Below are positions 1-64,000 of a stretch of 64,000 nucleotides of DNA, in pieces. Both the position numbers and the translations under genes were made by a program. Under the pieces are notes generated by a model, which did no database searches, was not told the origin of the DNA, and saw nothing but the letters and a program-made list of their open reading frames with translations. This DNA comes from Synechococcus sp. RS9909 (lineage in GTDB: Bacteria > Cyanobacteriota > Cyanobacteriia > PCC-6307 > Cyanobiaceae): assembly GCF_014279595.1 (NCBI RefSeq), contig NZ_CP047943.1, positions 1,240,001-1,304,000 of the forward strand. Direction: 5' to 3'. Every line of letters starts with the position of its first letter. Positions within the stretch are counted from its first letter, which is position 1.

Positions 1-521
1 GTGAAGGCGGGGCGGATGATCCGGGGAAAGCTGCCAATGGCGGCACCCACCGCGTCCGCTTCCTCCAGGCTGGAGGCGATGCCCGATGGGCACACCTTCA
101 CGCCGATGCGCTCCATCGCCTGTTTGAACAGCAGGCGGTCTTCCGCTTTCTGAATCGCCTGGAGATCGGCGCCGATCAGCTCCACGCCGTAGCGCTCCAG
201 CGTGCCGTTCTCCGACAGAGCAACGGCGAGATTGAGGGCGGTCTGGCCCCCCATGGTGGGCAGCAGGGCGTCGGGGCGCTCCTGTTCAATCACCCGGGTC
301 ACCACCTCGGGGGTGAGCGGCTCCACGTAGGTGCGATCGGCCATGTCCGGATCGGTCATGATCGACGCGGGGTTGGAATTCACCAACACCACCTCGAAAC
401 CATCGGCGCGGAGCGCTTTGCAGGCCTGGGTTCCCGAGTAATCAAACTCGCAGGCCTGTCCGATCACGATCGGGCCGGATCCCAGGAGCAGAATGCGACG
501 CAGATCAGACCGCCGTGGCAT
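1..521 (-). CDS. carB: Carbamoyl-phosphate synthase large subunit, N-terminal part
   Basis: The reverse strand encodes the first about 173 residues of CarB, beginning [19 protein letters not shown] and continuing into the conserved [11 protein letters not shown] and [10 protein letters not shown] segments of the first ATP-grasp half. CarB makes carbamoyl phosphate from glutamine-derived ammonia, bicarbonate and two ATP for arginine and pyrimidine synthesis. The ATG at 519-521 is the only sensible start. The gene runs off the left edge, so roughly 85% of the protein is outside the window. It is divergent from the DUF3318 gene. Confidence 0.95.
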
Positions 522-644
522 GGGCCTCTTGGGATAGGCAAACCTGTTAAGCCTCCCACGCGGATGCACCTCTCACTGTTCATGCTGCGAAGGATGCTGG
601 ATCGAGTCGCTAGCGTGAGGAGATCGGCACGCAAGATCGAGATC

Positions 645-1280
645 ATGAGCGAGCTCCAGCGCCTGAAGGGGCTGCTGCCACCGGAGATGCAGAGCTGGGT
701 GTTCGTGGAGGCGGCGGCGGCTGTTGATCCGCCCCTGATCACCCTGGAGGAAATCGGCCGCGATGAGGTGGAGATTCAGGTGGATCTCGAGCCCTGGGAC
801 AACCTGGCGCTCGACCACCGCAACCTGCTCTTCTGGCATGAAGTGGGTCGGATCCAGAACGACACGATTCCCCGCGACGGTTGGGAGATGGCGGCCCTTG
901 CCATCGGCCTTGGTGGCGCCATCGGTGAGCTCTGGGTGCAGGACGGCCTGCTGCTGGTGATGGCCCTGGGGCTGTCGGGTTTTGCCGGTTATCGCCTCTA
1001 TCTCAAAAACAATGCTGAGAAACGGCTGCGGGATGCGATTGCCGCCGATGAACGGGCGATCGACCTGGCCTGCCGTTTCGGCTACAGCGTTCCCAATGCT
1101 TATAAGAGTCTGGGTGGTGCTCTGAAGGATCTGATCGAGCAGACGCGCAAGAAGAAGAAGCGGGGCTTCTATGAAGACCGTCTGGAAGCCCTGCGCAAGA
1201 GTGCGGGCAAGGCCCGGGCGGAAATGGCCCAACAGCAGGGATCCCGTCAGTCCGTGACCAGCGAGAACGTCTATGGCTGA
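645..1280 (+). CDS. DUF3318 family membrane-associated protein
   Basis: This 211-aa protein matches the cyanobacterial DUF3318 family: MSELQRLKGLLPPEMQSWVF at the N-terminus, a conserved LDHRNLLFWHEVGRIQ segment, then two hydrophobic stretches (about residues 92-125), a basic KKKKRGF region and a polar C-terminus. The family has no assigned function. The frame is open back to 564, but the family consensus starts at MSELQRL (645), which I chose. The 3' end overlaps rsfS by 8 nt, suggesting co-translation. Confidence 0.85.
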   Translation: MSELQRLKGLLPPEMQSWVFVEAAAAVDPPLITLEEIGRDEVEIQVDLEPWDNLALDHRNLLFWHEVGRIQNDTIPRDGWEMAALAIGLGGAIGELWVQDGLLLVMALGLSGFAGYRLYLKNNAEKRLRDAIAADERAIDLACRFGYSVPNAYKSLGGALKDLIEQTRKKKKRGFYEDRLEALRKSAGKARAEMAQQQGSRQSVTSENVYG

Positions 1281-1671
1281 TGGCAGCGCCCCGGCTCCGG
1301 AGCTGGAGAGTGTTCAACTGGCGGAACTCGCCGCTGATGCCTGCGACGATCGCAAAGCCACAGACATCGAGCTGATCCGGGTCGATGCCGTTTCGAGCCT
1401 GGCGGACTGGCTGGTGATTGCCGGCGGACAGAGTGATGTGCAGGTGCGGGCGATCGCCCGGTCCGTCCAGGATCGGCTCGAGGCCGAAGCCGGCCGGCTG
1501 CCGCTGCGCAAGGAGGGCCTCAACGAAGGGCGCTGGGCGTTGCTCGATTACGGCGAATTGATTGTGCACATCCTCCAGCCCGGTGAGCGGGGCTATTACG
1601 ACCTGGAGGCGTTCTGGAGTCACGGTGAGCGCCGACCCTTCGTAGCGTCGGCAACGACACCGGAGTCCTGA
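1273..1671 (+). CDS. rsfS: Ribosomal silencing factor RsfS (Iojap/YbeB)
   Basis: The 132-aa product has the RsfS/Iojap fold signature: DIELIRVDAVSSLADWLVIAG, then QVRAIARSVQDRL, and the hallmark WALLDYGELIVHILQPGERGYYDLEAFW (given here in parts). RsfS binds ribosomal protein L14 and blocks subunit joining under starvation. Its start overlaps the end of the DUF3318 gene by 8 nt, an arrangement typical of translational coupling. Length is normal for the family. Confidence 0.95.
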   Translation: MADGSAPAPELESVQLAELAADACDDRKATDIELIRVDAVSSLADWLVIAGGQSDVQVRAIARSVQDRLEAEAGRLPLRKEGLNEGRWALLDYGELIVHILQPGERGYYDLEAFWSHGERRPFVASATTPES

Positions 1672-1709
1672 GTTGCGCACGCTGCGTTCAGGCCCGCCTG
1701 ATTGCACCG

Positions 1710-2201
1710 ATGGCCGCCACTCCCTGCCCTGTTCCGCCGGATCAACGCCCCCAGGAGGAGTTTGAGCAGCTATGCCGCTCCTGGTTCTTCGCCTGGCCCA
1801 CCCGGGTCCCCCAGGGGCTGGATAGGGCCCTGCTGGTGAGTTGGTTGGTGTTTCTGCCGATCACCGTGCTCGTGGCCAGCGGCAGCTGGACCCTCCGCCA
1901 TGACCCACCGCGTCTGCTGGCCGCAGGTGCAGTGGCGGCCCTGGTGTTGCCCATGCTGCTGCTCGTGCGTCAGTGGCTGGGTTGGAGCTACGTGCACAAA
2001 CGTCTGCTCTCAGAGAGGGTGGAATACGAGGAATCCGGTTGGTATGACGGCCAGGTGTGGGAAAAACCCCTGGCCTGGCGTGAGCGGGATCTGCTCATGG
2101 CACGCCATGAGGTGCGTCCGATCCTGGGACGACTGGCCCGCTCGATGGCCTGGACCACGGGGTTGCTGCTGGCGGGAGCGAGTCTCTGCCAGGCTCTTTG
2201 A
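1710..2201 (+). CDS. CGLD27-like (DUF1230) membrane protein
   Basis: This 163-aa protein has two transmembrane segments (about residues 45-65 and 70-90), a third near the C-terminus, and the conserved motif RVEYEESGWYDGQVWEKPL between them, typical of DUF1230/CGLD27 proteins shared by cyanobacteria and plastids. CGLD27 in plants is linked to iron-deficiency responses, but no biochemical activity is established. It follows rsfS by 38 nt and probably belongs to the same transcript. Confidence 0.85.
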   Translation: MAATPCPVPPDQRPQEEFEQLCRSWFFAWPTRVPQGLDRALLVSWLVFLPITVLVASGSWTLRHDPPRLLAAGAVAALVLPMLLLVRQWLGWSYVHKRLLSERVEYEESGWYDGQVWEKPLAWRERDLLMARHEVRPILGRLARSMAWTTGLLLAGASLCQAL

Positions 2202-2222
2202 GCGCTGTTGACGTCGAGCACC

Positions 2223-3206
2223 ATGGCATTGCCTGCAGGCTTCGGGAGTGGTGGTGCGTCGTTGGCTGGACCAAGCCCGCTGGAGGTGCGCCTGCGGCGG
2301 GGTGGTTGTGTGGAATCGGTGCACCGCGTTCATGCGGTGGTGTGCGATCAGCGGGGCCGGATCCTGATGCGGGCCGGACGCCCCGATCACGAAACCTTCA
2401 TCCGGTCAGCCCTTAAACCCTTCCAGGCCCTACCCCTGCTCAGCAGCGGTGCGGCCGAGCAGTTCCATTGCGGCGAGAAGGGGGTGGCGATCGCCTGTGC
2501 CTCCCACGCCGGCACCCCCACCCATGCCCGCGAAGCCTTCAAGTTGCTGTGGAACGCGGATCTGGAGGTGTCGCAGCTGCAGTGTCCTGTCCCGTCAGGG
2601 GCGAGCAGCCCGCTGGAACACAACTGTTCCGGCAAGCACGCGGCCTTTCTGGCCACCTGCCGCAAGATGGCCTGGCCCACCGAGAGCTACCTGCAGGGGG
2701 ACCATCCGGTGCAACGGGAGGTGCATCGGCGTGTGGCCGAGTTGCTCGGTCTGCCCGCCGCGGAACTGGTGGCCGCCCGCGATGATTGCGGCGCTCCGAC
2801 GCTGCGCCTGCAGTTGGCGCAGATGGCGCTGCTCTATGCCCATCTCGGTGCCTCCACCCTGGCGGAGCTGGAGCAGATCAGCCGGGCGATGCTCGCTCAC
2901 CCGGAGCTGGTGGCCGGTGAGGGTCGGTTTGACACCGAACTGATGCAACGGGCCCACGGTCAGGTGTTGAGTAAGGGAGGAGCGGAAGGCATCCAGTGCC
3001 TGAGCCGAATCGGCGAAGGTCTCGGTGTGGCGATCAAGGTAGATGACGGCTCCAGACGTGCCAAGCAGGCGGTGGCCCTGCATCTGCTGCGCCAACTCGA
3101 CTGGTTGACCCCCTCAGGGCTGCAGGAGCTCGAGGAGCAGGTGCTGATCCTCAATCCCGGCGTGAGCCTGGAGGTGGAGGGGGCGCTTCGTTTCCAGGAG
3201 GGCTGA
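2223..3206 (+). CDS. Asparaginase (AnsA/thermolabile L-asparaginase family)
   Basis: The product (327 aa from ATG 2223; a TTG five codons upstream is an alternative) carries the PF06089 asparaginase II landmarks: RSALKPFQALPLL, CASHAGTPTHA, the NCSGKHAAFLA block, RDDCGAPT, and LSKGGAEGIQ near the C-terminus. It is expected to hydrolyse asparagine to aspartate and ammonia in the cytoplasm. It begins 21 nt after the CGLD27 gene and is the last gene of that run before tRNA-fMet. Confidence 0.88.
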   Translation: MALPAGFGSGGASLAGPSPLEVRLRRGGCVESVHRVHAVVCDQRGRILMRAGRPDHETFIRSALKPFQALPLLSSGAAEQFHCGEKGVAIACASHAGTPTHAREAFKLLWNADLEVSQLQCPVPSGASSPLEHNCSGKHAAFLATCRKMAWPTESYLQGDHPVQREVHRRVAELLGLPAAELVAARDDCGAPTLRLQLAQMALLYAHLGASTLAELEQISRAMLAHPELVAGEGRFDTELMQRAHGQVLSKGGAEGIQCLSRIGEGLGVAIKVDDGSRRAKQAVALHLLRQLDWLTPSGLQELEEQVLILNPGVSLEVEGALRFQEG

Positions 3207-3274
3207 CCGCCCAGGCCGCTGACCGCCCTGCCCATGGTGTCGGGTGACACCAAGTTGTACGATATGGAGGCCGA

Positions 3275-3351
<77 letters not shown>

Positions 3352-3357
3352 CTTGAA

Positions 3358-3391
3358 AGCCCCCGGGAGGACCACCTTCCGGGGGCTTTTT
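3358..3391 (+). terminator. Rho-independent terminator after tRNA-fMet
   Basis: A 13-bp stem (AGCCCCCGGGAGG with CCTTCCGGGGGCT, one G-T wobble) around an ACCA loop is followed by TTTT. It begins 6 nt after the tRNA CCA end and closes the tRNA transcript. Confidence 0.9.
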
Positions 3392-3506
3392 GCTGTTGGG
3401 GACTGGGATCTTCCAGGTCTGACAGGACAAGTGCCTTTATCCCCTTCATCGGCCTCATGCGGATCAAGGCGCTGCCCACGGCCAGGCTGGGCCTGATTCC
3501 GACATC

Positions 3507-3680
3507 GATCCGCTGATCACCGCACCTGACAGCTGGCTTGAGAAGCACCATCGCTTTGAGGTGCTCAATCAGCTGCTCAACTCCCGCAGTGAATGTGAGG
3601 CTCGGCGCCATTGGCGCAGCCATGTGATCGGCCGCGCCTACGGCGAGGGAAAGCTTCACGTGGAGCAGCTTCTGGGCTGA
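3507..3680 (+). pseudogene. Unrecognised C-terminal ORF remnant
   Basis: An open frame of 57 residues (DPLITAPDSWLEKHHRFEVL ... GKLHVEQLLG) ends at TGA 3678-3680 and has no start codon of its own. The amphipathic, charged composition looks like the tail of a real protein. It sits between the tRNA terminator and the first IS21 copy. I do not recognise the family. It may be the truncated 3' end of a gene lost when the island formed. Confidence 0.4.
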
Positions 3681-3969
3681 ACAGAAGCCAAAGGGGCAGC
3701 GCATGACCCCGCGCTTGTCAGATGTCAATCAGGTTGATGTGTGGCGTCAATCAGGTTGACCGGTGAATGAGCTTGGTTTCGGGACCTGCTTCTGGCTTGA
3801 AATCCAGTTGGGATCTGGATCGTGACCAGGCCTGTCGCGGCGCGTCAATTCGGTTGTCCTGGTGGGCTTACTGATTGGGTGGGTGGGCCAGTTTTCGTGT
3901 CGCCGCCTTGGTTCTGTTTGCTTAGGCCGATGGTGGTTGTGATCGTGCCGGCGATGACGCTCGCGTCAA

Positions 3970-4773
3970 TTACGTTGGCGGGTTGCTCTGATCACTGGAA
4001 ACCCTTGCAGCAGCTGCTTTCTGCCGGTAGCTCTCGCCTTTGATGCCGATGATGTGGCAGTGGTGCACCAGCCGGTCTACCGCCGCCACAGTCATCGATC
4101 CGTTGGGAAAGATGTCGTCCCACTCCCGGAACGGTTGGTTGCTGGTCACCAGCAACGAACGGCGCTCATAGCGGTGGCAGATCAGCTCAAACAGCACCGA
4201 GGTCTCCAGTTCGCTGCGGCGCACGTAGGAGATGTCGTCGATCACCAGCAGGCTGTAGCGGTCCAGCTTTTGCAGAATTGCCGGCAGGTCATAGGCCGCC
4301 TTGGCCTTCTGCAGCAGCTGCACAAGCGCCGTGGCCGGGAAGAAGCGGCAGGCCTGGTCCTGCGCAGCCATCGCCATCGTGATCGCAATCGCCAGGTGGG
4401 TCTTGCCCACGCCGCTAGGGCCAAACAGCAACAGGTTTTCCGCCTGCAGCAGCCAGGTGGTCTGCTGCGTCAGGCCTTGCAGCTCCTGCCATTGACGCGG
4501 GTCGAGATGCTGGTGGTCAAACCCGTCGAGCCCTTTCTGCCAAGGGAGATGGGCGCCGCGCAGCAGGCGCTGCTGGCGGGCGATTTGCCGCTGCTCCAGC
4601 TCCAGTTCACAGAGCGAGTAGAGGAACTGGCCAGGGCTCCAGCCCTGGGCCTCAGCCTGCTCGGCCAGCGGCTGCCAGTGGCTGCGAAAGCGCGCGAGTT
4701 TCAGCTGTTTGAGCAGCAACGGCAAGGTCGCTTCCACCGCCTGAGAGCGAGGAACCGGTAAGGAGGTGGTCAT
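3970..4773 (-). CDS. istB: IS21 helper ATPase IstB
   Basis: The 267-aa AAA+ ATPase has the Walker A motif GPSGVGKTHLAIA, the Walker B region LLVIDDISYVRR and the sensor segment LLVTSNQPFREW. IstB assembles on DNA and stimulates IstA-mediated transposition. It overlaps the 3' end of istA by 122 nt in another frame, a longer overlap than is usual, but the N-terminus LLKQLKLARFRSHW fits the family, so the start is probably right. Confidence 0.95.
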   Translation of the reverse strand: MTTSLPVPRSQAVEATLPLLLKQLKLARFRSHWQPLAEQAEAQGWSPGQFLYSLCELELEQRQIARQQRLLRGAHLPWQKGLDGFDHQHLDPRQWQELQGLTQQTTWLLQAENLLLFGPSGVGKTHLAIAITMAMAAQDQACRFFPATALVQLLQKAKAAYDLPAILQKLDRYSLLVIDDISYVRRSELETSVLFELICHRYERRSLLVTSNQPFREWDDIFPNGSMTVAAVDRLVHHCHIIGIKGESYRQKAAAARVSSDQSNPPT

Positions 4774-6247
4774 AGGAAGCCAGCAGGTGTTGAGGAATCA
4801 CGGGATCAGGCAGGGCGCTCCGCCGCGGCGGCAGCCGGAAGCGTTGCTGCAACAGCGAGAGCGACAGGGCCTTGCGTTGGTGGGCTTGCTGCAGGAAGCT
4901 GAGCACAAGCTCAAAAGACGCCACCCGCACGGCGACATACAGTGCCTCGACCATCAACCGGGCCGCGCCGTCACGGTCACCGCCGGCCAAGAGCTGTTGC
5001 CACAAGCCCCACCAGCGCTCATCGGGGAACAGGTGGCGCTGGTAGCGGCAATGGAGCAGAGCCCGCGGCTTGGCACGTAGGCCATCGATCAGGTGCTCCA
5101 GATCGATGCACCAGGCTCGCTTCTCGCCAGAAGCGCCATAAGCGCGTGGGAGCTGGCAAACCCAGTCGCGACCGAGGTAAACGACCAGTCGGTCATGGTG
5201 CAAGCGCACCGCAACCTGGCGACCGATCAGGCTCGGCGGCACCGAGTAGACGACCTGGCGCACCTCGATCGTGCTGGTGCTCCGCACCCGCACCGTGAGC
5301 AGCTCGTAGTCGGCAAAGCGAAAGGCCGGCAGCGGGCTGAGCACCTCCAATTCCTGTTCGTAGCGCCGTTGCCGCGGGGCATTGAGCGTGCTGAACACCT
5401 CAGCGACCAGCTTGCCGTATTCGGCGGGTTCCTCGAAATCGCAGCTGCCGCGCAGGATCAGCTTCTGCTCCAGCCGCCGTTTCACGTGGCCATGGGGTGC
5501 CTCGACGATGCCGTTCTCATGGGCCACACCACGGTTATTGCGGCTGGGGCTCAGGCCGTAGTGGCTGCAGAGCGCCTGGTAGCGGGGCGTGATGTCGAGG
5601 GCGTAGCTGCCGTCACGGTTGCGGCTGGCGGCCGATAAGCGATCAGTACGCAGTTCTTTTGGCACCCCACCGCAGGCAGCCAGGGCGTTCTGCAAGCCCT
5701 CGGAAAGGGCCACAAAGCTCTCGCCGCCATGGATCACCTGCCCGTAAGCCCAGCCACTCCAGGCCAGGCGGTAATGGAACAGCAGGTGCGGGAATGGTTC
5801 TCCCCGCAGGGTGATCTCCACGCGCTTGACCTTGGTGAAATCACAGAAGCCGATCTCGCCGGGCTGGTACGCCAGCGGGAACATCACCTCAGGCGTTTGG
5901 CCATGGAGGGTCTTCCAGTGCTGAACCCGCCGCTGCAGGGTGCGTTTGACAGAACTCCAGTCCTGATCAGGATTTTGCTCCTGCAGGTGCTCCAGCAGCG
6001 TGGTGGGCGTGAGGGCTGGATGGCGTTCAAGCAGGGGAAGCAGCAACGGCTCCCACACCGCCGCCAATGGGTCAGGGCGTCGTCTACTGCGGGGCTTGGC
6101 GGCTTTGGGTTGCAAGCGACCGGAGTCGATCCGGTGGGCACTGCTCACCGAGATGCCCGCCGCAGCGGCAGCCACCTCCTGGCGGCTGCCGGCTCGTCGT
6201 TTGGACATGTACAGCGAAATCTGTTGAGCGGTGAGGGGAGCAGGCAT
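4652..6247 (-). CDS. istA: IS21 transposase IstA
   Basis: The 531-aa transposase starts at ATG 6247 (MPAPLTAQQISLYMSKRRAG); a TTG eight codons upstream is less likely. An N-terminal helix-turn-helix (ISVSSAHRIDSGRL region) precedes the integrase core, with candidate catalytic acids in GEIGFCDFTKV, LRTDRLSAA and NGIVEAPHGHVKRRLE. The usual TDN motif reads TDR here. A C-terminal beta-rich domain (VRQVVYSVPPSLIGRQVAV) completes a full-length family member. Confidence 0.95.
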   Translation of the reverse strand: MPAPLTAQQISLYMSKRRAGSRQEVAAAAAGISVSSAHRIDSGRLQPKAAKPRSRRRPDPLAAVWEPLLLPLLERHPALTPTTLLEHLQEQNPDQDWSSVKRTLQRRVQHWKTLHGQTPEVMFPLAYQPGEIGFCDFTKVKRVEITLRGEPFPHLLFHYRLAWSGWAYGQVIHGGESFVALSEGLQNALAACGGVPKELRTDRLSAASRNRDGSYALDITPRYQALCSHYGLSPSRNNRGVAHENGIVEAPHGHVKRRLEQKLILRGSCDFEEPAEYGKLVAEVFSTLNAPRQRRYEQELEVLSPLPAFRFADYELLTVRVRSTSTIEVRQVVYSVPPSLIGRQVAVRLHHDRLVVYLGRDWVCQLPRAYGASGEKRAWCIDLEHLIDGLRAKPRALLHCRYQRHLFPDERWWGLWQQLLAGGDRDGAARLMVEALYVAVRVASFELVLSFLQQAHQRKALSLSLLQQRFRLPPRRSALPDPVIPQHLLASYDHLLTGSSLSGGGSDLAVAAQTAETRALSQPLAAAGRAG

Positions 6248-6450
6248 GTCCCGGTGCCCTGCGCATGGCAACCGGATTCAGCAGAACCCCTCAAGAGCGG
6301 TCAACCAGATTGGCGTGACCCCTCAACCAGATTGTCGTCGAACACCGCGCTGGCGCTTAACGTTCGCGGCATGTCCGGGTTGGGGGTTGCGGCCATGGCG
6401 ATCAATAACCTGCCGATCTGGGCGGACTGTCCCGCTATGGATCAGGCCTG

Positions 6451-6771
6451 ATGCGGATCCTGCTTGATCCAGGCACCCCGGAGCTTCTGCGGCGCTGGTT
6501 GATCAACCATGAGGTGAGCACCGCCGCGGAAGAGGGCTGGCCAGTCGCCAGCAGCCTGGACCTGATCCAGCTGGCGCAACAGCGGGGCTATGAGGTGTTG
6601 ATCAGCACTGATGTGAGCCTGAAACATCAGCCCAACCTGCAGCGTCCAGCGATCGCGATCCTGGTGCTCTCCTCAGGAGAATGGGACAGAGTGGGAGTGA
6701 TCGCAGGCAACGTCGCCGATGTGGTGAATGCGTTGCGCCCGGGCGAGTACTGCGAGATGACCATCCCCTGA
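6451..6771 (+). CDS. DUF5615 PIN-like toxin-type protein
   Basis: The 106-aa protein begins MRILLDPGTPELLRRWL and contains EVSTAAEEGWP and VLISTDVSLKHQPNL, matching the DUF5615 PIN-like family (conserved Asp near the N-terminus, TTD-type motif in the middle). Such genes are usually the second partner of a small antitoxin-like gene. Here the ATG overlaps the stop of an upstream frame (TGATG at 6449-6453) whose 5' part is separated by the IS21 copy, so the partner has probably been broken. Confidence 0.75.
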   Translation: MRILLDPGTPELLRRWLINHEVSTAAEEGWPVASSLDLIQLAQQRGYEVLISTDVSLKHQPNLQRPAIAILVLSSGEWDRVGVIAGNVADVVNALRPGEYCEMTIP

Positions 6772-6785
6772 CGCCCCCGGGCGGA

Positions 6786-6930
6786 ACGTGAGGCGAGGAT
6801 CCACTCCACGGCGCGATAGCAGGACTCCCCCAGGGCGATCGGATCACCTGGAGATGCCCGGCGCAGCGTCTCTTGCGGTGCGTCAGAAGCCGGTGGGGTG
6901 CATCTGGCGGGGTGCTCAACCCCTGGCACT
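6786..6930 (-). pseudogene. Truncated paralogue of the 97-aa gene at 19669
   Basis: The reverse strand reads RRASPGDPIALGESCYRAVEWILASRSARG, nearly the same as residues 8-36 of the 97-aa protein at 19669-19962. After that the homology stops. It is fused on its N-terminal side to the 75-bp repeat shared with 20133 and 20978. This is a relic of a small island gene family with no known function. Confidence 0.6.
6845..6925 (-). repeat. TPPDAPH/PQETLRRASPG repeat, copy 1
   Basis: This stretch closely matches 20133-20215 and 20978-21036. All three share GGCGCAGCGTCTCTTGCGGTG on the plus strand, and on the reverse strand they encode versions of PQETLRRASPG. Copies 1 and 2 also share GGTGGGGTGCATCTGGCGGG. 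Confidence 0.75.
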
Positions 6931-6978
6931 GGCGGTAGTGAACGAACAACAGTGACAGACAGATGTCCTCTGCAAGCT

Positions 6979-7275
6979 TCACCGAACGGTGACGCGCTCC
7001 TGCAACGTGCCGCTCACGTATTTGTGCAGAACGCTGCTGATCAGGGTCTGATAAGGGATCCCCTCCTGGAGTGCCCGGGTGCGGATGGCCTGGAGATCAC
7101 CACTGGAGAGGCGGATGTTGATGCGCTGATCCTTCTGCCCTGTAGCCCGGGCGGATTGGCGTAGGTCATTCAGCAGCGCAGGAGTGGCCACGCTGGTCAG
7201 CGCACCCTGCTCGAAAGCATCGAGGAGCTGCTGTTCGTCGGCTTCAAGCGCTGGCACAGGGTTCTGTTCAGGCAT
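6979..7275 (-). CDS. BrnA-like antitoxin
   Basis: The 98-aa protein ends in a ribbon-helix-helix-like segment: DQRINIRLSSGDLQAIRTRALQEGIPYQTLISSVLHKYVSG (in parts), preceded by an acidic N-terminus. This is the layout of BrnA/CopG antitoxins that bind their toxin and repress the operon. It overlaps the upstream toxin gene by 8 nt, so toxin is encoded first, as usual in brnTA operons. Confidence 0.8.
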   Translation of the reverse strand: MPEQNPVPALEADEQQLLDAFEQGALTSVATPALLNDLRQSARATGQKDQRINIRLSSGDLQAIRTRALQEGIPYQTLISSVLHKYVSGTLQERVTVR

Positions 7276-7573
7276 CGTTCTCTTCGTCAGAAGGATCGGG
7301 GGTGTACTGGCGCTGAGCTCTGCGGCTCGGAATGATCGTCTTCAGGACTAAGTGGTCATCTGACTCCGCATAGGGCACTAGGTGCACATAACCGCTGAGC
7401 CGGACCACCAGGATCCGTTGACCGGGGTAACGGGCCTGGTTTGGGTGGTCGAGCACGTCGAGCACGTCGAGGAGCTCTCCGGCTTCGATGGCGACCACGA
7501 CCGTCTCGAAGCAGATCCCCCGTTCGGCCATGAGCTGATCATTCTTTTCAGTGCTCCAGGCGAACGGCTTCAT
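7268..7573 (-). CDS. BrnT-like toxin
   Basis: The 101-aa protein shows the BrnT-like pattern PFAWSTEKNDQLMAERGICFE, VLDHPNQARYPGQRILVV and LVPYAESDDHLVLKTIIPSR. BrnT toxins are RelE-fold ribonucleases. A tandem LDVLDV duplication (GTCGAGCAC repeats at 7449-7466) lengthens the protein by about three residues against the family pattern. The start ATG is at 7571-7573, with the antitoxin immediately downstream. Confidence 0.82.
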   Translation of the reverse strand: MKPFAWSTEKNDQLMAERGICFETVVVAIEAGELLDVLDVLDHPNQARYPGQRILVVRLSGYVHLVPYAESDDHLVLKTIIPSRRAQRQYTPDPSDEENDA

Positions 7574-7656
7574 GCCATCAAACTAGCCCGCCTGTGTGCC
7601 TGATGTCTTCACGTTGCCTGACGACAGCGATCGGGGTGGCCTGGCCCCCCACCTGC

Positions 7657-7930
7657 TCAGGCAAGAGGGATGGCCTCCTCTTCTATACGTTGACGCAGCT
7701 CAGCCCGCAGACCCCGGCGCGTCACCAGGTCCACCGGAACGCTCAGCAGATCCTCCAGCGCCAGCTTGAGGTCCATGACCTGCCCAAAGCTGGGGCTGGC
7801 CGGGAACTCCACCAACCAGCAGATCCAGATCGCTGCCCGGTCGCGCCGTCCCGTGAATCACCGAGCCGAACACCTGGAGGCCCAGCCCGCCATGGCGATG
7901 CCGTGTCCACGCCAGTTCTCTCCATGGCAC
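7657..7930 (-). pseudogene. Frameshifted MNT-type nucleotidyltransferase
   Basis: The reverse strand encodes LQVFGSVIHGTARPGSDLDLL, the GSx(10)DxD core of minimal nucleotidyltransferases. The frame then shifts at CTGGTTGGTGGAG and continues in the next frame as LVEFPASPSFGQVMDLKLAL ... VPVDLVTRRGLRAELRQRI, ending at 7657-7659. A 4-base insertion (GTTG) explains the break. A second relic of the same gene lies at 34422-34480. Confidence 0.8.
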
Positions 7931-8121
7931 ATCCCTCTGCTCCCTGCTGCGAAGTCCGCTTCCTGCTGATGCACGTCTACCCGGCTGGCATCAAGGCCTA
8001 TGGCCATGAGCGGATCACCATCCCACTCGGCCGGCGCGGCAAGCCCATCAAGAAGCTGCGCCTGATCCCTGCCGAGAGGGCCCATGCCCTGGCGCTGCAG
8101 CGCCGCCGCGACGGAGCGTGA
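7924..8121 (+). CDS. Small basic protein, paralogue of ORFs at 9449 and 26583
   Basis: The 65-aa ORF ends with GRRGKPIKKLRLIPAERAHA, which matches the GKRGKPVKKMRLIPAERAHA block of the copies at 9449-9669 (broken) and 26583-26804. The family is unknown to me. It is short, basic and Pro/Arg-rich. It lacks the KLQGTPGVTVSVL tail of the 26.6-kb copy. The start overlaps the divergent nucleotidyltransferase relic. Confidence 0.5.
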   Translation: MAHPSAPCCEVRFLLMHVYPAGIKAYGHERITIPLGRRGKPIKKLRLIPAERAHALALQRRRDGA

Positions 8122-8127
8122 CTTGGG

Positions 8128-8160
8128 ACCGTGCTGAAAATGGCGCCGTGAGGGGGGAGC
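8128..8160 (+). pseudogene. 3' stub of the 70-aa gene found at 25923
   Basis: GACCGTGCTGAAAATGGCG then CCGTGA matches the last codons (TVLKLAF) of the gene at 25923-26135. This is the left boundary of repeated module A: homology to module B starts here and the rest of the 70-aa gene is missing. Confidence 0.65.
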
Positions 8161-8171
8161 CGCCTGGGTTG

Positions 8172-8267
8172 ATGCGGATCCTGCATGAAGACGCGATTCG
8201 GGTTGCGCTCAGCCTTCATTCAGTAGAAGTTGGTAGCAGCCCATTCGTTCGCGTTCTAGACGCGTGA
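8172..8267 (+). CDS. 31-aa leader ORF of module A
   Basis: The ORF reads MRILHEDAIRVALSLHSVEV then GSSPFVRVLDA and stops at TGA 8265-8267. It follows a purine-rich GGGGGGAG. The same ORF at 26156-26251 keeps its frame, with two amino-acid changes (D/N and L/P) and at least one silent change. Its stop overlaps a GTG codon (GTGA) that opens the frame running into the poly-C tract. No family is recognised. Confidence 0.45.
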   Translation: MRILHEDAIRVALSLHSVEVGSSPFVRVLDA

Positions 8268-8279
8268 GTCCAATTGTTG

Positions 8280-8291
8280 CCCCCCCCCCCC
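8280..8291. repeat. Poly-C tract (12 C) upstream of Nif11 ORF
   Basis: Twelve consecutive C lie 10 bp upstream of the TTG that opens the Nif11 ORF. Copy B has nine C (26264-26272). The GTG frame from 8264 would read into the Nif11 frame only with 10 or 13 C, so tract length could switch the N-terminus. Confidence 0.8.
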
Positions 8292-8301
8292 TGAGTCGGA
8301 A

Positions 8302-8526
8302 TTGAGGGAGCTGTTGGCCTTTGTCGCGGTTTGTGATGGCCGTTCCGATCTGCAGCAGGCCATTTCTTGCTGTACATCACCGCAGGAGATCATCGATCTG
8401 GCGGCGAAGGAAGGACATGGAATCAGCGTCAAGGCCTTGCGCTCATGCTCTCGCGACCTGGCAGCTGCGTACTGGCCCTGGTCTCAGAAAGGCCACGCCT
8501 GGCGTCGGGCCTTTTTTGCGTCTTGA
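8302..8526 (+). CDS. Nif11 domain peptide, copy A
   Basis: The 74-aa ORF contains ELLAFVAVCDGRSDLQQAIS, SPQEIIDLAAKEGHGISVKAL and DLAAAYWPWSQKGHAWRRAFF, the pattern of the Nif11 family (PF07862), including the YWPW...RRxFF tail seen in stand-alone members. Nif11 domains serve as leader sequences for some modified peptides, but many members have unknown roles. There is no Gly-Gly cleavage site and no core peptide here. TTG 8302 is the only start in frame after a stop at 8257. The 3' end overlaps a terminator hairpin. Confidence 0.7.
   Translation: MRELLAFVAVCDGRSDLQQAISCCTSPQEIIDLAAKEGHGISVKALRSCSRDLAAAYWPWSQKGHAWRRAFFAS
8488..8517 (+). terminator. Hairpin terminator inside the Nif11 3' end
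   Basis: AAAGGCC-ACGCC-T-GGCGT-CG-GGCCTTTTTT forms a two-part stem followed by six T. It encodes the last Nif11 residues, so the ORF ends within its own terminator. The same hairpin is at 26469-26498. Confidence 0.75.
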
Positions 8527-8550
8527 TCCGCCCCGCCTGATCCAGTGCTG

Positions 8551-8575
8551 AGCCCCGCCAGAAGCGGGGCTTTTT
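8551..8575 (+). terminator. Second terminator of module A
   Basis: AGCCCCGC-CAGAA-GCGGGGCT followed by TTTT. It is conserved at 26532-26556 with one loop change. Confidence 0.85.
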
Positions 8576-8605
8576 CATGGCAATGGCTGGAGGGCCGCTG
8601 CTCAA

Positions 8606-8653
8606 AGCACCGAGACGGTGACGCCAGGGTTGCCCTGCAGCTTGCGGGCGATG
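8606..8653. repeat. About 47-bp direct repeat, left copy
   Basis: The block from AGCACCGAGACGGTGACG to CTGCAGCTTGCGGGCGATG is repeated at 9453-9499. The two copies bracket about 0.8 kb that module B lacks. The sequence is the 3' end of the small basic-protein gene (reverse strand). Confidence 0.8.
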
Positions 8654-8831
8654 ACGGGTCGCGGTTGAAGCAAGCTGTGCGCTTGTTGATTGCAGTGCAC
8701 CAATGCACCAAAGCATTGAGGCGCTCAGTCAGAAAGGATGCAAGTGGAAGCGATGCCGAGTCGCCGTTTTGTACGCGAAAGCAGCAGAGAGCCAATTTGT
8801 TAGTTTCTGCGCGCCGGATGCCAACGCCTTC

Positions 8832-8990
8832 ATGGAGATAGATCCGAACCAATTGCCCCGCCGCATTGAGATTGACGTGCCTGAGCGTGTGTTGGAGTGG
8901 GTGCGCCAGAAAGCTGCGGAGACGGGCCGCGATCCAGATGAGCTGCTGCTGGAGCTTCTGGATCGGGGACTGCAGCGGGAAGTGAACTGA
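8832..8990 (+). CDS. Small ribbon-helix-helix-like protein
   Basis: The 52-aa product (MEIDPNQLPRRIEIDVPERV ... DELLLELLDRGLQREVN) has a short basic strand followed by two helices with the pattern of an RHH DNA-binding protein. The frame is open upstream to 8703, but the start at 8832 gives the compact domain. It lies in the insert specific to module A, convergent with another RHH gene at 9027. Confidence 0.55.
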   Translation: MEIDPNQLPRRIEIDVPERVLEWVRQKAAETGRDPDELLLELLDRGLQREVN

Positions 8991-9026
8991 AAGGCCCACA
9001 GGGCCTCGGTTGATTGACGGATGCGT

Positions 9027-9197
9027 TCAGCCAAAGGCCGCCCGTTCAAGCAGAAAGGCGGCGAGGTTGCTCATCGAGCGTCCCTCCTGGGTGCTGCGCT
9101 TGGCGATCTGTTCGTAGACGTGCAAAGGAATGGTGATGGTGATCCTCTGGGGAGCCCGAGCGATCAACAGGGGAGCGACGAAGTGAGACCTTGTCAC
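9027..9197 (-). CDS. Small CopG/RHH-like protein
   Basis: From GTG 9195-9197 the reverse strand encodes 56 aa including QRITITIPLHVYEQIAKRST and GRSMSNLAAFLLERAAFG, a clear CopG-type strand-helix-helix pattern of plasmid-type regulators and antitoxins. No toxin is adjacent. Confidence 0.6.
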   Translation of the reverse strand: MTRSHFVAPLLIARAPQRITITIPLHVYEQIAKRSTQEGRSMSNLAAFLLERAAFG

Positions 9198-9448
9198 TGA
9201 AGGGAAAGAAATTGTGCTTGGCGACTCTGAAGACCAGCTAGCCCCTGGTCAATATCATGAAGAAAATCTTAAATCTTGCACAAAGTGCATGATTGTGTTG
9301 GTTGCTGTGTCGTTGCAGGCGTTGTGCAGGTCTATTGGTTCGATGCGAACGGTTGATCTGCTGCAGAGTGCGGCAGATTTGCTGCAGACAGAAACAGCAA
9401 CACCCAGCCACTAGCGCGCTGGCAGGCAGCTGGGTGAGGCCCTGTGGC
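9198..9448. other. Non-coding stretch in the module A insert
   Basis: This is AT-richer than its surroundings, with several CTGCAG/TGCAG-type repeats around 9316-9390. I see no gene, RNA or strong hairpin. It ends at the right copy of the 47-bp direct repeat. Confidence 0.5.
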
Positions 9449-9669
9449 TTAGAGCACCGAGACGGTGACGCAGGGGGGCCCTGCAGCTTGCGGGCGATGG
9501 CATGGGCGCGCTCAGCGGGAATCAGGCGCATTTTCTTGACGGGTTTGCCGCGCTTACCGAGCCACTGCAGCTCATAGGGGCTGGTGCCGCCTTTGCCCAC
9601 GCCGGGCGCATAGCGATGGATGCAGAGGAATCGGATCGGGCAGGAGAGGGGTTGAACAGCGCAGTCCGT
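9449..9669 (-). pseudogene. Broken copy of the small basic protein
   Basis: The reverse strand encodes IRFLCIHRYAPGV, then GGTSPYELQWLGKRGKPVKK and MRLIPAERAHAIARKLQG, matching the intact ORF at 26583-26804. Two lesions are visible. The ATG of the intact copy reads ACG here (9667-9669). One base is missing in the GGCCCCCCTGCG region, so the VTVSVL tail is out of frame. Confidence 0.75.
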
Positions 9670-9819
9670 GGAGCAGAAGTGCGAGGGACCCCCCGAAGGG
9701 GTGCATGGCTCGATCCTTGCCGGGTGAGTAGGCCTGTGGCTGGATGGGGTTGCCCTCGCGCTGTTCTGTGGGCGGCAGTGCTCAACCAGAAGCGGTTGGT
9801 CGGTTCGACCCGCGTGAAT

Positions 9820-9981
9820 TCAGAAGTGGGTCCGCTGGGCCTCGGCGCTGTTGCCCCAGAGCTTGCGTTTGGCGGCCTCGGCATCGGCGATGAACAGCCG
9901 TGCTTCTGCGCGGTTGGTGCAGGTGCGTGCCCGTTCTTCCAGTTGCATCAACTGCACCAGCTGTTGAGTGGTGGCGGTCAT
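9820..9981 (-). CDS. Conserved 53-aa protein, copy A
   Basis: The product starts MTATTQQLVQLMQLEERART, continues CTNRAEARLFIADAEAAKRK and ends LWGNSAEAQRTHF. It is a predicted helical, Glu/Ala-rich coiled-coil-like peptide. AAGGTG four bases before the ATG at 9979-9981 is a good ribosome-binding site and decides the start. All three module copies keep it nearly unchanged. The upstream 19-bp palindrome probably controls it. Function unknown. Confidence 0.7.
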   Translation of the reverse strand: MTATTQQLVQLMQLEERARTCTNRAEARLFIADAEAAKRKLWGNSAEAQRTHF

Positions 9982-10008
9982 GGTCACCTTCTGGTGTTCC
10001 TGCATCAA

Positions 10009-10027
10009 GGTTAACCCTGGGTTAACC
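10009..10027. promoter_or_regulatory. Perfect 19-bp palindrome, copy A
   Basis: GGTTAACCCTGGGTTAACC is a perfect inverted repeat around a central T. It lies 27 bp upstream of the 53-aa gene start on the reverse strand and is unchanged in modules B and C. It is a strong operator candidate. Confidence 0.75.
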
Positions 10028-10069
10028 CATTGTGCGCGTTGGCGCGGATGGCGGTTGGGATGGGTCTGA

Positions 10070-10618
10070 TCAGGCGGCGTGGTGCTCCTCTGCGGTGGCA
10101 TGGAAGGGGAAGGGAGCCGGTGCAATGGTGCTCTGCCGGCGCTGGGCGCGGAGACGGCCGTGTTGCTGTTGCAGCAACTCGATCACCAGCGTGGGGTGGC
10201 GATGGATGAGCTCGAGAAAGGAGGCTCGATCCAGGCGCAGCAGCTGCACGGGTGTGAGCGCCCTGGCCGCCAGTTGGTGGTGCTGATGCCGTGAGGCGAG
10301 ATCGGGATAGGAGAAGAGATCGCCGCTGCGGCAGCGAGAGGAGGAGGCGATATTCGGGCCATCAAGTGACACCAGCCCGCGCTCGACGGCAAAGATGGCG
10401 CGGACCGGATCGCCTTGCTGCACGATCACGCTGCCCGTGGGCAGGAACCAGCGATCGGCACCGGTCTGTTCTGCAATCAGCTCGAGGGGTGTAGGCAGGG
10501 TGCGCTGGCTGAGAATCTCCATTGCCAACGCCAGGGACTTGATGGAGTTGTAGGCACAGCAGCGCAGCGGCGCCAGGGTCTCCAAGGGAGCGCGTCCTGG
10601 TTCCTGTTGTGTTGCCAC
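10070..10618 (-). CDS. Stand-alone cyclic-nucleotide-binding domain protein, copy A
   Basis: The 182-aa product has a Crp/Fnr-like sensor domain: GSVIVQQGDPVRAIFAVERG, LVSLDG, a SGDLFSYPDLAS segment, RALTPVQLLRLDRASFLELI and a following helix LVIELLQQQHGRLRAQRR. There is no C-terminal helix-turn-helix, so it cannot be a normal Crp regulator. GTG starts directly after the stop of the 130-aa gene (TGAGTG), implying co-translation. It is identical in amino acids to copy B. Copy C has lost it. Confidence 0.75.
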   Translation of the reverse strand: MATQQEPGRAPLETLAPLRCCAYNSIKSLALAMEILSQRTLPTPLELIAEQTGADRWFLPTGSVIVQQGDPVRAIFAVERGLVSLDGPNIASSSRCRSGDLFSYPDLASRHQHHQLAARALTPVQLLRLDRASFLELIHRHPTLVIELLQQQHGRLRAQRRQSTIAPAPFPFHATAEEHHAA

Positions 10619-11011
10619 TCAGGGCTCGCTGCCATTGATCTCCCTGAGCAGCTCCTCCAGCAGCTGGCGTTCGTCTGGTGTGGGTTGATTGCGCAGGGGT
10701 TCCGCCATGTGGAGATCGTCGATCAGGCCGTAGAAGCGCACATCGAACCAGAGCAGGAACAGCTCGAGCGTGAGTGGTTGGGGCCAGTGGCTGGGGTCCT
10801 CACACCAGCAGCGCAGCTCCTCTCGAAAGATCGGCAGGACATGCTCCCGCAGGCGCTCGTTGGGGGGGCGGTCCTGATCCTGGAGGGGGATCAGATAAAG
10901 CGAGGGCTCCAGTTCAGCCAGCATCGTCCCCTCCGGTTCCATTGCATGGGCCCAGGCCCGCATGGGTGAACGGGCGCGGATGCCGATGGCGCAACGATTC
11001 ACCACTCCCAT
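10619..11011 (-). CDS. Conserved 130-aa unknown protein, copy A
   Basis: From ATG 11011 the product begins MGVVNRCAIGIRARSPMRAW and contains PSLYLIPLQDQD, ILPIFREELRCWCEDPSHWP-like and LELFLLWFDVRFYGLIDD segments. The Glu/Trp/Cys-rich middle (EELxxWCxDxxxWP) and WFDVxF motif recall a widespread uncharacterised family. Copies exist at 27796 and 39072, and the three differ in blocks. It is the first gene of an operon with the CNBD gene. Confidence 0.7.
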   Translation of the reverse strand: MGVVNRCAIGIRARSPMRAWAHAMEPEGTMLAELEPSLYLIPLQDQDRPPNERLREHVLPIFREELRCWCEDPSHWPQPLTLELFLLWFDVRFYGLIDDLHMAEPLRNQPTPDERQLLEELLREINGSEP

Positions 11012-11221
11012 GCGCCCGTTGCTGAACCGCGCCTGTCGGTGTTCCAGCGAACCTCCTGCACGCAACCGTAGAAGCGGCCATGGCGCCCGTCAGCTGATGA
11101 GGAGCCCTACGGGTCGACCGATCAGCCCTGCTTGCTGGCGTTGTCACCGCCGCAGTGTCGTTATGCGCGCTCTGGGATCAGACGATCTCGCGCTAATCCC
11201 TGGGCTTCGTAAGCCCGTAAG

Positions 11222-11233
11222 CTTGTGTACAAG
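11222..11233. promoter_or_regulatory. RHH operator candidate, copy A
   Basis: CTTGTGTACAAG, an inverted repeat, lies 15 bp before the RHH ATG. The matching sites are 28399-28416 and 39677-39688. The position suggests autoregulation by the RHH protein. Confidence 0.55.
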
Positions 11234-11248
11234 TTATGAATTGATGGC

Positions 11249-11437
11249 ATGGCCGCCAAGCGCTGCACCTCCAGTCGGGAGGGCAAGGTGCTCCTCTCCT
11301 GCTGGATCACACCCGAGTTGCGCATGGAACTCGATCGCATCTGGGCCGCCAAGGGCCATCGTCCCCATGGCCGCACCCAGAAGGGGATGGAGGAGGTGCT
11401 CTCCCGCTACCTGGCCTCAGAAGCGAGCCAAGGCTGA
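11249..11437 (+). CDS. Ribbon-helix-helix regulator, copy A
   Basis: The 62-aa protein reads MAAKRCTSSREGKVLLSCWI then TPELRMELDRIWAAKGHRPH and GRTQKGMEEVLSRYLASEAS. The VLLSCWIT strand followed by two helices fits an RHH DNA-binding domain. Its stop overlaps the ATG of the cytochrome b561-like gene (TGATG), so the two are translationally coupled. A palindrome just upstream is the likely operator. Confidence 0.65.
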   Translation: MAAKRCTSSREGKVLLSCWITPELRMELDRIWAAKGHRPHGRTQKGMEEVLSRYLASEASQG

Positions 11438-11958
11438 TGGGCCGGGCGACTCCCTATCAGCCGTCCCTGCTGCGTTTGCTGCATGGCGTCACGGCGCTGG
11501 TTGTGCCTCTGGCCTGGCTGAGCGGATTGGTGGTGTTGATCAATCACGACGGTCGATGGCTGCAGCTGCCAGCCGTTCCGGGCGATTGGATTGATGTGCA
11601 TGGAACGATCGGTGTGGTGCTGTGGCCCGTGGCGCTGCTGTTGGCGCTCTATGCCTTCACTGCTGGTCGGGCCCGATTGCGCCACCCGGCCAATGCTGCG
11701 GTGTTGATCGGACTGCTGCTGGCGATCGGCAGCGGCAAATTGATGGATGAGGACTGGTTGCGGACCGGTGAACTGGAGCATTGGCCTTATCACCTGCATC
11801 TTCTGGCGTGGATGATCATCAGTGGGGCTGTGATCTGGCACGTCGGTGATGTGGTGCGACGCGGCGGTTTGCCCTTGGCAGGTTCCATGGTGAAGTTGAC
11901 TGTGCGCGAATCAGATCGTCCGCGCCACTGGCCAAAGCAGCTGCTGCAACGGCGATGA
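11437..11958 (+). CDS. Cytochrome b561-like membrane protein, copy A
   Basis: The 173-aa protein has four hydrophobic segments with histidines placed as heme ligands in di-heme b-type cytochromes: LLRLLHGVTALVVPLAW, DVHGTIGVVLWPVALLLAL, the YHLHLLAWMIISGAVIWHVG segment (a shortened view of residues about 116-135), and a basic tail. This suits the cytochrome b561/hydrogenase-type b superfamily, which moves electrons across the membrane. It is coupled to the RHH gene upstream and followed by metal-handling genes. Confidence 0.75.
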   Translation: MGRATPYQPSLLRLLHGVTALVVPLAWLSGLVVLINHDGRWLQLPAVPGDWIDVHGTIGVVLWPVALLLALYAFTAGRARLRHPANAAVLIGLLLAIGSGKLMDEDWLRTGELEHWPYHLHLLAWMIISGAVIWHVGDVVRRGGLPLAGSMVKLTVRESDRPRHWPKQLLQRR

Positions 11959-11992
11959 TGCCATCTCTGCGATTGATTGGACTCTCTTTCCC

Positions 11993-12250
11993 ATGAGTGA
12001 TCACACCGAGACGAAGCTTTCTGGCCGGGAGATGATCCGTGCCCACGCCTATCCATTGCTGGCCCTGATCAGTACGGCGACTCTGATTGTTGTCGCGTTT
12101 TTGTTGACTCCTCAGGCTGTAAGGCATCATCGATACAATCTCTGCATCGATGAGCAGATGCGATTAAGACGCAGTAGTGGTCCAAAAGGCCAGGACGGTC
12201 CTGGCAAATTGTTCTATCTCAAGGCCGTTCAGCACTGCGAAGGTCGTTGA
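11993..12250 (+). CDS. Small single-span membrane protein
   Basis: The 85-aa product has one hydrophobic segment (about residues 20-40, PLLALISTATLIVVAFLL) and a C-terminal tail GQDGPGKLFYLKAVQHCEGR with two cysteines in total. The last third is repeated at 40338-40412 as a relic. It follows the cytochrome gene and may act with it. No family recognised. Confidence 0.6.
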   Translation: MSDHTETKLSGREMIRAHAYPLLALISTATLIVVAFLLTPQAVRHHRYNLCIDEQMRLRRSSGPKGQDGPGKLFYLKAVQHCEGR

Positions 12251-12309
12251 GGCAATTGCACTCTTTGTAGTCAGTGTTGGTGACGATGGTGAGCATCGCT
12301 CACGTGAGG

Positions 12310-12444
12310 GTGTTCATGCTCCGTTGCTTCATGGGGTTCGATTTTGTTGCGATGCAGGCCCACCGCCATGGGGGAGAGATCCGCGTGGTGTCAGAGCCGG
12401 GGCGCGGAGCCACATTCACGACACTGCTGCCAGCGGCTGGCTGA
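12310..12444 (+). pseudogene. Histidine-kinase C-terminal remnant
   Basis: The frame reads RHGGEIRVVSEPGRGATFTT then LLPAAG and stop. This is the G2 box and last strand of a sensor histidine kinase ATPase domain. The upstream kinase is missing; only about 45 codons are open. It suggests that a two-component system once sat beside the copper genes. Confidence 0.7.
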
Positions 12445-12492
12445 AGCTGTCCGATCGCCTTGACTCTCCACCTTCTGGAGACAATACGGTTG

Positions 12493-12960
12493 ATGGAAAT
12501 GCCTGATCCCGTGATGCGCACGCTCCCTCTGGTCCTCGCTCTGGCGGGCCTCTCCATCACCGCCGCCACACCAAGTCACGCCTCAGAGGTGGTGGTGGCT
12601 TACCGCTCCTCCAGCTGCGGTTGTTGCAAGGGTTGGCTCGATCACCTCAAGAAAGCTGGCTTCACGGTGCAGGACACCATCGTGAACAATCTCACCGCAA
12701 TCAAGCAGCGGTACCGCGTTCCCGTCGCATTGGACTCCTGTCACACTGCCACGATCAATGGGTATGTGTTCGAGGGGCACGTGCCGGTCTCAGCGATTGA
12801 GAAGCTGCTCAAGGAGCGCCCCAGGGTGGCTGGCATTGCAGTGCCCGGCATGCCTCTGGGTTCTCCGGGGATGGAGTCGCCCTTGAAGCGTGAGACCTAC
12901 ACCGTGTTCACGTTCACCAATTCAGGGGTGATCAAGCCGTTCCAGACGATCAAGGGCTGA
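12493..12960 (+). CDS. DUF411 periplasmic metal-binding protein
   Basis: The 155-aa protein has a signal peptide (MRTLPLVLALAGLSITAATP, cleavage near SHA-SE) and the DUF411 motif SSSCGCCKGWLDHL, followed by ALDSCHTATINGYVFEGHVP. DUF411 proteins usually accompany copper efflux and copper oxidase genes. Several closely spaced starts exist; ATG 12493 is used here. The stop overlaps the next ATG (TGATG). A 30-bp relic of its 3' end lies at 41612-41641. Confidence 0.85.
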   Translation: MEMPDPVMRTLPLVLALAGLSITAATPSHASEVVVAYRSSSCGCCKGWLDHLKKAGFTVQDTIVNNLTAIKQRYRVPVALDSCHTATINGYVFEGHVPVSAIEKLLKERPRVAGIAVPGMPLGSPGMESPLKRETYTVFTFTNSGVIKPFQTIKG

Positions 12961-13733
12961 TGACACCAGTTTCTCCCGAGGCCCGCTCAGCGCTGCGCGA
13001 TGTTCAGCTTTATCGGATGGACACGCCGGAGCACGCCTGCCCCTGGGGCCTGAAGGCGGTGGCCCTGCTGCAGAGCCAGGGCATTGCGTTTGAGGATCAT
13101 CCGCTGCGCAGCACTGACGACGTGGAGGCGTTCAAACGCAACCACGGGGTGAGCAGCACGCCCCAGGTGTTCAGCGGACCGGTGCGGATCGGTGGCTACA
13201 GCGAACTGGCCGCGCGGTTGGGTGTGAAGGCGGAGGGACTGGAGGTGTCCTACACCCCGGTGATTGTGGTGTTTGTCAGCGCGGCCTTGATGGCCCTTGC
13301 CCTCGCCGCGAGCGTGCGGGGCTTCATGGGCCTGGCGATCAGTCTGCTGGCCATGCTCAAGCTCATGGATGTGCCGGCCTTTGCTGCCAGTTTCCTGAAA
13401 TACGACCTGCTCAGCCAGCGCTGGCGAGCCTGGAGTCGGCTCTACCCAGGGGTCGAGTTACTTGTGGGGCTGGGCATGCTTTTGCAACCGGCGTCTGGCT
13501 TGGATGGCCTGGTGGGAGCGGTGGCGGTGTTGTTGGGGGGGATGGGGATGCTGTCGGTGGGCAAGTCAGTGTTCATCGATCACCTCGCCCTCAATTGCGC
13601 CTGCGTGGGCGGCAACACGCGCACACCGCTAGGTGTGGTGAGCTTTGCTGAGAACCTGATCATGACCTTGATGGGTGCGTCGCTGCTGTTTGGCGTCAGC
13701 TTGAGTCCCATGATGAGGAGCGGTCTGGGATGA
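12960..13733 (+). CDS. Glutaredoxin-MauE fusion protein, copy A
   Basis: Residues 1-80 resemble glutaredoxin (MDTPEHACPWGLKAVALLQS, GVSSTPQVFSGPVRIGGYSE), with CPW in place of the CPYC active site, so a monothiol. Residues about 95-245 form a MauE/DoxX-like four-helix membrane domain with LKLMDVPAFAASFLKYDLL and NCACVGGNTRTPLG. It may feed electrons to periplasmic thiols of DUF411. The stop overlaps the oxidase ATG (ATGA). Confidence 0.8.
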   Translation: MTPVSPEARSALRDVQLYRMDTPEHACPWGLKAVALLQSQGIAFEDHPLRSTDDVEAFKRNHGVSSTPQVFSGPVRIGGYSELAARLGVKAEGLEVSYTPVIVVFVSAALMALALAASVRGFMGLAISLLAMLKLMDVPAFAASFLKYDLLSQRWRAWSRLYPGVELLVGLGMLLQPASGLDGLVGAVAVLLGGMGMLSVGKSVFIDHLALNCACVGGNTRTPLGVVSFAENLIMTLMGASLLFGVSLSPMMRSGLG

Positions 13734-15151
13734 ACCGGCGCTCGTTTCTCGCCTTGACGGCCGGAGGAGCGGCCGCTGCTTCTGCAGGGTTGCTTGGTCA
13801 GCACTGGCTGAGCCGAGCCGGTCAGGTGTCGCCGGTCATGTCTCAGCCTGTTGTGCGTTCGAGCCAAGGCGCCCTGATCCTTGATCTCGTCGCTCAGGAG
13901 ACGCGGATCACGATCCCGGGGACAGCGGGTCGCGCGCTCACTTACAACGGCCTGCTGCCAGGGCCGGTGTTGGAATTCAACGCTGGTGATGACGTCAAGA
14001 TCCAACTGCACAATCGGCTGAATCAGCCGACCAATCTTCATTATCACGGCCTTCATGTCTCGCCAGAGGGGAATGCCGACAACGTGTTTCTGAGTGTTCA
14101 GCCGGGTGCGAGTCAGAGCTATTCCTTCCAGATTCCAGATGACCATCCAGCCGGGCTGTTTTACTACCACCCCCATCACCATGGAACGGTGTCCGATCAG
14201 GTGTTCGGCGGCCTTGGTGGTGCGCTGATCGTGCGCGGCGAACTCGACCGAATTCCTGAGGTGCAGTCCGCTCAGGAAGAGGTGCTGTTTCTCAAAGATC
14301 TCCCAGCCGATCGTCAGCCAGGGATGGGCGGAGCGATGCTTGGCCGCGAGGGGTCCGTGCTCACCGTCAATGGGCAGGTCAACCCCACAATTGAGGCCCC
14401 TGCCGGAGGATTGCTGCGGCTGAGATTGGTGAATGGCTCCAATGCACGCTTCTGGCGTCTGGCATTGGAAGGGCAGCGACTGCATCTGATCGCCACCGAT
14501 GGCGGTGCGCTGGAGCAGCCGCTTGCAATCGAAGATCTACTGCTCGTGCCTGGTGCACGCGCCGATGTTCTGGTGCAGATTTCACCGACGGGTGGGCAGT
14601 TCCGCCTGCGAAATCGCTCCTACAACCGCGTTGGCCGCAGGATGATGGGAATGCGGCGGATGGTGGCTTCCTCCCAGGGTGAGGAGACCATTGCCACGAT
14701 TCAGACCCATGGCACGACAACACCAGTGGCGCTCCCCCGGGAATTGCTTCCCATTCAGCCGCTCAACAATCCAGTGCGAACGCGCCGGTTTGTGATGAAC
14801 CATGGCATGGCACCAAGTATGGGGATGATGTTTCTGATCAACGGGCAGCCTTACGACCATCAACGCATCGACACCCGGGTGCGACTGGGTGATATCGAGG
14901 AGTGGGACTTGGTGAATACGGGGGTGATGGACCATCCCTTTCACGTCCATGTCAACCCCATGCAGGTCATCAGCCGCAATGGCGAGCCAGAGCGATTGCT
15001 TGCCTGGCGTGATGTGGTGCTGGTACGTGCCGGTGAAACAGTACGGGTTCGAACGCAGTTCCGTGATTTCTCTGGCCGCAGCGTGTACCACTGCCACATT
15101 CTCGATCACGAGGATCTGGGCATGATGGGGAATCTCTTGATTGAGGCTTGA
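13730..15151 (+). CDS. Multicopper oxidase (CueO/CopA type)
   Basis: The 473-aa protein starts with a Tat-type leader MNRRSFLALTAGGAAAASAG and has three cupredoxin domains. The copper ligands are all visible: HYHGLH, YYHPHHHG, HPFHVHVN and YHCHILDHEDLGMMG, with Met as type 1 axial ligand. A Met-rich stretch (MMGMRRM, MNHGMAPSMGMM) may bind extra copper. It likely oxidises Cu(I) or a similar reductant in the periplasm. Confidence 0.93.
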   Translation: MNRRSFLALTAGGAAAASAGLLGQHWLSRAGQVSPVMSQPVVRSSQGALILDLVAQETRITIPGTAGRALTYNGLLPGPVLEFNAGDDVKIQLHNRLNQPTNLHYHGLHVSPEGNADNVFLSVQPGASQSYSFQIPDDHPAGLFYYHPHHHGTVSDQVFGGLGGALIVRGELDRIPEVQSAQEEVLFLKDLPADRQPGMGGAMLGREGSVLTVNGQVNPTIEAPAGGLLRLRLVNGSNARFWRLALEGQRLHLIATDGGALEQPLAIEDLLLVPGARADVLVQISPTGGQFRLRNRSYNRVGRRMMGMRRMVASSQGEETIATIQTHGTTTPVALPRELLPIQPLNNPVRTRRFVMNHGMAPSMGMMFLINGQPYDHQRIDTRVRLGDIEEWDLVNTGVMDHPFHVHVNPMQVISRNGEPERLLAWRDVVLVRAGETVRVRTQFRDFSGRSVYHCHILDHEDLGMMGNLLIEA

Positions 15152-15523
15152 TCAGCGACCGCCGCAGGATTCCCAGCCAGCGAGCAGGGTGTTGAGATCG
15201 TGCTCCAATGCCCTTAGGTCATCAATGCGTTGATGGATTTCCGTGACTTTGTCGCGGATTGTGGCCTGCAGATCCGCGCAGGTGCAGAGTCCTGAACGTC
15301 GCGCCTGCAACACTCTGCGGATGCAATCAAGAGGAAGTTCCATGGCACGCAGCGTACGAATCATGGCGATGTCATCAAGGATATCAGCAGAAAATAGGCG
15401 ATAATGACTATCGGATCGGGTTGTTGGTGCTAGCACCCCTTGATCGCAATAAAAGCGGATTGTTTTGACCGAGACGCCGGAAGCCTTGGCAACAGCTCCG
15501 ATCTTGAGGAGAGTGTTAGCCAT
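15152..15523 (-). CDS. MerR-family metal-responsive regulator
   Basis: The 123-aa protein begins LKIGAVAKASGVSVKTIRFY, the MerR winged helix, followed by LRAMELPLDCIRRVLQARRS and a cysteine-containing LCTCADL segment, with a C-terminal ESCGG. Cys pairs in these positions bind Cu, Cd or similar ions. It is tail-to-tail with the oxidase (1-bp gap) and most likely controls the island's metal genes. Confidence 0.85.
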   Translation of the reverse strand: MANTLLKIGAVAKASGVSVKTIRFYCDQGVLAPTTRSDSHYRLFSADILDDIAMIRTLRAMELPLDCIRRVLQARRSGLCTCADLQATIRDKVTEIHQRIDDLRALEHDLNTLLAGWESCGGR

Positions 15524-15863
15524 GGCGGAACCTGAACCTGATCAATCAAGTCTGCCATGTCTGAATCAGGTTTCGAGTCCTGATACTTCTTGTTGACGGG
15601 TGGCGAGGAGTCGATGAGTGTTTTGCTTGGTGCCGTCGATGCAAGCCATCGATGGTGTTCAATCCATCAGTCATGAGGTGTTGTTGGCCCCCCGGCGGCG
15701 GTGGATGAGGATGCCACGCGGCGCAAGGGCTGCGCGAGCCGATCAAGGCGCGATGCGCTGATCGGCCCTTGCGCTCGCGTGTTGTTGTTCTCCTCGCCGC
15801 CACCGGGGTGGGTGGTGTGGGTCATTGCAGCAAAGGGGTTCTCCCGCGGCTGCGGTGGCCCGG
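15524..15863. other. Intergenic region with a bulged inverted repeat
   Basis: No convincing gene. At 15721-15774 GCGCAAGGG and GCCGATCA pair with TGATCGGC and CCCTTGCGC around a short loop, with an unpaired 8-base bulge on the left arm. It could be an RNA hairpin or the scar of a mobile element. Confidence 0.5.
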
Positions 15864-16013
15864 CGCATTGAGGTCCATCTGCGGCGCCTGGAAGCGGCTG
15901 TGGTGGCTGCGTTTCGGGCGCTCGATGGTGTGCGTTGGCTTGCTGATAGAGGGACGCTGGTCGTCACGCCGTGGCCTGAAGTGCAGCTCCTGGCGTCCAT
16001 CGGACGCTTCTAA
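15864..16013 (+). pseudogene. Unknown ORF tail, paralogue of 17086
   Basis: The frame reads RIEVHLRRLEAAVVAAFRAL then DGVRWLADRGTLVVTPWPEV and QLLASIGRF. About 89 bp match 17086-17174 closely (RIEAHLRRLEAAVVAALRAL). No good start codon or Shine-Dalgarno is seen. These are two relics of one small gene flanking the methyltransferase. Confidence 0.5.
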
Positions 16014-16038
16014 TCAATGGGCTTGTTAGGCGGCACCT

Positions 16039-16659
16039 TCAGGAATCTGCGACACGGCAGTAGCAGTAGATGAACTTTTGGGTTGTCCCGAACGGTGTGT
16101 GATGCTCCTCTCTCTCCTGCTTTAGAAGAGCGAAGCTCGACCCGAACTGCCCGTGCAACTGCTCTGGCGAATACCGCATTACGGGCAACCCACTGCATTG
16201 CGTAGGACCGTCCTCGGCGAACGTAGCGATGATGACATGGCCGTGCGGCTTTACCGAGCGAAGAACCTGGTTCACGTAGGCCTGACGCTCGGCCTCCACC
16301 GTCAGGAAATGGAAGACTGCGCGGTCATGCCACACGTCGTAACCATGCTCAGGTAAGGCGGTATCAATGATGTTGCCCTCAATCCATGCCACCGATCGCC
16401 CGCGGTCGCCCAGTCGAACCCGCGCAGCTTTTAGTGCTGCGGCTGACAAATCAAGTACTGCGACGGAGCGATAACCATCGCGTAGCAAATCATCAACAAG
16501 TGTCGATGCGCCACCTCCAACGTCAATAATAGACGCAGTGCGGGGAACGCCAGTCGCATGGATGAGTTGCAGAGACTGCTCCGCGTGCTCCTGATACCAA
16601 CTCACGTCGGTGGCTGGCTTGGTGCTGTAAACGTGCTCCCAGTGATCCTTGGATTGCAT
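16039..16659 (-). CDS. Class I SAM-dependent methyltransferase
   Basis: The 206-aa protein shows motif I IIDVGGGASTLVDDLL, the acidic motif II VAVLDLSAAALKAAR, and YDVWHDRAVFHFLTVEAERQ (post-motif II), as in small soluble methyltransferases of unknown substrate. Its base composition is less GC-rich than the neighbouring core genes, which suggests transfer. It sits between two relics of one small gene. A second Met one codon upstream is possible. Confidence 0.88.
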   Translation of the reverse strand: MQSKDHWEHVYSTKPATDVSWYQEHAEQSLQLIHATGVPRTASIIDVGGGASTLVDDLLRDGYRSVAVLDLSAAALKAARVRLGDRGRSVAWIEGNIIDTALPEHGYDVWHDRAVFHFLTVEAERQAYVNQVLRSVKPHGHVIIATFAEDGPTQCSGLPVMRYSPEQLHGQFGSSFALLKQEREEHHTPFGTTQKFIYCYCRVADS

Positions 16660-16662
16660 CAC

Positions 16663-17085
16663 ACCTTCCTGTTGATGCCGAACTTAGCCTGCATTTCAGG
16701 TTTTGAGACATAGGCCCAATTCAGCCTATGCAAGCGATCCTCGCAGGGCTTTCGCAAGCCTCGCCATCGCCATTGCCATCGAGATAGCGGTGCCGCTGCC
16801 GCCTCCAGGCGCGCCGGGCCGCAGGGCGAATATCGGCGAGCCTTGGGCGACGAACAGAACTGCCAAGGCTGGTAAAGGCGTCAAGGCTGCCGGGAGGGTT
16901 GCTGGATCAGCCCCAAAATGTCCACCCGGGTCGCTGGACCTTGGCTGCAGGGGTGCTCAGCCGCAGGTGGTTGCCATAACAGAGGGGCTGAAAGTGCCTA
17001 TGCGATGGCCCGATATTGCCAGGGCACTCCCCGCACCACCATCTCGATGATCTGAGCCACCTCGGGAGGCCCCCCGCCGGCCCCG
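16663..17085. other. Intergenic, no supported gene
   Basis: A 115-codon plus-strand frame exists (16703-17050), but it is Pro/Ala/Arg-rich with no recognisable domain or ribosome-binding site. I regard it as spurious. Confidence 0.5.
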
Positions 17086-17208
17086 CGCATTGAGGCCCAT
17101 CTGCGGCGCCTGGAAGCGGCTGTGGTGGCTGCGTTGCGGGCGCTTGATGGTGTGCCTGGCGCGTACACATGGAGTGGCGCTGCTGAATCAATAGGCGCGG
17201 TTGATTGA
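17086..17208 (+). pseudogene. Second unknown ORF tail, paralogue of 15864
   Basis: RIEAHLRRLEAAVVAALRAL, DGVPGAYTWSGAAES and IGAVD, then stop. It matches the tail at 15864 for about 30 codons, then diverges. No start is evident. Confidence 0.5.
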
Positions 17209-17261
17209 TCGCATGAAGTTCTACAAAGCCAGCCCGAAAAGCCCCGTCTCATGTGGCGCAT

Positions 17262-17283
17262 AGTACGCCCGTACTGATACAAT
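17262..17283 (+). promoter_or_regulatory. Palindrome overlapping a -10 element
   Basis: AGTACG-CC-CGTACT (17262-17275) is a perfect 6-bp inverted repeat immediately before TACAAT (17278-17283). It precedes the SLOG-Gp157-Rad52 genes by about 75 bp and looks like an operator for a repressor of that module. Confidence 0.6.
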
Positions 17284-17359
17284 AAGGGGGTGCTCAAGGG
17301 AGGACGTCTCGCCCGTTGATTCTCTTGTTGCTGCTGTCTTTTGCTATCTCATTTTCGTC

Positions 17360-17839
17360 ATGGTTTTGTTGTCTGCTGCCGCCGCATTGGCGCCGCCTGT
17401 TTGTTCATCGGATCGCTTGTCTGGTTGCACGCAACTGGTGATCGTGGCCGGTGGTGGTCGTGATCTCGATTGGCCCCCGCCTCAGATCGCTGCCCATCTG
17501 CTGCAGGCCACCAGTGGCCGCTTGGTTCAGGCCTTGTTCCATGGCGCAGGCCGCGGTGCTGATCAAGCGATTGCCGCTGCCGCTGAGCAATTGGGTTGGC
17601 CCCAGATCGCCTGCCCCGCGGCCTGGCAGCAGTTCGGTCGCTCCGCCGGGCCGATCCGCAATCGGCAGATGCTCGTCGCAGCGCTGGAACGCGTTGCGGC
17701 TTTGCCACAAGGTTGCGGCCTGCTGGTGCTCGGCTTTCCCGGTGCCAATGGCACCCGCTCCTTGCTCGATCAGGCCCGCGCCATGGCGCAGCGCGCCAGT
17801 TCCTTCCCGATCGCGGTGCTCCAGATCCCAGCGGCCTAG
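17360..17839 (+). CDS. SLOG/DUF2493 family protein
   Basis: The 159-aa protein has the SLOG nucleotide-binding pattern: QLVIVAGGGRDLDW, ALFHGAGRGADQAIAAAAEQ, an RNRQML segment and LLVLGFPGANGTRSLLDQAR. Such proteins are common in phages and conjugative islands and are thought to sense nucleotides. The N-terminal 20 residues may be dispensable. It leads a three-gene phage-like recombination cluster. Confidence 0.75.
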   Translation: MVLLSAAAALAPPVCSSDRLSGCTQLVIVAGGGRDLDWPPPQIAAHLLQATSGRLVQALFHGAGRGADQAIAAAAEQLGWPQIACPAAWQQFGRSAGPIRNRQMLVAALERVAALPQGCGLLVLGFPGANGTRSLLDQARAMAQRASSFPIAVLQIPAA

Positions 17840-17924
17840 CGGCTTGCGGTGGGGTTCAGATCCCCCCCATACCTCTGTTCTTAGCTCTCACGCCTCAGCT
17901 TTTCCCCCCTTTGCTTTTCATCCC

Positions 17925-18578
17925 ATGTCTGTTGCCATTCCCCTCACTGCCCCTCCGGTTGAAACTCAGAAGCTGCCCAGCCTTTGGGAGCTCGGCCGTG
18001 ATCTTGAAGCTGAAACCCACTGGATCGCCCAGTTGGCGGAACGCCTTGATACCGGCGACGACGAGGAACGCGCCCTCGCGATCGCTGATCTGGAGGAATC
18101 GCTCGCCTCTGAGGAGCACCAGCGCGAGGCATTTGTGCGTAAGGCCGATGCCACCTGCTGGGTGATCGAACGGCTGCGCGCTGAGGCCAGCTACCACCAG
18201 AGCCAGGCGAAACGGTTTGCGGCCCTGGCCAAGGGGGAAGACAACCGCGCTGATGCCCTGGAATCCACCCTGGTCCACCTGCTCGATCGTCTGGAGCCCG
18301 GCGCCAGCAGCCACCGGCTCCACGATCACACCCTGCGATCACGCACCACAGAAGCGATCGAGATCGACGATCCCGAGGCCCTGCCCGCTGAGTTGCTCAC
18401 CACCCAGACGACGAGCACCCCGAACAAAAGCTCGATCAAGGCCCGCATCCGCGCCGTGATTGCAGCAGCCGTGGCGGGCCTGCCCAAACCAGAAGCGGCC
18501 CACCTCGCCTTTTCCCTGGCCGCAACAGCCGTGCCCGGCGCGCGGTTGATCAAACGGCGCCACTGGTCCATCACCTGA
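17925..18578 (+). CDS. Siphovirus Gp157-like protein
   Basis: The 217-aa protein contains LPSLWELGRDLEAETHWIAQ, KADATCWVIERLRAEASYHQ, an AKRFAALAKGEDNRADALE helix and the typical end PEAAHLAFSL...PGARLIKRRHW. This is the Gp157 family found next to single-strand-annealing recombinases in phages. ATG 17925 was chosen because family similarity begins there. A long central coiled coil is expected. Confidence 0.8.
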   Translation: MSVAIPLTAPPVETQKLPSLWELGRDLEAETHWIAQLAERLDTGDDEERALAIADLEESLASEEHQREAFVRKADATCWVIERLRAEASYHQSQAKRFAALAKGEDNRADALESTLVHLLDRLEPGASSHRLHDHTLRSRTTEAIEIDDPEALPAELLTTQTTSTPNKSSIKARIRAVIAAAVAGLPKPEAAHLAFSLAATAVPGARLIKRRHWSIT

Positions 18579-18676
18579 AGCCCCCCAGGGGGCCAGAGGC
18601 CCCCTCTCGGCGGCGGTTGCCGCTGCAGGCCCCACTCCGACTGATCTCTCCACTCCGCACACCCGCATTCCTCACC

Positions 18677-19603
18677 ATGGCCATCACATCCACAGCCAGC
18701 ACCAGCCAAGCCAGCAAGAGCGCAAGGCCGACGACCAGCCCAGGAACCGAGCGCACCACCATGCCGCGGATGCCCAGGCGCCATCCCTCGGCGCTGCAAC
18801 TGCTGCGCGACTCGCTCCAGCAGGAGGGTGATGCCACCACGCCCGCTCCAGCGTTGCCAGCCCAGGTTGCAGCTGCTCCAGCTGTTTCTGGATTCAGCTC
18901 CCGTCAGCGGGAGCTGCTCGCCGCCCCGCTCGATCGCGCCAAGGTGCGGCAACGGGAACAGGGCCGGATGCGCGTCAGCTACCTCGAGGGCTGGCAGGTG
19001 ATCGCTGAGGCAAACCGGATCTTTGGCTTTGATGGCTGGGACCGGCTCACCATGGATGCGAGCTGCGTGGCGGAACACGAACGGCCGGTGGGGCGGGAAC
19101 GCAAGAGCGGCTGGGGGGTGACCTACACCGCCCGGGTGCGGATTGTCGTGATCGCCGGTGAGCGCTGCTTGATCCGCGAGGGCTCCGGTGCCGGCCATGG
19201 CATCGACGCCGACCTGGGCCTGGCCCATGAATCAGCGCTCAAGGAAGCCGAAACCGATGCGACCAAACGGGCGCTGATGAGCTTTGGCAACGCCTTTGGC
19301 CTGGCGCTCTACGACAAACAGCAACGGCAGGTGAGCAGCACAGCTTCGGCGCAGCCGGCCCCGGTGGCTATAGGCAAAGCTATGCCCGCCGAGGCTCCGG
19401 AGGCTCTACTCCCACCCGCTGCCATCACCCGGCTGCAGACCCAGATCAAGGCGCTGCCCCCGGCGCGGCTGGAGGCGTTCGCCAGGGGCTTCCGTGCTGC
19501 GTTCCAGGTGCCTGATGCCCAGCCCTCGCTGGCGGGACTGATCACCACAGGCCGCCACCAACGCTGGATCGAGGGCTTCCTGGCGGAGAGCGCTGCTGCC
19601 TGA
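18677..19603 (+). CDS. Rad52/Rad22-type single-strand annealing protein
   Basis: The 308-aa protein has a disordered Ser/Thr/Pro-rich N-terminus, then the Rad52 core (about residues 95-220): RVSYLEGWQVIAEANRIFGF, DGWDRLTMDAS, GAGHGIDADLGLAHESALKE and ATKRALMSFGNAFGLALYDK. Rad52-type proteins anneal complementary strands during phage recombination. The last 90 residues are less conserved. With Gp157 next to it, this is a phage or satellite recombination module. Confidence 0.9.
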   Translation: MAITSTASTSQASKSARPTTSPGTERTTMPRMPRRHPSALQLLRDSLQQEGDATTPAPALPAQVAAAPAVSGFSSRQRELLAAPLDRAKVRQREQGRMRVSYLEGWQVIAEANRIFGFDGWDRLTMDASCVAEHERPVGRERKSGWGVTYTARVRIVVIAGERCLIREGSGAGHGIDADLGLAHESALKEAETDATKRALMSFGNAFGLALYDKQQRQVSSTASAQPAPVAIGKAMPAEAPEALLPPAAITRLQTQIKALPPARLEAFARGFRAAFQVPDAQPSLAGLITTGRHQRWIEGFLAESAAA

Positions 19604-19631
19604 CCGACCCCGCGGGCCCACCGGGAGCAAC

Positions 19632-19657
19632 AGAAAAGGCCGGCCAACGGCCGGCCT
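19632..19657 (-). terminator. Terminator of the 97-aa gene
   Basis: Read on the reverse strand, AGGCCGGCC-GTT-GGCCGGCCT is followed by TTT. It lies 12 bp beyond the stop of the 19669 gene and may also stop Rad52 transcription from the other side. Confidence 0.8.
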
Positions 19658-19668
19658 GGCCTCGGGCC

Positions 19669-19962
19669 TCAGCAGAGCTGAGAGGACGAGGCCTGCAATG
19701 CCTCGATCAAGGCCTCCTGCTCGGCCTCAAGCGCCTGATCGATTTCATCGATGCGGGCGAGGAAGGAGGCGATCACGGGCAGCACCTCCTCTTCCAGGCG
19801 TGTGATCTCTTCTTCTCCGTAGGGGTGATCAATCCAGGGCCTGGGGATCAGGAGCCCCTTGGCGGCATGTGAGGCGAGAATCCACTCCACAGCGCGGTAG
19901 CAGGACTCAACCAGGGCGATCGGATCACCTGGAGAGGCGGAGATCAGGGAATGAAAAGCCAT
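19669..19962 (-). CDS. Unknown 97-aa acidic protein
   Basis: From ATG 19962 the product reads MAFHSLISASPGDPIALVES, CYRAVEWILASHAAKG, then a highly acidic helical C-terminus (EEEITRLEEEVLPVIASFLA, RIDEIDQALEAEQEALIEAL). I do not recognise the family. A truncated paralogue is at 6786-6930, and fragments of its N-terminal region accompany the repeats at 20133 and 20978. It faces the Rad52 gene. Confidence 0.6.
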   Translation of the reverse strand: MAFHSLISASPGDPIALVESCYRAVEWILASHAAKGLLIPRPWIDHPYGEEEITRLEEEVLPVIASFLARIDEIDQALEAEQEALIEALQASSSQLC

Positions 19963-20132
19963 GAGCAACTGACGCCTGATGGCGCAGCGACGGGACGCCT
20001 CAAGGAGCACCCCGCCCGTCAAGGGGCGATGCCGTAAGGGAAGGTGCGATGAGCAGCGGCGCACAGCGGCTCGCTGCGATCGCACCAGAGCAACCAATTC
20101 ATTCGCCTCGCGTCAGCCCTTGACCAGGGGTG

Positions 20133-20215
20133 ACCCTGGAGAGGCCCGGCGCAGCGTCTCTTGCGGTGTCTCCGGGTGTTGGTGGGGTGCATCTGGCGGG
20201 GTGCTCACCCCCTTG
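20133..20215 (-). repeat. TPPDAPH/PQETLRRASPG repeat, copy 2
   Basis: The reverse strand encodes GVSTPPDAPHQHPETPQETL then RRASPGSP. It lies in a 71-codon open frame (20113-20328) that I regard as a relic. It matches 6845-6925 and 20978-21036. Confidence 0.7.
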
Positions 20216-20338
20216 GTCAAGCGCTCACCGCCGCCGGCCTTGCCGTCCCAGCCGACGTTCCGCATCAGCTCCCTGATCATCAGAGTGCTCACCTCGATTG
20301 CATGTGCTGTTGGCCTGGTTTGGCTCAACGGCAGGCCT

Positions 20339-20857
20339 TTAGATCCAGTGATGGGGATACGATTCAGATAATCCGTTCAGCCGGCTGAAGAGCACGGCCG
20401 TGGCGGTAAGCAATACGGACCCAGCAAACACCGGCAGGAGCACAAACATCGGCTTCGCCTGTAGCAACACCCCCAGCAAGGCCACGGCTCCGGCGGGTGG
20501 ATGCAGACAACGCAGGCGCTGACCAAGGGCAATGGCGATGCCAACAGCGAGACCCATCACCCAGGGATCGCTGCCCAACCAGTGGACGCAGGCCACGCTG
20601 ACCAGCGCCGCCAGAGTGTTGCCCATCACAAGGTTGCGTGGCTGTGCCAAGGGGCTTTGGGGATGGCCAAACAGCAACACCGTGGAAGCGCCGAACGGCG
20701 CCTCCACCAAGGGGTAATGGCTCCACAGGCTGATCAACCCCAGCAACGTGATCGCCAGCACACCACCAAGCCAGGCCGCCAGGACGTCCCGGTTCTCAAA
20801 GCGTGGCTGGAAAGCACGGCCACGTGCACGATCGGCCTGGAGCCAGCGCCACACCAT
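20339..20857 (-). CDS. HPP family membrane protein
   Basis: The 172-aa protein has four or five membrane segments, the family motif APFGASTVLLFGHPQSPLAQ, PRNLVMGNTLAALVSV, and the name-giving RCLHPPAGAVALLGVLL. One cyanobacterial HPP protein has been linked to nitrite transport in chloroplast-type systems, so anion transport is possible, but not shown here. The start codon lies inside a 28-bp palindrome. Confidence 0.85.
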   Translation of the reverse strand: MVWRWLQADRARGRAFQPRFENRDVLAAWLGGVLAITLLGLISLWSHYPLVEAPFGASTVLLFGHPQSPLAQPRNLVMGNTLAALVSVACVHWLGSDPWVMGLAVGIAIALGQRLRCLHPPAGAVALLGVLLQAKPMFVLLPVFAGSVLLTATAVLFSRLNGLSESYPHHWI

Positions 20858-20881
20858 TTGGTATCAAGAGATATCAAATGG
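20854..20881. promoter_or_regulatory. Inverted repeat over the HPP start
   Basis: CCATTTGGTATC-AAGA-GATATCAAATGG, 12-bp arms with one mismatch. It covers the HPP ATG, so a bound protein or an mRNA hairpin would block expression. Confidence 0.6.
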
Positions 20882-20977
20882 TCGTTTGCCTGGTGGCTGG
20901 CGTCAAGCCGAATCAGCGCGCCGAACCACTGAAAGACGACTGCGCCTCTGCAATCAGTCAGCTGCTATCGCGCAGGC

Positions 20978-21036
20978 GATCCTGGAGAGGCCCGGCGCAG
21001 CGTCTCTTGCGGTGCCTCCGGGAGTTGGTGGTGCCG
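20978..21036 (-). repeat. TPPDAPH/PQETLRRASPG repeat, copy 3, cut by IS21
   Basis: The repeat runs from TCCTGGAGAGGCCCGGCGCA to GGAGTTGGTGGTGCCG and stops at the left end of IS21 copy 2. Confidence 0.7.
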
Positions 21037-21133
21037 TGTTCGACGACAATCTGGTTGAGGGGTCACGCCAATCTGGTTGACCGCTCTTGAGGGGTTCTGC
21101 TGAATCCGGTTGCCATGCGCAGGGCACCGGGAC

Positions 21134-22729
21134 ATGCCTGCTCCCCTCACCGCTCAACAGATTTCGCTGTACATGTCCAAACGACGAGCCGGCAGCCGCC
21201 AGGAGGTGGCTGCCGCTGCGGCGGGCATCTCGGTGAGCAGTGCCCACCGGATCGACTCCGGTCGCTTGCAACCCAAAGCCGCCAAGCCCCGCAGTAGACG
21301 ACGCCCTGACCCATTGGCGGCGGTGTGGGAGCCGTTGCTGCTTCCCCTGCTTGAACGCCATCCAGCCCTCACGCCCACCACGCTGCTGGAGCACCTGCAG
21401 GAGCAAAATCCTGATCAGGACTGGAGTTCTGTCAAACGCACCCTGCAGCGGCGGGTTCAGCACTGGAAGACCCTCCATGGCCAAACGCCTGAGGTGATGT
21501 TCCCGCTGGCGTACCAGCCCGGCGAGATCGGCTTCTGTGATTTCACCAAGGTCAAGCGCGTGGAGATCACCCTGCGGGGAGAACCATTCCCGCACCTGCT
21601 GTTCCATTACCGCCTGGCCTGGAGTGGCTGGGCTTACGGGCAGGTGATCCATGGCGGCGAGAGCTTTGTGGCCCTTTCCGAGGGCTTGCAGAACGCCCTG
21701 GCTGCCTGCGGTGGGGTGCCAAAAGAACTGCGTACTGATCGCTTATCGGCCGCCAGCCGCAACCGTGACGGCAGCTACGCCCTCGACATCACGCCCCGCT
21801 ACCAGGCGCTCTGCAGCCACTACGGCCTGAGCCCCAGCCGCAATAACCGTGGTGTGGCCCATGAGAACGGCATCGTCGAGGCACCCCATGGCCACGTGAA
21901 ACGGCGGCTGGAGCAGAAGCTGATCCTGCGCGGCAGCTGCGATTTCGAGGAACCCGCCGAATACGGCAAGCTGGTCGCTGAGGTGTTCAGCACGCTCAAT
22001 GCCCCGCGGCAACGGCGCTACGAACAGGAATTGGAGGTGCTCAGCCCGCTGCCGGCCTTTCGCTTTGCCGACTACGAGCTGCTCACGGTGCGGGTGCGGA
22101 GCACCAGCACGATCGAGGTGCGCCAGGTCGTCTACTCGGTGCCGCCGAGCCTGATCGGTCGCCAGGTTGCGGTGCGCTTGCACCATGACCGACTGGTCGT
22201 TTACCTCGGTCGCGACTGGGTTTGCCAGCTCCCACGCGCTTATGGCGCTTCTGGCGAGAAGCGAGCCTGGTGCATCGATCTGGAGCACCTGATCGATGGC
22301 CTACGTGCCAAGCCGCGGGCTCTGCTCCATTGCCGCTACCAGCGCCACCTGTTCCCCGATGAGCGCTGGTGGGGCTTGTGGCAACAGCTCTTGGCCGGCG
22401 GTGACCGTGACGGCGCGGCCCGGTTGATGGTCGAGGCACTGTATGTCGCCGTGCGGGTGGCGTCTTTTGAGCTTGTGCTCAGCTTCCTGCAGCAAGCCCA
22501 CCAACGCAAGGCCCTGTCGCTCTCGCTGTTGCAGCAACGCTTCCGGCTGCCGCCGCGGCGGAGCGCCCTGCCTGATCCCGTGATTCCTCAACACCTGCTG
22601 GCTTCCTATGACCACCTCCTTACCGGTTCCTCGCTCTCAGGCGGTGGAAGCGACCTTGCCGTTGCTGCTCAAACAGCTGAAACTCGCGCGCTTTCGCAGC
22701 CACTGGCAGCCGCTGGCCGAGCAGGCTGA
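21134..22729 (+). CDS. istA: IS21 transposase IstA, copy 2
   Basis: The translation is identical to the copy at 4652-6247 over all 531 residues, from MPAPLTAQQISLYMSKRRAG to the end. It should be active if copy 1 is. Upstream IS-end repeats lie at 21046-21079. Confidence 0.95.
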   Translation: MPAPLTAQQISLYMSKRRAGSRQEVAAAAAGISVSSAHRIDSGRLQPKAAKPRSRRRPDPLAAVWEPLLLPLLERHPALTPTTLLEHLQEQNPDQDWSSVKRTLQRRVQHWKTLHGQTPEVMFPLAYQPGEIGFCDFTKVKRVEITLRGEPFPHLLFHYRLAWSGWAYGQVIHGGESFVALSEGLQNALAACGGVPKELRTDRLSAASRNRDGSYALDITPRYQALCSHYGLSPSRNNRGVAHENGIVEAPHGHVKRRLEQKLILRGSCDFEEPAEYGKLVAEVFSTLNAPRQRRYEQELEVLSPLPAFRFADYELLTVRVRSTSTIEVRQVVYSVPPSLIGRQVAVRLHHDRLVVYLGRDWVCQLPRAYGASGEKRAWCIDLEHLIDGLRAKPRALLHCRYQRHLFPDERWWGLWQQLLAGGDRDGAARLMVEALYVAVRVASFELVLSFLQQAHQRKALSLSLLQQRFRLPPRRSALPDPVIPQHLLASYDHLLTGSSLSGGGSDLAVAAQTAETRALSQPLAAAGRAG

Positions 22730-23411
22730 GGCCCAGGGCTGGAGCCCTGGCCAGTTCCTCTACTCGCTCTGTGAACTGGAGCTGGAGCAGCGGCAAATCG
22801 CCCGCCAGCAGCGCCTGCTGCGCGGCGCCCATCTCCCTTGGCAGAAAGGGCTCGACGGGTTTGACCACCAGCATCTCGACCCGCGTCAATGGCAGGAGCT
22901 GCAAGGCCTGACGCAGCAGACCACCTGGCTGCTGCAGGCGGAAAACCTGTTGCTGTTTGGCCCTAGCGGCGTGGGCAAGACCCACCTGGCGATTGCGATC
23001 ACGATGGCGATGGCTGCGCAGGACCAGGCCTGCCGCTTCTTCCCGGCCACGGCGCTTGTGCAGCTGCTGCAGAAGGCCAAGGCGGCCTATGACCTGCCGG
23101 CAATTCTGCAAAAGCTGGACCGCTACAGCCTGCTGGTGATCGACGACATCTCCTACGTGCGCCGCAGCGAACTGGAGACCTCGGTGCTGTTTGAGCTGAT
23201 CTGCCACCGCTATGAGCGCCGTTCGTTGCTGGTGACCAGCAACCAACCGTTCCGGGAGTGGGACGACATCTTTCCCAACGGATCGATGACTGTGGCGGCG
23301 GTAGACCGGCTGGTGCACCACTGCCACATCATCGGCATCAAAGGCGAGAGCTACCGGCAGAAAGCAGCTGCTGCAAGGGTTTCCAGTGATCAGAGCAACC
23401 CGCCAACGTAA
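22608..23411 (+). CDS. istB: IS21 helper ATPase IstB, copy 2
   Basis: Identical to copy 1 (267 aa, Walker A GPSGVGKTHLAIA). The 5' end overlaps istA by 122 nt. Confidence 0.95.
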   Translation: MTTSLPVPRSQAVEATLPLLLKQLKLARFRSHWQPLAEQAEAQGWSPGQFLYSLCELELEQRQIARQQRLLRGAHLPWQKGLDGFDHQHLDPRQWQELQGLTQQTTWLLQAENLLLFGPSGVGKTHLAIAITMAMAAQDQACRFFPATALVQLLQKAKAAYDLPAILQKLDRYSLLVIDDISYVRRSELETSVLFELICHRYERRSLLVTSNQPFREWDDIFPNGSMTVAAVDRLVHHCHIIGIKGESYRQKAAAARVSSDQSNPPT

Positions 23412-23665
23412 TTGACGCGAGCGTCATCGCCGGCACGATCACAACCACCATCGGCCTAAGCAAACAGAACCAAGGCGGCGACACGAAAACTGGCCCACCC
23501 ACCCAATCAGTAAGCCCACCAGGACAACCGAATTGACGCGCCGCGACAGGCCTGGTCACGATCCAGATCCCAACTGGATTTCAAGCCAGAAGCAGGTCCC
23601 GAAACCAAGCTCATTCACCGGTCAACCTGATTGACGCCACACATCAACCTGATTGACATCTGACA

Positions 23666-24392
23666 GTGCGCCTTGATCGGTGTTGCTGTCGTGCTGGGTG
23701 TAGTACGGCACCTGGAGCTGGAGGCGATCACCACCGGCCACGGCGCTGTCGTCGGTGCTGGAGCGGTAGGTCTGCACCCAGGGGTGATTCGCCTCGAGAA
23801 CGGGATGGCCGTTGAGGGCCTGCTGGAGCAGGGCGATCGCCTGGCGCTGGTGGGGTAGAGCGGCGTAGTGGGAAAAGAAATCCAGCAGGACGAGCGGCTC
23901 TTCGTCTGCAGAGCTGGTGGCAGTCGAGCTGCTCGTGTCTGGTGCGGTGCTTGTGGCCAGGGCCACTTCTGCCGCGCGCCTGCGGCTCAGGCCGGCAAGA
24001 ACGCCGTTGACGCTTTTGTTCCAGCGGGGCAACTCCTCACGGATCACCCGATCGATGGCCTCTCCCTGGAGGATGCGGCGGCGCAGGCTGCTGGTTTCAA
24101 CAGCGCCGAGGCCGACATTGAAGGCCCAGCTGACCAGGGCACCGAACTGCTGATCGTTGAGGCCTGGAATCAGGCGCTCGACGCCGCGTTCAAAGCGCGC
24201 AAGATCCTGATCCAGCAGTCGCTCGCATTGCTGCTGGCTGTAGGTCTGCCCGGGCTGCACGTCCGGGCCGGTGTGGCCCCAGCAGCAGGTCCAGGGCGCA
24301 CCGCCGGTGCCGGGATCGGGATAGCTGCGGAGCTCGAGCCCCTCAAAGGACTGGATCAACTGACGGGCTGCCGCTGTGATCTGACGCTGCAT
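23666..24392 (-). pseudogene. GH24 lysozyme with C39-like domain, 3' end lost to IS21
   Basis: From ATG 24392 the product reads MQRQITAAARQLIQSFEGLE then LRSYPDPGTGGAPWTCCWGH, QQFGALVSWAFNVGLGAVE and RWNKSVNGVLAGLSRRRAAE. This is a phage-type GH24 lysozyme with the catalytic Glu in SFEGLE. A Ser/Thr/Ala linker leads to LQLQVPYYTQHDSNTDQGAL, the start of a C39-like domain, which is cut by IS21 at 23665. The chimeric frame adds 13 IS-encoded residues. The muramidase part may still work. Confidence 0.85.
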
Positions 24393-24486
24393 GGGGCCGC
24401 ATGAGAAGAGGTGGGACAACAGCAGGGTTCCGGGCTGGATCAGAGCGAGGCCAGGAGGGATGGGGCCGGAACCCTGGAGGGACCCG

Positions 24487-25206
24487 ATGCGTAGGCGTTC
24501 TGTGCCCGATGCGATTCCGCCCCTGCCCTGCCCTGATGCGCCTGAGGAGAGAAGGCCATCGCCTGAGCTGGGGCTGGCTGAGTGGCCGGCCTCGCTCTGG
24601 GCGCTGCTGCGCGATTGGCTGCGTCCGCCGCGGAGTGCTGCTGGGGCGCTCTGGAAGGTGTTCTCAACCCTGAGCCTGGCGGTGCTGCTGGCGAGCGGCT
24701 GGCTGCTGTGGCGCCATCCGGAGCTGGTGGTGGAGGTGCTGCTGCAACGGGAGCAGGGCACCTCGATGGCGGTGCTGCTGCAGCGCTGGCCCAGACGCCA
24801 ACGGCAGGTGATGGAGCTGCTGGCGGGATTTGCCGTGGAGTACCAGCCGACGCAGATCGCCCTGGTGGGCCGTCATTCAGCGGTGGGGATCGAGCTGATC
24901 TGGTCGAATGAACCGACGAGCGGCTGGCCGACGGCAACAGCCGGGGTGATGCACGCGAACCTGATGCCAGCGCTGGCGGCGATGCTGCATGGGGAGTGCT
25001 GGAGCGGTGCGCTTGTGCATCCGGCCCCCCGCTACCGCGGTGGTGCAGGGGGTGCAGACGGGCCCTGGTTGGTGTGCGGGCTGAGCGATGGCCGTGATGT
25101 GCGCGGTTATCTGCTGGTGCACTGGCAGGAGCAGGAGATGGTTCCAGCGGGAGCCGAAAAGCGGCTGGCGGGGTTGCGCCGGGGGATGGAGCAGGTGCTG
25201 TTCTGA
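24487..25206 (+). CDS. Unknown membrane-anchored protein of the lysis-like cluster
   Basis: From ATG 24487 (upstream in-frame starts exist at 24391 and 24460) the 239-aa product has a proline-rich N-terminus, one membrane span (TLSLAVLLASGWLLW) and a globular domain with VMELLAGFAVEYQPTQIALV and WLVCGLSDGRDVRGYLLVHW. I do not recognise it. It is divergent from the lysozyme and overlaps the next gene by 1 nt (TGATG), so it opens a small operon that may serve phage lysis or structure. Confidence 0.6.
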   Translation: MRRRSVPDAIPPLPCPDAPEERRPSPELGLAEWPASLWALLRDWLRPPRSAAGALWKVFSTLSLAVLLASGWLLWRHPELVVEVLLQREQGTSMAVLLQRWPRRQRQVMELLAGFAVEYQPTQIALVGRHSAVGIELIWSNEPTSGWPTATAGVMHANLMPALAAMLHGECWSGALVHPAPRYRGGAGGADGPWLVCGLSDGRDVRGYLLVHWQEQEMVPAGAEKRLAGLRRGMEQVLF

Positions 25207-25568
25207 TGGCGAATCCGGGCCCGGAACCCTGCAGGAGAGCCAATCGAGACGACAGGAGGTTGCGTGTGATGGGTGCGGCGGAATGGCTGGCGGCGGGGCT
25301 GCTGGCGAGTGCGCTGGCAGCGCCGGTGTCGCAGGCATGGGAGCAGCAGCGCAGTGACGTGCGCTCTGGGAGCGGAGCTGGTGCGGGCTATGTGCTGCGG
25401 TCGGACTGCGGCGCTGATGCGCAAGGAGCTGGAGCAGAAGCCAGTGCGGGGCCGTGCCTGATTGAGCTCTCCAGTGGTGTGCGGCTGGGTGTGGCGATGC
25501 CCCTGCTGCCCACAGCTGTCAGGAGCGCAGCAGGTCTGGCCGGTGGTGAATCACAGGAGGTGAACTGA
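25206..25568 (+). CDS. Unknown 120-aa exported or membrane protein
   Basis: The product has an Ala/Leu-rich hydrophobic segment (MGAAEWLAAGLLASALAAPV) resembling a signal peptide after 21 polar residues. An internal ATG at 25269 would place it at the N-terminus. The rest is small and Gly/Ala-rich with two cysteines (SDCGADAQ, GPCLIEL). The frame ends with GGAGGTGAACTGATG, which is the ribosome-binding site and start of the next gene. Confidence 0.5.
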   Translation: MANPGPEPCRRANRDDRRLRVMGAAEWLAAGLLASALAAPVSQAWEQQRSDVRSGSGAGAGYVLRSDCGADAQGAGAEASAGPCLIELSSGVRLGVAMPLLPTAVRSAAGLAGGESQEVN

Positions 25569-25861
25569 TGAGCGGTGCCTGGGTGAAACGGCTGATCACC
25601 GGTGTGGTGATGGCGATTGCCGCCTGCGCGGTGTTGCTGTTTGCCGGTTGCAGCACAGGAGCGCTGCAGGGAAAGCAGTGCGATGACGGGCAGGAGCGCG
25701 CCTTTGCGGTGCTCAGCGGTCTGCTGACGACGGTGATGGGCCTGGCGATCAAGCTGGAGGCCCTCGATGGCCCCGGCGGAGGAACCAACCCCAACCCTGG
25801 TGCTGGTGCCGGTTATGGCGTGCAGCGCACGCGGCGGCAGGTGCTCGACCCGGACCGCTGA
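25568..25861 (+). CDS. Small lipoprotein of the lysis-like cluster
   Basis: The 97-aa product has a clear lipoprotein signal (ACAVLLFAGCSTGALQG, lipobox FAGC) and a second hydrophobic helix (AFAVLSGLLTTVMGLAIKLE). GGAGGTG precedes the overlapping TGATG start. Small lipoproteins in phage lysis cassettes can act as outer-membrane spanin subunits. That role is a guess based on position. Confidence 0.65.
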   Translation: MSGAWVKRLITGVVMAIAACAVLLFAGCSTGALQGKQCDDGQERAFAVLSGLLTTVMGLAIKLEALDGPGGGTNPNPGAGAGYGVQRTRRQVLDPDR

Positions 25862-25922
25862 GGTGGGGCCACGGAGCCCGGAACACGGAGCCCGGAACCC
25901 TGTGGCAGCCACATCAGCTGTC

Positions 25923-26135
25923 ATGGATCAGGTTCTGCGCATCGTCTTCTGCAACGGACAGGTGGCGGAGCGCCGTGGCGAAGACGATCTGGTGGCGGCC
26001 CTGTTTGCTGCGGATGCTGCGGGCTTGATCGATTACGTGCTGGCGCTGGAGGTAGACAGCGGCCGTTGCTTCTTTTTCACCCGCCCCGGTGATCAGCGCT
26101 TTGATGGCGAGACCGTGCTGAAACTGGCGTTCTGA
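25923..26135 (+). CDS. Unknown 70-aa protein
   Basis: MDQVLRIVFCNGQVAERRGE, DDLVAALFAADAAGLIDYVL, ALEVDSGRCFFFTRPGDQRF and DGETVLKLAF. Alternating hydrophobic strands suggest a small beta-rich fold. Only its 3' stub survives at the edge of module A (8128), so module B preserves the original context. Confidence 0.6.
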   Translation: MDQVLRIVFCNGQVAERRGEDDLVAALFAADAAGLIDYVLALEVDSGRCFFFTRPGDQRFDGETVLKLAF

Positions 26136-26155
26136 AAGGGGAGGCGCCTGAGTTG

Positions 26156-26251
26156 ATGCGGATCCTGCATGAAAACGCGATTCGGGTTGCGCCCAGCCTT
26201 CATTCAGTAGAAGTTGGTAGCAGTCCATTCGTTCGCGTTCTAGACGCGTGA
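26156..26251 (+). CDS. 31-aa leader ORF of module B
   Basis: MRILHENAIRVAPSLHSVEV then GSSPFVRVLDA. Same length and frame as 8172-8267. GGGGAGG lies 12 bp before the ATG. Its stop overlaps GTG 26248-26250 (GTGA). Confidence 0.45.
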   Translation: MRILHENAIRVAPSLHSVEVGSSPFVRVLDA

Positions 26252-26263
26252 GTCCAATTGTTG

Positions 26264-26272
26264 CCCCCCCCC
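26264..26272. repeat. Poly-C tract (9 C), module B
   Basis: Nine C against twelve in module A, a difference of exactly one codon. Confidence 0.8.
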
Positions 26273-26282
26273 TGAGTCGGAA

Positions 26283-26507
26283 TTGAGGGAGCTGTTGGCC
26301 TTTGTCGCGGTTTGTGATGGCCGTTCCGATCTGCAGCAGGCCATTTCCTGCTGTACTTCACCGCAGGAGATCATCGATCTGGCGGCGAAGGAAGGACATG
26401 GAATCAGCATCAAGGCCTTGCGCTCATGCTCTCGCGACCTGGCAGCTGCGTACTGGCCCTGGTCTCAGAAAGGCCACGCCTGGCGTCGGGCCTTTTTTGC
26501 GTCTTGA
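26283..26507 (+). CDS. Nif11 domain peptide, copy B
   Basis: The 74-aa product differs from copy A at one residue (ISIKAL against ISVKAL). The other differences I can see within the ORF (TCT/TCC, ACA/ACT) are silent. This supports real coding function under constraint. TTG 26283 is the assumed start; see the poly-C tract for an alternative. Confidence 0.7.
   Translation: MRELLAFVAVCDGRSDLQQAISCCTSPQEIIDLAAKEGHGISIKALRSCSRDLAAAYWPWSQKGHAWRRAFFAS
26469..26498 (+). terminator. Hairpin terminator inside the Nif11 copy B 3' end
   Basis: Identical to 8488-8517: AAAGGCC ... GGCCTTTTTT. Confidence 0.75.
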
Positions 26508-26531
26508 TCCGCCCCGCCTGATCCAAAGCTG

Positions 26532-26556
26532 AGCCCCGCCATAAGCGGGGCTTTTT
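26532..26556 (+). terminator. Second terminator of module B
   Basis: AGCCCCGC-CATAA-GCGGGGCT followed by TTTT. Confidence 0.85.
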
Positions 26557-26582
26557 CATGGCAATGGCCGGCGGGCCTGTGC

Positions 26583-26804
26583 TCAGAGCACCGAGACGGT
26601 GACGCCGGGTGTGCCCTGCAGCTTGCGGGCGATGGCATGGGCCCGCTCAGCGGGAATCAGGCGCATTTTCTTGACGGGTTTGCCGCGCTTGCCGAGCCAC
26701 TGCAGCTCAAAGGGGCTGGTGCCGCCTTTGGGGACACCTGGGGCATAGCGATGAATGCAGAGGAAGCGGATCGGGCAGGAGAGGGGTTGAACAGCGGAGG
26801 CCAT
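26583..26804 (-). CDS. Small basic protein, intact copy
   Basis: From ATG 26804 the 73-aa product reads MASAVQPLSCPIRFLCIHRY, APGVPKGGTSPFELQWLGKR, GKPVKKMRLIPAERAHAIAR and KLQGTPGVTVSVL. The basic, alternating pattern suggests a nucleic-acid-binding or ribosome-associated peptide, but I know no family. Frames open further upstream to 26882, but the broken copy at 9449 aligns from MASAVQ. Confidence 0.6.
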   Translation of the reverse strand: MASAVQPLSCPIRFLCIHRYAPGVPKGGTSPFELQWLGKRGKPVKKMRLIPAERAHAIARKLQGTPGVTVSVL

Positions 26805-26995
26805 GGAGCGGAAGTGCGAGAGACCCCACCGCTGAGCCACGGCCGCGCAGCCCTCAGGCAAGGACACCCCGCAGGGGTGCATGGCTCGATCCTTGCCGTG
26901 TGAGCAGGCCCGTGTCTGGATGGGGCTGCCCTCGCGCTGCTCTGTGGCCGGCAGTGCTCAACCAGAAGCGGTTGGTCGGTTCGACCCGCGTGAAT

Positions 26996-27157
26996 TCAGA
27001 AGTGGGTCCGCTGGGCCTCGGCGCTGTTGCCCCAGAGCTTGCGTTTGGCGGCCTCGGCATCGGCGATGAACAGCCGTGCTTCTGCGCGGTTGGTGCAGGT
27101 GCGTGCCCGTTCTTCCAGTTGCATCAACTGCACCAGCTGTTGAGTGGTGGCGGTCAT
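26996..27157 (-). CDS. Conserved 53-aa protein, copy B
   Basis: The protein is identical to copy A (MTATTQQLVQLMQLEERART onwards). Upstream GGAGGTGACC gives a stronger ribosome-binding site than AAGGTGACC in copy A. Confidence 0.7.
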   Translation of the reverse strand: MTATTQQLVQLMQLEERARTCTNRAEARLFIADAEAAKRKLWGNSAEAQRTHF

Positions 27158-27184
27158 GGTCACCTCCGGGTGTTCCTGCATCAA

Positions 27185-27203
27185 GGTTAACCCTGGGTTA
27201 ACC
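27185..27203. promoter_or_regulatory. Perfect 19-bp palindrome, copy B
   Basis: GGTTAACCCTGGGTTAACC, 27 bp upstream of the 53-aa gene start. Confidence 0.75.
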
Positions 27204-27246
27204 CATTGGTGCGCGTTGGCGCGGATGGCGGTTGTGATGGGTCTGA

Positions 27247-27795
27247 TCAGGCGGCGTGGTGCTCCTCTGCGGTGGCATGGAAGGGGAAGGGAGCCGGTGC
27301 AATGGTGCTCTGCCGGCGCTGGGCGCGGAGACGGCCGTGTTGCTGTTGCAGCAACTCGATCACCAGCGTGGGGTGGCGATGGATGAGCTCGAGAAAGGAG
27401 GCTCGATCCAGGCGCAGCAGCTGCACGGGTGTGAGCGCCCTGGCCGCCAGTTGGTGGTGCTGATGCCGTGAGGCGAGATCGGGATAGGAGAAGAGATCGC
27501 CGCTGCGGCAGCGAGAGGAGGAGGCGATATTCGGGCCATCAAGTGACACCAGCCCGCGCTCGACGGCAAAGATGGCGCGGACCGGATCGCCTTGCTGCAC
27601 GATCACGCTGCCCGTGGGCAGGAACCAGCGATCGGCACCGGTCTGTTCTGCAATCAGCTCGAGGGGTGTAGGCAGGGTGCGCTGGCTGAGAATCTCCATT
27701 GCCAACGCCAGGGACTTGATGGAGTTGTAGGCACAGCAGCGCAGCGGCGCCAGGGTCTCCAAGGGAGCGCGTCCTGGTTCCTGTTGTGTTGCCAC
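27247..27795 (-). CDS. Stand-alone cyclic-nucleotide-binding domain protein, copy B
   Basis: The product is identical to copy A over 182 residues although the two genes lie 17 kb apart, while the neighbouring 130-aa gene has diverged. This points to recent gene conversion or strong constraint. GTG start after the upstream stop, as in copy A. Confidence 0.75.
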   Translation of the reverse strand: MATQQEPGRAPLETLAPLRCCAYNSIKSLALAMEILSQRTLPTPLELIAEQTGADRWFLPTGSVIVQQGDPVRAIFAVERGLVSLDGPNIASSSRCRSGDLFSYPDLASRHQHHQLAARALTPVQLLRLDRASFLELIHRHPTLVIELLQQQHGRLRAQRRQSTIAPAPFPFHATAEEHHAA

Positions 27796-28191
27796 TCAGG
27801 GCTCGCTGCCATTGATCTCCCTGAGCAGCTCCTCCAGCAGCTGGTGTTCGTCTGGTGTGGGTTGATTGCGCAGCGGCTGTTCCATTGCCAGATCATCGAT
27901 CAGGCCGTAGAAGCGCACATCGAACCAGAGCAGGAACAGCTCGAGCGTGAGCGGTTGGGGCCAGAGGCTGGGGTCCTCACACCAGCAGCGCAGCTCCTCC
28001 CGAAAGATCGGCAGGACATGCTCTCGCAGGCGCTCGTTGGGGGGGGGGCGGTCCTGATCCTGGATTGGGATCAGATAGAGCGAGGGTTCGAGATCATCGA
28101 TCAGAGGGGCTTCTGGTTCCATTGCCTGGGCCCAGGCCCGCATCGGCTCCTTGGCAGAAATGCCGATGGCGCAACGATTCACCACTCCCAT
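27796..28191 (-). CDS. Conserved 131-aa unknown protein, copy B
   Basis: It differs from copy A mainly in three blocks: ISAKEPMRAWAQAMEPEAPL and IDDLEPSLYLIPIQ in the first half, an extra Pro in RPPPNERL (GGGGGGGGG tract at 28049-28057), and DDLAMEQPLRNQ. The C-terminal WFDVRFYGLIDD motif is unchanged. Function unknown. Confidence 0.7.
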   Translation of the reverse strand: MGVVNRCAIGISAKEPMRAWAQAMEPEAPLIDDLEPSLYLIPIQDQDRPPPNERLREHVLPIFREELRCWCEDPSLWPQPLTLELFLLWFDVRFYGLIDDLAMEQPLRNQPTPDEHQLLEELLREINGSEP

Positions 28192-28398
28192 GCGTCCATT
28201 GCTGAACCGCGCCTGTCGGTGCTTCAGCGAACCTCCTGCACGCAACCGTAGAAACGGCCATGGCGCCCGTCAGCTGATGAGGCGCACTACGGGTCGACCG
28301 ATCAGCCCTGCTTGCTGGCGTTGTCACCGCCGCAGTGTCGTTTTGCGCGCTCTGGGATCAGAAGATCTCGCGTTAATCCATAGATTTCGTCCAGCTGC

Positions 28399-28416
28399 GT
28401 ACACTTGTGTACAAGT
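28399..28416. promoter_or_regulatory. RHH operator candidate, copy B
   Basis: GTACACTTGTGTAC (28399-28412) is a perfect inverted repeat around TT, and ACTTGTGTACAAGT overlaps it. It lies about 15 bp before the RHH ATG. Confidence 0.6.
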
Positions 28417-28430
28417 TATGAATTGATGGC

Positions 28431-28619
28431 ATGGACGCCAAGCGCTGCACCTCCAGTCGGGAGGGCAAGGTGCTCCTCTCCTGCTGGATCACACCCGAGT
28501 TGCGCATGGAACTCGATCGCATCTGGGCCGCCAAGGGCCATCGTCCCCATGGCCGCACCCAGAAGGGGATGGAGGAGGTGCTCTTCCGCTACCTGGCCTC
28601 AGAAGCGAGCCAGGGTTGA
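28431..28619 (+). CDS. Ribbon-helix-helix regulator, copy B
   Basis: 62 aa, differing from copy A at two residues (MDAKRC and EEVLFRYLA). TGATG overlap with the cytochrome gene. Confidence 0.65.
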   Translation: MDAKRCTSSREGKVLLSCWITPELRMELDRIWAAKGHRPHGRTQKGMEEVLFRYLASEASQG

Positions 28620-29140
28620 TGGGCCGGGCGACTCCCTATCAGCCGTCTCTCCTGCGTTTGCTGCATGGCGTCACGGCGTTGTTTGTGCCGCTGGCCTGGC
28701 TGAGCGGATTGGTGGTGTTGATCAATCACGACGGTCGATGGCTGCAGCTGCCAGCCGTTCCGGGCGATTGGATTGATGTGCATGGAACGATCGGTGTGCT
28801 GCTGTGGCCCGTGGCGCTGCTGTTGGCGCTCTATGCCTTCACTGCTGGTCGGGCCCGATTGCGCCACCCGGCCAATGCTGCGGTGTTGATCGGGCTGCTG
28901 CTGGCGATCGGCAGCGGCAAATTGATGGATGAGGACTGGTTGCGAACCGGTGAACTGGAGCATTGGCCTTATCACCTGCATCTTCTGGCGTGGATGATCA
29001 TCAGTGGCGCTGTGATCTGGCACGTCGGTGATGTGGTGCGACGCGGCGGTTTGCCCTTGGCAGGTTCCATGGTGAAGTTGACCGTGCGCGAATCAGATCG
29101 TCCGCGCCACTGGCCAAAGCAGCTGCTGCAACGGCGTTGA
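28619..29140 (+). CDS. Cytochrome b561-like membrane protein, copy B
   Basis: Very close to copy A, with changes ALFVPLAW and IGVLLWPVA. All candidate heme histidines are kept (LLHGVTAL, DVHGTIG, YHLHLLAW, VIWHVGD). Homology to module A ends about 9 bp after the stop. No copper genes follow this copy. Confidence 0.75.
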   Translation: MGRATPYQPSLLRLLHGVTALFVPLAWLSGLVVLINHDGRWLQLPAVPGDWIDVHGTIGVLLWPVALLLALYAFTAGRARLRHPANAAVLIGLLLAIGSGKLMDEDWLRTGELEHWPYHLHLLAWMIISGAVIWHVGDVVRRGGLPLAGSMVKLTVRESDRPRHWPKQLLQRR

Positions 29141-29203
29141 TGCCATCTCAATAGGTGAGAGCTTACATGCTAAGTGATTTTGTTGAGGCCTGGTGTCGGT
29201 TGG

Positions 29204-29434
29204 TTAGTGTAAAAAGCATTCAAAAATATCTGTTTGAGGAACGTTCTGGCTACCGGCAACACGCTCCAGGTCCACCTCCGAAATCTCTGATTGAGTCTTT
29301 TTGAGGTCAGCGGTTGAAATCGCAAAGCTTGCAGTCTTGGCAATCACGACCACGGCGTCGGCATCCTCAGCTGCCTTCAGCTCCGCATCAGCATTGACGG
29401 CTTCCAGGAAAGCTTTGAGTTGTTCTTCTGAGAT
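29204..29434 (-). pseudogene. Prochlorosin-like Nif11 precursor, start codon lost
   Basis: The reverse strand encodes ISEEQLKAFLEAVNADAELK, AAEDADAVVVIAKTASFAIS, TADLKKTQSEISEVDLERVA then GSQNVPQTDIFECFLH. This is the leader pattern of prochlorosin/Nif11 precursors (MSEEQLKAFLE ... LEGVAGG) followed by a short core with one Cys and one Thr. The expected ATG reads ATC (29432-29434), and an in-frame TGA lies three codons upstream, leaving no standard start. The cleavage motif is VAGS instead of VAGG. Confidence 0.75.
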
Positions 29435-29589
29435 CGCCTGGAATCAGTGGAGCACAAAGACGAACTTTTTATACGTGCATAACTGTTGTGTCTGCGCTCA
29501 TCATGGTCGTGATGGCAAAGCGGCTGAGGGGTGACTCCGGCTCGGGTCGGGCGGCTTCGCATGTAAGATTCAAAGAATTATCTCTATCT

Positions 29590-29961
29590 ATGGAAAGCGA
29601 GCCACAGAGCCAACCGCAGGCGAGGCGGCGATGGGGTGCACTGTTCGAATTGTTTCTGGCAATCGCAGCGGAGCAGATCGGGACCTCGGCTATGAAGGCA
29701 TCGAATGGCTTCACGCAATTGCCACTTACCGTGCTGGCTCTTGCAGGCTACGCCCTCTCCATGCTGTGGTTCGGGAGAAGCATGCGGGTTCTGCCCATGG
29801 GATTCGCCTATGCGCTTTGGGTTGGTGTTGGCATGGTGGTGGCGAGTGTTTCGGGTGTTTTTCTTTTTTCAGAGGCTTTAACGCCTTCTGTCTTCCTTGG
29901 CTTGATGTTCGTTTTTGTTGGAATTCTTGTTTTGAACTCAAGTCAACAGGAGGCGGCCTGA
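29590..29961 (+). CDS. SMR family transporter subunit 1
   Basis: The 123-aa protein has the four-helix SMR architecture with the key Glu in FLAIAAEQIGTSAMKASNGF and the conserved YALWVGVGMVVASVSGVFLF loop. SMR pumps exchange protons for cationic compounds (quaternary ammonium, guanidinium). ATG 29590 gives the family length plus a short N-terminal extension. It overlaps the second subunit by TGATG, typical of paired heterodimeric SMR systems. Confidence 0.9.
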   Translation: MESEPQSQPQARRRWGALFELFLAIAAEQIGTSAMKASNGFTQLPLTVLALAGYALSMLWFGRSMRVLPMGFAYALWVGVGMVVASVSGVFLFSEALTPSVFLGLMFVFVGILVLNSSQQEAA

Positions 29962-30311
29962 TGTTGCTTGGTTACGCCGTTCTGATTGCCGCCATTCTTT
30001 TTGAGAATATTGGCACGACCGCGTTAAAGGGCTCCAATGGCTTTAAGAGGCCAGTCCTGGGTTCTGTCGCGGTCCTGGGATACATCCTGTCGTTCGCTTT
30101 TATGGGGCAGGCCTTGGCAAGGCTGCCCCTTGCAATTGCCTATTCCATCTGGTGTGGCCTCGGTATGTCTGTTGTGACCCTGACGGGAATTCTCGTTTAT
30201 AAAGAGAAATTTGGATGGAAGGTTGCTCTTGGCTTGCTTCTCATCTTCTCAGGAGTCATGATCTCGAACTATCATGGTTTGGTGGAGTCAATGCCAGGAG
30301 TCGGAAGGTGA
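29961..30311 (+). CDS. SMR family transporter subunit 2
   Basis: The 116-aa partner has the Glu in AAILFENIGTTALKGSNGF and AIAYSIWCGLGMSVVTLTGI. It is translationally coupled to subunit 1, so the pair likely forms an asymmetric pump of the EbrAB/MdtJI kind. Its 3' end overlaps the convergent Rieske oxygenase gene by 24 nt. Confidence 0.9.
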   Translation: MLLGYAVLIAAILFENIGTTALKGSNGFKRPVLGSVAVLGYILSFAFMGQALARLPLAIAYSIWCGLGMSVVTLTGILVYKEKFGWKVALGLLLIFSGVMISNYHGLVESMPGVGR

Positions 30312-31436
30312 TTTGGGACTGTTCAGCTCAGGGATGAGTTTTCGGAGCAAGTCGTGATGTTCCCGCAACGCTTTTTCAGAGTCTCCGAGCAGCCCATGTT
30401 CCCAATAGTTCGACGCAGTGGCCTGATAGTGCAGTTCGCAGACATGTTTGTCCTCCAGCATTACCTCCGCATCGATTGCTGTTGATGTTTCCCTGGCGAG
30501 TGTCATGCTCTCGCTTTCTCCGTCGTACTTGTACGTCGCTCCCGTCATCACCGAGGTCTGCGCGTCGAGCGGAATAGAGCGGTAGAAGCCTGCTGATTCT
30601 GGATAAAAGACAAGCACGGAGACTGGAAACAGGCCGATGTAAAGCCAGGCTTGTGGAATGGAGCGGAAGGGCTCCGGGTGTTGCTCCACCAGCTCTCGGT
30701 AGCGCTGATTCAACTCTCGCCTTGATGGGTTCTCGTTGAAGGGGCCTCGGATGCGATGGGTTCCATCAATCCATGGACCTTCCTCGTAGCGACGTCCGTA
30801 GAGATCGGTGAGGCCCGGATGGGCAGTGGGGCAGTGGTAACACTCGTTGTCGACGTCGACCATTGCTTTCCAGTTCACCGGTGTGATCGGGCTGGTGTAC
30901 AGGCCATCGGTTGGTTCGAGTGATTCCAGCGGGTAAACACTGAGCTCGTCCTCGTGTCGCGCCATCATTTCCGCGATCGAGCCCTGCGGCCCAGGTTCAA
31001 ACCGCAGAAATAGGAAGCCTCGCCAGATCTCTAGCTCCAAGGGCTTCAGTGCCCAGGTGTTGCTGTCCAGATCAGGGAATTTTTCTGGCTGGGAAACTTT
31101 CTTAAGCTCTCCTTCCAATGTGTAAATCCAGGCATGAAATGGACACATGATGGCGCCACGACAATGCCCCTGGTCCCCTTCCACCAGCCTTGAGCCCCGA
31201 TGCCGGCATGTGTTGTGAAAGGCGCGAATCACAGCGTCCTGACCCCGCATCACCAGGGCTCGTTCACCCAGGAGCTCAAAGCTCAGCCAGTCTCCAGGCT
31301 GCTTGAGATCGTTGGCGTGACCGACGACATGCCAATGATTAAGAAAAACCTTCTCTTTCTCCAGTTCTAGTAACCGTGCGCTGCGGTAGCTCCAGGCCGG
31401 GAGTCCGTCGCGATTCCAGGTGCTTGCCGATGTCAT
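30288..31436 (-). CDS. Rieske non-heme iron oxygenase alpha subunit
   Basis: The 382-aa protein has the Rieske ligands C-x-H at residues 77/79 (NTCRHRGSRL) and C-x2-H at 98/101 (IMCPFHAWIY), then the mononuclear iron site DNECYHCPTAHPGL. It belongs to the ring-hydroxylating/betaine-demethylating oxygenase family. The substrate is not evident. The adjacent SMR pair suggests a quaternary amine, which is inference. Start could also be 31466. Composition is lower in GC than core genes. Confidence 0.9.
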   Translation of the reverse strand: MTSASTWNRDGLPAWSYRSARLLELEKEKVFLNHWHVVGHANDLKQPGDWLSFELLGERALVMRGQDAVIRAFHNTCRHRGSRLVEGDQGHCRGAIMCPFHAWIYTLEGELKKVSQPEKFPDLDSNTWALKPLELEIWRGFLFLRFEPGPQGSIAEMMARHEDELSVYPLESLEPTDGLYTSPITPVNWKAMVDVDNECYHCPTAHPGLTDLYGRRYEEGPWIDGTHRIRGPFNENPSRRELNQRYRELVEQHPEPFRSIPQAWLYIGLFPVSVLVFYPESAGFYRSIPLDAQTSVMTGATYKYDGESESMTLARETSTAIDAEVMLEDKHVCELHYQATASNYWEHGLLGDSEKALREHHDLLRKLIPELNSPKSPSDSWH

Positions 31437-31832
31437 GGTTCGATTCGACTCAACCACTGATAGCAAGCGCGGAGCTGATTGACCTGATCTGACATGGGTC
31501 CGCAGGGCGACTCGAGACGTTCCAACCCGGTGAATTGATCTTTTGCAAGGGAGGTTGCTTCAATGTGTGATTGCCAGCATGTTGACAGCAGTGTGATCGA
31601 TAATCTGTCAATCGAAGAAGCCAGATGCTGCACCTTTGGCCATGTGATCGCAATCTACTGCCAAAACTGACAACAAGCTGATCCAGTGGCTGGCCGACGA
31701 TTATGTCTTCGATTCTGGGTCCGACGTGGCAAATTCAATTTGGTGCTTGAGGCTGGCTATCAGGAAACAAGGCACCACCAGGTTGCCCTCGAGGCCATCC
31801 GCCAATGGCCGGCGAAACCGGCTCGAGCTGTC
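31437..31832. other. Intergenic region upstream of the Rieske gene
   Basis: No gene is supported. TTGACAG (31582-31588) and CTGTCAA (31605-31611) form an inverted repeat with a 16-bp gap, placed about 150 bp upstream of the Rieske start, and could be an operator. Confidence 0.45.
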
Positions 31833-32564
31833 TTAGCGGCTCCATTGATCGAGCAGGTTGGAGAAGAGCCTGCGGGCCTGCTGTTCGATCTGGGGGTGCA
31901 GCTGGCTCCAGTCCTGAAGCAATTGCTCAGGTCCATCGGCTCCCATCGCGGCGATGACGTAGTCCCGATCCTCCTCAATCCAGCGCTCCAGGCTGGGACC
32001 ACTCACCTCGAGGTGGCATTGCAGAGCGAAGACATGCTGCGCGATGCGAAAGACCTGCTCGCGGCAGTGCAGGGAGGAGCCCAGCAATGTCGCTGAGGCG
32101 GGGAGGCGAATGCGATCGCCATGCCAGTGCAAAACGATTTCGCTTGGGTTCATGCCCCTGAGCACGGGTTCCTGCTCTGCGTTCCTGAGCCAGTGAATGG
32201 CGCCGTAGCCGACTTCTCTCAAGGGAACGGGTGGTTCACCGACCCGCAGGGGTTCCACCGAGCCACCTGCGGCGATAGCGAGGAGCTGGGCCCCAAGGCA
32301 GATGCCGAGGATCGGTTGTTGCATTTGGTGTCTGCAGCGGAGCCACTCGAGCTCCAGTTGCAGCCAGGGCAGCGGATCGGAGGTGCTCATCGGGCCACCG
32401 AGCACCAGGGCGATACTGCCAGGCGTTTCGGTGTGATCCGGTAAGCGATCGCCGCAATCAGTCCGGAACACCTCCACAGCCAGCCCACGCTCAAGTGCCA
32501 GATCAGCGATGAGATCCGGTCCCTCACAGTCGAGATGTTGAAGCACCAGCAGTCGATCGACCAT
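31833..32564 (-). CDS. Type 1 glutamine amidotransferase (GMP-synthase-like)
   Basis: The 243-aa protein has the nucleophile elbow ILGICLGAQLLAIAAGG (Cys 89), LVLGGPMSTSD near residue 55, and the catalytic His-Glu pair in FALQCHLEVS. It is a stand-alone class I glutamine amidotransferase. Such proteins hydrolyse glutamine or gamma-glutamyl compounds and the acceptor here is unknown. Length is normal. Confidence 0.88.
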   Translation of the reverse strand: MVDRLLVLQHLDCEGPDLIADLALERGLAVEVFRTDCGDRLPDHTETPGSIALVLGGPMSTSDPLPWLQLELEWLRCRHQMQQPILGICLGAQLLAIAAGGSVEPLRVGEPPVPLREVGYGAIHWLRNAEQEPVLRGMNPSEIVLHWHGDRIRLPASATLLGSSLHCREQVFRIAQHVFALQCHLEVSGPSLERWIEEDRDYVIAAMGADGPEQLLQDWSQLHPQIEQQARRLFSNLLDQWSR

Positions 32565-32709
32565 CAGGGAAACCAGGCGCCATGACCCGGCCGAAGCCGG
32601 CAGGACAATGTCACTGTCGGATGCGCTGTCCAGGCTTGTTTGTTGCCGTTGCTGCAGACCAGGCCCTGATCCTCAGGAGATGGTGATGAAGGGATCAATT
32701 GGAGGCTAG

Positions 32710-34417
32710 GAGCCTGTCGCACATAGATCGGCGCACGCTCCTCTCTCCGCCGCCCCTGAATCCGCCCAGATCCCTGTGACAGCAGGGGCTCTGGGTGAGA
32801 GAATGGGGCATGGTGAAACCCAAGTCCTTCCGTCCCTGGAATCCCGAGCAGACCCTGCTGCTGTCACCGTCTCCGGTGGAGTGGCTGCCGGAGAACCACC
32901 TGGTGTTCTTCCTGCTGGATCTGTCGGCTAAAAGGATCCGCGCGGGGAGAAGGCCTATGACCCGCGGATGATGGTGGTGCTGCTGCTCTACGCCTACTGC
33001 GTCGGGCTGCCCAGCTCCCGCAGGATCGAGAAGGCCTGCTGGGAAGACGCCGCCTTCCGGGTGCTCACCGGCAACCAGCAACCGGACCACAGCCGCATCA
33101 GTGACTTCCGCCGTCGTCACCTCGATGCCCTGGCCGGGCTGTTTGTTCAGGTGCTGCGGCTGTGTCAGAAGGCCGGGTTGGTGAGCCTGGGCCATGTCGC
33201 CCTCGATGGCACCAAGGTGTAGACGAAGTCTTCTCCGAAGGAGTAAGCCAATGCCAGCAGGCACAAGGCCATGAGCCACGAACGGATGCTCAAAAGCGAG
33301 AAGCAGCTTGAGAACGAGATACGGGCGCTGCTGCGCAAGGCCGAGATCCTCGATGCCCAGGAAGACGGTCAGTACGGCAAGGGCAAGCGGGGCGATGAGC
33401 TGCCGGAAGAGCTGCAGCGCCGAGCCAGCAGGCTGGAGTGGATCCGCAAGGCCAAAGCGGAGTTGGAGGCAGAGGCTGCTGCCGGTAAGGCACGGCAACG
33501 GGAGGAACAGGCAGAGGCGGCCGATCAGGAGGCTGCAGACGCCGAGGCCACTGGCGAGGAGCAGCGCAGCAAGCGGGCCATACGCCGGGCCCGTGCAACC
33601 CGCCGGCGAGCAGAGGAGGCCCGGAAGCTGGCGACCTTGAAGGCAGAAGCAGCGGGGCTGGACTCCCCAGTCCTCAACGCAGGTGACGATCCGCTGGCGC
33701 TGCCCAGTCGCCAGCTCCCCACCGATGCAGCAGGTGAACCCAAACCTCAGGCCCAGCGCAACTTCACGGATCCAGAGAGCCACATCCTCAAAGGCTCGGG
33801 CGGCTGGATCCAGGGCTACAACGCCCAGGCCGCAGTGGATGGGGATCACAAGGTGATCGTGGCGATCGGCGTGAGCAACCAGCCCAGCGACGCGGTGCAC
33901 CTGCTGCCGATGCTGGAGCGGATCGAGGCCAATATCGGTCAACCTCCCGAGGCCCTGATTGCTGACGCGGGGTACTGCAGCACCGCCAACCTGGAGGCGT
34001 GCGAGCAAAGGGGCCTGAAGGCCTACATCTCCACGAGCCGGGAGCAACACGGACAGAGGCCCCAGCCATCGCGGGGACCTGCACCCAGAGATCTCGATGC
34101 GAAGGGGCGGATGGATCGCAGGCTCAGGTCCAAAGCGGGTCAGGCGATCTATGCCCTGCGCAAGACGATCGTGGAGCCGGTATTCGGTCAGATCAAGGGC
34201 GCCAGGGGACTGGATCGCTTCTGCCTGCGCGGCCTGGAGAAGGTGAACGGGGAATGGGCGCTGATGGCCACCACCCACAACCTGCTGAAGCTGTTCCGGG
34301 CCTCGACCGCCCCGGCCTGAGGGCCTGGTTCAGTTCGCTCCAGCTGAGAACAGGTATCCCTGAAGCTCAGGGGCTCCATGTCGACGCTATGGCCCCAGCA
34401 AAATGTGCGACAGGTTC
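32710..34417 (+). mobile_element. IS1182-family insertion sequence, decayed
   Basis: The 1,708-bp element is bounded by GAGCCTGTCGCACAT and its near-inverse ATGTGCGACAGGTTC (one mismatch), with the palindromic target CTAG duplicated on both sides (32706-32709, 34418-34421). This is the insertion style of IS1182 elements. The right end abuts a nucleotidyltransferase relic. The transposase is broken in two places. Confidence 0.85.
32810..34320 (+). pseudogene. IS1182-type DDE transposase, broken
   Basis: The frame starts MVKPKSFRPWNPEQTLLLSP and reads to FFLLDLSA, where a deletion shifts the frame. It continues as DPRGEKAYDPRMMVVLLLYA ... VALDGTKV (32968-33222). There, two in-frame stops (TAG 33220, TAA 33244) bracket ACGAAGTCTTCTCCGAAGGAG. 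The remaining 350 residues (ANASRHKAMSHERML, AVDGDHKVIVAIGVS, LIADAGYCSTANLEA, TIVEPVFGQIKGARGLDRF) keep the catalytic acids. Confidence 0.9.
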
Positions 34418-34421
34418 CTAG

Positions 34422-34480
34422 CAGATCCAGGTCGCTGCCCGGTCGCGCCGTCCCGTGAATCACCGAGCCGAACACCTGTA
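34422..34480 (-). pseudogene. Nucleotidyltransferase relic cut by IS1182
   Basis: The reverse strand reads LRLQVFGSVIHGTARPGSDL, DL, the same core as 7657-7930. It ends at the IS1182 boundary. The other half is not on the far side of the IS, so a deletion occurred as well. Confidence 0.75.
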
Positions 34481-34648
34481 GACGCAGCTCACCCAGGGTT
34501 GGAGGAGATAAGGAGTCATCTGCTCATCATCGCGGCTTCTGGCTGCAGTGTCGTCCACATCTGATCGTCCGCACCAGGAAGCCATCGCAGGCCTCGGCCC
34601 CCAAGCTGATCGAGATGGTCCACCCGGTGGTGACCGCGGCCTTCACTG

Positions 34649-35074
34649 TCACGGAAGCACCACCAGTTTCAAGAGCTTGGCGGCCTGATTGAGTCGCCGA
34701 TCGAAGCAGGCGAAGGTGAGCGGAAGCGCAAACTGCTCATGCAACTGATGGGCGGCTGCAAGCTGCACGCTGTCGTAGCCACGCAGGGCGAAGGCTTCGG
34801 AGAAGACTCCAGCTTTTTCGACCAGCGACTGGGTGACATCGGCGATTGCAAAGCCAGGCCAAGCCTGCTCAAACATGGATCTGGCCTGTGCCAATCCAGC
34901 TTGATTGGCACCCTTGCAGCGAGTGCGCTGGGCCAATGCGGCCATCGACTCGGCCCAGGTGATTCTGCAAACTGCAATTCCTTCTGAAGCGGAGCGCGCC
35001 TTGATCATGCTCTCGCTGTCCTGTTCATCAATGAACAGCTTGAGAAGAGCAGAGGTGTCACAGAAAAGGATCAC
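34649..35074 (-). CDS. PIN-domain toxin (VapC family)
   Basis: The 141-aa protein carries the PIN acidic residues D6 (CDTSALLKLF), E42 (TWAESMA), D101 (LRGYDSVQLAA) and D125 (FACFDRRL). It should be an RNase toxin. The gene follows its antitoxin by 5 nt on the reverse strand and appears intact, in contrast to the neighbouring VapC genes. Confidence 0.88.
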   Translation of the reverse strand: MILFCDTSALLKLFIDEQDSESMIKARSASEGIAVCRITWAESMAALAQRTRCKGANQAGLAQARSMFEQAWPGFAIADVTQSLVEKAGVFSEAFALRGYDSVQLAAAHQLHEQFALPLTFACFDRRLNQAAKLLKLVVLP

Positions 35075-35079
35075 AGTGT

Positions 35080-35421
35080 CTAGCCACGATCCTCGATCAC
35101 AATGTCGCTCATCAGTGGACCACCATCATTCAGCTTGACCGGTGGTGGAATGACAGGGTTCTGACCATTCCAGCTGATCACGCCGGCATTGATCGCGCGC
35201 TGCAGCGGGCTCGCTGGAGCTGGTGCAGCTGGCTTCACAGCCGTGATGCGGGCGATCGGTTTGCGGTGTGAGGTGACTTCCACCTCCTCACCGGCCTGAA
35301 CCCGGCCCAGCCATTCGGAGAGGTGGGTCTTGAGATCCCGCACCGAGACCTGGCTTGCGACTACTTCTGACACGACTGACTCCGCTGATGCGACCACAGT
35401 AGGTCTGATTTCGGCGCTCAT
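35080..35421 (-). CDS. Phd/YefM-type antitoxin
   Basis: From ATG 35421 the 113-aa product has the Phd fold core SQVSVRDLKTHLSEWLGRVQ and AGEEVEVTSHRKPIARITAV, then a Pro/Ala linker and a toxin-binding tail. Upstream ORF extension to 35721 is not supported by the family. It forms an operon with the PIN toxin. Confidence 0.85.
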   Translation of the reverse strand: MSAEIRPTVVASAESVVSEVVASQVSVRDLKTHLSEWLGRVQAGEEVEVTSHRKPIARITAVKPAAPAPASPLQRAINAGVISWNGQNPVIPPPVKLNDGGPLMSDIVIEDRG

Positions 35422-35501
35422 GCCTCGCCTCCCTCCACCATTCCACTTGCCTGGATCCGCTCCTGGCGGCAGTGTGATTTCACCCCTGGGGTTGGCCCCG
35501 C

Positions 35502-35570
35502 ATGAGCTGGCAGGCGTTCGAACGCCTGGTGGATGATGCCGAGAGCGATCGGGAGCTCCGCTGGAACTGT
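35502..35570 (+). pseudogene. Truncated Nif11 ORF
   Basis: ATG 35502 begins MSWQAFERLVDDAESDRELR W, the N-terminal helix of Nif11 proteins similar to the one at 42816. After about 22 residues the similarity ends and the frame runs into unrelated sequence. Confidence 0.55.
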
Positions 35571-35797
35571 GGCAAGCACCCTTTCCACCTAAGGGGGCGA
35601 TTCCGATCAAGTCCAGAACCTCCTGCAGGAAGCGCAGACCGAAGTGCAACCCGGCGTTGCTGAGCCCCGCACGCTGCTCCAGATCGCGGTACTCCTCCCA
35701 GAGCTCCTTGGGGCGGGCCATGGGGCAGAGGAGCTCGAAACGTGAATTGCGCTGTCAAACTGAAGGGAGATCTCACTCAGCCAGGAGGCCTGGCCCG
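35571..35797. other. Junction region with ORF fragment
   Basis: On the reverse strand MARPKELWEEYRDLEQRAGL then SNAGLHFGLRFLQEVLDLIG (35721-35585) looks protein-like, but it is cut at the Nif11 fragment. I do not recognise it. Confidence 0.4.
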
Positions 35798-36193
35798 ATG
35801 GCCACCCTGACCCTGCACGACGTGCCTGATGCGGTGGTGGCGCGGCTTGAGGAGCGTGCCCGTGCCCATGGCCGCAGCCTCAACCATGAAGTGCTGGCAG
35901 CCCTGGAGTGCATCGCCGCCGATCCCAGCCCAGTGGAGCCGCCCGTTCCTCTGCCCGAAGACGCGTTGCACAGCATTCGAGCGACCATGGCCCGCTTCCC
36001 TGGTTCTGCGCAAGCGGCGCAGCAGCCCCGTGACCCCGGAGAGGTGAGAGCGGAACTTGATGTGTTGGCGCGGCTGAGAAGTCAGTTCAAGGGGCCACCG
36101 CTGACCAGCGAAGAAATCATCGCTGCGATTGGGAGAGACAGCCATCCACCGGAATTGGATCGCTTCGGTTACCGCATCAATCCGGAATCCTGA
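35798..36193 (+). CDS. FitA-like RHH antitoxin
   Basis: The 131-aa protein starts MATLTLHDVPDAVVARLEER, then ARAHGRSLNHEVLAALECIA, the typical FitA/VapB ribbon-helix-helix. A long C-terminal region ends RFGYRINPES. AGGAGG nine bases upstream supports ATG 35798. The stop overlaps the toxin ATG (TGATG). Confidence 0.85.
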   Translation: MATLTLHDVPDAVVARLEERARAHGRSLNHEVLAALECIAADPSPVEPPVPLPEDALHSIRATMARFPGSAQAAQQPRDPGEVRAELDVLARLRSQFKGPPLTSEEIIAAIGRDSHPPELDRFGYRINPES

Positions 36194-36497
36194 TGCTCGT
36201 TGCTGATACCAATGTTCTGATCGAGCTGTTCCTACCGACGCAAAACTCCGCAGCCGTTCAGCAATGGCGCGTTGCAGACAAAGATTGGCGACTGCCGGCT
36301 CTCTGGGTTTTTGAATTTCGTCATGTCCTGCTGAAGTATCTGCGTGCAGAACGGCTTGATCTGGATGGGGCCATGGCTGCTCCAGCTATGACGCCGAATT
36401 CGTGGTGCTCGCTTAGGAGCTGAGCTGCCCGCTACTGACCTTCGATCGGAAGCTGCTCGAACTGTTCCCTGATCTTGCTGTGAAACCTGGTTCGTAA
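36193..36497 (+). pseudogene. VapC toxin with internal deletion and nonsense codon
   Basis: The N-terminus MLVADTNVLIELFLPTQNSA and LPALWVFEFRHVLLKYLRAE is intact. After DLDGAMA the frame shifts and resumes as SYDAEFVVLA, a TAG at the expected Glu codon, then ELSCPLLTFDRKLLELFPDL. The middle of the PIN domain is missing. The antitoxin upstream is therefore orphaned. Confidence 0.8.
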
Positions 36498-36857
36498 CAG
36501 CGGCGCCGGCAGGAGTAGGAACAGCCCGATCACATCCACCGCCGGTGCTGGTTCGCTGGGATCGGGGTAGCGGAAATCAACGGCTGCTAACGACAACCGG
36601 TTGAGATCGATCGATGACGCACTCCAGCTTTCATCGGCCTGATGCAAAAGATCAGACAACTCACGCAGGTTATGGACTTTGGGAACAGGTTGTTCCATTC
36701 GCATCAGTTCAGCCTTGAACAGCTTCTCGAGGCATTGCTGCAGGTGAAAGCAGACATTGCGTTGATGACCACCTGCATTGATCAGGATCAGGCTGTCGTG
36801 CCAGTCATCCTCCGCATAGCGGATCCAGGCCTTCACCAATGGGGTGCATTCAGCCAT
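36432..36857 (-). CDS. HEPN-domain toxin of an MNT-HEPN pair
   Basis: The 141-aa product has a HEPN core YAEDDWHDSLILINAGGHQ, RNVCFHLQQCLEKLFKAELM (R33-x4-H38 motif) and FRYPDPSEP. It is expected to be an RNase toxin that the MNT partner modifies. The last about 45 residues (LLLPAPLLRTRFHSKIREQF) do not look like a normal HEPN end and overlap the broken vapC, so the C-terminus may be fused or shifted. It overlaps the MNT gene by 8 nt. Confidence 0.8.
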   Translation of the reverse strand: MAECTPLVKAWIRYAEDDWHDSLILINAGGHQRNVCFHLQQCLEKLFKAELMRMEQPVPKVHNLRELSDLLHQADESWSASSIDLNRLSLAAVDFRYPDPSEPAPAVDVIGLFLLLPAPLLRTRFHSKIREQFEQLPIEGQ

Positions 36858-37179
36858 GAAGGACTTCGCCGTGATCCAGTGCTTCCCGGATGAACGGATC
36901 TCCCCATCCATACCGCTGCACGGCTGCTTCCGGTTTGCAGAGCAGCAGGTCCACGGGGAACGACGGCGCTGCCAGCTCCAACATGGTGAGCCGCTGCTCA
37001 AGCGAACTCCCCTCAAACGGCATCACCACCAAGATGTCTGCGTCGGAATCCCAGCTCGCCTCGCCCCTGGCCTGCGACCCAAATAGGATCACCTTCTCAG
37101 GCGCGAAATGATCCACCAGTCTGTTGGTGAAGGCCAACAGGGCTTCACGGGTCACCAGCGGGCTGGGTGTGGCTGCCAT
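36850..37179 (-). CDS. MNT nucleotidyltransferase antitoxin
   Basis: The 109-aa protein has VILFGSQARGEASWDSDADI LVV with the GS motif and two Asp (46, 48), and VDLLLCKPEAAVQRYG later. MNT antitoxins adenylylate the HEPN toxin. It is complete, unlike the two MNT relics elsewhere in the window. Confidence 0.88.
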   Translation of the reverse strand: MAATPSPLVTREALLAFTNRLVDHFAPEKVILFGSQARGEASWDSDADILVVMPFEGSSLEQRLTMLELAAPSFPVDLLLCKPEAAVQRYGWGDPFIREALDHGEVLHG

Positions 37180-37243
37180 GGCTCCATCATCGCGCGCCTT
37201 GCGGGATTTTCACGCAAGCGGTATCGGCTGGAACCAGTCGCCC

Positions 37244-37490
37244 TCAGGGCCTGATGTCGGTGGCCTCGAGCCGCTCCAGCAGCATCTCGAGTGTGCGGGT
37301 CTGACGCTCCAGCTGCAGCAGGAAGCCCCCACTGATCAACGCCAGGATCACCAGCCAGACCGCTGAGGTGATGAGCACCAGCCCAGAACAGACCCCAGGC
37401 GCGCTTGTCTTGCTGCAACGCCACCCAGCGGTGCGGCCGGGCGTCGTTGCGGATCAGCTTTTTGCGGCGTTTGACGGGATGGTCCGTCAT
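37244..37490 (-). pseudogene. Small membrane protein with frameshift
   Basis: The frame begins MTDHPVKRRKKLIRNDARPH and RWVALQQDKRAWGLFWA, then shifts and continues LVLITSAVWLVILALISGGF and LLQLERQTRTLEMLLERLEA. Joined, this is a one-span protein with a C-terminal coiled coil. It overlaps the VapC fragment by 4 nt. Confidence 0.65.
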
Positions 37491-37711
37491 GGCTTCAGAC
37501 AGGGCGGGTCAGGCGGTTGAGACGCAGGGGCGCTCACCGAGGCTATGGCTTCAAAGTCGGCGTCGAAGGTGACCAGCACAGCGTTGTGGTGCAGGGCTAC
37601 TGCGGCTATCAGCAGATCCAGGCTCAGCAACGTGCGGCCGATCTGACGGCAGGCCTGGCCAAGATCGATGGCCCGTTGCCAGAGGTTCTCTGGGGTAGCG
37701 AGCAGGGTCAT
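37487..37711 (-). pseudogene. VapC C-terminal half
   Basis: The ORF reads MTLLATPENLWQRAIDLGQA, CRQIGRTLLSLDLLIAAVAL and HHNAVLVTFDADFEAIASVS, the second half of a PIN toxin (SLDLLIAA, TFDADF). The N-terminal catalytic half is missing even though the ATG overlaps the antitoxin stop, so an in-frame deletion is likely. Confidence 0.75.
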
Positions 37712-37938
37712 GAACTGAGCTCCTGAGCGCGCCTCCGTTCGCGCTCCTGGTCGGCCTCATAGGTGTCCAACTCCACCCCCCACTCACCGTTGAGAAACTT
37801 CTGGGCAATCCGAGCCCTGCGCCGCAGCTGCAAAGCCTCCTCCATCAGACGGCGGATGGCGGGTCCTTTTTTGCGCTCGCCCGTCAGGTCAAGGATTTCG
37901 CTCATCTCAGAGTCCGATAGTTCAACGGTGACTTTCGT
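37708..37938 (-). pseudogene. VapB-type antitoxin with start codon changed to ACG
   Basis: The frame KVTVELSDSEMSEILDLTGE, RKKGPAIRRLMEEALQLRRR, ARIAQKFLNGEWGVELDTYE is a VapB-like antitoxin. GGGAGG stands 8 bases before ACG AAA GTC, where family members begin with ATG. Without that start, translation would need the far upstream ATG at 38061. Its toxin is also broken. Confidence 0.65.
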
Positions 37939-38110
37939 GGTTCGGGCCTCCCAGAGTCGGACTTTGGGGTCAGCATGGCAGCGCTTGTCAATGCGGTGCC
38001 TTCCCAGCTGCCTCCAGGCGGCGGAACTGGCCGGCCGGTTGCTGAATGCTGCATCGATCACAACAGCGTCCGCGAACCGGGCCTAGACAGTTTTGAGACG
38101 CCTGAGACTC

Positions 38111-38311
38111 ATGTCTGCTTTTGCTGTTGCCTCCACGCCCCGCGGTTCTTCGATCGAAAGGCTCGACTCCGGTCGCTACCGGGTTTGTGACGTCGATCAT
38201 CACTGCCGTGAGGTTGAGGACGTCTGGACCGCCTTTGAGCTGGTGCACGGTCAGGAGCTGGAGCTCGAGGGTGCACCGCTCTCCGACACCAATCTCGCCC
38301 AGCGCAGCTGA
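38111..38311 (+). CDS. Unknown 66-aa protein
   Basis: MSAFAVASTPRGSSIERLDS, GRYRVCDVDHHCREVEDVWT, AFELVHGQELELEGAPLSDT and NLAQRS. A Cys/His-containing centre (CDVDHHC) could bind a metal, but no family is known to me. Confidence 0.45.
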   Translation: MSAFAVASTPRGSSIERLDSGRYRVCDVDHHCREVEDVWTAFELVHGQELELEGAPLSDTNLAQRS

Positions 38312-38431
38312 TCAGCTCTGCCATTCCCTCTGCCAACGCTCATGTCAGCTCAACGCCTCGGTTGCCTGGGTGACGGATTCACGAATGATTGCTTGATCTG
38401 CCAGCTTGGGGATGGACCCATTGCGGAAAGC

Positions 38432-38596
38432 ATGAACCGGAGCAGGTGCTTGGGGTGGACCACCGTCGCTGCGCTGGGCCTGACGCTCTCGATGGCGAGT
38501 TACCTGGTGCTCCAGGATGGTGCACTGCCCAGGAAAAAGAAGCCGGTGGCGGTGATCACCAGCAAAGAGATTGTCAAGAAGGCCGGCCGCCAGTGA
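38432..38596 (+). CDS. Small single-span protein
   Basis: From ATG 38432 the 54-aa product has one membrane span (WTTVAALGLTLSMASYLVL) and a basic tail (RKKKPVAVITSKEIVKKAGR). The frame is open to 38342. Weak evidence beyond composition. Confidence 0.4.
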   Translation: MNRSRCLGWTTVAALGLTLSMASYLVLQDGALPRKKKPVAVITSKEIVKKAGRQ

Positions 38597-38845
38597 GCTG
38601 AGGGGGTTCAAGGGGCTGCTGGTCTGGCTGTTTGTCCTTCAAAGATCACAGTCAACGCCAGTGCCAATTCGCGTGAGCACGCCTGATTTCTTGTTGATTG
38701 TCTCCATCCATTCGGCCGTGCCTAATCCAGAGAGGGTTGACCATCACGCTCCTTGTTGCGCCTTCCTGCAGCGCTTGGTTTGTTGGTGCCAAGACCGATG
38801 CTGCCCGTCGATGAGCCCTGCCCCTACTGGTGCTGACTTGTTGAT
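38597..38845. other. Intergenic, nothing recognised
   Basis: No ORF with coding character, hairpin or repeat was seen. Module C begins at about 38846. Confidence 0.5.
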
Positions 38846-38857
38846 CGACCCGTGAAT

Positions 38858-39019
38858 TCAGAAGTGGGTCCGCTGGGCCTCGGCGCTGTCGCCCCAGAGC
38901 TTGCGTTTGGCGGCCTCGGCATCGGCGATGAACAGCCGTGCTTCTGCGCGGTTGGTGCAGGTGCGTGCCCGTTCTTCCAGCTGCATCAACTGCACCAGCT
39001 GTTGGGTGGTGGCGGTCAT
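38858..39019 (-). CDS. Conserved 53-aa protein, copy C
   Basis: Same as copies A and B except for Asp in LWGDSAEAQRTHF. The ribosome-binding site is AGGAGGTGACC. Confidence 0.7.
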   Translation of the reverse strand: MTATTQQLVQLMQLEERARTCTNRAEARLFIADAEAAKRKLWGDSAEAQRTHF

Positions 39020-39046
39020 GGTCACCTCCTGGTGTTCCTGCATCAA

Positions 39047-39065
39047 GGTTAACCCTGGGTTAACC
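39047..39065. promoter_or_regulatory. Perfect 19-bp palindrome, copy C
   Basis: GGTTAACCCTGGGTTAACC, unchanged, although the CNBD gene next to it in A and B is deleted here. Confidence 0.75.
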
Positions 39066-39071
39066 CTCGTG

Positions 39072-39464
39072 TCAGGGCTCGCTGCCATTGATCTCCCTGA
39101 GCAGCTCCTCCAGCAGCTGGCGTTCGTCTGGTGTGGGTTGATTGCGCAGCGGCTGTTCCATTGCCAGATCATCGATCAGGCCGTAGAAGCGCACATCGAA
39201 CCAGAGCAGGAACAGCTCGAGCGTGAGTGGTTGGGGCCAGTGGCTGGGGTCCTCACACCAGCAGCGCAGCTCCTCTCGAAAGATCGGCAGGACATGCTCT
39301 CGCAGGCGCTCCTCTACCGGGCGGTCCTGATCCTGGAGGGGGATCAGATAGAGCGAGGGCTCCAGCTCAGCCAGCATCGTCCCCTCCGGTTCCATTGCAT
39401 GGGCCCAGGCCCGCATCGGCTCCTTGGCAGAAATGCCGATGGCGCAACGATTCACCACTCCCAT
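39072..39464 (-). CDS. Conserved 130-aa unknown protein, copy C
   Basis: This copy combines the ISAKEP block and DDLAMEQPLRNQ block of copy B with the HAMEPEGTMLAELEPSLYLI block of copy A, plus its own RPVEERL. Its stop lies 7 bp from the palindrome because the CNBD gene is deleted. Confidence 0.7.
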   Translation of the reverse strand: MGVVNRCAIGISAKEPMRAWAHAMEPEGTMLAELEPSLYLIPLQDQDRPVEERLREHVLPIFREELRCWCEDPSHWPQPLTLELFLLWFDVRFYGLIDDLAMEQPLRNQPTPDERQLLEELLREINGSEP

Positions 39465-39676
39465 GCGCCCGTAGCTGAACCGCGCCTGTCGGTGCTTCAG
39501 CGAACCTCCTGCACGCAACCGTAGAAACGGCCATGGCGCCCGTCAGCTGATGAGGCGCACTACGGGTCGACCGATCAGCCCTGCTTGCTGGCGTTGTCAC
39601 CGCCGCAGTGTCGTTTTGCGCGCTCTGGGATCAGAAGATCTCGCGCTAATCACGTGGTTTCGTCCAGTTCCGTAGA

Positions 39677-39688
39677 CTTGCGTACAAG
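39677..39688. promoter_or_regulatory. RHH operator candidate, copy C
   Basis: CTTGCGTACAAG, one base different from copy A. Confidence 0.45.
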
Positions 39689-39703
39689 CAAGGAGTTGAT
39701 GGC

Positions 39704-39799
39704 ATGATCGCCAAGGGCCATCGTCCCCATGGCCGCACCCAGAAGGGGATGGAGGAGGTGCTCTTCCGCTACCTGGCCTCAGAAGCGAGCCAGGGTTGA
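39704..39799 (+). pseudogene. RHH regulator with N-terminal deletion, copy C
   Basis: The 31-codon frame MIAKGHRPHGRTQKGMEEVL FRYLASEASQG lacks the strand and first helix (residues 2-32 of copy B). DNA binding should be lost. The TGATG coupling to the cytochrome gene is kept. Confidence 0.75.
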
Positions 39800-40320
39800 T
39801 GGGCCGGGCGACTCCCTATCAGCCGTCTCTCCTGCGTTTGCTGCATGGCATCACGGCGTTGTTTGTGCCGCTGGCCTGGCTGAGCGGATTGGTGGTGTTG
39901 ATCAATCACGACGGTCGATGGCTGCAACTGTCAGCTGTTCCGGGCGATTGGATTGATGTGCATGGAACGATCGGTGTGGTGCTTTGGCCCGTGGCGCTGC
40001 TGTTGGCGCTCTATGCCTTCACTGCTGGTCGGGCCCGATTGCGCCACCCGGCCAATGCTGCGGTGTTGATCGGGCTGCTGCTGGCGATCGGCAGCGGCAA
40101 ATTGATGGATGAGGACTGGTTGCGAACCGGTGAACTGGAGCATTGGCCTTATCACCTGCATCTTCTGGCGTGGATGATCATCAGTGGCGCTGTGATCTGG
40201 CACGTCGGTGATGTGGTGCGACGCGGCGGTTTGCCCTTGGCAGGTTCCATGGTGAAGTTGACAGTGCGCGAATCAGATCGTCCGCGCCACTGGCCAAAGC
40301 AGCTGCTGCAACGGCGATGA
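39799..40320 (+). CDS. Cytochrome b561-like membrane protein, copy C
   Basis: Differs from copy B at a few positions (HGITALFVP, LQLSAVPG, IGVVLWP). Candidate heme ligands are unchanged. It is followed by a relic of the 85-aa protein and a His-rich exporter. Confidence 0.75.
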   Translation: MGRATPYQPSLLRLLHGITALFVPLAWLSGLVVLINHDGRWLQLSAVPGDWIDVHGTIGVVLWPVALLLALYAFTAGRARLRHPANAAVLIGLLLAIGSGKLMDEDWLRTGELEHWPYHLHLLAWMIISGAVIWHVGDVVRRGGLPLAGSMVKLTVRESDRPRHWPKQLLQRR

Positions 40321-40337
40321 GCGATTCAAGGCGGTCA

Positions 40338-40412
40338 AGTGGTCTGAAAGGCCAGGACGGTCCTGGTCAATTGTTCTATCTCAAGGCCGTTCAGCACTGC
40401 GAAGGTCGTTGA
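40338..40412 (+). pseudogene. Relic of the 85-aa membrane protein
   Basis: SGLKGQDGPGQLFYLKAVQH CEGR, the tail of the gene at 11993-12250. The membrane part is gone. Homology to module A continues to about 40470, where the exporter gene takes over. Confidence 0.8.
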
Positions 40413-40432
40413 GGTATTAGCACTCTTTGTAG

Positions 40433-41539
40433 TCAGTGTTGGTGACGATGGTGAGCATCGCTCACATGGGAATGGTCGTGCTCCTGTTCTTGATGGAGAT
40501 GCTCATGAGCATGCCAGAACGGTTGCTCGTCTGCGTTCTCAGGCTCAGAATCAGGCGGATGCTCGTGGTTGTGATGCAGGCTTTCGGCCTGGGGGGTATG
40601 ACGGTGGCGATGGTTATGACGTTGCGGCGCATGCCGGTGTCTGTGGGTGTGTTCATCGCCAAGCAGAAGCACCACCCCGATGAGCATCAGAGCTGATGCC
40701 AGCGTGATGGCAATCGTGAGCGGCACTTGCAACACGACGACGGAAAACAATGCACCTACAAAAGGAGCTGCCGCAAACAGCACCGCTTCTCTGGCCGCCC
40801 CCAGATTGCGGAGTGCCAGCAGATCCAGCCAGATCGAGAGGCCATAGCCCAGTGCACCGATCAACAGCAAGAGGGCCATCACCGCAGGCGATGGAAATCG
40901 TTCCTGCATGACCATGGCGAGGCCCAGCATGGGAGCGGCTGCACCAAGGGATTTGATCGCGGCGATCTGAAGTGGATTGCGCAGAGTCAGGCGTTGGCTG
41001 ATGGTGTTGTCGATGCCCCAGGCCAGTGTGGCCACGGTGATCCAGGCGCCGCCTTGCCAGGTGCTGCCAGCCAGTGAACCCTCCGAGAGGATCAGGGCCC
41101 CGGCAATGGTCAGGCCCGCGGCGAGAACACCACGAGCGCCGATGTGTTCCCGGCCAAGGAGGACTGCGATCAAGAGCGTGAACACGGTTTCCAGATTGAG
41201 CAGGAGCGAGCTGGATGCTGGTGAGAGCAGCGCCAGTCCGTTCACCAGGGCCAATGGGCCGATCACACCGCCAAGAAGGGTCAGGATCACCAACCCTCCC
41301 CAGTCGCTTTTTTGCACAGGCGTTTCTTGCGATTGCCCGGCCTTGAGCAGCTGCAGGGGCCAGAGCATCAGTGCCGCACCGCCATAAAGCAGGCCCGCCA
41401 GGGTCAAGGGAGAGCCAGTCGCCGTGAGCGTGCTGATCAAGGGAGCACTGCATCCGAACAGCAGGGCAGCGCCGAGGCCAGCCCATTGGCCTCGCGATCG
41501 TGCCGTGATCTCAGGACTGGGGCTGATCGTCTTTCGCAT
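40433..41539 (-). CDS. EamA/DMT exporter with His-rich tail
   Basis: The 368-aa protein has ten membrane segments in two EamA repeats (GLGAALLFGCSAPLISTLTA; WGIDNTISQRLTLRNPLQIA) and a C-terminal tail of about 75 residues dense in His (HTHRHRHAPQRHNHRHRHTP, HEHLHQEQEHDHSHVSDAHH). Such tails bind Ni, Co, Zn or Cu, so export of a divalent metal is plausible. It is inserted between the module C cytochrome and the second glutaredoxin-MauE gene. Confidence 0.85.
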   Translation of the reverse strand: MRKTISPSPEITARSRGQWAGLGAALLFGCSAPLISTLTATGSPLTLAGLLYGGAALMLWPLQLLKAGQSQETPVQKSDWGGLVILTLLGGVIGPLALVNGLALLSPASSSLLLNLETVFTLLIAVLLGREHIGARGVLAAGLTIAGALILSEGSLAGSTWQGGAWITVATLAWGIDNTISQRLTLRNPLQIAAIKSLGAAAPMLGLAMVMQERFPSPAVMALLLLIGALGYGLSIWLDLLALRNLGAAREAVLFAAAPFVGALFSVVVLQVPLTIAITLASALMLIGVVLLLGDEHTHRHRHAPQRHNHRHRHTPQAESLHHNHEHPPDSEPENADEQPFWHAHEHLHQEQEHDHSHVSDAHHRHQH

Positions 41540-41611
41540 CAGTCAGAATGGTGATGTGAGGTCGATGCGATCGGCAATGGCTTCGCTGCGGATGGAGTTT
41601 CCACAAGACTG

Positions 41612-41641
41612 ATCCAGCCGTTCCAGACGATCAAGGGCTGA
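41612..41641 (+). pseudogene. Relic of the DUF411 3' end
   Basis: IQPFQTIKG then stop matches the last codons of the DUF411 gene at 12493-12960. It shows that module C once carried the whole copper operon. Confidence 0.75.
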
Positions 41642-42399
41642 TGACACAAGTTTCTCCTGAGAATCGTTCAGCGCTGCGGGATGTTCAGCTCTATCGGATG
41701 GACACGCCGGAGCACGCCTGCCCCTGGGGCCTGAAGGCGTTGGCTCTGTTGCAGAGCCAGGGCATTGCCTTTGAGGATCATCCGTTGCGCAGCACTGACG
41801 ACGTGGAGACGTTCAAACGCACCTACGGCGTGAGCAGCACGCCCCAGGTGTTCAGCGGCCCGGTGCGGATCGGTGGCTACAGCGAACTGGCCGCGCGGTT
41901 GGGGGTGAAGGCGGAGGGACCGGAGGTGTCCTATACCCCGGTGATTGCGGTCTTTGTCAGCGCGGCCCTGATGGCCCTTGCCCTTGGCGCAGGCCTGCGC
42001 GGCTTCATGGGCCTGGCGATCAGTCTGCTGGCGATGCTCAAGCTGATGGATGTGCCGGCCTTTGCCGCCAGTTTCCTGAAATACGACCTGCTCAGCCAGC
42101 GCTGGCGGGCCTGGAGCCGGCTCTATCCAGGGGTGGAGTTGCTGGTGGGGCTGGGCATGCTCATGCAACCGGCGTCCGGTCTGGATGGCCTGGTGGGAGC
42201 GGTGGCGGTGCTGTTGGGCGGGATGGGGATGCTGTCGGTGGGCAAGGCGGTGTTCATCGATCACCTCGCCCTCAATTGCGCCTGCGTGGGCGGCAACACG
42301 CGCACACCGCTTGGTGTGGTGAGCTTGGCCGAGAACCTGATCATGACCTTGATGGGTGCGTCGCTGTTGTTTGGCGTCAGCTCACCATCAGGTTGGTGA
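41641..42399 (+). CDS. Glutaredoxin-MauE fusion protein, copy C
   Basis: 252 aa, very close to 12960-13733 (EHACPWGLKALALLQSQGIA, NCACVGGNTRTPLGVVSLAE). The last residues SSPSGW replace SLSPMMRSGLG because homology ends at about 42380, where a DUF1345 relic starts on the other strand. The oxidase and MerR genes are absent here. Confidence 0.8.
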   Translation: MTQVSPENRSALRDVQLYRMDTPEHACPWGLKALALLQSQGIAFEDHPLRSTDDVETFKRTYGVSSTPQVFSGPVRIGGYSELAARLGVKAEGPEVSYTPVIAVFVSAALMALALGAGLRGFMGLAISLLAMLKLMDVPAFAASFLKYDLLSQRWRAWSRLYPGVELLVGLGMLMQPASGLDGLVGAVAVLLGGMGMLSVGKAVFIDHLALNCACVGGNTRTPLGVVSLAENLIMTLMGASLLFGVSSPSGW

Positions 42400-42628
42400 C
42401 CATGCTGAAGATTGTGGAATAGAAGAGGAAGCTGACGATGGCCTGCACGAACACCACACGTCGGGCAAATCCATCCTCCAGTTCAACATCGCTTATCGCA
42501 AAGGTCAGCGCAACGCCGAGATGCAGCTCCAGCCAGGTGGTGAACAGTGCTGCGAAAACAGGCAGATCCGCAAAAGCACGTGGATGGGGAGCAATGGAGC
42601 GATGGCTCCCCACCGGAGCAGACGCCAT
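42377..42628 (-). pseudogene. DUF1345 membrane protein, C-terminal part
   Basis: The reverse strand encodes HLGVALTFAISDVELEDGFA, RRVVFVQAIVSFLFYSTIFS then MVTNLMVS, matching the last helix pair of DUF1345 proteins (TxQxSDVxxxxxxxRRxxxxH). The normal 200-residue protein is reduced to about 80 residues; the front part is unlike the family. Confidence 0.6.
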
Positions 42629-42815
42629 GGAGTGTTCTTTCAAGGTAGGTATTGCCACCAAGGCTGGATGACTTGTTGACGGCCGCCCGAAGGCAGGCGC
42701 TTTCAGTGATGCAGGCACGTCATCGCACGACACCTCCAGGGAGCGGCGCCTACCTGGCCCTGCTCCTGCCGATCTCCCTGGAACTTGGTAGACCTATGGG
42801 GTATGCACGATCTGC

Positions 42816-43064
42816 ATGAGTGTGGCTGAGCTGGAGCGTTTGGTGGAGGCGGCGGAAACCGATGGGACGGTCCGTCACTCCCTTCGCCAGTGCCGATCGC
42901 GACGCGAGCTGGTTCTTGTCGCTCGGAAGCTTGGGTACCGCATCACCCGCATCGATCTTGATCACGCTGTGGAGGCCGATCGCCAGGAACAGCGCATCCG
43001 CCGACTCAATGCCCAGTGCACCATCGTGTCGCTGACGGATCCAGCCGACAGTGCTGACAGGTAG
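42816..43064 (+). CDS. Nif11-type peptide paired with GMC oxidoreductase
   Basis: The 82-aa protein reads MSVAELERLVEAAETDGTVR, HSLRQCRSRRELVLVARKLG, YRITRIDLDHAVEADRQEQR and IRRLNAQCTIVSLTDPADSA DR. The first 55 residues fit Nif11. The tail after LDHA is Cys/Thr/Ser-containing but has no Gly-Gly site. The GMC gene starts 28 bp downstream, so the two are likely co-transcribed. Confidence 0.7.
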   Translation: MSVAELERLVEAAETDGTVRHSLRQCRSRRELVLVARKLGYRITRIDLDHAVEADRQEQRIRRLNAQCTIVSLTDPADSADR

Positions 43065-43091
43065 AACGGGCTCTGGCGCTGTTGCTGAGCG

Positions 43092-44750
43092 GTGGATCTG
43101 CGGCCCTGGGAGGCGATCGTGGTGGGCTCCGGCGCCACCGGTGGTGTGGCCGCCCTCACCCTGGCCGAGGCCGGAGTGCGGGTGTTGGTCATTGAGGCGG
43201 GGCGCTCGCTGTCGGTGCGCGATGCCCTGGGCTTTGAACCGCTCAACAGCCTGCGCCGCTTCAGCGCCCTCAGCAGCGGACGACAGCAACGCCAGGCTCA
43301 GCATCCCGGCTACTGGAAGCACAACCCCCAGCTTTATATCGACGAACAGGAGCACCCCTACAGCCATCCGGCCGATCGTCCCTTTCTCTGGACCCGTGCC
43401 GATCAGGTGGGGGGCCGCAGCCTCACCTGGGGCGGCATCACCCTGCGGCTTTCAGACGCTGATTTTCAGGCGGCTGAACGGGATGGCGTCGGCAGCAGCT
43501 GGCCGATTCGCCACGCCGATCTCGATCCGCACTACACGGCCCTGGAGCAACGGCTCGGCGTGCATGGGCAACGCGATGGCTTTGGCCAGGTTCCCGATGG
43601 CTGGGCCCAGCAGGCCTTGTCCTCCACCCTCGAGGAACAGCGCTTTGCTGCCGCCGTGCGAGAGCAGCTCGGCTATCCGTGGATGCCCTCCCGTGGCTTC
43701 GCGGCCCACCCAGCCAACGCCAGGACGCGTTGGCCCAGCTCCAGCAGCCCCGGGAGCACCCTGCAGGCCGCTCTGGCGACAGGGCGCGTGCAGCTCCTGA
43801 GTGATCACCGCGTCGAGAGCTTCGAGCTCAACCGCCATGGCGACCGCGCTGAAGCGGTGATTGCAATCGATCGGGCCACAGGCCAGCGGCAGCGACTTGC
43901 GGCTGAGCAGATCGTGCTCTGCGCCTCCACGATCCAGACCCTGCGTCTGCTGTTGCAGTCAGAAGAACAGGCGGCTGAGGGTCGCGGCTTCATCGATCCC
44001 TCCGGGCGACTCGGCGTGGCCCTGATGGATCACGTCTCGACCTGCCGCTTTTTTGCCATGCCGGCAGCAACGCCCGCCGATCCAAGCGCTCACGCGGCGA
44101 CCCCGGCGGAGCTTTCCGGCGCCGGCAGCTTTTTTCTTCCTTTCGGTCATGAGCTGCCCGACACCAGTGCCGCCCTGCCCCTGCGGGGCTATGGCCTCTG
44201 GGGCGGCATCAACCGCTTTGATCCGCCCGCCTGGCTCAAACGGCAGCCCGATTGCCGGCTCGGGTTCCTGATCGGCCACGGTGAGGTGCTTCCGGATCCG
44301 GCTAATCGGGTCAGCCTTGAGGGGCCTCTCGATCGCTGGGGCAGCCCCACCGTGCACATCGACTGCCGCTGGCGCCGCAATGAGGAGGCGATGACCCGGC
44401 ACATGGAGCAGACGATCGCCGCTGCAATCGCTGTTGCCGGCGGCACGATGTTGCCCCTGGTCGATCTGGTCAAGGCCCCCCTGATCGAACCGCTGCTGCG
44501 CCAGGCGGTCGCCTTGGCTGATGGTGCCGCTCCCCCCGGCTACTACATCCACGAGGTGGGCGGGGCAGCGATGGCGGCCAACGAAGCCGAGGGTGTGGTG
44601 GACCCCTGGAATCGGCTCTGGCGTTGCCCGAATGTGCTGGTGGTGGATGGCGCCTGCTGGCCCAGCTCCGCCTGGCAGAGCCCCACGCTCACGATGATGG
44701 CGATCACACGCCGGGCCTGTCTGGCGGCGCTCAGGCCTGGGAGCGACTGA
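43092..44750 (+). CDS. GMC-family FAD oxidoreductase
   Basis: The 552-aa protein has the FAD-binding motif AIVVGSGATGGVAALTLAEA, GGRSLTWGGITLRLS (GMC signature region), and the C-terminal GGAAMAANEAEGVVDPWNRL, VLVVDGACWPSSAWQSPTLT with the active-site region. Members oxidise alcohols, sugars or fatty acids. GTG 43092 is the start. The 3' end overlaps the convergent DUF2811 gene by 20 nt. Confidence 0.9.
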   Translation: MDLRPWEAIVVGSGATGGVAALTLAEAGVRVLVIEAGRSLSVRDALGFEPLNSLRRFSALSSGRQQRQAQHPGYWKHNPQLYIDEQEHPYSHPADRPFLWTRADQVGGRSLTWGGITLRLSDADFQAAERDGVGSSWPIRHADLDPHYTALEQRLGVHGQRDGFGQVPDGWAQQALSSTLEEQRFAAAVREQLGYPWMPSRGFAAHPANARTRWPSSSSPGSTLQAALATGRVQLLSDHRVESFELNRHGDRAEAVIAIDRATGQRQRLAAEQIVLCASTIQTLRLLLQSEEQAAEGRGFIDPSGRLGVALMDHVSTCRFFAMPAATPADPSAHAATPAELSGAGSFFLPFGHELPDTSAALPLRGYGLWGGINRFDPPAWLKRQPDCRLGFLIGHGEVLPDPANRVSLEGPLDRWGSPTVHIDCRWRRNEEAMTRHMEQTIAAAIAVAGGTMLPLVDLVKAPLIEPLLRQAVALADGAAPPGYYIHEVGGAAMAANEAEGVVDPWNRLWRCPNVLVVDGACWPSSAWQSPTLTMMAITRRACLAALRPGSD

Positions 44751-44988
44751 ACAGGTCGTCGAGGTAGCGCTCCGTCACAGCCCGATCACTGCAACCGTTC
44801 TGGAACAGGAAATGGGCCAGGGCGGAACTCATCAGCCGGTATTGATCCCAGTGGGGGTGATCGCCGATGAACTCCTTCATGCCGCGATAGAGCACTTCGG
44901 GAATTTCCGCTTCCATACTCACGTAGGTGGGGGCGTTCTCGGCCGCAGCCGATCCATCCACACAGCGTTCCAAACGATTCCGATCCAT
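44731..44988 (-). CDS. DUF2811 protein
   Basis: The 85-aa product contains MEAEIPEVLYRGMKEFIGDH, PHWDQYRLMSSALAHFLFQN and GCSDRAVTERYLDDLF, the cyanobacterial DUF2811 family. The true start may be the internal Met (MEAEIPEV, codon 25). Function unknown. Confidence 0.85.
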   Translation of the reverse strand: MDRNRLERCVDGSAAAENAPTYVSMEAEIPEVLYRGMKEFIGDHPHWDQYRLMSSALAHFLFQNGCSDRAVTERYLDDLFSRSQA

Positions 44989-45383
44989 TCAGCGCCTCTG
45001 GCGTCGGCATGACATGACCCCAGTAGGAAGCCACAGAACGGCGGCGGGCGTCAAAAGCTGACGCAATCGATCACCATCTCCCGATCTTAGGCGAGACTCA
45101 AGCGCCCCTCGGCGGGACCTTGGCCGTCGGGTGGTCCTTAATACCTTCGCTAGCTCGGCTTGTCGCCATGTCAAGCCGACCTGGTTCCCGATCCTGCATT
45201 TCACAGCCGCTGCACCGGTGAAGCGATCTCAACCCCTGGCCTGGGGAAAACGCTGCACAGGTTGTGGAAACGCGGCGCAAAACCGATGGGGTCGCAAGCT
45301 GATAAGCCTTGCTAATGCGAGTGAGTCTCGCGAGACCAGGCCGGGAATGAGAAGGATGAGGGGGCGGGAATCACCGGTTTCCT
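44989..45383. other. Intergenic region between DUF2811 and cbiX
   Basis: No gene. GTCTCGCGAGAC at 45325-45336 is a perfect 12-bp palindrome next to TTGCTAATGCGAGTGA. No cobalamin riboswitch core was seen here. Confidence 0.5.
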
Positions 45384-46514
45384 TCAGGTTTCTGTCGCGT
45401 TCCCGTTACCGGAAGCCTTGGCGGGCCCCAGGGTGCTCGGCCCGAGGGGATGGGTCGCGTGGGGGTAGGGGTGGTGGCCATGGCTGTTCTCATGGTCATG
45501 GCTGTGCTCATGGTCATGGCTGTGGTCGTGCCCGTGGTCATGGCTGTGGCCACCCAGGGGAATCGGGATGCCATCGGGCTGGCAGGCGCCGGTGCATTCG
45601 CGCTCGCACAGATCGCAGCCCTCGGTGAGGCCCTCCACGTGATGGTGATGGCTGGCCTGCGCCAGGCCCACCTCCGCCTCGAAGCCCAGCACCTGGGCCC
45701 GGTATTTGCACAAGGAACAGTTCATCACCGCCTCGCCGCCCAGCACCTCCTCCAGCCGCTCCAGAAAGGTGTCGAGCACCAGGGGGTGATCGCCGAGATA
45801 GGGCGCCGAGAGGAAGTCGATCTCGGGATGGTCGGCGGCCACCTTGTCGGTGTGCATCCGGATCCGGCTCACCAACACGCCGGAGAAGAGGAAGTAGGGG
45901 AACACCACAATGCGGCGGAAGCCCAGACGCACCACATGGCGCAGGCCGGGTTCCACCAAGGGGAAGGTGACACCGGAATACACAGTTTCACCCCAACCGA
46001 AGCCGAACCCCTCCACCAGCATCCGCGTCACCTTGGCCACATTCGAGTTGGCATCGGGGTCGGAGGAGCCGCGCCCCACCACCACCAGCAGCGTTTCGGC
46101 CAAGGGCAGCGCGGGCTCCGCCTCCAGGGTCTCCCGGATCCGGGCGCCAGCGGCGGCGATCATCAGCCGGTCCACCCCCAGCTCACGCCCGTAGTCGATC
46201 GGCAGGTTCCACTCGGCGCTGTAGGTGTTCAACACCGAGGGGATGTCGTTTTTGGCGTGGCCCGCAGCAAACAGCATCGCCGGCACGGCGAGCACCCGCT
46301 GCACGCCCTGCTCCCGCAACCGATCGAGGGCATCGCGCAGGATCGGTCTGGCGAATTCGAGGTAGCCGTGTTCCACCGGAATCCCCGACAGCTTCGGGCG
46401 CAAGCCTTCGGCCAGCTGGGCGAATTCCTCAACAGCCAGTTTGTTGCGGCTGCCGTGGCCGCAGATCAAGACCCCATAGCCCTTGGCCTTCAGTTCCGAT
46501 AACGATGGGATCAC
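45384..46514 (-). CDS. cbiX: Sirohydrochlorin cobaltochelatase CbiX, long form
   Basis: Two chelatase repeats are visible: YGVLICGHGSRNKLAVEEFA in the first and LLVVVGRGSSDPDANSNVAK in the second, with VRLGFRRIVVFPYFLFSGVL. The 376-aa protein also has a cysteine cluster (NCSLCKYRAQ, CDLCERECTGAC) and a His-rich tail (HSHDHGHDHSHDHEHSHDHE). CbiX inserts cobalt into sirohydrochlorin for B12. The tail probably stores or delivers the metal. Confidence 0.92.
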   Translation of the reverse strand: MIPSLSELKAKGYGVLICGHGSRNKLAVEEFAQLAEGLRPKLSGIPVEHGYLEFARPILRDALDRLREQGVQRVLAVPAMLFAAGHAKNDIPSVLNTYSAEWNLPIDYGRELGVDRLMIAAAGARIRETLEAEPALPLAETLLVVVGRGSSDPDANSNVAKVTRMLVEGFGFGWGETVYSGVTFPLVEPGLRHVVRLGFRRIVVFPYFLFSGVLVSRIRMHTDKVAADHPEIDFLSAPYLGDHPLVLDTFLERLEEVLGGEAVMNCSLCKYRAQVLGFEAEVGLAQASHHHHVEGLTEGCDLCERECTGACQPDGIPIPLGGHSHDHGHDHSHDHEHSHDHENSHGHHPYPHATHPLGPSTLGPAKASGNGNATET

Positions 46515-46613
46515 AACGGGAAAGTTCCTGTTCTGACCCTATCGCCATCAGGTCATCGCTCCAATTTCAGTCCTGGCCAAGGCATTGCTGTCACACCGGC
46601 CTGGCGTGGCGAA

Positions 46614-48203
46614 CTAGGAGCCTGTCGTGTTGACAGATTCCGGCAGGTCGCATCGAGCGCCGATGACAAAAGCAGGCGTTTCGCTGATGCGATCAAATAG
46701 ATCCAGACTCTCTTGATTGAGATTGATCAACTCGACTTTGGAGCCGCCTTGCTGAAGCTTACGAATAACCTGGTCGAGAGCTCGCATGCCAGTTTGATCC
46801 CAGACATGAGCCTGGGCCATGTCAATCGTAACACGGGCTGGATGGACGTGCTTCTTGAAGCCTGCCAGGAAATACACCGTGCTCACGAAGAAGAGCTGTC
46901 CCTGCACCGTGACGTAGAGATGATCGTTGGTGAGCTCAGTGGTGGTAACGGAGATCACTTTGGCCACTTTGCGGCTGAAGAGAATGCCAGCCAGTGCAAC
47001 CCCGACCACCACCGCGATAGCCAGATTGCGGGTCATCAATGCCAACACCAGGGTGAGCAGCATCACAGAGGTGTCGCTCTTGGGCACGACTTTGACCTTG
47101 AGAAACGAATCCCAACTCACCGTGCTGATCGACACCATGATCATCACGCTCACCAGCGCCGCCATCGGGATGCGGGCCAACCAGCTGCTCAGTGAGATCA
47201 CCAGGATCAAGAGCCCCACGCCAGCCGTGAGGGTCGACAGGCGGTGGCGACCACCAGAGTTCAGGTTGATGACCGACTGGCCGATCATGCCGGCGCCGGC
47301 CATGCCTCCAAACAGTCCGGCGGTGATATTCGCGAATCCCTGGGCCCTTGCCTCTGCCTCATAATCGGCTTGCTGATCCAGCATGTCCTCCACGACATTG
47401 GCGGTGAGGAACGATTGCAGCAGGCCCACGAATGAAATAGCCAGGGCGGTGGGCAAAATGATCCCCCAGCTGTCCCAGGAGCCGAAGACCGCCGGGATCT
47501 GAAAGACAGGCAGGCTGTTCGGGAGCTGGCCCAGGTCACCCACGCGGGGAATGGGTAATTGCAGCCATTCCGCCAGGCCGCTGATCAACAGGATCGCCAC
47601 CAGGGTCGAAGGCACCAGCTTGGTGAGCCGGGGCAGCCCATAGATGATCAGCAAGCCCAGAGCCACCAATCCCCAGACCCACGGCCAACTGATGCTCTCT
47701 CCAGTGGCTGCAAGGCTGGGAATGGTTTCACCGCCGTCGCGGCCGATGCCCAGTTGTGGCAACTGGGCTAAAAAAATCAGCACGCCGATGGCGTTCACAA
47801 AGCCCACGGTCACGGCCCGAGGCACGAAACGCATTTGTTGCGCTAGCCGCAGGTAACCCCAGAGAATCTGAAACACACCGGCCAGGATCGTGGCGGCCAG
47901 CAGATAAGGCAGCCCATGGGACTGCATCAGGCCGCCCATCAACAGAGCCACACCGGCGGTGCAGGCTGACACCATGGCCGGTCTGCCGCCAAGCAGGGCC
48001 ACAACGATAAGAATGCAGATCGAGCCGAACAAGCCAACCTGAGGATCCACGCCGGCCACAATTGAGAACGCGATCGCCTCGGGAATGATGCCGAGGGCCA
48101 CCACAAGGCCAGCGAGGCATTCCTTGGGTATCGCTTGACGGTTGGGAATCAACGACAGACTTTGTGGCACTTTGAATGAAACGAAGAGCAGCAGCTTGAT
48201 CAA
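46614..48203 (-). CDS. SulP family anion transporter with STAS domain
   Basis: The 529-aa protein has about 11 membrane helices (ECLAGLVVALGIIPEAIAFS, GVDPQVGLFGSICILIVVAL, FGGMAGAGMIGQSVINLNSG) and a C-terminal STAS domain (ARVTIDMAQAHVWDQTGMRA, VIRKLQQGGSKVELINLN). SulP proteins carry sulfate, bicarbonate or other anions. The substrate cannot be read from sequence. The stop lies in CTAGGAGCCTGTCG, which equals the IS1182 left-end sequence at 32706. Confidence 0.9.
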   Translation of the reverse strand: MIKLLLFVSFKVPQSLSLIPNRQAIPKECLAGLVVALGIIPEAIAFSIVAGVDPQVGLFGSICILIVVALLGGRPAMVSACTAGVALLMGGLMQSHGLPYLLAATILAGVFQILWGYLRLAQQMRFVPRAVTVGFVNAIGVLIFLAQLPQLGIGRDGGETIPSLAATGESISWPWVWGLVALGLLIIYGLPRLTKLVPSTLVAILLISGLAEWLQLPIPRVGDLGQLPNSLPVFQIPAVFGSWDSWGIILPTALAISFVGLLQSFLTANVVEDMLDQQADYEAEARAQGFANITAGLFGGMAGAGMIGQSVINLNSGGRHRLSTLTAGVGLLILVISLSSWLARIPMAALVSVMIMVSISTVSWDSFLKVKVVPKSDTSVMLLTLVLALMTRNLAIAVVVGVALAGILFSRKVAKVISVTTTELTNDHLYVTVQGQLFFVSTVYFLAGFKKHVHPARVTIDMAQAHVWDQTGMRALDQVIRKLQQGGSKVELINLNQESLDLFDRISETPAFVIGARCDLPESVNTTGS

Positions 48204-48262
48204 CCTGTTCTATACCGCAGCGACTAACGCTCTGATTCGTTCTCCCTATCGCCATAACGCCA

Positions 48263-49492
48263 TTGCCAGAACTTGAGCCCCGTCCCGGTGATCTCTCCCG
48301 CTGCATGCGCGACTGGAGCGGGCCGACTCCCGTGCTCGTGCGCAGCGGCGGTACCTCGAGCCGGTCCCGTGATCCAGCCCTGTGGAGCCTCGATCTTCGC
48401 ACCCATTGCCGTGAGCTGCAGCTCAGCGACAACGGCCACAGGGTGCGCGTCGGCGCCGGCGTGACGATGGCGGAGTTGCAACGGGCTCTGGCTCGAGCAG
48501 GGCGCAGCATTCCCACCGGCCTTTCCGGCCTGCCGGGAGCCGGCTATCTGCTCACCGGAGGGATCAGTCCGCTCAGCCGCAGTCAGGGTCTGGCCATCGA
48601 TCGGATCCTTGCTCTGGAGGGGGTGTGGGGCGATGGGGAGCCGTTGGCGCTCACGGCAGAGCAAAGCCTGGAGGCCGATGGCCATGGCTCTGAGGCTTGG
48701 CGGGGTCTGCTCGGGGCGGCGCCGTTTCTGGCGGTGGTGAGCGCGATCGAGCTGTGCACCACCCCACGCCAGCCCCTGCAGATCGCCCGTGCCCTGGTGT
48801 CGCCCGAGCAGCTGGCTGAGTGGATTCAGCGGGCGGAGACCTGGCCGGATGGCCTCAGCCTGCAGTGGTTCTGGGCGGAACGGATCGAAATCCTGCTGGT
48901 GGCGATCGAGGTGGATGCCCCGTCGGTTCAGGCCTGGGCCGCGTGTCAACCGCAGCTCGCCCGCCTCCCCGGCGCCATGGTGGAGCGAATTGATGGGCTG
49001 GAGGCCTTGCCGCCGTTCGGATCGTTGGCGCGCACCCCCCACCAGGGACCGCCTGGCGCTCAGGAGGTGCTCGGCCTGCTGGCGCCCGCCTGGGGGGCGG
49101 CGACCCCGGCCCTGATCCAGATGGCGTGCCAGGCGTTGGCGCAACGGCCCGATCCCGGCTGTGCCCTGGCGAGTCAGCAGCTGGGGGGGGCGACCGCCCG
49201 GGTGTCTGCAACCGCGACCTCGTTTGTGCATCGCCAGGCGATCTGGAAACCCTGGATCACCGCCGCCTGGCCCGCCGACGATCCAGCGGCGCGGCAGCGC
49301 AGCCTGACCTGGCTGCTGCAGCTGCGGGATCAGCTTCGGCCCCACTGCCCCGGGGTTCACCTCGCCCAGCTGCATGACCATCTGCCCTGGCATGGCTGGG
49401 AGCTGGAGGCCGCCTTCGGCGATTGGCTTCCCGGTTTGCGACGCCTCAAAGCGCATCACGATCGTCACCGACTCCTGCCGGGGTTGTCATAA
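48263..49492 (+). CDS. FAD-binding oxidoreductase (glycolate oxidase/BBE-like)
   Basis: The 409-aa protein has the FAD_binding_4 features VLVRSGGTSSRSRDPALWSL, VRVGAGVTMAELQRALARAG and GAGYLLTGGISPLSRSQGLA. The C-terminal region lacks clear motifs. TTG 48263 gives a full N-terminus; ATG 48305 is a shorter choice. It probably oxidises a small hydroxy acid or sugar. Confidence 0.8.
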   Translation: MPELEPRPGDLSRCMRDWSGPTPVLVRSGGTSSRSRDPALWSLDLRTHCRELQLSDNGHRVRVGAGVTMAELQRALARAGRSIPTGLSGLPGAGYLLTGGISPLSRSQGLAIDRILALEGVWGDGEPLALTAEQSLEADGHGSEAWRGLLGAAPFLAVVSAIELCTTPRQPLQIARALVSPEQLAEWIQRAETWPDGLSLQWFWAERIEILLVAIEVDAPSVQAWAACQPQLARLPGAMVERIDGLEALPPFGSLARTPHQGPPGAQEVLGLLAPAWGAATPALIQMACQALAQRPDPGCALASQQLGGATARVSATATSFVHRQAIWKPWITAAWPADDPAARQRSLTWLLQLRDQLRPHCPGVHLAQLHDHLPWHGWELEAAFGDWLPGLRRLKAHHDRHRLLPGLS

Positions 49493-49507
49493 TCCGCGCC
49501 CCCCGCT

Positions 49508-49630
49508 TCAGCGCTTCTGCGGCGGCTCCGGGGTGTCGGAGGGCTTGAGGAGAACGGCCACCGTGCCCGCCACGATCACCAGAATCAGCAGGCCACCGCC
49601 CAGAAGGGGAAGGGTGAGATCGGCATCCAT
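49508..49630 (-). CDS. Small single-span membrane protein
   Basis: ATG 49630 opens a 40-aa ORF MDADLTLPLLGGGLLILVIV, AGTVAVLLKPSDTPEPPQKR: a membrane span followed by a proline-rich cytoplasmic tail. The frame and composition are protein-like. I cannot assign it to a photosystem subunit. Confidence 0.55.
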   Translation of the reverse strand: MDADLTLPLLGGGLLILVIVAGTVAVLLKPSDTPEPPQKR

Positions 49631-49671
49631 GGCGGTGCGGCAACAAACCCCATGCTGACGCCCGATTCGGT

Positions 49672-50013
49672 TCAGCGGGTCTGCTGCATCAGCGCCAGGC
49701 AGCTGAGCAGGTCTTTGCGCATGCCCTTGAGCCGCTTGCGGATCTGTTCATCCTTCGGTTTGGCCTGCACGTACCGCTCGGTCACATCCACGCCGATGCC
49801 GAGCACAAGGCAAAGGGTTTCCACATCGCCGCTCTGGGCAGCCCGCTGCCCGGCGCCATCACGAATCACCTGCAACAGCGCCATCTTGTTGTTGTAAAGC
49901 TGGCGATCGTTGGCGTCCCAGGCGCGCACCTCGATCGGTGTGCCAAGGCTGAGGGCCATCCCCACCAGTCCTGCGGTCCAGGGCCAGCTCAGCGTCACGA
50001 TCCGCCCCGACAC
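49672..50013 (-). CDS. Exported protein of unknown function
   Basis: The 113-aa product has a signal peptide-like N-terminus (WTAGLVGMALSLGTPIEVRA) and a helical body (DANDRQLYNNKMALLQVIRD, DEQIRKRLKGMRKDLLSCLA). No family recognised. Confidence 0.65.
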   Translation of the reverse strand: MSGRIVTLSWPWTAGLVGMALSLGTPIEVRAWDANDRQLYNNKMALLQVIRDGAGQRAAQSGDVETLCLVLGIGVDVTERYVQAKPKDEQIRKRLKGMRKDLLSCLALMQQTR

Positions 50014-50081
50014 GTTTGCGCGGAACTTAGGGACCCTGGCGTCGTTCTGCCATCCTCTCCTCAGCGAGGAGGTTGGAAGCC

Positions 50082-51131
50082 ATGGTCAAGCATCGCCCCA
50101 TGGCCCTGCTGCTGGGTCTGGCCCTGCTCGCGGGCTGCGCCACCCTCGGTGAGGGCGGCGCCTCACGGCTCGATCTGATCCGACAGCGCGGCAGCCTGCG
50201 CTGTGGCGTCAGCGGCAAGATTCCTGGCTTCAGCTACCTGCAGACCGACGGCCGCTATTTCGGTCTTGATGTGGATCTCTGCAAAGCGTTTGCGGCAGCC
50301 TTTGTGCCCGAAACCGGCGCTGTCGACTATCGGCCGCTGACGGCACCGGAACGGTTTACGGCCCTGCGCACCGGAGAGATCGATCTGCTCTCGCGCAACA
50401 CCACCATGAACCTCAGCCGGGATGCGGCGGGTGGCAATGGCCTCAGTTTTGCCCCGGTGGTGTTTCACGACGGCCAGGGCTTGATGGTGTCATCAGGCAG
50501 CGGCATCAAGCGGCTGGAGGATCTTCAGGGGAAAAGCATCTGCGTGGGCTCCGGCACCACCACCGAGCAGAATCTCAACGATGCCTTTGAGGCCCGGGGC
50601 ATCGCCTACACCCCGATCAAATACCAAGACCTGAACCAGGTGGTGGCCGGCTATCTGCAGGGCCGTTGTCAGGCGATGACCTCCGATCGCTCCCAGCTCG
50701 CAGCGGCCCGGTCCGGATTCGCCGATCAGCGCAACCACCGGATCCTCGAGGAGGTCCTGAGCAAGGAGCCCCTGGCGCCCGCCTCGGTGGGCGGCGACCA
50801 GCGCCTGGCCGATGCGATGCGCTGGGTGGTGTACGCCTTGATCACCGCCGAGGAACTGGGCATCACCCAGGCCAATGTGCAGGAGCGCTACGCCGAAGCA
50901 CAGCGGCGCCCGGAACTGACCCGGCTGCGGCGGTTCTTCGGGCTCAATGCCGGCCTGGGCGAGACGCTCGGCCTGCGCGATGACTTTGTGGTGCAGGTGA
51001 TCCAGGCCACTGGCAACTACGGCGAGATCTATGCCCGCAACCTCGGGCCTGACAGCCAGGTGCCGATCCCCCGTGGCCTCAATCGTCTCGGGCGCGATGG
51101 CGGTGTGATGGTCGCCCCTCCCTTCCAATGA
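50082..51131 (+). CDS. Polar amino-acid ABC transporter, substrate-binding lipoprotein
   Basis: The 349-aa protein has a lipobox (LLGLALLAGCATL) and SBP_bac_3 motifs: GSLRCGVSGKIPGFSYLQTD, GRYFGLDVDLCKAFAAAF, FTALRTGEIDLLSRNTTMNL, GKSICVGSGTTTEQNL. The size matches AapJ/BztA-type general amino-acid binding proteins. GAGGAGG upstream favours ATG 50082. The stop overlaps the permease ATG (ATGA). Confidence 0.92.
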   Translation: MVKHRPMALLLGLALLAGCATLGEGGASRLDLIRQRGSLRCGVSGKIPGFSYLQTDGRYFGLDVDLCKAFAAAFVPETGAVDYRPLTAPERFTALRTGEIDLLSRNTTMNLSRDAAGGNGLSFAPVVFHDGQGLMVSSGSGIKRLEDLQGKSICVGSGTTTEQNLNDAFEARGIAYTPIKYQDLNQVVAGYLQGRCQAMTSDRSQLAAARSGFADQRNHRILEEVLSKEPLAPASVGGDQRLADAMRWVVYALITAEELGITQANVQERYAEAQRRPELTRLRRFFGLNAGLGETLGLRDDFVVQVIQATGNYGEIYARNLGPDSQVPIPRGLNRLGRDGGVMVAPPFQ

Positions 51132-52045
51132 GCGCTCCCATGTCTGGGCGTCGTCGCTGGTGGCTTCAGGCCCTGGTCGTTCTGGCGGCCCTCACCCTGC
51201 TGGGGCTGCTGGTGAACAACCTCACGGTGAATCTGATCCGCACCGGCCTTGGCCTCAGTTTTCGTTGGTTGTCGCGGCCGGCGGGTTTTGCGCTGGCCGA
51301 GCATCCGCTGCCCTACGCCCCATCCGACAGCTACGCCTGGGCACTGCTGATGGGGTGGCTCAACAGCCTCAAGGTGATCGTGGCGGGCCTGATCCTGGCC
51401 ACCCTGCTCGGAGTGAGCGCCGGGGCTGCCCGCCGCAGCGCCAATGCCCTGCTGCGTTGGTTGGCGGCGCTCTATGTGGGCCTGATCCGCCAGATCCCCC
51501 TGCTGCTGCAGTTGTTGTTCTGGTATTTCGTCGCCTTTCTCGGGCTGCCCCCCGCCTCGGAACCCCTCAGCCCGCTGCCGGCGCTGCTTCGTCTCTCCAA
51601 CCAGGGCATCGAGCTGCTCGGCGTGCCCTTGAGTGTGGAGTTCAGTGCGGTGTTGGTGGGCTTATCGGTGTTCAGCGGTGCGGCGATCGCCGAGTTGGTG
51701 CGGGGCGGCCTCGATGCGGTGCCCAGGGGGCAGTGGGAGGCCTTCCGCAGCCTCGGGTTGCCGGAAGGGTTGGGCCTGCGACGCGTGATCCTGCCCCAGG
51801 CCCTGCCGGCGATCCTGCCCGGACTGAGCAGCCAATATCTCAATCTCGCCAAGAACAGCACCCTGGCGATTGCAGTCGGTTACGCCGATCTCTACGCCGT
51901 CAGCGACACCACCATCACCCAGACCGGCCGGGCGATCGAGGGATTCCTGCTGCTGTTGCTCAGTTTTCTTCTGCTCAACCTGCTGATCAATGGCGGCATG
52001 CAACTGCTCAATCGTGTGGTCGTGAGCGGACGGCACCGCCCCTAA
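51128..52045 (+). CDS. Polar amino-acid ABC transporter permease 1
   Basis: The 305-aa protein has the large periplasmic loop and the transmission motif LRRVILPQALPAILPGLSSQ after GLDAVPRGQWEAFRSLGLPE, as in AapQ/BztB. It is co-translated with the binding protein. Confidence 0.92.
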   Translation: MSAPMSGRRRWWLQALVVLAALTLLGLLVNNLTVNLIRTGLGLSFRWLSRPAGFALAEHPLPYAPSDSYAWALLMGWLNSLKVIVAGLILATLLGVSAGAARRSANALLRWLAALYVGLIRQIPLLLQLLFWYFVAFLGLPPASEPLSPLPALLRLSNQGIELLGVPLSVEFSAVLVGLSVFSGAAIAELVRGGLDAVPRGQWEAFRSLGLPEGLGLRRVILPQALPAILPGLSSQYLNLAKNSTLAIAVGYADLYAVSDTTITQTGRAIEGFLLLLLSFLLLNLLINGGMQLLNRVVVSGRHRP

Positions 52046-52072
52046 GCTGCGGCCGTTCTTTCCAGAAAGGTC

Positions 52073-52576
52073 ATGGGATCCCGTCGGATCGCTGCCGTGC
52101 TGCTGATCGTTGCCGCGATCGCCGCCATCCTGCTCCCCTTCGCGTCCGGAACGCTGCTCACCATCGGCCTGGGCGGCATCGCCTTCGCGGCCGGTATCGG
52201 TCAGTTCCTGCGTCTCGGCGGAGAAACCGGCCTGCAGGCCCGCCTCTTCCGTGTGCTCACCGGCCTGCTCTACTGCGGCGCCGCCATCTGGGTGTTGATC
52301 GATCCGATCGACAGTGAAATCAGCCTCACCCTGTTTGTGGGTGTGTTGCTGCTGGTGGAAGGGGTGATGGAACTGGCGGTCGGTGCCACCGCAGCGGTTC
52401 CCGCCGCTGGCCTGGCGGTGCTCGATGGTGTCGTTACCGCGATTCTCGGTCTGTTGCTGGTGCTCGAGTGGCCCAGCGACAGCCTCTGGGCCCTGGGCAC
52501 CCTCTTCGGTGTGGGTCTGTTTCTCTCCGCCCTCAACCTGTTCCAGTCCCCCACCCCCAGCGGCGGCGCCAGCTGA
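52073..52576 (+). CDS. DUF308 membrane protein embedded in the ABC operon
   Basis: The 167-aa protein has six short membrane helices in DUF308 pattern (LLPFASGTLLTIGLGGIAFA, EISLTLFVGVLLLVEGVMEL, FGVGLFLSALNLFQSP). It lies between the two permease genes and overlaps the second by TGATG. HdeD-type proteins are stress related; a transport role is not known. Confidence 0.85.
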   Translation: MGSRRIAAVLLIVAAIAAILLPFASGTLLTIGLGGIAFAAGIGQFLRLGGETGLQARLFRVLTGLLYCGAAIWVLIDPIDSEISLTLFVGVLLLVEGVMELAVGATAAVPAAGLAVLDGVVTAILGLLLVLEWPSDSLWALGTLFGVGLFLSALNLFQSPTPSGGAS

Positions 52577-53609
52577 TGGGGCGTTGGCGCCATCTCCGGC
52601 GCCATCTGCGCCGCCACCCCCTGGATTCGGTCCTGTCCCTGGCGATCCTGCTCCTGATCGCCTGGGCCCTCTGGGCCACCGGCCAGTGGGTGGTGCAGGT
52701 GGCCGATTGGCGGCTGGTGAGCGCCAACCTGCCGCTCTACGCCAGTGGCAGTTATCCCGCTGAGCAACGCTGGCGCCCCCTGCTCTGGCTGGCCCTGATC
52801 CTGGTGCTCACCCTGGTCACCCTGCTGGCGCCCCGGCCCGCGCCAGGGCAACGTCCCGGACCCTTCCGGTTGGCCCTGCCCTGGTTGTGGCTGCTGATGC
52901 TCCCCCTGGGGCTGCCTGTGCTCGCCGGTGGTGCGGGCACCGGGCTCAGTGCTGTTTCGTCCCGGACCTGGGGAGGGCTGGTGCTCACCCTGTTGCTCAC
53001 GGGCGCCAGTGGACTGCTCGCCCTGCCCCTGGGCGTGATGCTCGCTCTCGGCCGCAGCAGCGACCTGCCGGTGCTCCGTCATGGCAGTCGTCTGTATGTC
53101 GATCTGATGCGGGCCGTGCCGCTGATCGCCGTGTTGTTCTTCGGTCAGCTGCTGATCCCCCTGTTTCTGCCCGTGCAGCTCGAACTGAATCGGGTGTTGC
53201 GCGCTGTGCTGGCCTTTGCCCTGTTCGCATCGGCCTACGTGGCCGAAGATGTGCGCGGCGGGCTGCAGTCGATTCCCTCCACGCAAAAGGAGGCGGCAGC
53301 GGCCCTCGGCCTCAGTGCCTGGCAGAGCCTGCAGCTGGTGGTGTTGCCCCAGGCGCTCCAGATCGCGATTCCCGCCCTCACCAATCAGGCGATCGGCTTG
53401 CTGCAGAACACCAGCCTGATGGCCCTGCTCGGCCTGGTGGAATTGCTGGGCATCAGCCGCAGCCTGCTCGCCAACCCCGCCTTCATCGGTCGGCACCTGG
53501 AGGTGTATGTGTGGCTGGCGTCGCTCTACTGGCTGCTCTGCACGGCGATGGCCCTGTTGGCCCGTCGCCTTGAGCGTTCCGTCCAGCCGATCCCCCGCGC
53601 CCCAGGCCG

Positions 53610-53613
<4 letters not shown>
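52576..53613 (+). CDS. Polar amino-acid ABC transporter permease 2
   Basis: The 345-aa protein is like AapM/BztC, with an N-terminal extension of several helices and the coupling motif LQSIPSTQKEAAAALGLSAW, VLPQALQIAIPALTNQAIGL. Stop overlaps the ATPase start (ATGA). Confidence 0.92.
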
Positions 53614-54377
<764 letters not shown>

Positions 54378-54378
54378 C

Positions 54379-54579
54379 TCAAACTGCCTGGAGCCGTTGC
54401 AGGGCCCGCTCCGCCGCCATCAGCTCCCGTTCGGTGTGCAGCCAGCTCTCATTGCCCTGGGGCAGCCGGTCCACCTGGTCGGCCAGGCGAAGCAGCAACT
54501 GGTCTCGGCGCCCCCGCAGGCTCTCCACCAGAGAGAGCCAGTGCCTGGAGAGGGAGCAGGTCGGTCCGGCGGCAACCAT
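54379..54579 (-). CDS. Small helical protein of unknown function
   Basis: From ATG 54579 the 66-aa product reads MVAAGPTCSLSRHWLSLVES, LRGRRDQLLLRLADQVDRLP, QGNESWLHTERELMAAERAL, an amphipathic helical protein. Convergent with the ABC ATPase with a 1-bp gap. Confidence 0.6.
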   Translation of the reverse strand: MVAAGPTCSLSRHWLSLVESLRGRRDQLLLRLADQVDRLPQGNESWLHTERELMAAERALQRLQAV

Positions 54580-54697
54580 GGAGACAATCTGTAGACAGTT
54601 GCCATTCTGGCACAGCTTTGGTTTTGATTTGCTCCTGGCGCTGGCCCTGGTCACCGTGCCGCTCTGGTGGTGGATCCTGCAGAACGGGCTGCCATGA
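54578..54697 (+). CDS. Possible 39-aa single-span membrane protein
   Basis: METICRQLPFWHSFGFDLLL, ALALVTVPLWWWILQNGLP. The hydrophobic run is convincing, but the start overlaps the divergent gene's start and no ribosome-binding site is evident. It may start at TTG 54599. Confidence 0.35.
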   Translation: METICRQLPFWHSFGFDLLLALALVTVPLWWWILQNGLP

Positions 54698-55277
54698 GAG
54701 GGGTGAGGCCTGCTGGCGGGCGGAAGACGCGGAAGGTGAGATTGATGCGCGCCGTGCTCACCTTTTTGCGCACGGGCACGGCGTGCAGCCAGGCCTGTTG
54801 ACAGCCCGCTGCCATCACGAGCAGATCACCATCGCCAAGCTCAAGGTCGTGCCGTTCCCGGGTCTGCCGGTGACGGAACTGAAAGGTGCGGCTGGCACCG
54901 AGCGAGAGGGACGCAATCGCCTGATCGGCGACGATCTCCGGCTCGTCGTCGGCATGCCACCCCATGCGGTCGTTTCCATGCCGATAAAGATTGAGCAGAC
55001 AGCCGTTGAACGGCGTCTTTGCTGCCGTCCGGACCCGCTCGAGCAGGGGCCGGAACCAGTCGGGCCAACCCTCGCCGCGATGGACCACGCCGCTGTAGCG
55101 GTAGGCGAGCCCCGGATCGGCCAGAAAGAGGGTGAGACGGGGCACCGGATGCTCCCGCCCGTAGACCCGCACCACCGGTTGCTGCCACAGCAACCGCTCC
55201 GAGAGAAGGGCCTGCCAGTGCCGACAGTCGGGTTCCGGTAACCAGCCCCCATACCAGTGCCAGGGACGCGTCATCAT
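54651..55277 (-). CDS. AlkB-like 2-oxoglutarate/Fe(II) dioxygenase
   Basis: The 208-aa protein has the AlkB core FNGCLLNLYRHGNDRMGWHA, DDEPEIVADQAIASLSLGAS, DLELGDGDLLVMAAGCQQAW, LHAVPVRKKVSTARINLTFR: Fe ligands H-x-D in WHADD and H in WLHAVP, 2OG-binding Arg in RINLTFR. It repairs alkylated nucleic acid bases. ATG 55277 was chosen over the frame start 55307 because the divergent gene starts at 55306. Confidence 0.9.
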   Translation of the reverse strand: MMTRPWHWYGGWLPEPDCRHWQALLSERLLWQQPVVRVYGREHPVPRLTLFLADPGLAYRYSGVVHRGEGWPDWFRPLLERVRTAAKTPFNGCLLNLYRHGNDRMGWHADDEPEIVADQAIASLSLGASRTFQFRHRQTRERHDLELGDGDLLVMAAGCQQAWLHAVPVRKKVSTARINLTFRVFRPPAGLTPLMAARSAGSTTRAAR

Positions 55278-55305
55278 GCGGCAATGGATCCAGCGGACCT
55301 TGCCC

Positions 55306-56889
55306 ATGGTGGCTGACTCCTCCGATGGGCAGCCGCCCCTGATTGCGGCCCTGCTCCGGCCTGAGGCCTACCCCCATCCGGTGGAGGCGGTGCAGCTGGT
55401 GGAAACCCACATCTCCTGGGTTCTGCTCACCGGTCGCTGGGCCTACAAGATCAAAAAACCGATCGATCTTGGCTTTGTGCAGGCCAGCTGCCTCAGCCAG
55501 CGGCAGCATTTCTGCCGCGAGGAGCTGCGTTTGAATCGCCGCCTCGCCCCCGATCTCTACTGCGCCGTGGTGTCTGTGCTCGGCCCTGCGGAGCGGGCTC
55601 GGATCGCCCTGGTCGAGGGGGCGGAGGGATTGATCGAACCGGCGGTGCGGATGCGTCAGTTTCCGGCCCGATCCCTGCTCAGTCGCTGCCTGGCCGATGG
55701 GGTGCCGCGCAGCAGCTTTGAGCAGCTGGCCGAGGATCTGGCCCGCTTCCATCACCGGGCCGAGGCGGCGCCGGTCGGTGGCCGCTTCGGCAACGTCGAG
55801 GCGGTGGTCGAACCGGTTGAGACCAACCTGCGGGTGCTGGAGGAGGAGGTGAGCCCAGCCACCAGCCGCCATCTCCTCGCCCGCCATCGCGCCTGGGTGG
55901 CCTCCGAGGCCAGCCGCCTCGGGCCCCGGTTCCGGGAACGGCTCCGCGACGGTGCCATCCGGGAATGCCACGGCGATCTGCACTGCGGCAATGTGCATCG
56001 CCGCGACGACGGCAGCCTGGAGGTGTTCGATGCCATCGATTTCAACCCGGGCCTGCGTTGGATTGATCCGATCAGTGAGATGGCCTTTCTGGCCATGGAT
56101 CTGCAGGTGCTCGGTGAGCCAGCGGCGGCGGCGTGTCTGCTCAATCGCTGGTTGGAGTGCAGCGGCGACTACGCCGGGATGGACCTGTGGCGTTGGTATT
56201 CGGCCTATCGGGCGATGGTGCGCGCCAAGGTGACAGCGTTGCGGCAGCGCCAGGCCCCGAATCCGGCCAACCAGGAGGAACTGGAGCGCTACCTCGCCCG
56301 CGCCGCCGCCATGGAGTCAGCGCCTGGGGGTGGGCTGGTGTTGATGCATGGGCTCAGTGGCAGCGGCAAGTCCTTTTGCAGTGAGCAGCTCGTGGCCTCC
56401 CTGCCGGCCCTGCGTCTGCGCTCGGATCTGGAGCGGGCTCGTGCCTTCGGTCGTCTGCCGGGGCAGGAGGGTTGGCGCCACGATGCCGATCCCTACAGCC
56501 CGGAAGTGAATGCCTGGCTGTTCGGTCAGCATCTGCCCGCTCTGACGCAGCGACTGCTGAGCAGCGGCTTCCATGTGATCGTGGATGCCACGTTCCTGCG
56601 TCAGCGGGAACGGCAGCAGATGTTGCGCCTGGCCTCGCGCTTGCAGCGACCCGCCTGCATCGTGGCCTGCCACTGCAGCGACGCCACCGCCGCCCAGCGG
56701 CTGATCCGCCGGCAGCAGCAGGGAAGGGATCCTTCCGAAGCCGACCTGGCGATTCGTCAGCGGCAGCAGCGATGGCTGGAGCCCCTGGTGGACAGCGAAC
56801 GGAGCCGCTGCCTGCCGTTCGATGAAGGAGATGATCCGGTGGCCCTGGCGGTACAGCTGCGGCAACGCTTGACTGCTGAAGCTGCGTAA
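55306..56889 (+). CDS. Bifunctional aminoglycoside phosphotransferase/ATP-binding protein
   Basis: The 527-aa fusion has an APH-like domain (residues about 10-330; WAYKIKKPIDLGF, ECHGDLHCGNVHRRDD, DAIDFNPGLRWIDPISEMAF) and a P-loop domain (LVLMHGLSGSGKSFCSEQLV, VIVDATFLRQRERQQMLRLA). It is a common cyanobacterial and proteobacterial fusion of unknown substrate. An alternative start lies at 55276. Confidence 0.9.
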   Translation: MVADSSDGQPPLIAALLRPEAYPHPVEAVQLVETHISWVLLTGRWAYKIKKPIDLGFVQASCLSQRQHFCREELRLNRRLAPDLYCAVVSVLGPAERARIALVEGAEGLIEPAVRMRQFPARSLLSRCLADGVPRSSFEQLAEDLARFHHRAEAAPVGGRFGNVEAVVEPVETNLRVLEEEVSPATSRHLLARHRAWVASEASRLGPRFRERLRDGAIRECHGDLHCGNVHRRDDGSLEVFDAIDFNPGLRWIDPISEMAFLAMDLQVLGEPAAAACLLNRWLECSGDYAGMDLWRWYSAYRAMVRAKVTALRQRQAPNPANQEELERYLARAAAMESAPGGGLVLMHGLSGSGKSFCSEQLVASLPALRLRSDLERARAFGRLPGQEGWRHDADPYSPEVNAWLFGQHLPALTQRLLSSGFHVIVDATFLRQRERQQMLRLASRLQRPACIVACHCSDATAAQRLIRRQQQGRDPSEADLAIRQRQQRWLEPLVDSERSRCLPFDEGDDPVALAVQLRQRLTAEAA

Positions 56890-56955
56890 CGACGCTGCGT
56901 AACAAGGGATGACATCGCCCCGGGCCTGATCGGTCCACCCCCATAGATTTCCGCT

Positions 56956-57465
56956 ATGGCAGCGCGCATCACCAAAGACGAGTTTTTGGCCCGGGCGCAG
57001 CAGCGCTTCGGTGATCGCTTTGATTATTCCGGCATTCACTATCGCAGCTACAAGAGCCCGATCAAGATCATCTGCCGCAAACATCCCGTGCAGCCGATTT
57101 CAATCACACCGGAAAAGCATCTGCAAACCACCGGCGGTTGTCGTCATTGCCTGCGGGAGAAGCGCGTCGAGTCGCTGGAGCGGGAGTTGAATCGCCAGTC
57201 GCCGAATCGCCCGTCGCCGGAGCGCCAGCCGGAGACGCCGATCAGCCAGGTGCAGCGTCTGGCCCTGCTGGCCCTGCTTCTCGCTGCGTCCCTTCCGGTT
57301 CAGGCCGGCAGCATCACCGCCGAATCGGTGTGGAGTGAAGACGATGCGACGCAGCGCGCCGAGGTGCAGGTGCCCAAAAACAGCACCGTCACCGACAGCC
57401 AATGCGAGACCATCCAGGTGAGAAACAGCGACCGTTATCGCTGCACAGTGTTTTTTAAGCCGTAA
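56956..57465 (+). CDS. DUF723-like domain fused to a secreted domain
   Basis: Residues 1-65 (ITKDEFLARAQQRFGDRFDY, SGIHYRSYKSPIKIICRKHP, GGCRHCLREKRVESLE) resemble the DUF723 zinc-binding repeat found beside homing nucleases. Residues 95-169 look like a separate exported protein: a hydrophobic stretch RLALLALLLAASLPVQAGSI, then SVWSEDDATQRAEVQVPKNS and CTVFFKP. One uninterrupted frame joins them. Confidence 0.7.
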   Translation: MAARITKDEFLARAQQRFGDRFDYSGIHYRSYKSPIKIICRKHPVQPISITPEKHLQTTGGCRHCLREKRVESLERELNRQSPNRPSPERQPETPISQVQRLALLALLLAASLPVQAGSITAESVWSEDDATQRAEVQVPKNSTVTDSQCETIQVRNSDRYRCTVFFKP

Positions 57466-57471
57466 ACCGCA

Positions 57472-58365
57472 TTATTCCGTCAGACTGACGCGTTGATAGC
57501 AGAACCAGACCCACTGCTGAAACAGCAGATTGCGGTGGGATCGCCACAGGGTGCGGGGTTGATCGGCATCGAAATTTTCAGGAGGGGGCACATCGCCGCG
57601 GGCGCGATCCCGCTCCATTTCCCCAAGGATGCGGGAGGTGTTGTATTCCGGGTGACCCAGATGCATCAGTTGGCGCTGATCGGTGGTTTCAAAGATCGTG
57701 TAACCCACCTCCTCGCCATGGGCGAGCAGGCGCAAGCGACCCTGGCGCTGGGCTGCTTCCATCGCCGCATCGCGCAGACCGGCATGGCGACTCTGGGGAC
57801 AGACAAAGCGGTCGTCCTGGGTGCCCATCAGGGCGTGACCCGGCACCAGACTGCGCAGCGGATACACCCCAAAGAGTTTGCGCTCGAACGGCACCTTGTC
57901 GACTCCGGCCAGATAGGCCAGCGCGAAACCGGCCCAGCAGAGGCCCAGGGTGCTGGCACACACCCGCCGCGCCTCCTCGATCAACTCCACCAGTTCAGGC
58001 CAGTAGTTCACCTGCTCATAGGGCAGATGTTCAACCGGGGCGCCGGTGATGATCAAGCCATCCAGGGGAGCCTGAGCCGTCGCTTCGTCCCAGCTCACAT
58101 ACAGCTGGTCGAGATGATCGTGATCCCAGGTTTTGTAGCTGTGACTCTGCAGGCGAATCCAGATCGGCTCGATCTGCAAGGGCGACAGCCCGAGTGGATG
58201 GAGCAGATTGAACTCATATTGCTTCCCCAACGGCATGATGTTGAGGATGCCGATGCGCAGCGGTCGGATGTCCTGACGTTCCGCCAGGGCCGGTTCAATC
58301 CAGGAAATGCCGTTGCGTTCAACCGAGGCGATCTTGTGATAATTACGCGGCAGAATCAGAGCCAT
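57472..58365 (-). CDS. metA: Homoserine O-acetyltransferase (MetA family)
   Basis: The 297-aa protein has the MetA signature RPLRIGILNIMPLGKQYEFN, STLGLCWAGFALAYLAG (Cys 143 nucleophile), and LMHLGHPEYNTSRILGEMER (His and Glu of the triad). Residue 112 in ITGAPVEHLPYEQVNYWP is Glu, which in this family goes with acetyl-CoA rather than succinyl-CoA use. That suits the metY gene upstream, which uses O-acetylhomoserine. Confidence 0.93.
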   Translation of the reverse strand: MALILPRNYHKIASVERNGISWIEPALAERQDIRPLRIGILNIMPLGKQYEFNLLHPLGLSPLQIEPIWIRLQSHSYKTWDHDHLDQLYVSWDEATAQAPLDGLIITGAPVEHLPYEQVNYWPELVELIEEARRVCASTLGLCWAGFALAYLAGVDKVPFERKLFGVYPLRSLVPGHALMGTQDDRFVCPQSRHAGLRDAAMEAAQRQGRLRLLAHGEEVGYTIFETTDQRQLMHLGHPEYNTSRILGEMERDRARGDVPPPENFDADQPRTLWRSHRNLLFQQWVWFCYQRVSLTE

Positions 58366-58389
58366 GGCGTCCGATTGTGAGGTCGCAGA

Positions 58390-60467
<2,078 letters not shown>

Positions 60468-60505
60468 TCGATGGCAGCGTAGGCGGTGGCCTCAGGCCCA
60501 CCCGT

Positions 60506-61495
60506 TCACGACGCCGGTGGACTGCTGGCGGGTTGCTGCTGAAGATAGGCGCCAACTCCGATCGGCTCGGTCTGGGCGTAACCCACCGGCAGCCAGAGAT
60601 CCCCCGTCGCTGAAGCGAAATGAATTTCCCAGTGATAAAGCCCGCGATAGGCCGCCGGGTTGTCCTTGAGCAGGGCGGCGTAGCGGAGGACGGCGTCGCC
60701 GTAATGGTCGCTGTTGTTGTAACCCCAGAGCCCGCGGCGGATGTCCTTCAGCCCACCCCGCCGCACCAGATAGCGGGCAGCGGCATGGATCGCATCCCAG
60801 GGATTGCGGATGTCGCCTCCCTGGCCGATGCCTGGCTCCGCCCAGGTGCTGGGCAGAAACTGCATCGGGCCCTGGGCATTGGCCACTGACACCCCATCGA
60901 TGCGGCCCATGCCGGTTTCCACCAGGTTCACAGCCGCCAACACCTCCCAGTCGATACCGGTCTTGGCGGCGGCGCTGCGGTAGGCCTTGAGCAATTGGTC
61001 AGCCGGTGCGGGTGGGCGGATTCGCCAGGCGGGCAGGCGGTTGCTGGCCGGCCCGCGATGCATGGCCAGGAATTGGCGGCGTGCGGCAATGTGCTGATCG
61101 AACACCCAGTGCCAACGCTCTGGCAAGGCGTTGCGCACGGCGGCAGCCCGCTCCGGCTGTTTGGACAGCACCCGATAGATCACCTGCTGCTGATGCGCCA
61201 GTGGGGGCAGGGCGCTGCCAGGCAACTGCGGATCGCGGATCGAGGACTCCAGTGCCGCAAGCAGAGTCGCCAGGGCCATGGCGTCCTCCGGAACCAGCGG
61301 GTAGTGACGCCCTGTGGCGGTACGGGGCAGGGTTGGATCGGTGGGTAACGCCGGACCCTTGCTGCGTCGTCTCGCGGTCGGTTCGTCGACCTGGGGAGCG
61401 TCGCTCTGGGGTTGGGGTCGGGGCTGGCTGGCGATCACCGCCGGCACCAGGGCGGCAGCGATCAGGGGCAGAAGCCAGCGCATCGATCGAGCCAT
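60506..61495 (-). CDS. Exported lytic transglycosylase (SLT domain)
   Basis: From ATG 61495 the 329-aa protein has a signal peptide (MARSMRWLLPLIAAALVPAV), a Pro-rich linker, and an SLT catalytic domain: DWEVLAAVNLVETGMGRIDG (catalytic Glu), VANAQGPMQFLPSTWAEPGI, GGDIRNPWDAIHAAARYLVR, GYNNSDHYGDAVLRYAALL. It cleaves peptidoglycan glycans. The longer frame to 62032 overlaps the next gene and is not real. Confidence 0.9.
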   Translation of the reverse strand: MARSMRWLLPLIAAALVPAVIASQPRPQPQSDAPQVDEPTARRRSKGPALPTDPTLPRTATGRHYPLVPEDAMALATLLAALESSIRDPQLPGSALPPLAHQQQVIYRVLSKQPERAAAVRNALPERWHWVFDQHIAARRQFLAMHRGPASNRLPAWRIRPPAPADQLLKAYRSAAAKTGIDWEVLAAVNLVETGMGRIDGVSVANAQGPMQFLPSTWAEPGIGQGGDIRNPWDAIHAAARYLVRRGGLKDIRRGLWGYNNSDHYGDAVLRYAALLKDNPAAYRGLYHWEIHFASATGDLWLPVGYAQTEPIGVGAYLQQQPASSPPAS

Positions 61496-61511
61496 CAACA
61501 ATTGGTGCAGA

Positions 61512-62081
61512 TCAGGTGGGCAGGAAGGCGCGCCGATCGTGAAAATCAGGCTGGTCGCCGGGGTGGGAGAGGGCCCAGTAGGAGAGGCGACCCTCTTGCT
61601 CTTCCACCACCATCGCAAGGCCGATCTCCGGTTGCATCGCCTCGGGCCAGCACGGGGGCAGATCGAGCTGGATGTCGCAGCGCAGATCCCTGGCCTGACG
61701 TCGCAGCTGAATCCGGGGTGGCTGGGGCAGATCCACCAGCTCCGGAGGGCTGCGATAGGTGCTGAAGGCGTAGAGGTTCCAGTCGCCGTTGGCAGCGGCG
61801 TTGAGCTCCCAGTAGCGCGGCGACTCAGGCCAGCCGAGGAAGGCCTCAAAGCAGGTGTGGTCCCAGAGGCCATCCCGGCGTTGCGGGGGGCCGGTGCGGC
61901 TGGGGCAACGCAGGCCCTCCAGGGACTCCCAACCCGGCCCGGGCCGTAGACCGAAGCTGAAGGCCATCGCACCGGAGGCCTGCCAGACGGCTTCCACCCG
62001 CAACAGCAGAGGCGGGCTGATGTGCGGCGCAAATGGCTGCAGGACGCAGAGCTGGCGCACCATCACCGCGTGACGTGCCAT
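61512..62081 (-). CDS. DOMON-like domain protein
   Basis: The 189-aa protein shows RRDGLWDHTCFEAFLGWPES, YWELNAAANGDWNLYAFSTY, the DOMON-like pattern of cyanobacterial proteins. It follows the APH-type gene, with the ATG overlapping its stop region, and its ligand is unknown. Confidence 0.85.
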   Translation of the reverse strand: MARHAVMVRQLCVLQPFAPHISPPLLLRVEAVWQASGAMAFSFGLRPGPGWESLEGLRCPSRTGPPQRRDGLWDHTCFEAFLGWPESPRYWELNAAANGDWNLYAFSTYRSPPELVDLPQPPRIQLRRQARDLRCDIQLDLPPCWPEAMQPEIGLAMVVEEQEGRLSYWALSHPGDQPDFHDRRAFLPT

Positions 62082-62082
62082 C

Positions 62083-63228
62083 TCAGGCCGGCTGCTGCGA
62101 CAGCACGTCGCGGACCAGGGCTTCAATGCCATCCCACTGACGCTCGATCGAGTCGGTGAGGGCGAATTGCACCAGGGCCCGATCCAGGTTGTGGCCCGGA
62201 CGCTCGGTGCGGAAGTAGCGATCTCCCTCCAGGTGATCGGTGAGGAAGCGCAGGCCCAGTTCAAAGGGCAGCAGGCGGATGCAGTCGGGCAGATAGTGGC
62301 GATCGGCTGTGCTCAGAAACGAACGTCCCACGCCCAGATAGCCCTTAAGGATGGAGCGGCAGAGGTCGAGATCAAAGTGCACCGTGCTCCACTCACGGCA
62401 TTCCTCTCCGGCTGGGTTGCAGCAGGAGCGCAGACAGTCGCCGATGTCGTAATGCACCAGCCCGGGCTTGACCGTGTCGAGGTCGATCAGGCCCACGGCC
62501 TGGCCGGTGCGCTCATCGAGCATCACGTTGTTGATCTTCGGATCACCGTGGATCGGTCGGCGCTGCAGTTCGCCACGGGCACAGGCCGCCTCGAGCACAT
62601 CCACCGCATGGCGGCGGCGTTCCACATGGTCGAGGGCCAGGCTCAGGGCCGCATCCGTGGATCCCTGTTGACAGGCCTGCCGCACCTGATCGAAACGGGC
62701 CAGATAGGCCGGGGTGATGTGAAATCCCTCCAGTGTGTCCGCCAGATCGGCGATCGGCAGGTCACTCACCAGGTGGTGAAACATGCCCAGGCCATAGCCG
62801 ATTTCACGGGCATGGGCTTCATCGCGGATCACATCGCTGGTGGTGGCGGCGCCGATGTAGCTGATCGATCGCCAGAACTGCCCTTCATGCTCCACCCAGT
62901 GCTCCCCGTCGGCGCGCGCGCTGAGCACCCGGGGCACCTCCCAGCGACGCCCGGCCAGCTCCGCCGGTGCGTTGGCGAGGCGATGGTCGACATGACGGCC
63001 CAGGGTGAGCAGGTTGCCCATCACCAGATCGGGACGCTGGAACACGGTGGTGTTCAGCCGTTGCATCACGAAGGCGTCCGGTTCCCCCTCGCCGCGCAGC
63101 TGCACCAGGTAGGTGTCGTTGACGTTGCCCGTGCCGAGGGCGCGGATTCCGGCGATCCGCTCGGGCGCATGGAAGCGGCCGGCCACCAGCTGGAGGGAGC
63201 GTATAGACAGGGTGGCCCCATCCGCCAT
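62083..63228 (-). CDS. APH/choline-kinase-like phosphotransferase
   Basis: The 381-aa protein has IRALGTGNVNDTYLVQL, the catalytic loop RRPIHGDPKINNVMLDE and AVGLIDLDTVKPGLVHYDIG. The arrangement is that of N-acetylhexosamine 1-kinase-type or choline-kinase-type enzymes. ATG 63228 (MADGATLSIRSLQLVAGRF) is preferred over 63240. Confidence 0.88.
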   Translation of the reverse strand: MADGATLSIRSLQLVAGRFHAPERIAGIRALGTGNVNDTYLVQLRGEGEPDAFVMQRLNTTVFQRPDLVMGNLLTLGRHVDHRLANAPAELAGRRWEVPRVLSARADGEHWVEHEGQFWRSISYIGAATTSDVIRDEAHAREIGYGLGMFHHLVSDLPIADLADTLEGFHITPAYLARFDQVRQACQQGSTDAALSLALDHVERRRHAVDVLEAACARGELQRRPIHGDPKINNVMLDERTGQAVGLIDLDTVKPGLVHYDIGDCLRSCCNPAGEECREWSTVHFDLDLCRSILKGYLGVGRSFLSTADRHYLPDCIRLLPFELGLRFLTDHLEGDRYFRTERPGHNLDRALVQFALTDSIERQWDGIEALVRDVLSQQPA

Positions 63229-63337
63229 GGCTGATCGCATGCGTCTAAAGGGGAGAATGACGTGCTTCCCAGCCGCCGCCAGGCCCGAGTGTGCGGAACC
63301 TCAGGCAGCATGGGGCTGACCCAGGCCGTCATTGCCC

Positions 63338-64000
63338 TTGCCCCGTCTGTTGCATACGGCCGACTGGCAGATCGGCAAGCCGTTCCGCTGGGTGGAGGAC
63401 ACCGCCAAACGCAGCCGGCTGCAGCAGGTGCGCATCGCCATGATCGAGCGCCTCAGCGCCCTGGCTCAGGAGCACAGGCCGGAGGCGCTGCTTGTGGCCG
63501 GAGATTTGTTTGATTCCGCTGCGGTGCCCACCGCCACGGTGTTGGAGGTGCTGGAGGCGATCGCTGCCATCCCCTGTCCGGTGCTGGTGATCCCTGGCAA
63601 TCACGATCACGGTGGCGCCGGGGGGCTGTGGCGGCGCAACGACGTGCAACGGGAGATGACCCGGCGCTGCCCGGATCTGCACCTGCTCCTGGAACGGCGT
63701 CCTGTGGAGATCGGCGATCTGGTGGTGTTGCCCTGCCCTCTGCTGCGTCAGCACGAAAGCGACAGCCCCACCGCCTGGCTGGAGTCGTTCGACTGGAGTC
63801 AGCTGCCTGCCGATCGCTGTCGTGTGGTGTTGGCCCATGGTTCTGTGCAGGGGTTCGGCGCCAGCGATGCGGACCTCAACGCCGCCACTGCCGGGCGCCG
63901 CAGCGATAGCAACAGGCTCTGTCTGGAGCGTCTGCCCCCGGCGGAGATCGATTACATCGCCCTGGGCGATTGGCATGCCCTGCATGCGGTGAGCGATCGC
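63338..64000 (+). CDS. SbcD-like metallophosphoesterase/DNA repair exonuclease, partial
   Basis: From TTG 63338 the frame reads PRLLHTADWQIGKPFRWVED, LLVAGDLFDSAAVPTATVLE, VIPGNHDHGGAGGLWRRNDV, VVLAHGSVQGFG and ALGDWHALHAVSDR: the five metal-binding blocks of Mre11/SbcD nucleases. The gene continues beyond the right edge. An in-frame TTG two codons earlier is an alternative start. Confidence 0.9.
   Translation, partial: MPRLLHTADWQIGKPFRWVEDTAKRSRLQQVRIAMIERLSALAQEHRPEALLVAGDLFDSAAVPTATVLEVLEAIAAIPCPVLVIPGNHDHGGAGGLWRRNDVQREMTRRCPDLHLLLERRPVEIGDLVVLPCPLLRQHESDSPTAWLESFDWSQLPADRCRVVLAHGSVQGFGASDADLNAATAGRRSDSNRLCLERLPPAEIDYIALGDWHALHAVSDR

What the first reader, a model, noticed from the sequence alone, without database searches (positions are those of the whole stretch)
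29204..29443. Prochlorosin-like precursor gene with ATC in place of its start
The leader ISEEQLKAFLEAVNADAELK through DLERVA and a short core GSQNVPQTDIFECFLH match ProcA/Nif11 precursors, but the expected ATG reads ATC and a stop lies three codons upstream. The rest of the frame is intact, so the loss is recent, or ATC is used as a rare start. The host may therefore carry, or have carried, a ProcM-type lanthipeptide system.
Basis: partly seen in the sequence, partly recalled or inferred. Interest (0 to 1): 0.6.

Follow-up and report, generated by a model that had tools for sequence, protein, structure and literature searches.

The report
Dead prochlorosin gene, synthetase gone
This marine Synechococcus-type genome carries one decayed copy of a gene for a cyclic-peptide precursor, while the enzyme and exporter that such peptides need were not found, so it is most likely an ordinary genetic relic rather than a working system.

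Summary
On the minus strand, window 29204-29434 is a 76-codon frame with a ProcA-type Nif11 leader (TIGR03798, E 2e-14) and a 14-residue core; ATC stands where 148 of 155 homologous segments have ATG, and TGA lies four codons upstream. 'Recently lost' is supported; 'ATC as a rare start' is disfavoured. The complete 2.60-Mb genome gave no DUF4135, LANC_like, Peptidase_C39 or YcaO match and no ProcM remnant. Of 21 genomes with a ProcA-like match (this one included), 14 have a full-strength DUF4135 match. The leader also has Ser at a glycine found in 102 of 102 compared leaders, lacks four codons in the alignment, and ends in GS. Its neighbours (two SMR genes, a Rieske oxygenase) lie inside the ~30-kb procM/procA island of relative G028. 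That island's place in this genome is empty; the neighbours plus the relic lie ~424 kb away, at the edge of a triplicated segment near transposases. Pairwise pN/pS shows no relaxation, so any decay is recent or below that test's power. Not settled: whether this lineage lost the whole system or received the fragment already orphaned. A degraded member of a known kind, of low interest.

The parts
29204..29434 (-). procA-like relic frame, ATC codon to TAA: leader 62 aa ending VAGS, putative core QNVPQTDIFECFLH (one Thr, one Cys)
29432..29434 (-). ATC at the place of the ATG start
29444..29446 (-). in-frame TGA stop upstream, four codons before the ATC
29249..29254 (-). codons for Gly-Ser at the usual Gly-Gly cleavage place
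28616..29140 (+). cytochrome b561-type gene (PF01292, at its cut-off), right end of segment D2; left neighbour of the relic
26573..29149 (.). segment D2, 94% identical to D1 (9438-11967) and partly repeated as D3 (from 38845); the relic lies just beyond its right end
29557..31492 (.). block 90.6% identical to G028:C1:1664748-1666683, which lies inside that genome's procA/procM island
29488..29961 (+). frame of the first SMR transporter gene (PF00893), right neighbour of the relic; true start not determined
29991..30311 (+). second SMR transporter (PF00893), within the listed frame 29631-30311
30288..31466 (-). Rieske / ring-hydroxylating oxygenase alpha-subunit gene

Best explanation
It is a pseudogene of a prochlorosin (ProcA) precursor, orphaned from its enzymes. 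A working ProcA is translated from ATG, its Nif11-type leader is used by the LanM-type synthetase ProcM, Ser/Thr of the core are dehydrated and joined to Cys, and a C39 exporter cuts after Gly-Gly (established knowledge of the family, partly in PMC10783134; not tested here). Shown here: the leader is ProcA-like, the start is ATC, a glycine found in all compared leaders is Ser, four codons are missing in the alignment, and synthetase and C39 families are not found in the complete genome. Inferred: the procM/procA island was lost from, or was never complete in, this lineage; one precursor gene stayed with the SMR/Rieske block in a repeat-rich region; without an enzyme it is no longer kept by selection.
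For: Leader membership. Lesions: start codon; Ser where 102 of 102 compared leaders have Gly, four codons lost in a stretch with Leu in 99%, GS where 95 of 102 have GG; 4 departures from columns conserved in at least 95% (start left out), against at most 2 in each of 102 others. No enzymes: DUF4135 0 in own, 15 of 34 genomes searched have it; LANC_like 0 in own, 15 of 34, 14 over the cut-off; Peptidase_C39 0 in own, 15 of 18; YcaO 0 in own, 2 of 7; ProcM of G028 gives one weak match in own (E 0.027, 59 residues) against E 0 in G025. Own genome holds no second match to this peptide at E 0.001. Context: the SMR/SMR/Rieske block with Nif11-type genes divergently beside it is shared with G028's island, which holds procM and exporter-type genes; the flanks of that island lie side by side in own genome at C1:1693.36-1693.55 kb. 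Other procA copies without ATG include two with early stops.
Against: The rest of the frame is open, and pairwise pN/pS of the leader to its 12 nearest relatives (median 0.27) equals that among intact leaders (median 0.27; 22 of 59 as high or higher), so no long unconstrained evolution shows; this average is insensitive to a recent loss. With a looser limit (columns at least 90% conserved) the frame has 5 departures and one of the 102 others has 6. Its terminal branch is only the 9th longest of 103. GS occurs in 3 and a 62-residue leader in 9 of 102 apparently intact leaders. Four other non-ATG copies have open frames. ATC is a listed initiator in NCBI table 11 (recalled). The core still has a Thr and a Cys.
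Confidence: 0.87

Rival explanations
1. The gene is alive: ATC is used as a weak start and the peptide works unmodified, or is modified by an enzyme of another family.
For: Frame otherwise open and pairwise pN/pS like that of intact leaders; procA-like frames with ATA, CTG, GTG or TTG at this place are open throughout; some other genomes have ProcA-like matches without a full LanM.
Against: No LanM, LANC, C39 or YcaO match in the genome; Ser at the glycine found in all others, four codons missing, GS instead of GG; no sigma-70-type promoter match within 29100-29700 (weak, 0.3 expected by chance, and intact procA genes were not scanned as a control).
Confidence: 0.05
2. About origin, and compatible with the relic reading: the fragment arrived already orphaned. 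The SMR/Rieske block with one procA was received by transfer or recombination, and this lineage never had ProcM.
For: The relic lies in a repeat-rich region with transposases that is not where G028 has its island; no ProcM remnant; G027 has the SMR/Rieske block with no ProcA match and no DUF4135.
Against: G028 matches this genome at 90-95% left of the empty site and about 90% in D2, and the block itself at 90.6%, as expected for vertical descent. The right flank of the empty site is less alike, 74-86%.
Confidence: 0.3
3. Sequencing error at the start codon.
For: A single base separates ATC from ATG.
Against: The other lesions do not depend on that base, and the enzymes were not found genome-wide.
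Confidence: 0.03

Closest known systems
Prochlorosin precursors (ProcA / SyncA), Nif11-type leader TIGR03798
   Same: Leader sequence, C-terminal DLExVAG-type motif, short core with Thr and Cys, Nif11-type gene divergently beside the SMR block as in G028
   Different: ATC for ATG, Ser at a glycine found in all 102 compared leaders, four codons missing, GS for GG, no synthetase or C39 exporter found in the genome
ProcA-bearing strains without LanM (PMC10783134: LanM in 9 of 12 prochlorosin-containing strains; sections 6 and 7 read)
   Same: ProcA-like gene without LanM in the genome
   Different: Here the precursor itself is damaged; the word pseudogene does not occur in that paper's main text (supplements not seen)
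ProcM/ProcA island of relative G028 (C1:1656.1-1686.8 kb)
   Same: SMR/SMR/Rieske block with Nif11-type genes divergently beside it
   Different: Island complete there, with procM and exporter-type genes; not present at that place in this genome

Membership tests
Prochlorosin precursor (ProcA) | Nif11-type leader | tested here: met
   TIGR03798 53.6 bits over cut-off 32.3; PF07862 30.2 over 23.8
Prochlorosin precursor (ProcA) | Closest relatives are ProcA genes of procM-bearing genomes | tested here: inconclusive
   best match in G006 77%, G025 76%, G028 71%; G025 and G028 have full procM, but G006, with which the tree groups it (support 0.85), has only a weak partial DUF4135 match
Prochlorosin precursor (ProcA) | ATG (or another usual start) before the leader | tested here: not met
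   ATC; 148 of 155 homologous segments ATG
Prochlorosin precursor (ProcA) | Double-Gly cleavage site | tested here: not met
   GS; 95 of 102 others GG, 3 GS
Prochlorosin precursor (ProcA) | Core with Ser/Thr and Cys | tested here: met
   QNVPQTDIFECFLH, one Thr and one Cys
Working prochlorosin system | ProcM-type LanM synthetase in the genome | tested here: not met
Working prochlorosin system | C39 exporter-protease in the genome | tested here: not met
   0 in own, 15 of 18 genomes have a match
Working prochlorosin system | Modified peptide present in cells or medium | not testable with these tools
   no spectra

The most novel reading that the evidence does not exclude
The orphan frame is still translated from ATC and the linear or otherwise modified peptide has a function of its own, so that Nif11/ProcA leaders can outlive their lanthipeptide synthetase as a different kind of small exported or regulatory peptide.
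Probability: 0.04. Interest if true: 0.55.

Novelty: new member of a known kind. Interest (0 to 1): 0.18.

Why it matters
It records what looks like the end stage of prochlorosin loss in one marine picocyanobacterium: a precursor gene outlasts the synthetase and then decays. That warns those who count prochlorosin genes from leader matches alone not to count relics as products, and gives one data point for how these islands come and go. It does not change the picture of the family.

Tried and rejected
ATC as a working start: weighed as a rival and disfavoured for the lesions and the missing enzymes. In-frame GTG at 29353 (49 aa) as the true start: rejected, since it would drop the N-terminal part of the leader that aligns with relatives. 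Other modifying enzymes: only YcaO was sought besides LanM and LANC; none in own genome. Phage origin: no match in the phage collection (471 bases), no ProcA relative in IMG/VR with two queries. Named genomes: 35 loci encode a relative, best by E-value 64% in Synechococcus sp. UW105, none carrying this gene's core (aligned residues mostly 1-62 to 1-75; near records may be left out). Second procA array of G028 (C1:1190-1194 kb) as the syntenic source: 40 kb of own genome before the window is not collinear with G028:C1:1166-1220 kb apart from one 171-base match. Direct repeat at the two edges of the G028 island: a short-word blast of 401 bases around the left edge against L082 found nothing; a local alignment of 100 bases from each edge gave a gapped alignment, score 47, with no shuffled control; not pursued. 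A 257-base match of the island's right part at own C1:443 kb turned out to be a host gene of which G028's island holds repeated fragments, so it is no island remnant. Selection on the terminal branch: not possible (below); the pairwise test gave no sign of relaxation. Promoter scan: nothing. Exact source copy of the relic in G028: not identified; nearest in the tree are two G006 copies (0.36 and 0.41) and a G028 copy (0.48).

Limits of the sets. The 102 leaders were gathered by a pattern that demands ATG, a QL-type start and a cleavage-like motif, from loci brought in mostly by similarity to this frame; the glycine and the lost codons lie outside that pattern, the start codon does not. A first start-codon count (159 ATG of 167) counted some copies twice; one search recounts on distinct 78-base segments, from a slightly larger set of loci. 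Both see only homologues whose alignment begins at the first residue of a query. PNAS 2017 paper on the radiation of these lanthipeptides: not held, not read, only seen as cited. PMC10783134 was seen as abstract and outline, sections 6 (with 7), 8 and 12, and passages; other papers only as search listings.

Full report
What is there. The frame lies on the minus strand at window 29204-29434. It encodes ISEEQLKAFLEAVNADAELKAAEDADAVVVIAKTASFAISTADLKKTQSEISEVDLERVAGS followed by QNVPQTDIFECFLH and TAA. ATC stands at the place of the start and TGA lies four codons upstream. The match to the Nif11 leader family is far above chance (TIGR03798 E 2e-14; PF07862 over its cut-off). Of 149 genomes (the own one and relatives), 21, the own included, have a match to this peptide at E 0.001, the best in a relative at 77% identity; the own genome has only this one. 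The own genome has 12 Nif11-domain matches over the cut-off, this one among them. Among named genomes, 35 loci encode a relative, the best by E-value 64% identical in Synechococcus sp. UW105; none was found in IMG/VR.

The start. DNA similarity to procA genes of relatives covers the ATC codon and runs a little beyond it. Of 155 distinct start segments of homologues in the fetched loci, 148 have ATG; the other seven are CTG, ATA, AAG, GTG, TTG, ATT and this ATC. Of those, the AAG and ATT copies have early stops and are dead, while the ATA, CTG, GTG and TTG frames are open; GTG, TTG and CTG are known starts. So loss of the ATG is not a special feature of this gene.

Further lesions. Against 102 intact leaders, the frame has Ser where all 102 have Gly, lacks four codons in a conserved stretch, and ends in GS where 95 of 102 have GG and 3 have GS. 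Nine of the 102 leaders are also 62 residues long, so a short leader as such is not a lesion; the lost place is. Leaving the start out, the frame departs from four columns that are at least 95% conserved; no other leader departs from more than two. At a 90% limit it departs from five, and one other leader from six. Against decay stands the pairwise pN/pS, the same as among intact leaders (median 0.27 in both; 22 of 59 as high or higher). Such an average reflects mostly the long shared history and would miss a recent loss. Its terminal branch is the 9th longest of 103. Together this fits a gene that was kept until recently. The leader groups with the two copies of G006 (support 0.85).

No partners found. 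The genome is a single contig of 2,603,169 bases, rated 100% complete. It has no DUF4135 match, while 15 of 34 searched genomes have one (the earlier own-only search had no positive control). LANC_like: none, against 15 of 34, 14 over the cut-off. Peptidase_C39: none, against 15 of 18. YcaO: none, against 2 of 7. The ProcM of G028 finds one 59-residue stretch at E 0.027 in the own genome, but E 0 in G025. Of the 21 genomes with a match to the peptide, 14 have a full-strength DUF4135 match and G006 a weak partial one; the six left are the own genome, G008, G010, G013, G020 and G053 (searches compared). Of the 13 genomes among the 34 without a match to the peptide, none has DUF4135, but several of these are incomplete assemblies. 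The 115 other genomes without a match were not searched for DUF4135. ProcA-like matches without LanM are therefore not unique to this genome, and the literature has them too: LanM in 9 of 12 prochlorosin-containing strains (PMC10783134).

Where it sits. To the left, window 26573-29149 is a segment that is repeated at 9438-11967 (94%) and partly from 38845 on; it ends with a cytochrome b561-type gene. To the right, 29557-31492 holds two SMR genes and a Rieske oxygenase gene and is 90.6% identical to G028:C1:1664748-1666683. In G028 this block lies inside an island with procA genes on both sides and procM, a gene with a C39 domain, and what I read from the translations as a second ABC exporter, an HlyD-like and a TolC-like gene (names recalled, no family search made). 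Nif11-type genes stand divergently beside the first SMR gene there, as the relic does here. The left flank of that island (G028 up to 1656101, 90-95%) and its right flank (from 1686757, 74-86%) lie side by side in the own genome at C1:1693.36-1693.55 kb: the site is empty. The relic is about 424 kb from it. Transposase genes lie at 32968-34320, and two nearly identical IS21-type copies further left.

Reading. The simplest account is a relic: a ProcA gene without its enzymes that lost its start and conserved residues. Whether the lineage once had the whole island or received the SMR/Rieske block with a single procA is open. Similar identity of block, left flank and D2 to G028 favours descent; the different place, the repeats and the lack of any ProcM remnant favour transfer or rearrangement. 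G027 has the block with no ProcA match and no DUF4135, so the block and the procA genes do not always go together.

Limits. No near strain of the same species was on hand. The set of 102 leaders is biased to intact genes by its pattern. There are no expression or peptide data. The name ProcM for G028's gene rests on domain matches and on the island's content.

Noticed in passing
window 3275-3395 and 3396-25690: tRNA-Met at 3275-3351; G028 is contiguous (within 5 bases) where this genome has about 22.3 kb between 3395 and 25691, which looks like an island set in 3' of the tRNA.
   Followed up: partly
window 3716-6348 and 21033-23665: Two IS21-type copies (IstB and Mu-transposase-C matches in the first) in inverted orientation, 99.96% identical, so recently active.
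   Followed up: partly
window 9438-11967, 26573-29149, 38845-42382: A segment with a cyclic-nucleotide-binding gene and a cytochrome b561-type gene present wholly or partly three times, 89-99% identical piecewise; matched once in the G028 stretch compared.
   Followed up: partly
window 31838-32666: Glutamine amidotransferase gene that in G028 lies between the cyclic-nucleotide-binding and the b561-type parts is here displaced to beyond the relic block.
   Followed up: no
window 8332-8427, 26313-26408 and 42816-42956: Further Nif11-domain matches: two weak ones in repeated stretches and one over the cut-off at 42816.
   Followed up: no
L089 (G006:C1:1852000-1866000): G006 has two ProcA-like matches and no full LanM, but a locus with a YcaO match, ABC-exporter-like genes (my reading) and a 390-aa frame with a weak DUF4135 match; it recalls the YcaO clusters described in PMC10783134.
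   Followed up: partly
L074 (G017) near 2984 and L135 near 36: Procurable procA-like copies with AAG or ATT in place of ATG and early stops: dead precursors in other genomes.
   Followed up: partly
L081 13282-13407 and 18293-18423, L082 132-379 and 16651-16907 (G028 island); L139 3044-3685 (own C1:443 kb): G028's island holds several fragments, 76-91% alike, of a gene that is present at own C1:443 kb, where I read it as a DNA-3-methyladenine glycosylase (name recalled); some lie just upstream of procA genes, so procA genes may have been copied together with this piece.
   Followed up: partly
L104 and L105: Two contigs filed as a Blastopirellula MAG encode a ProcA-like leader (58%); possibly wrongly binned picocyanobacterial DNA.
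   Followed up: no
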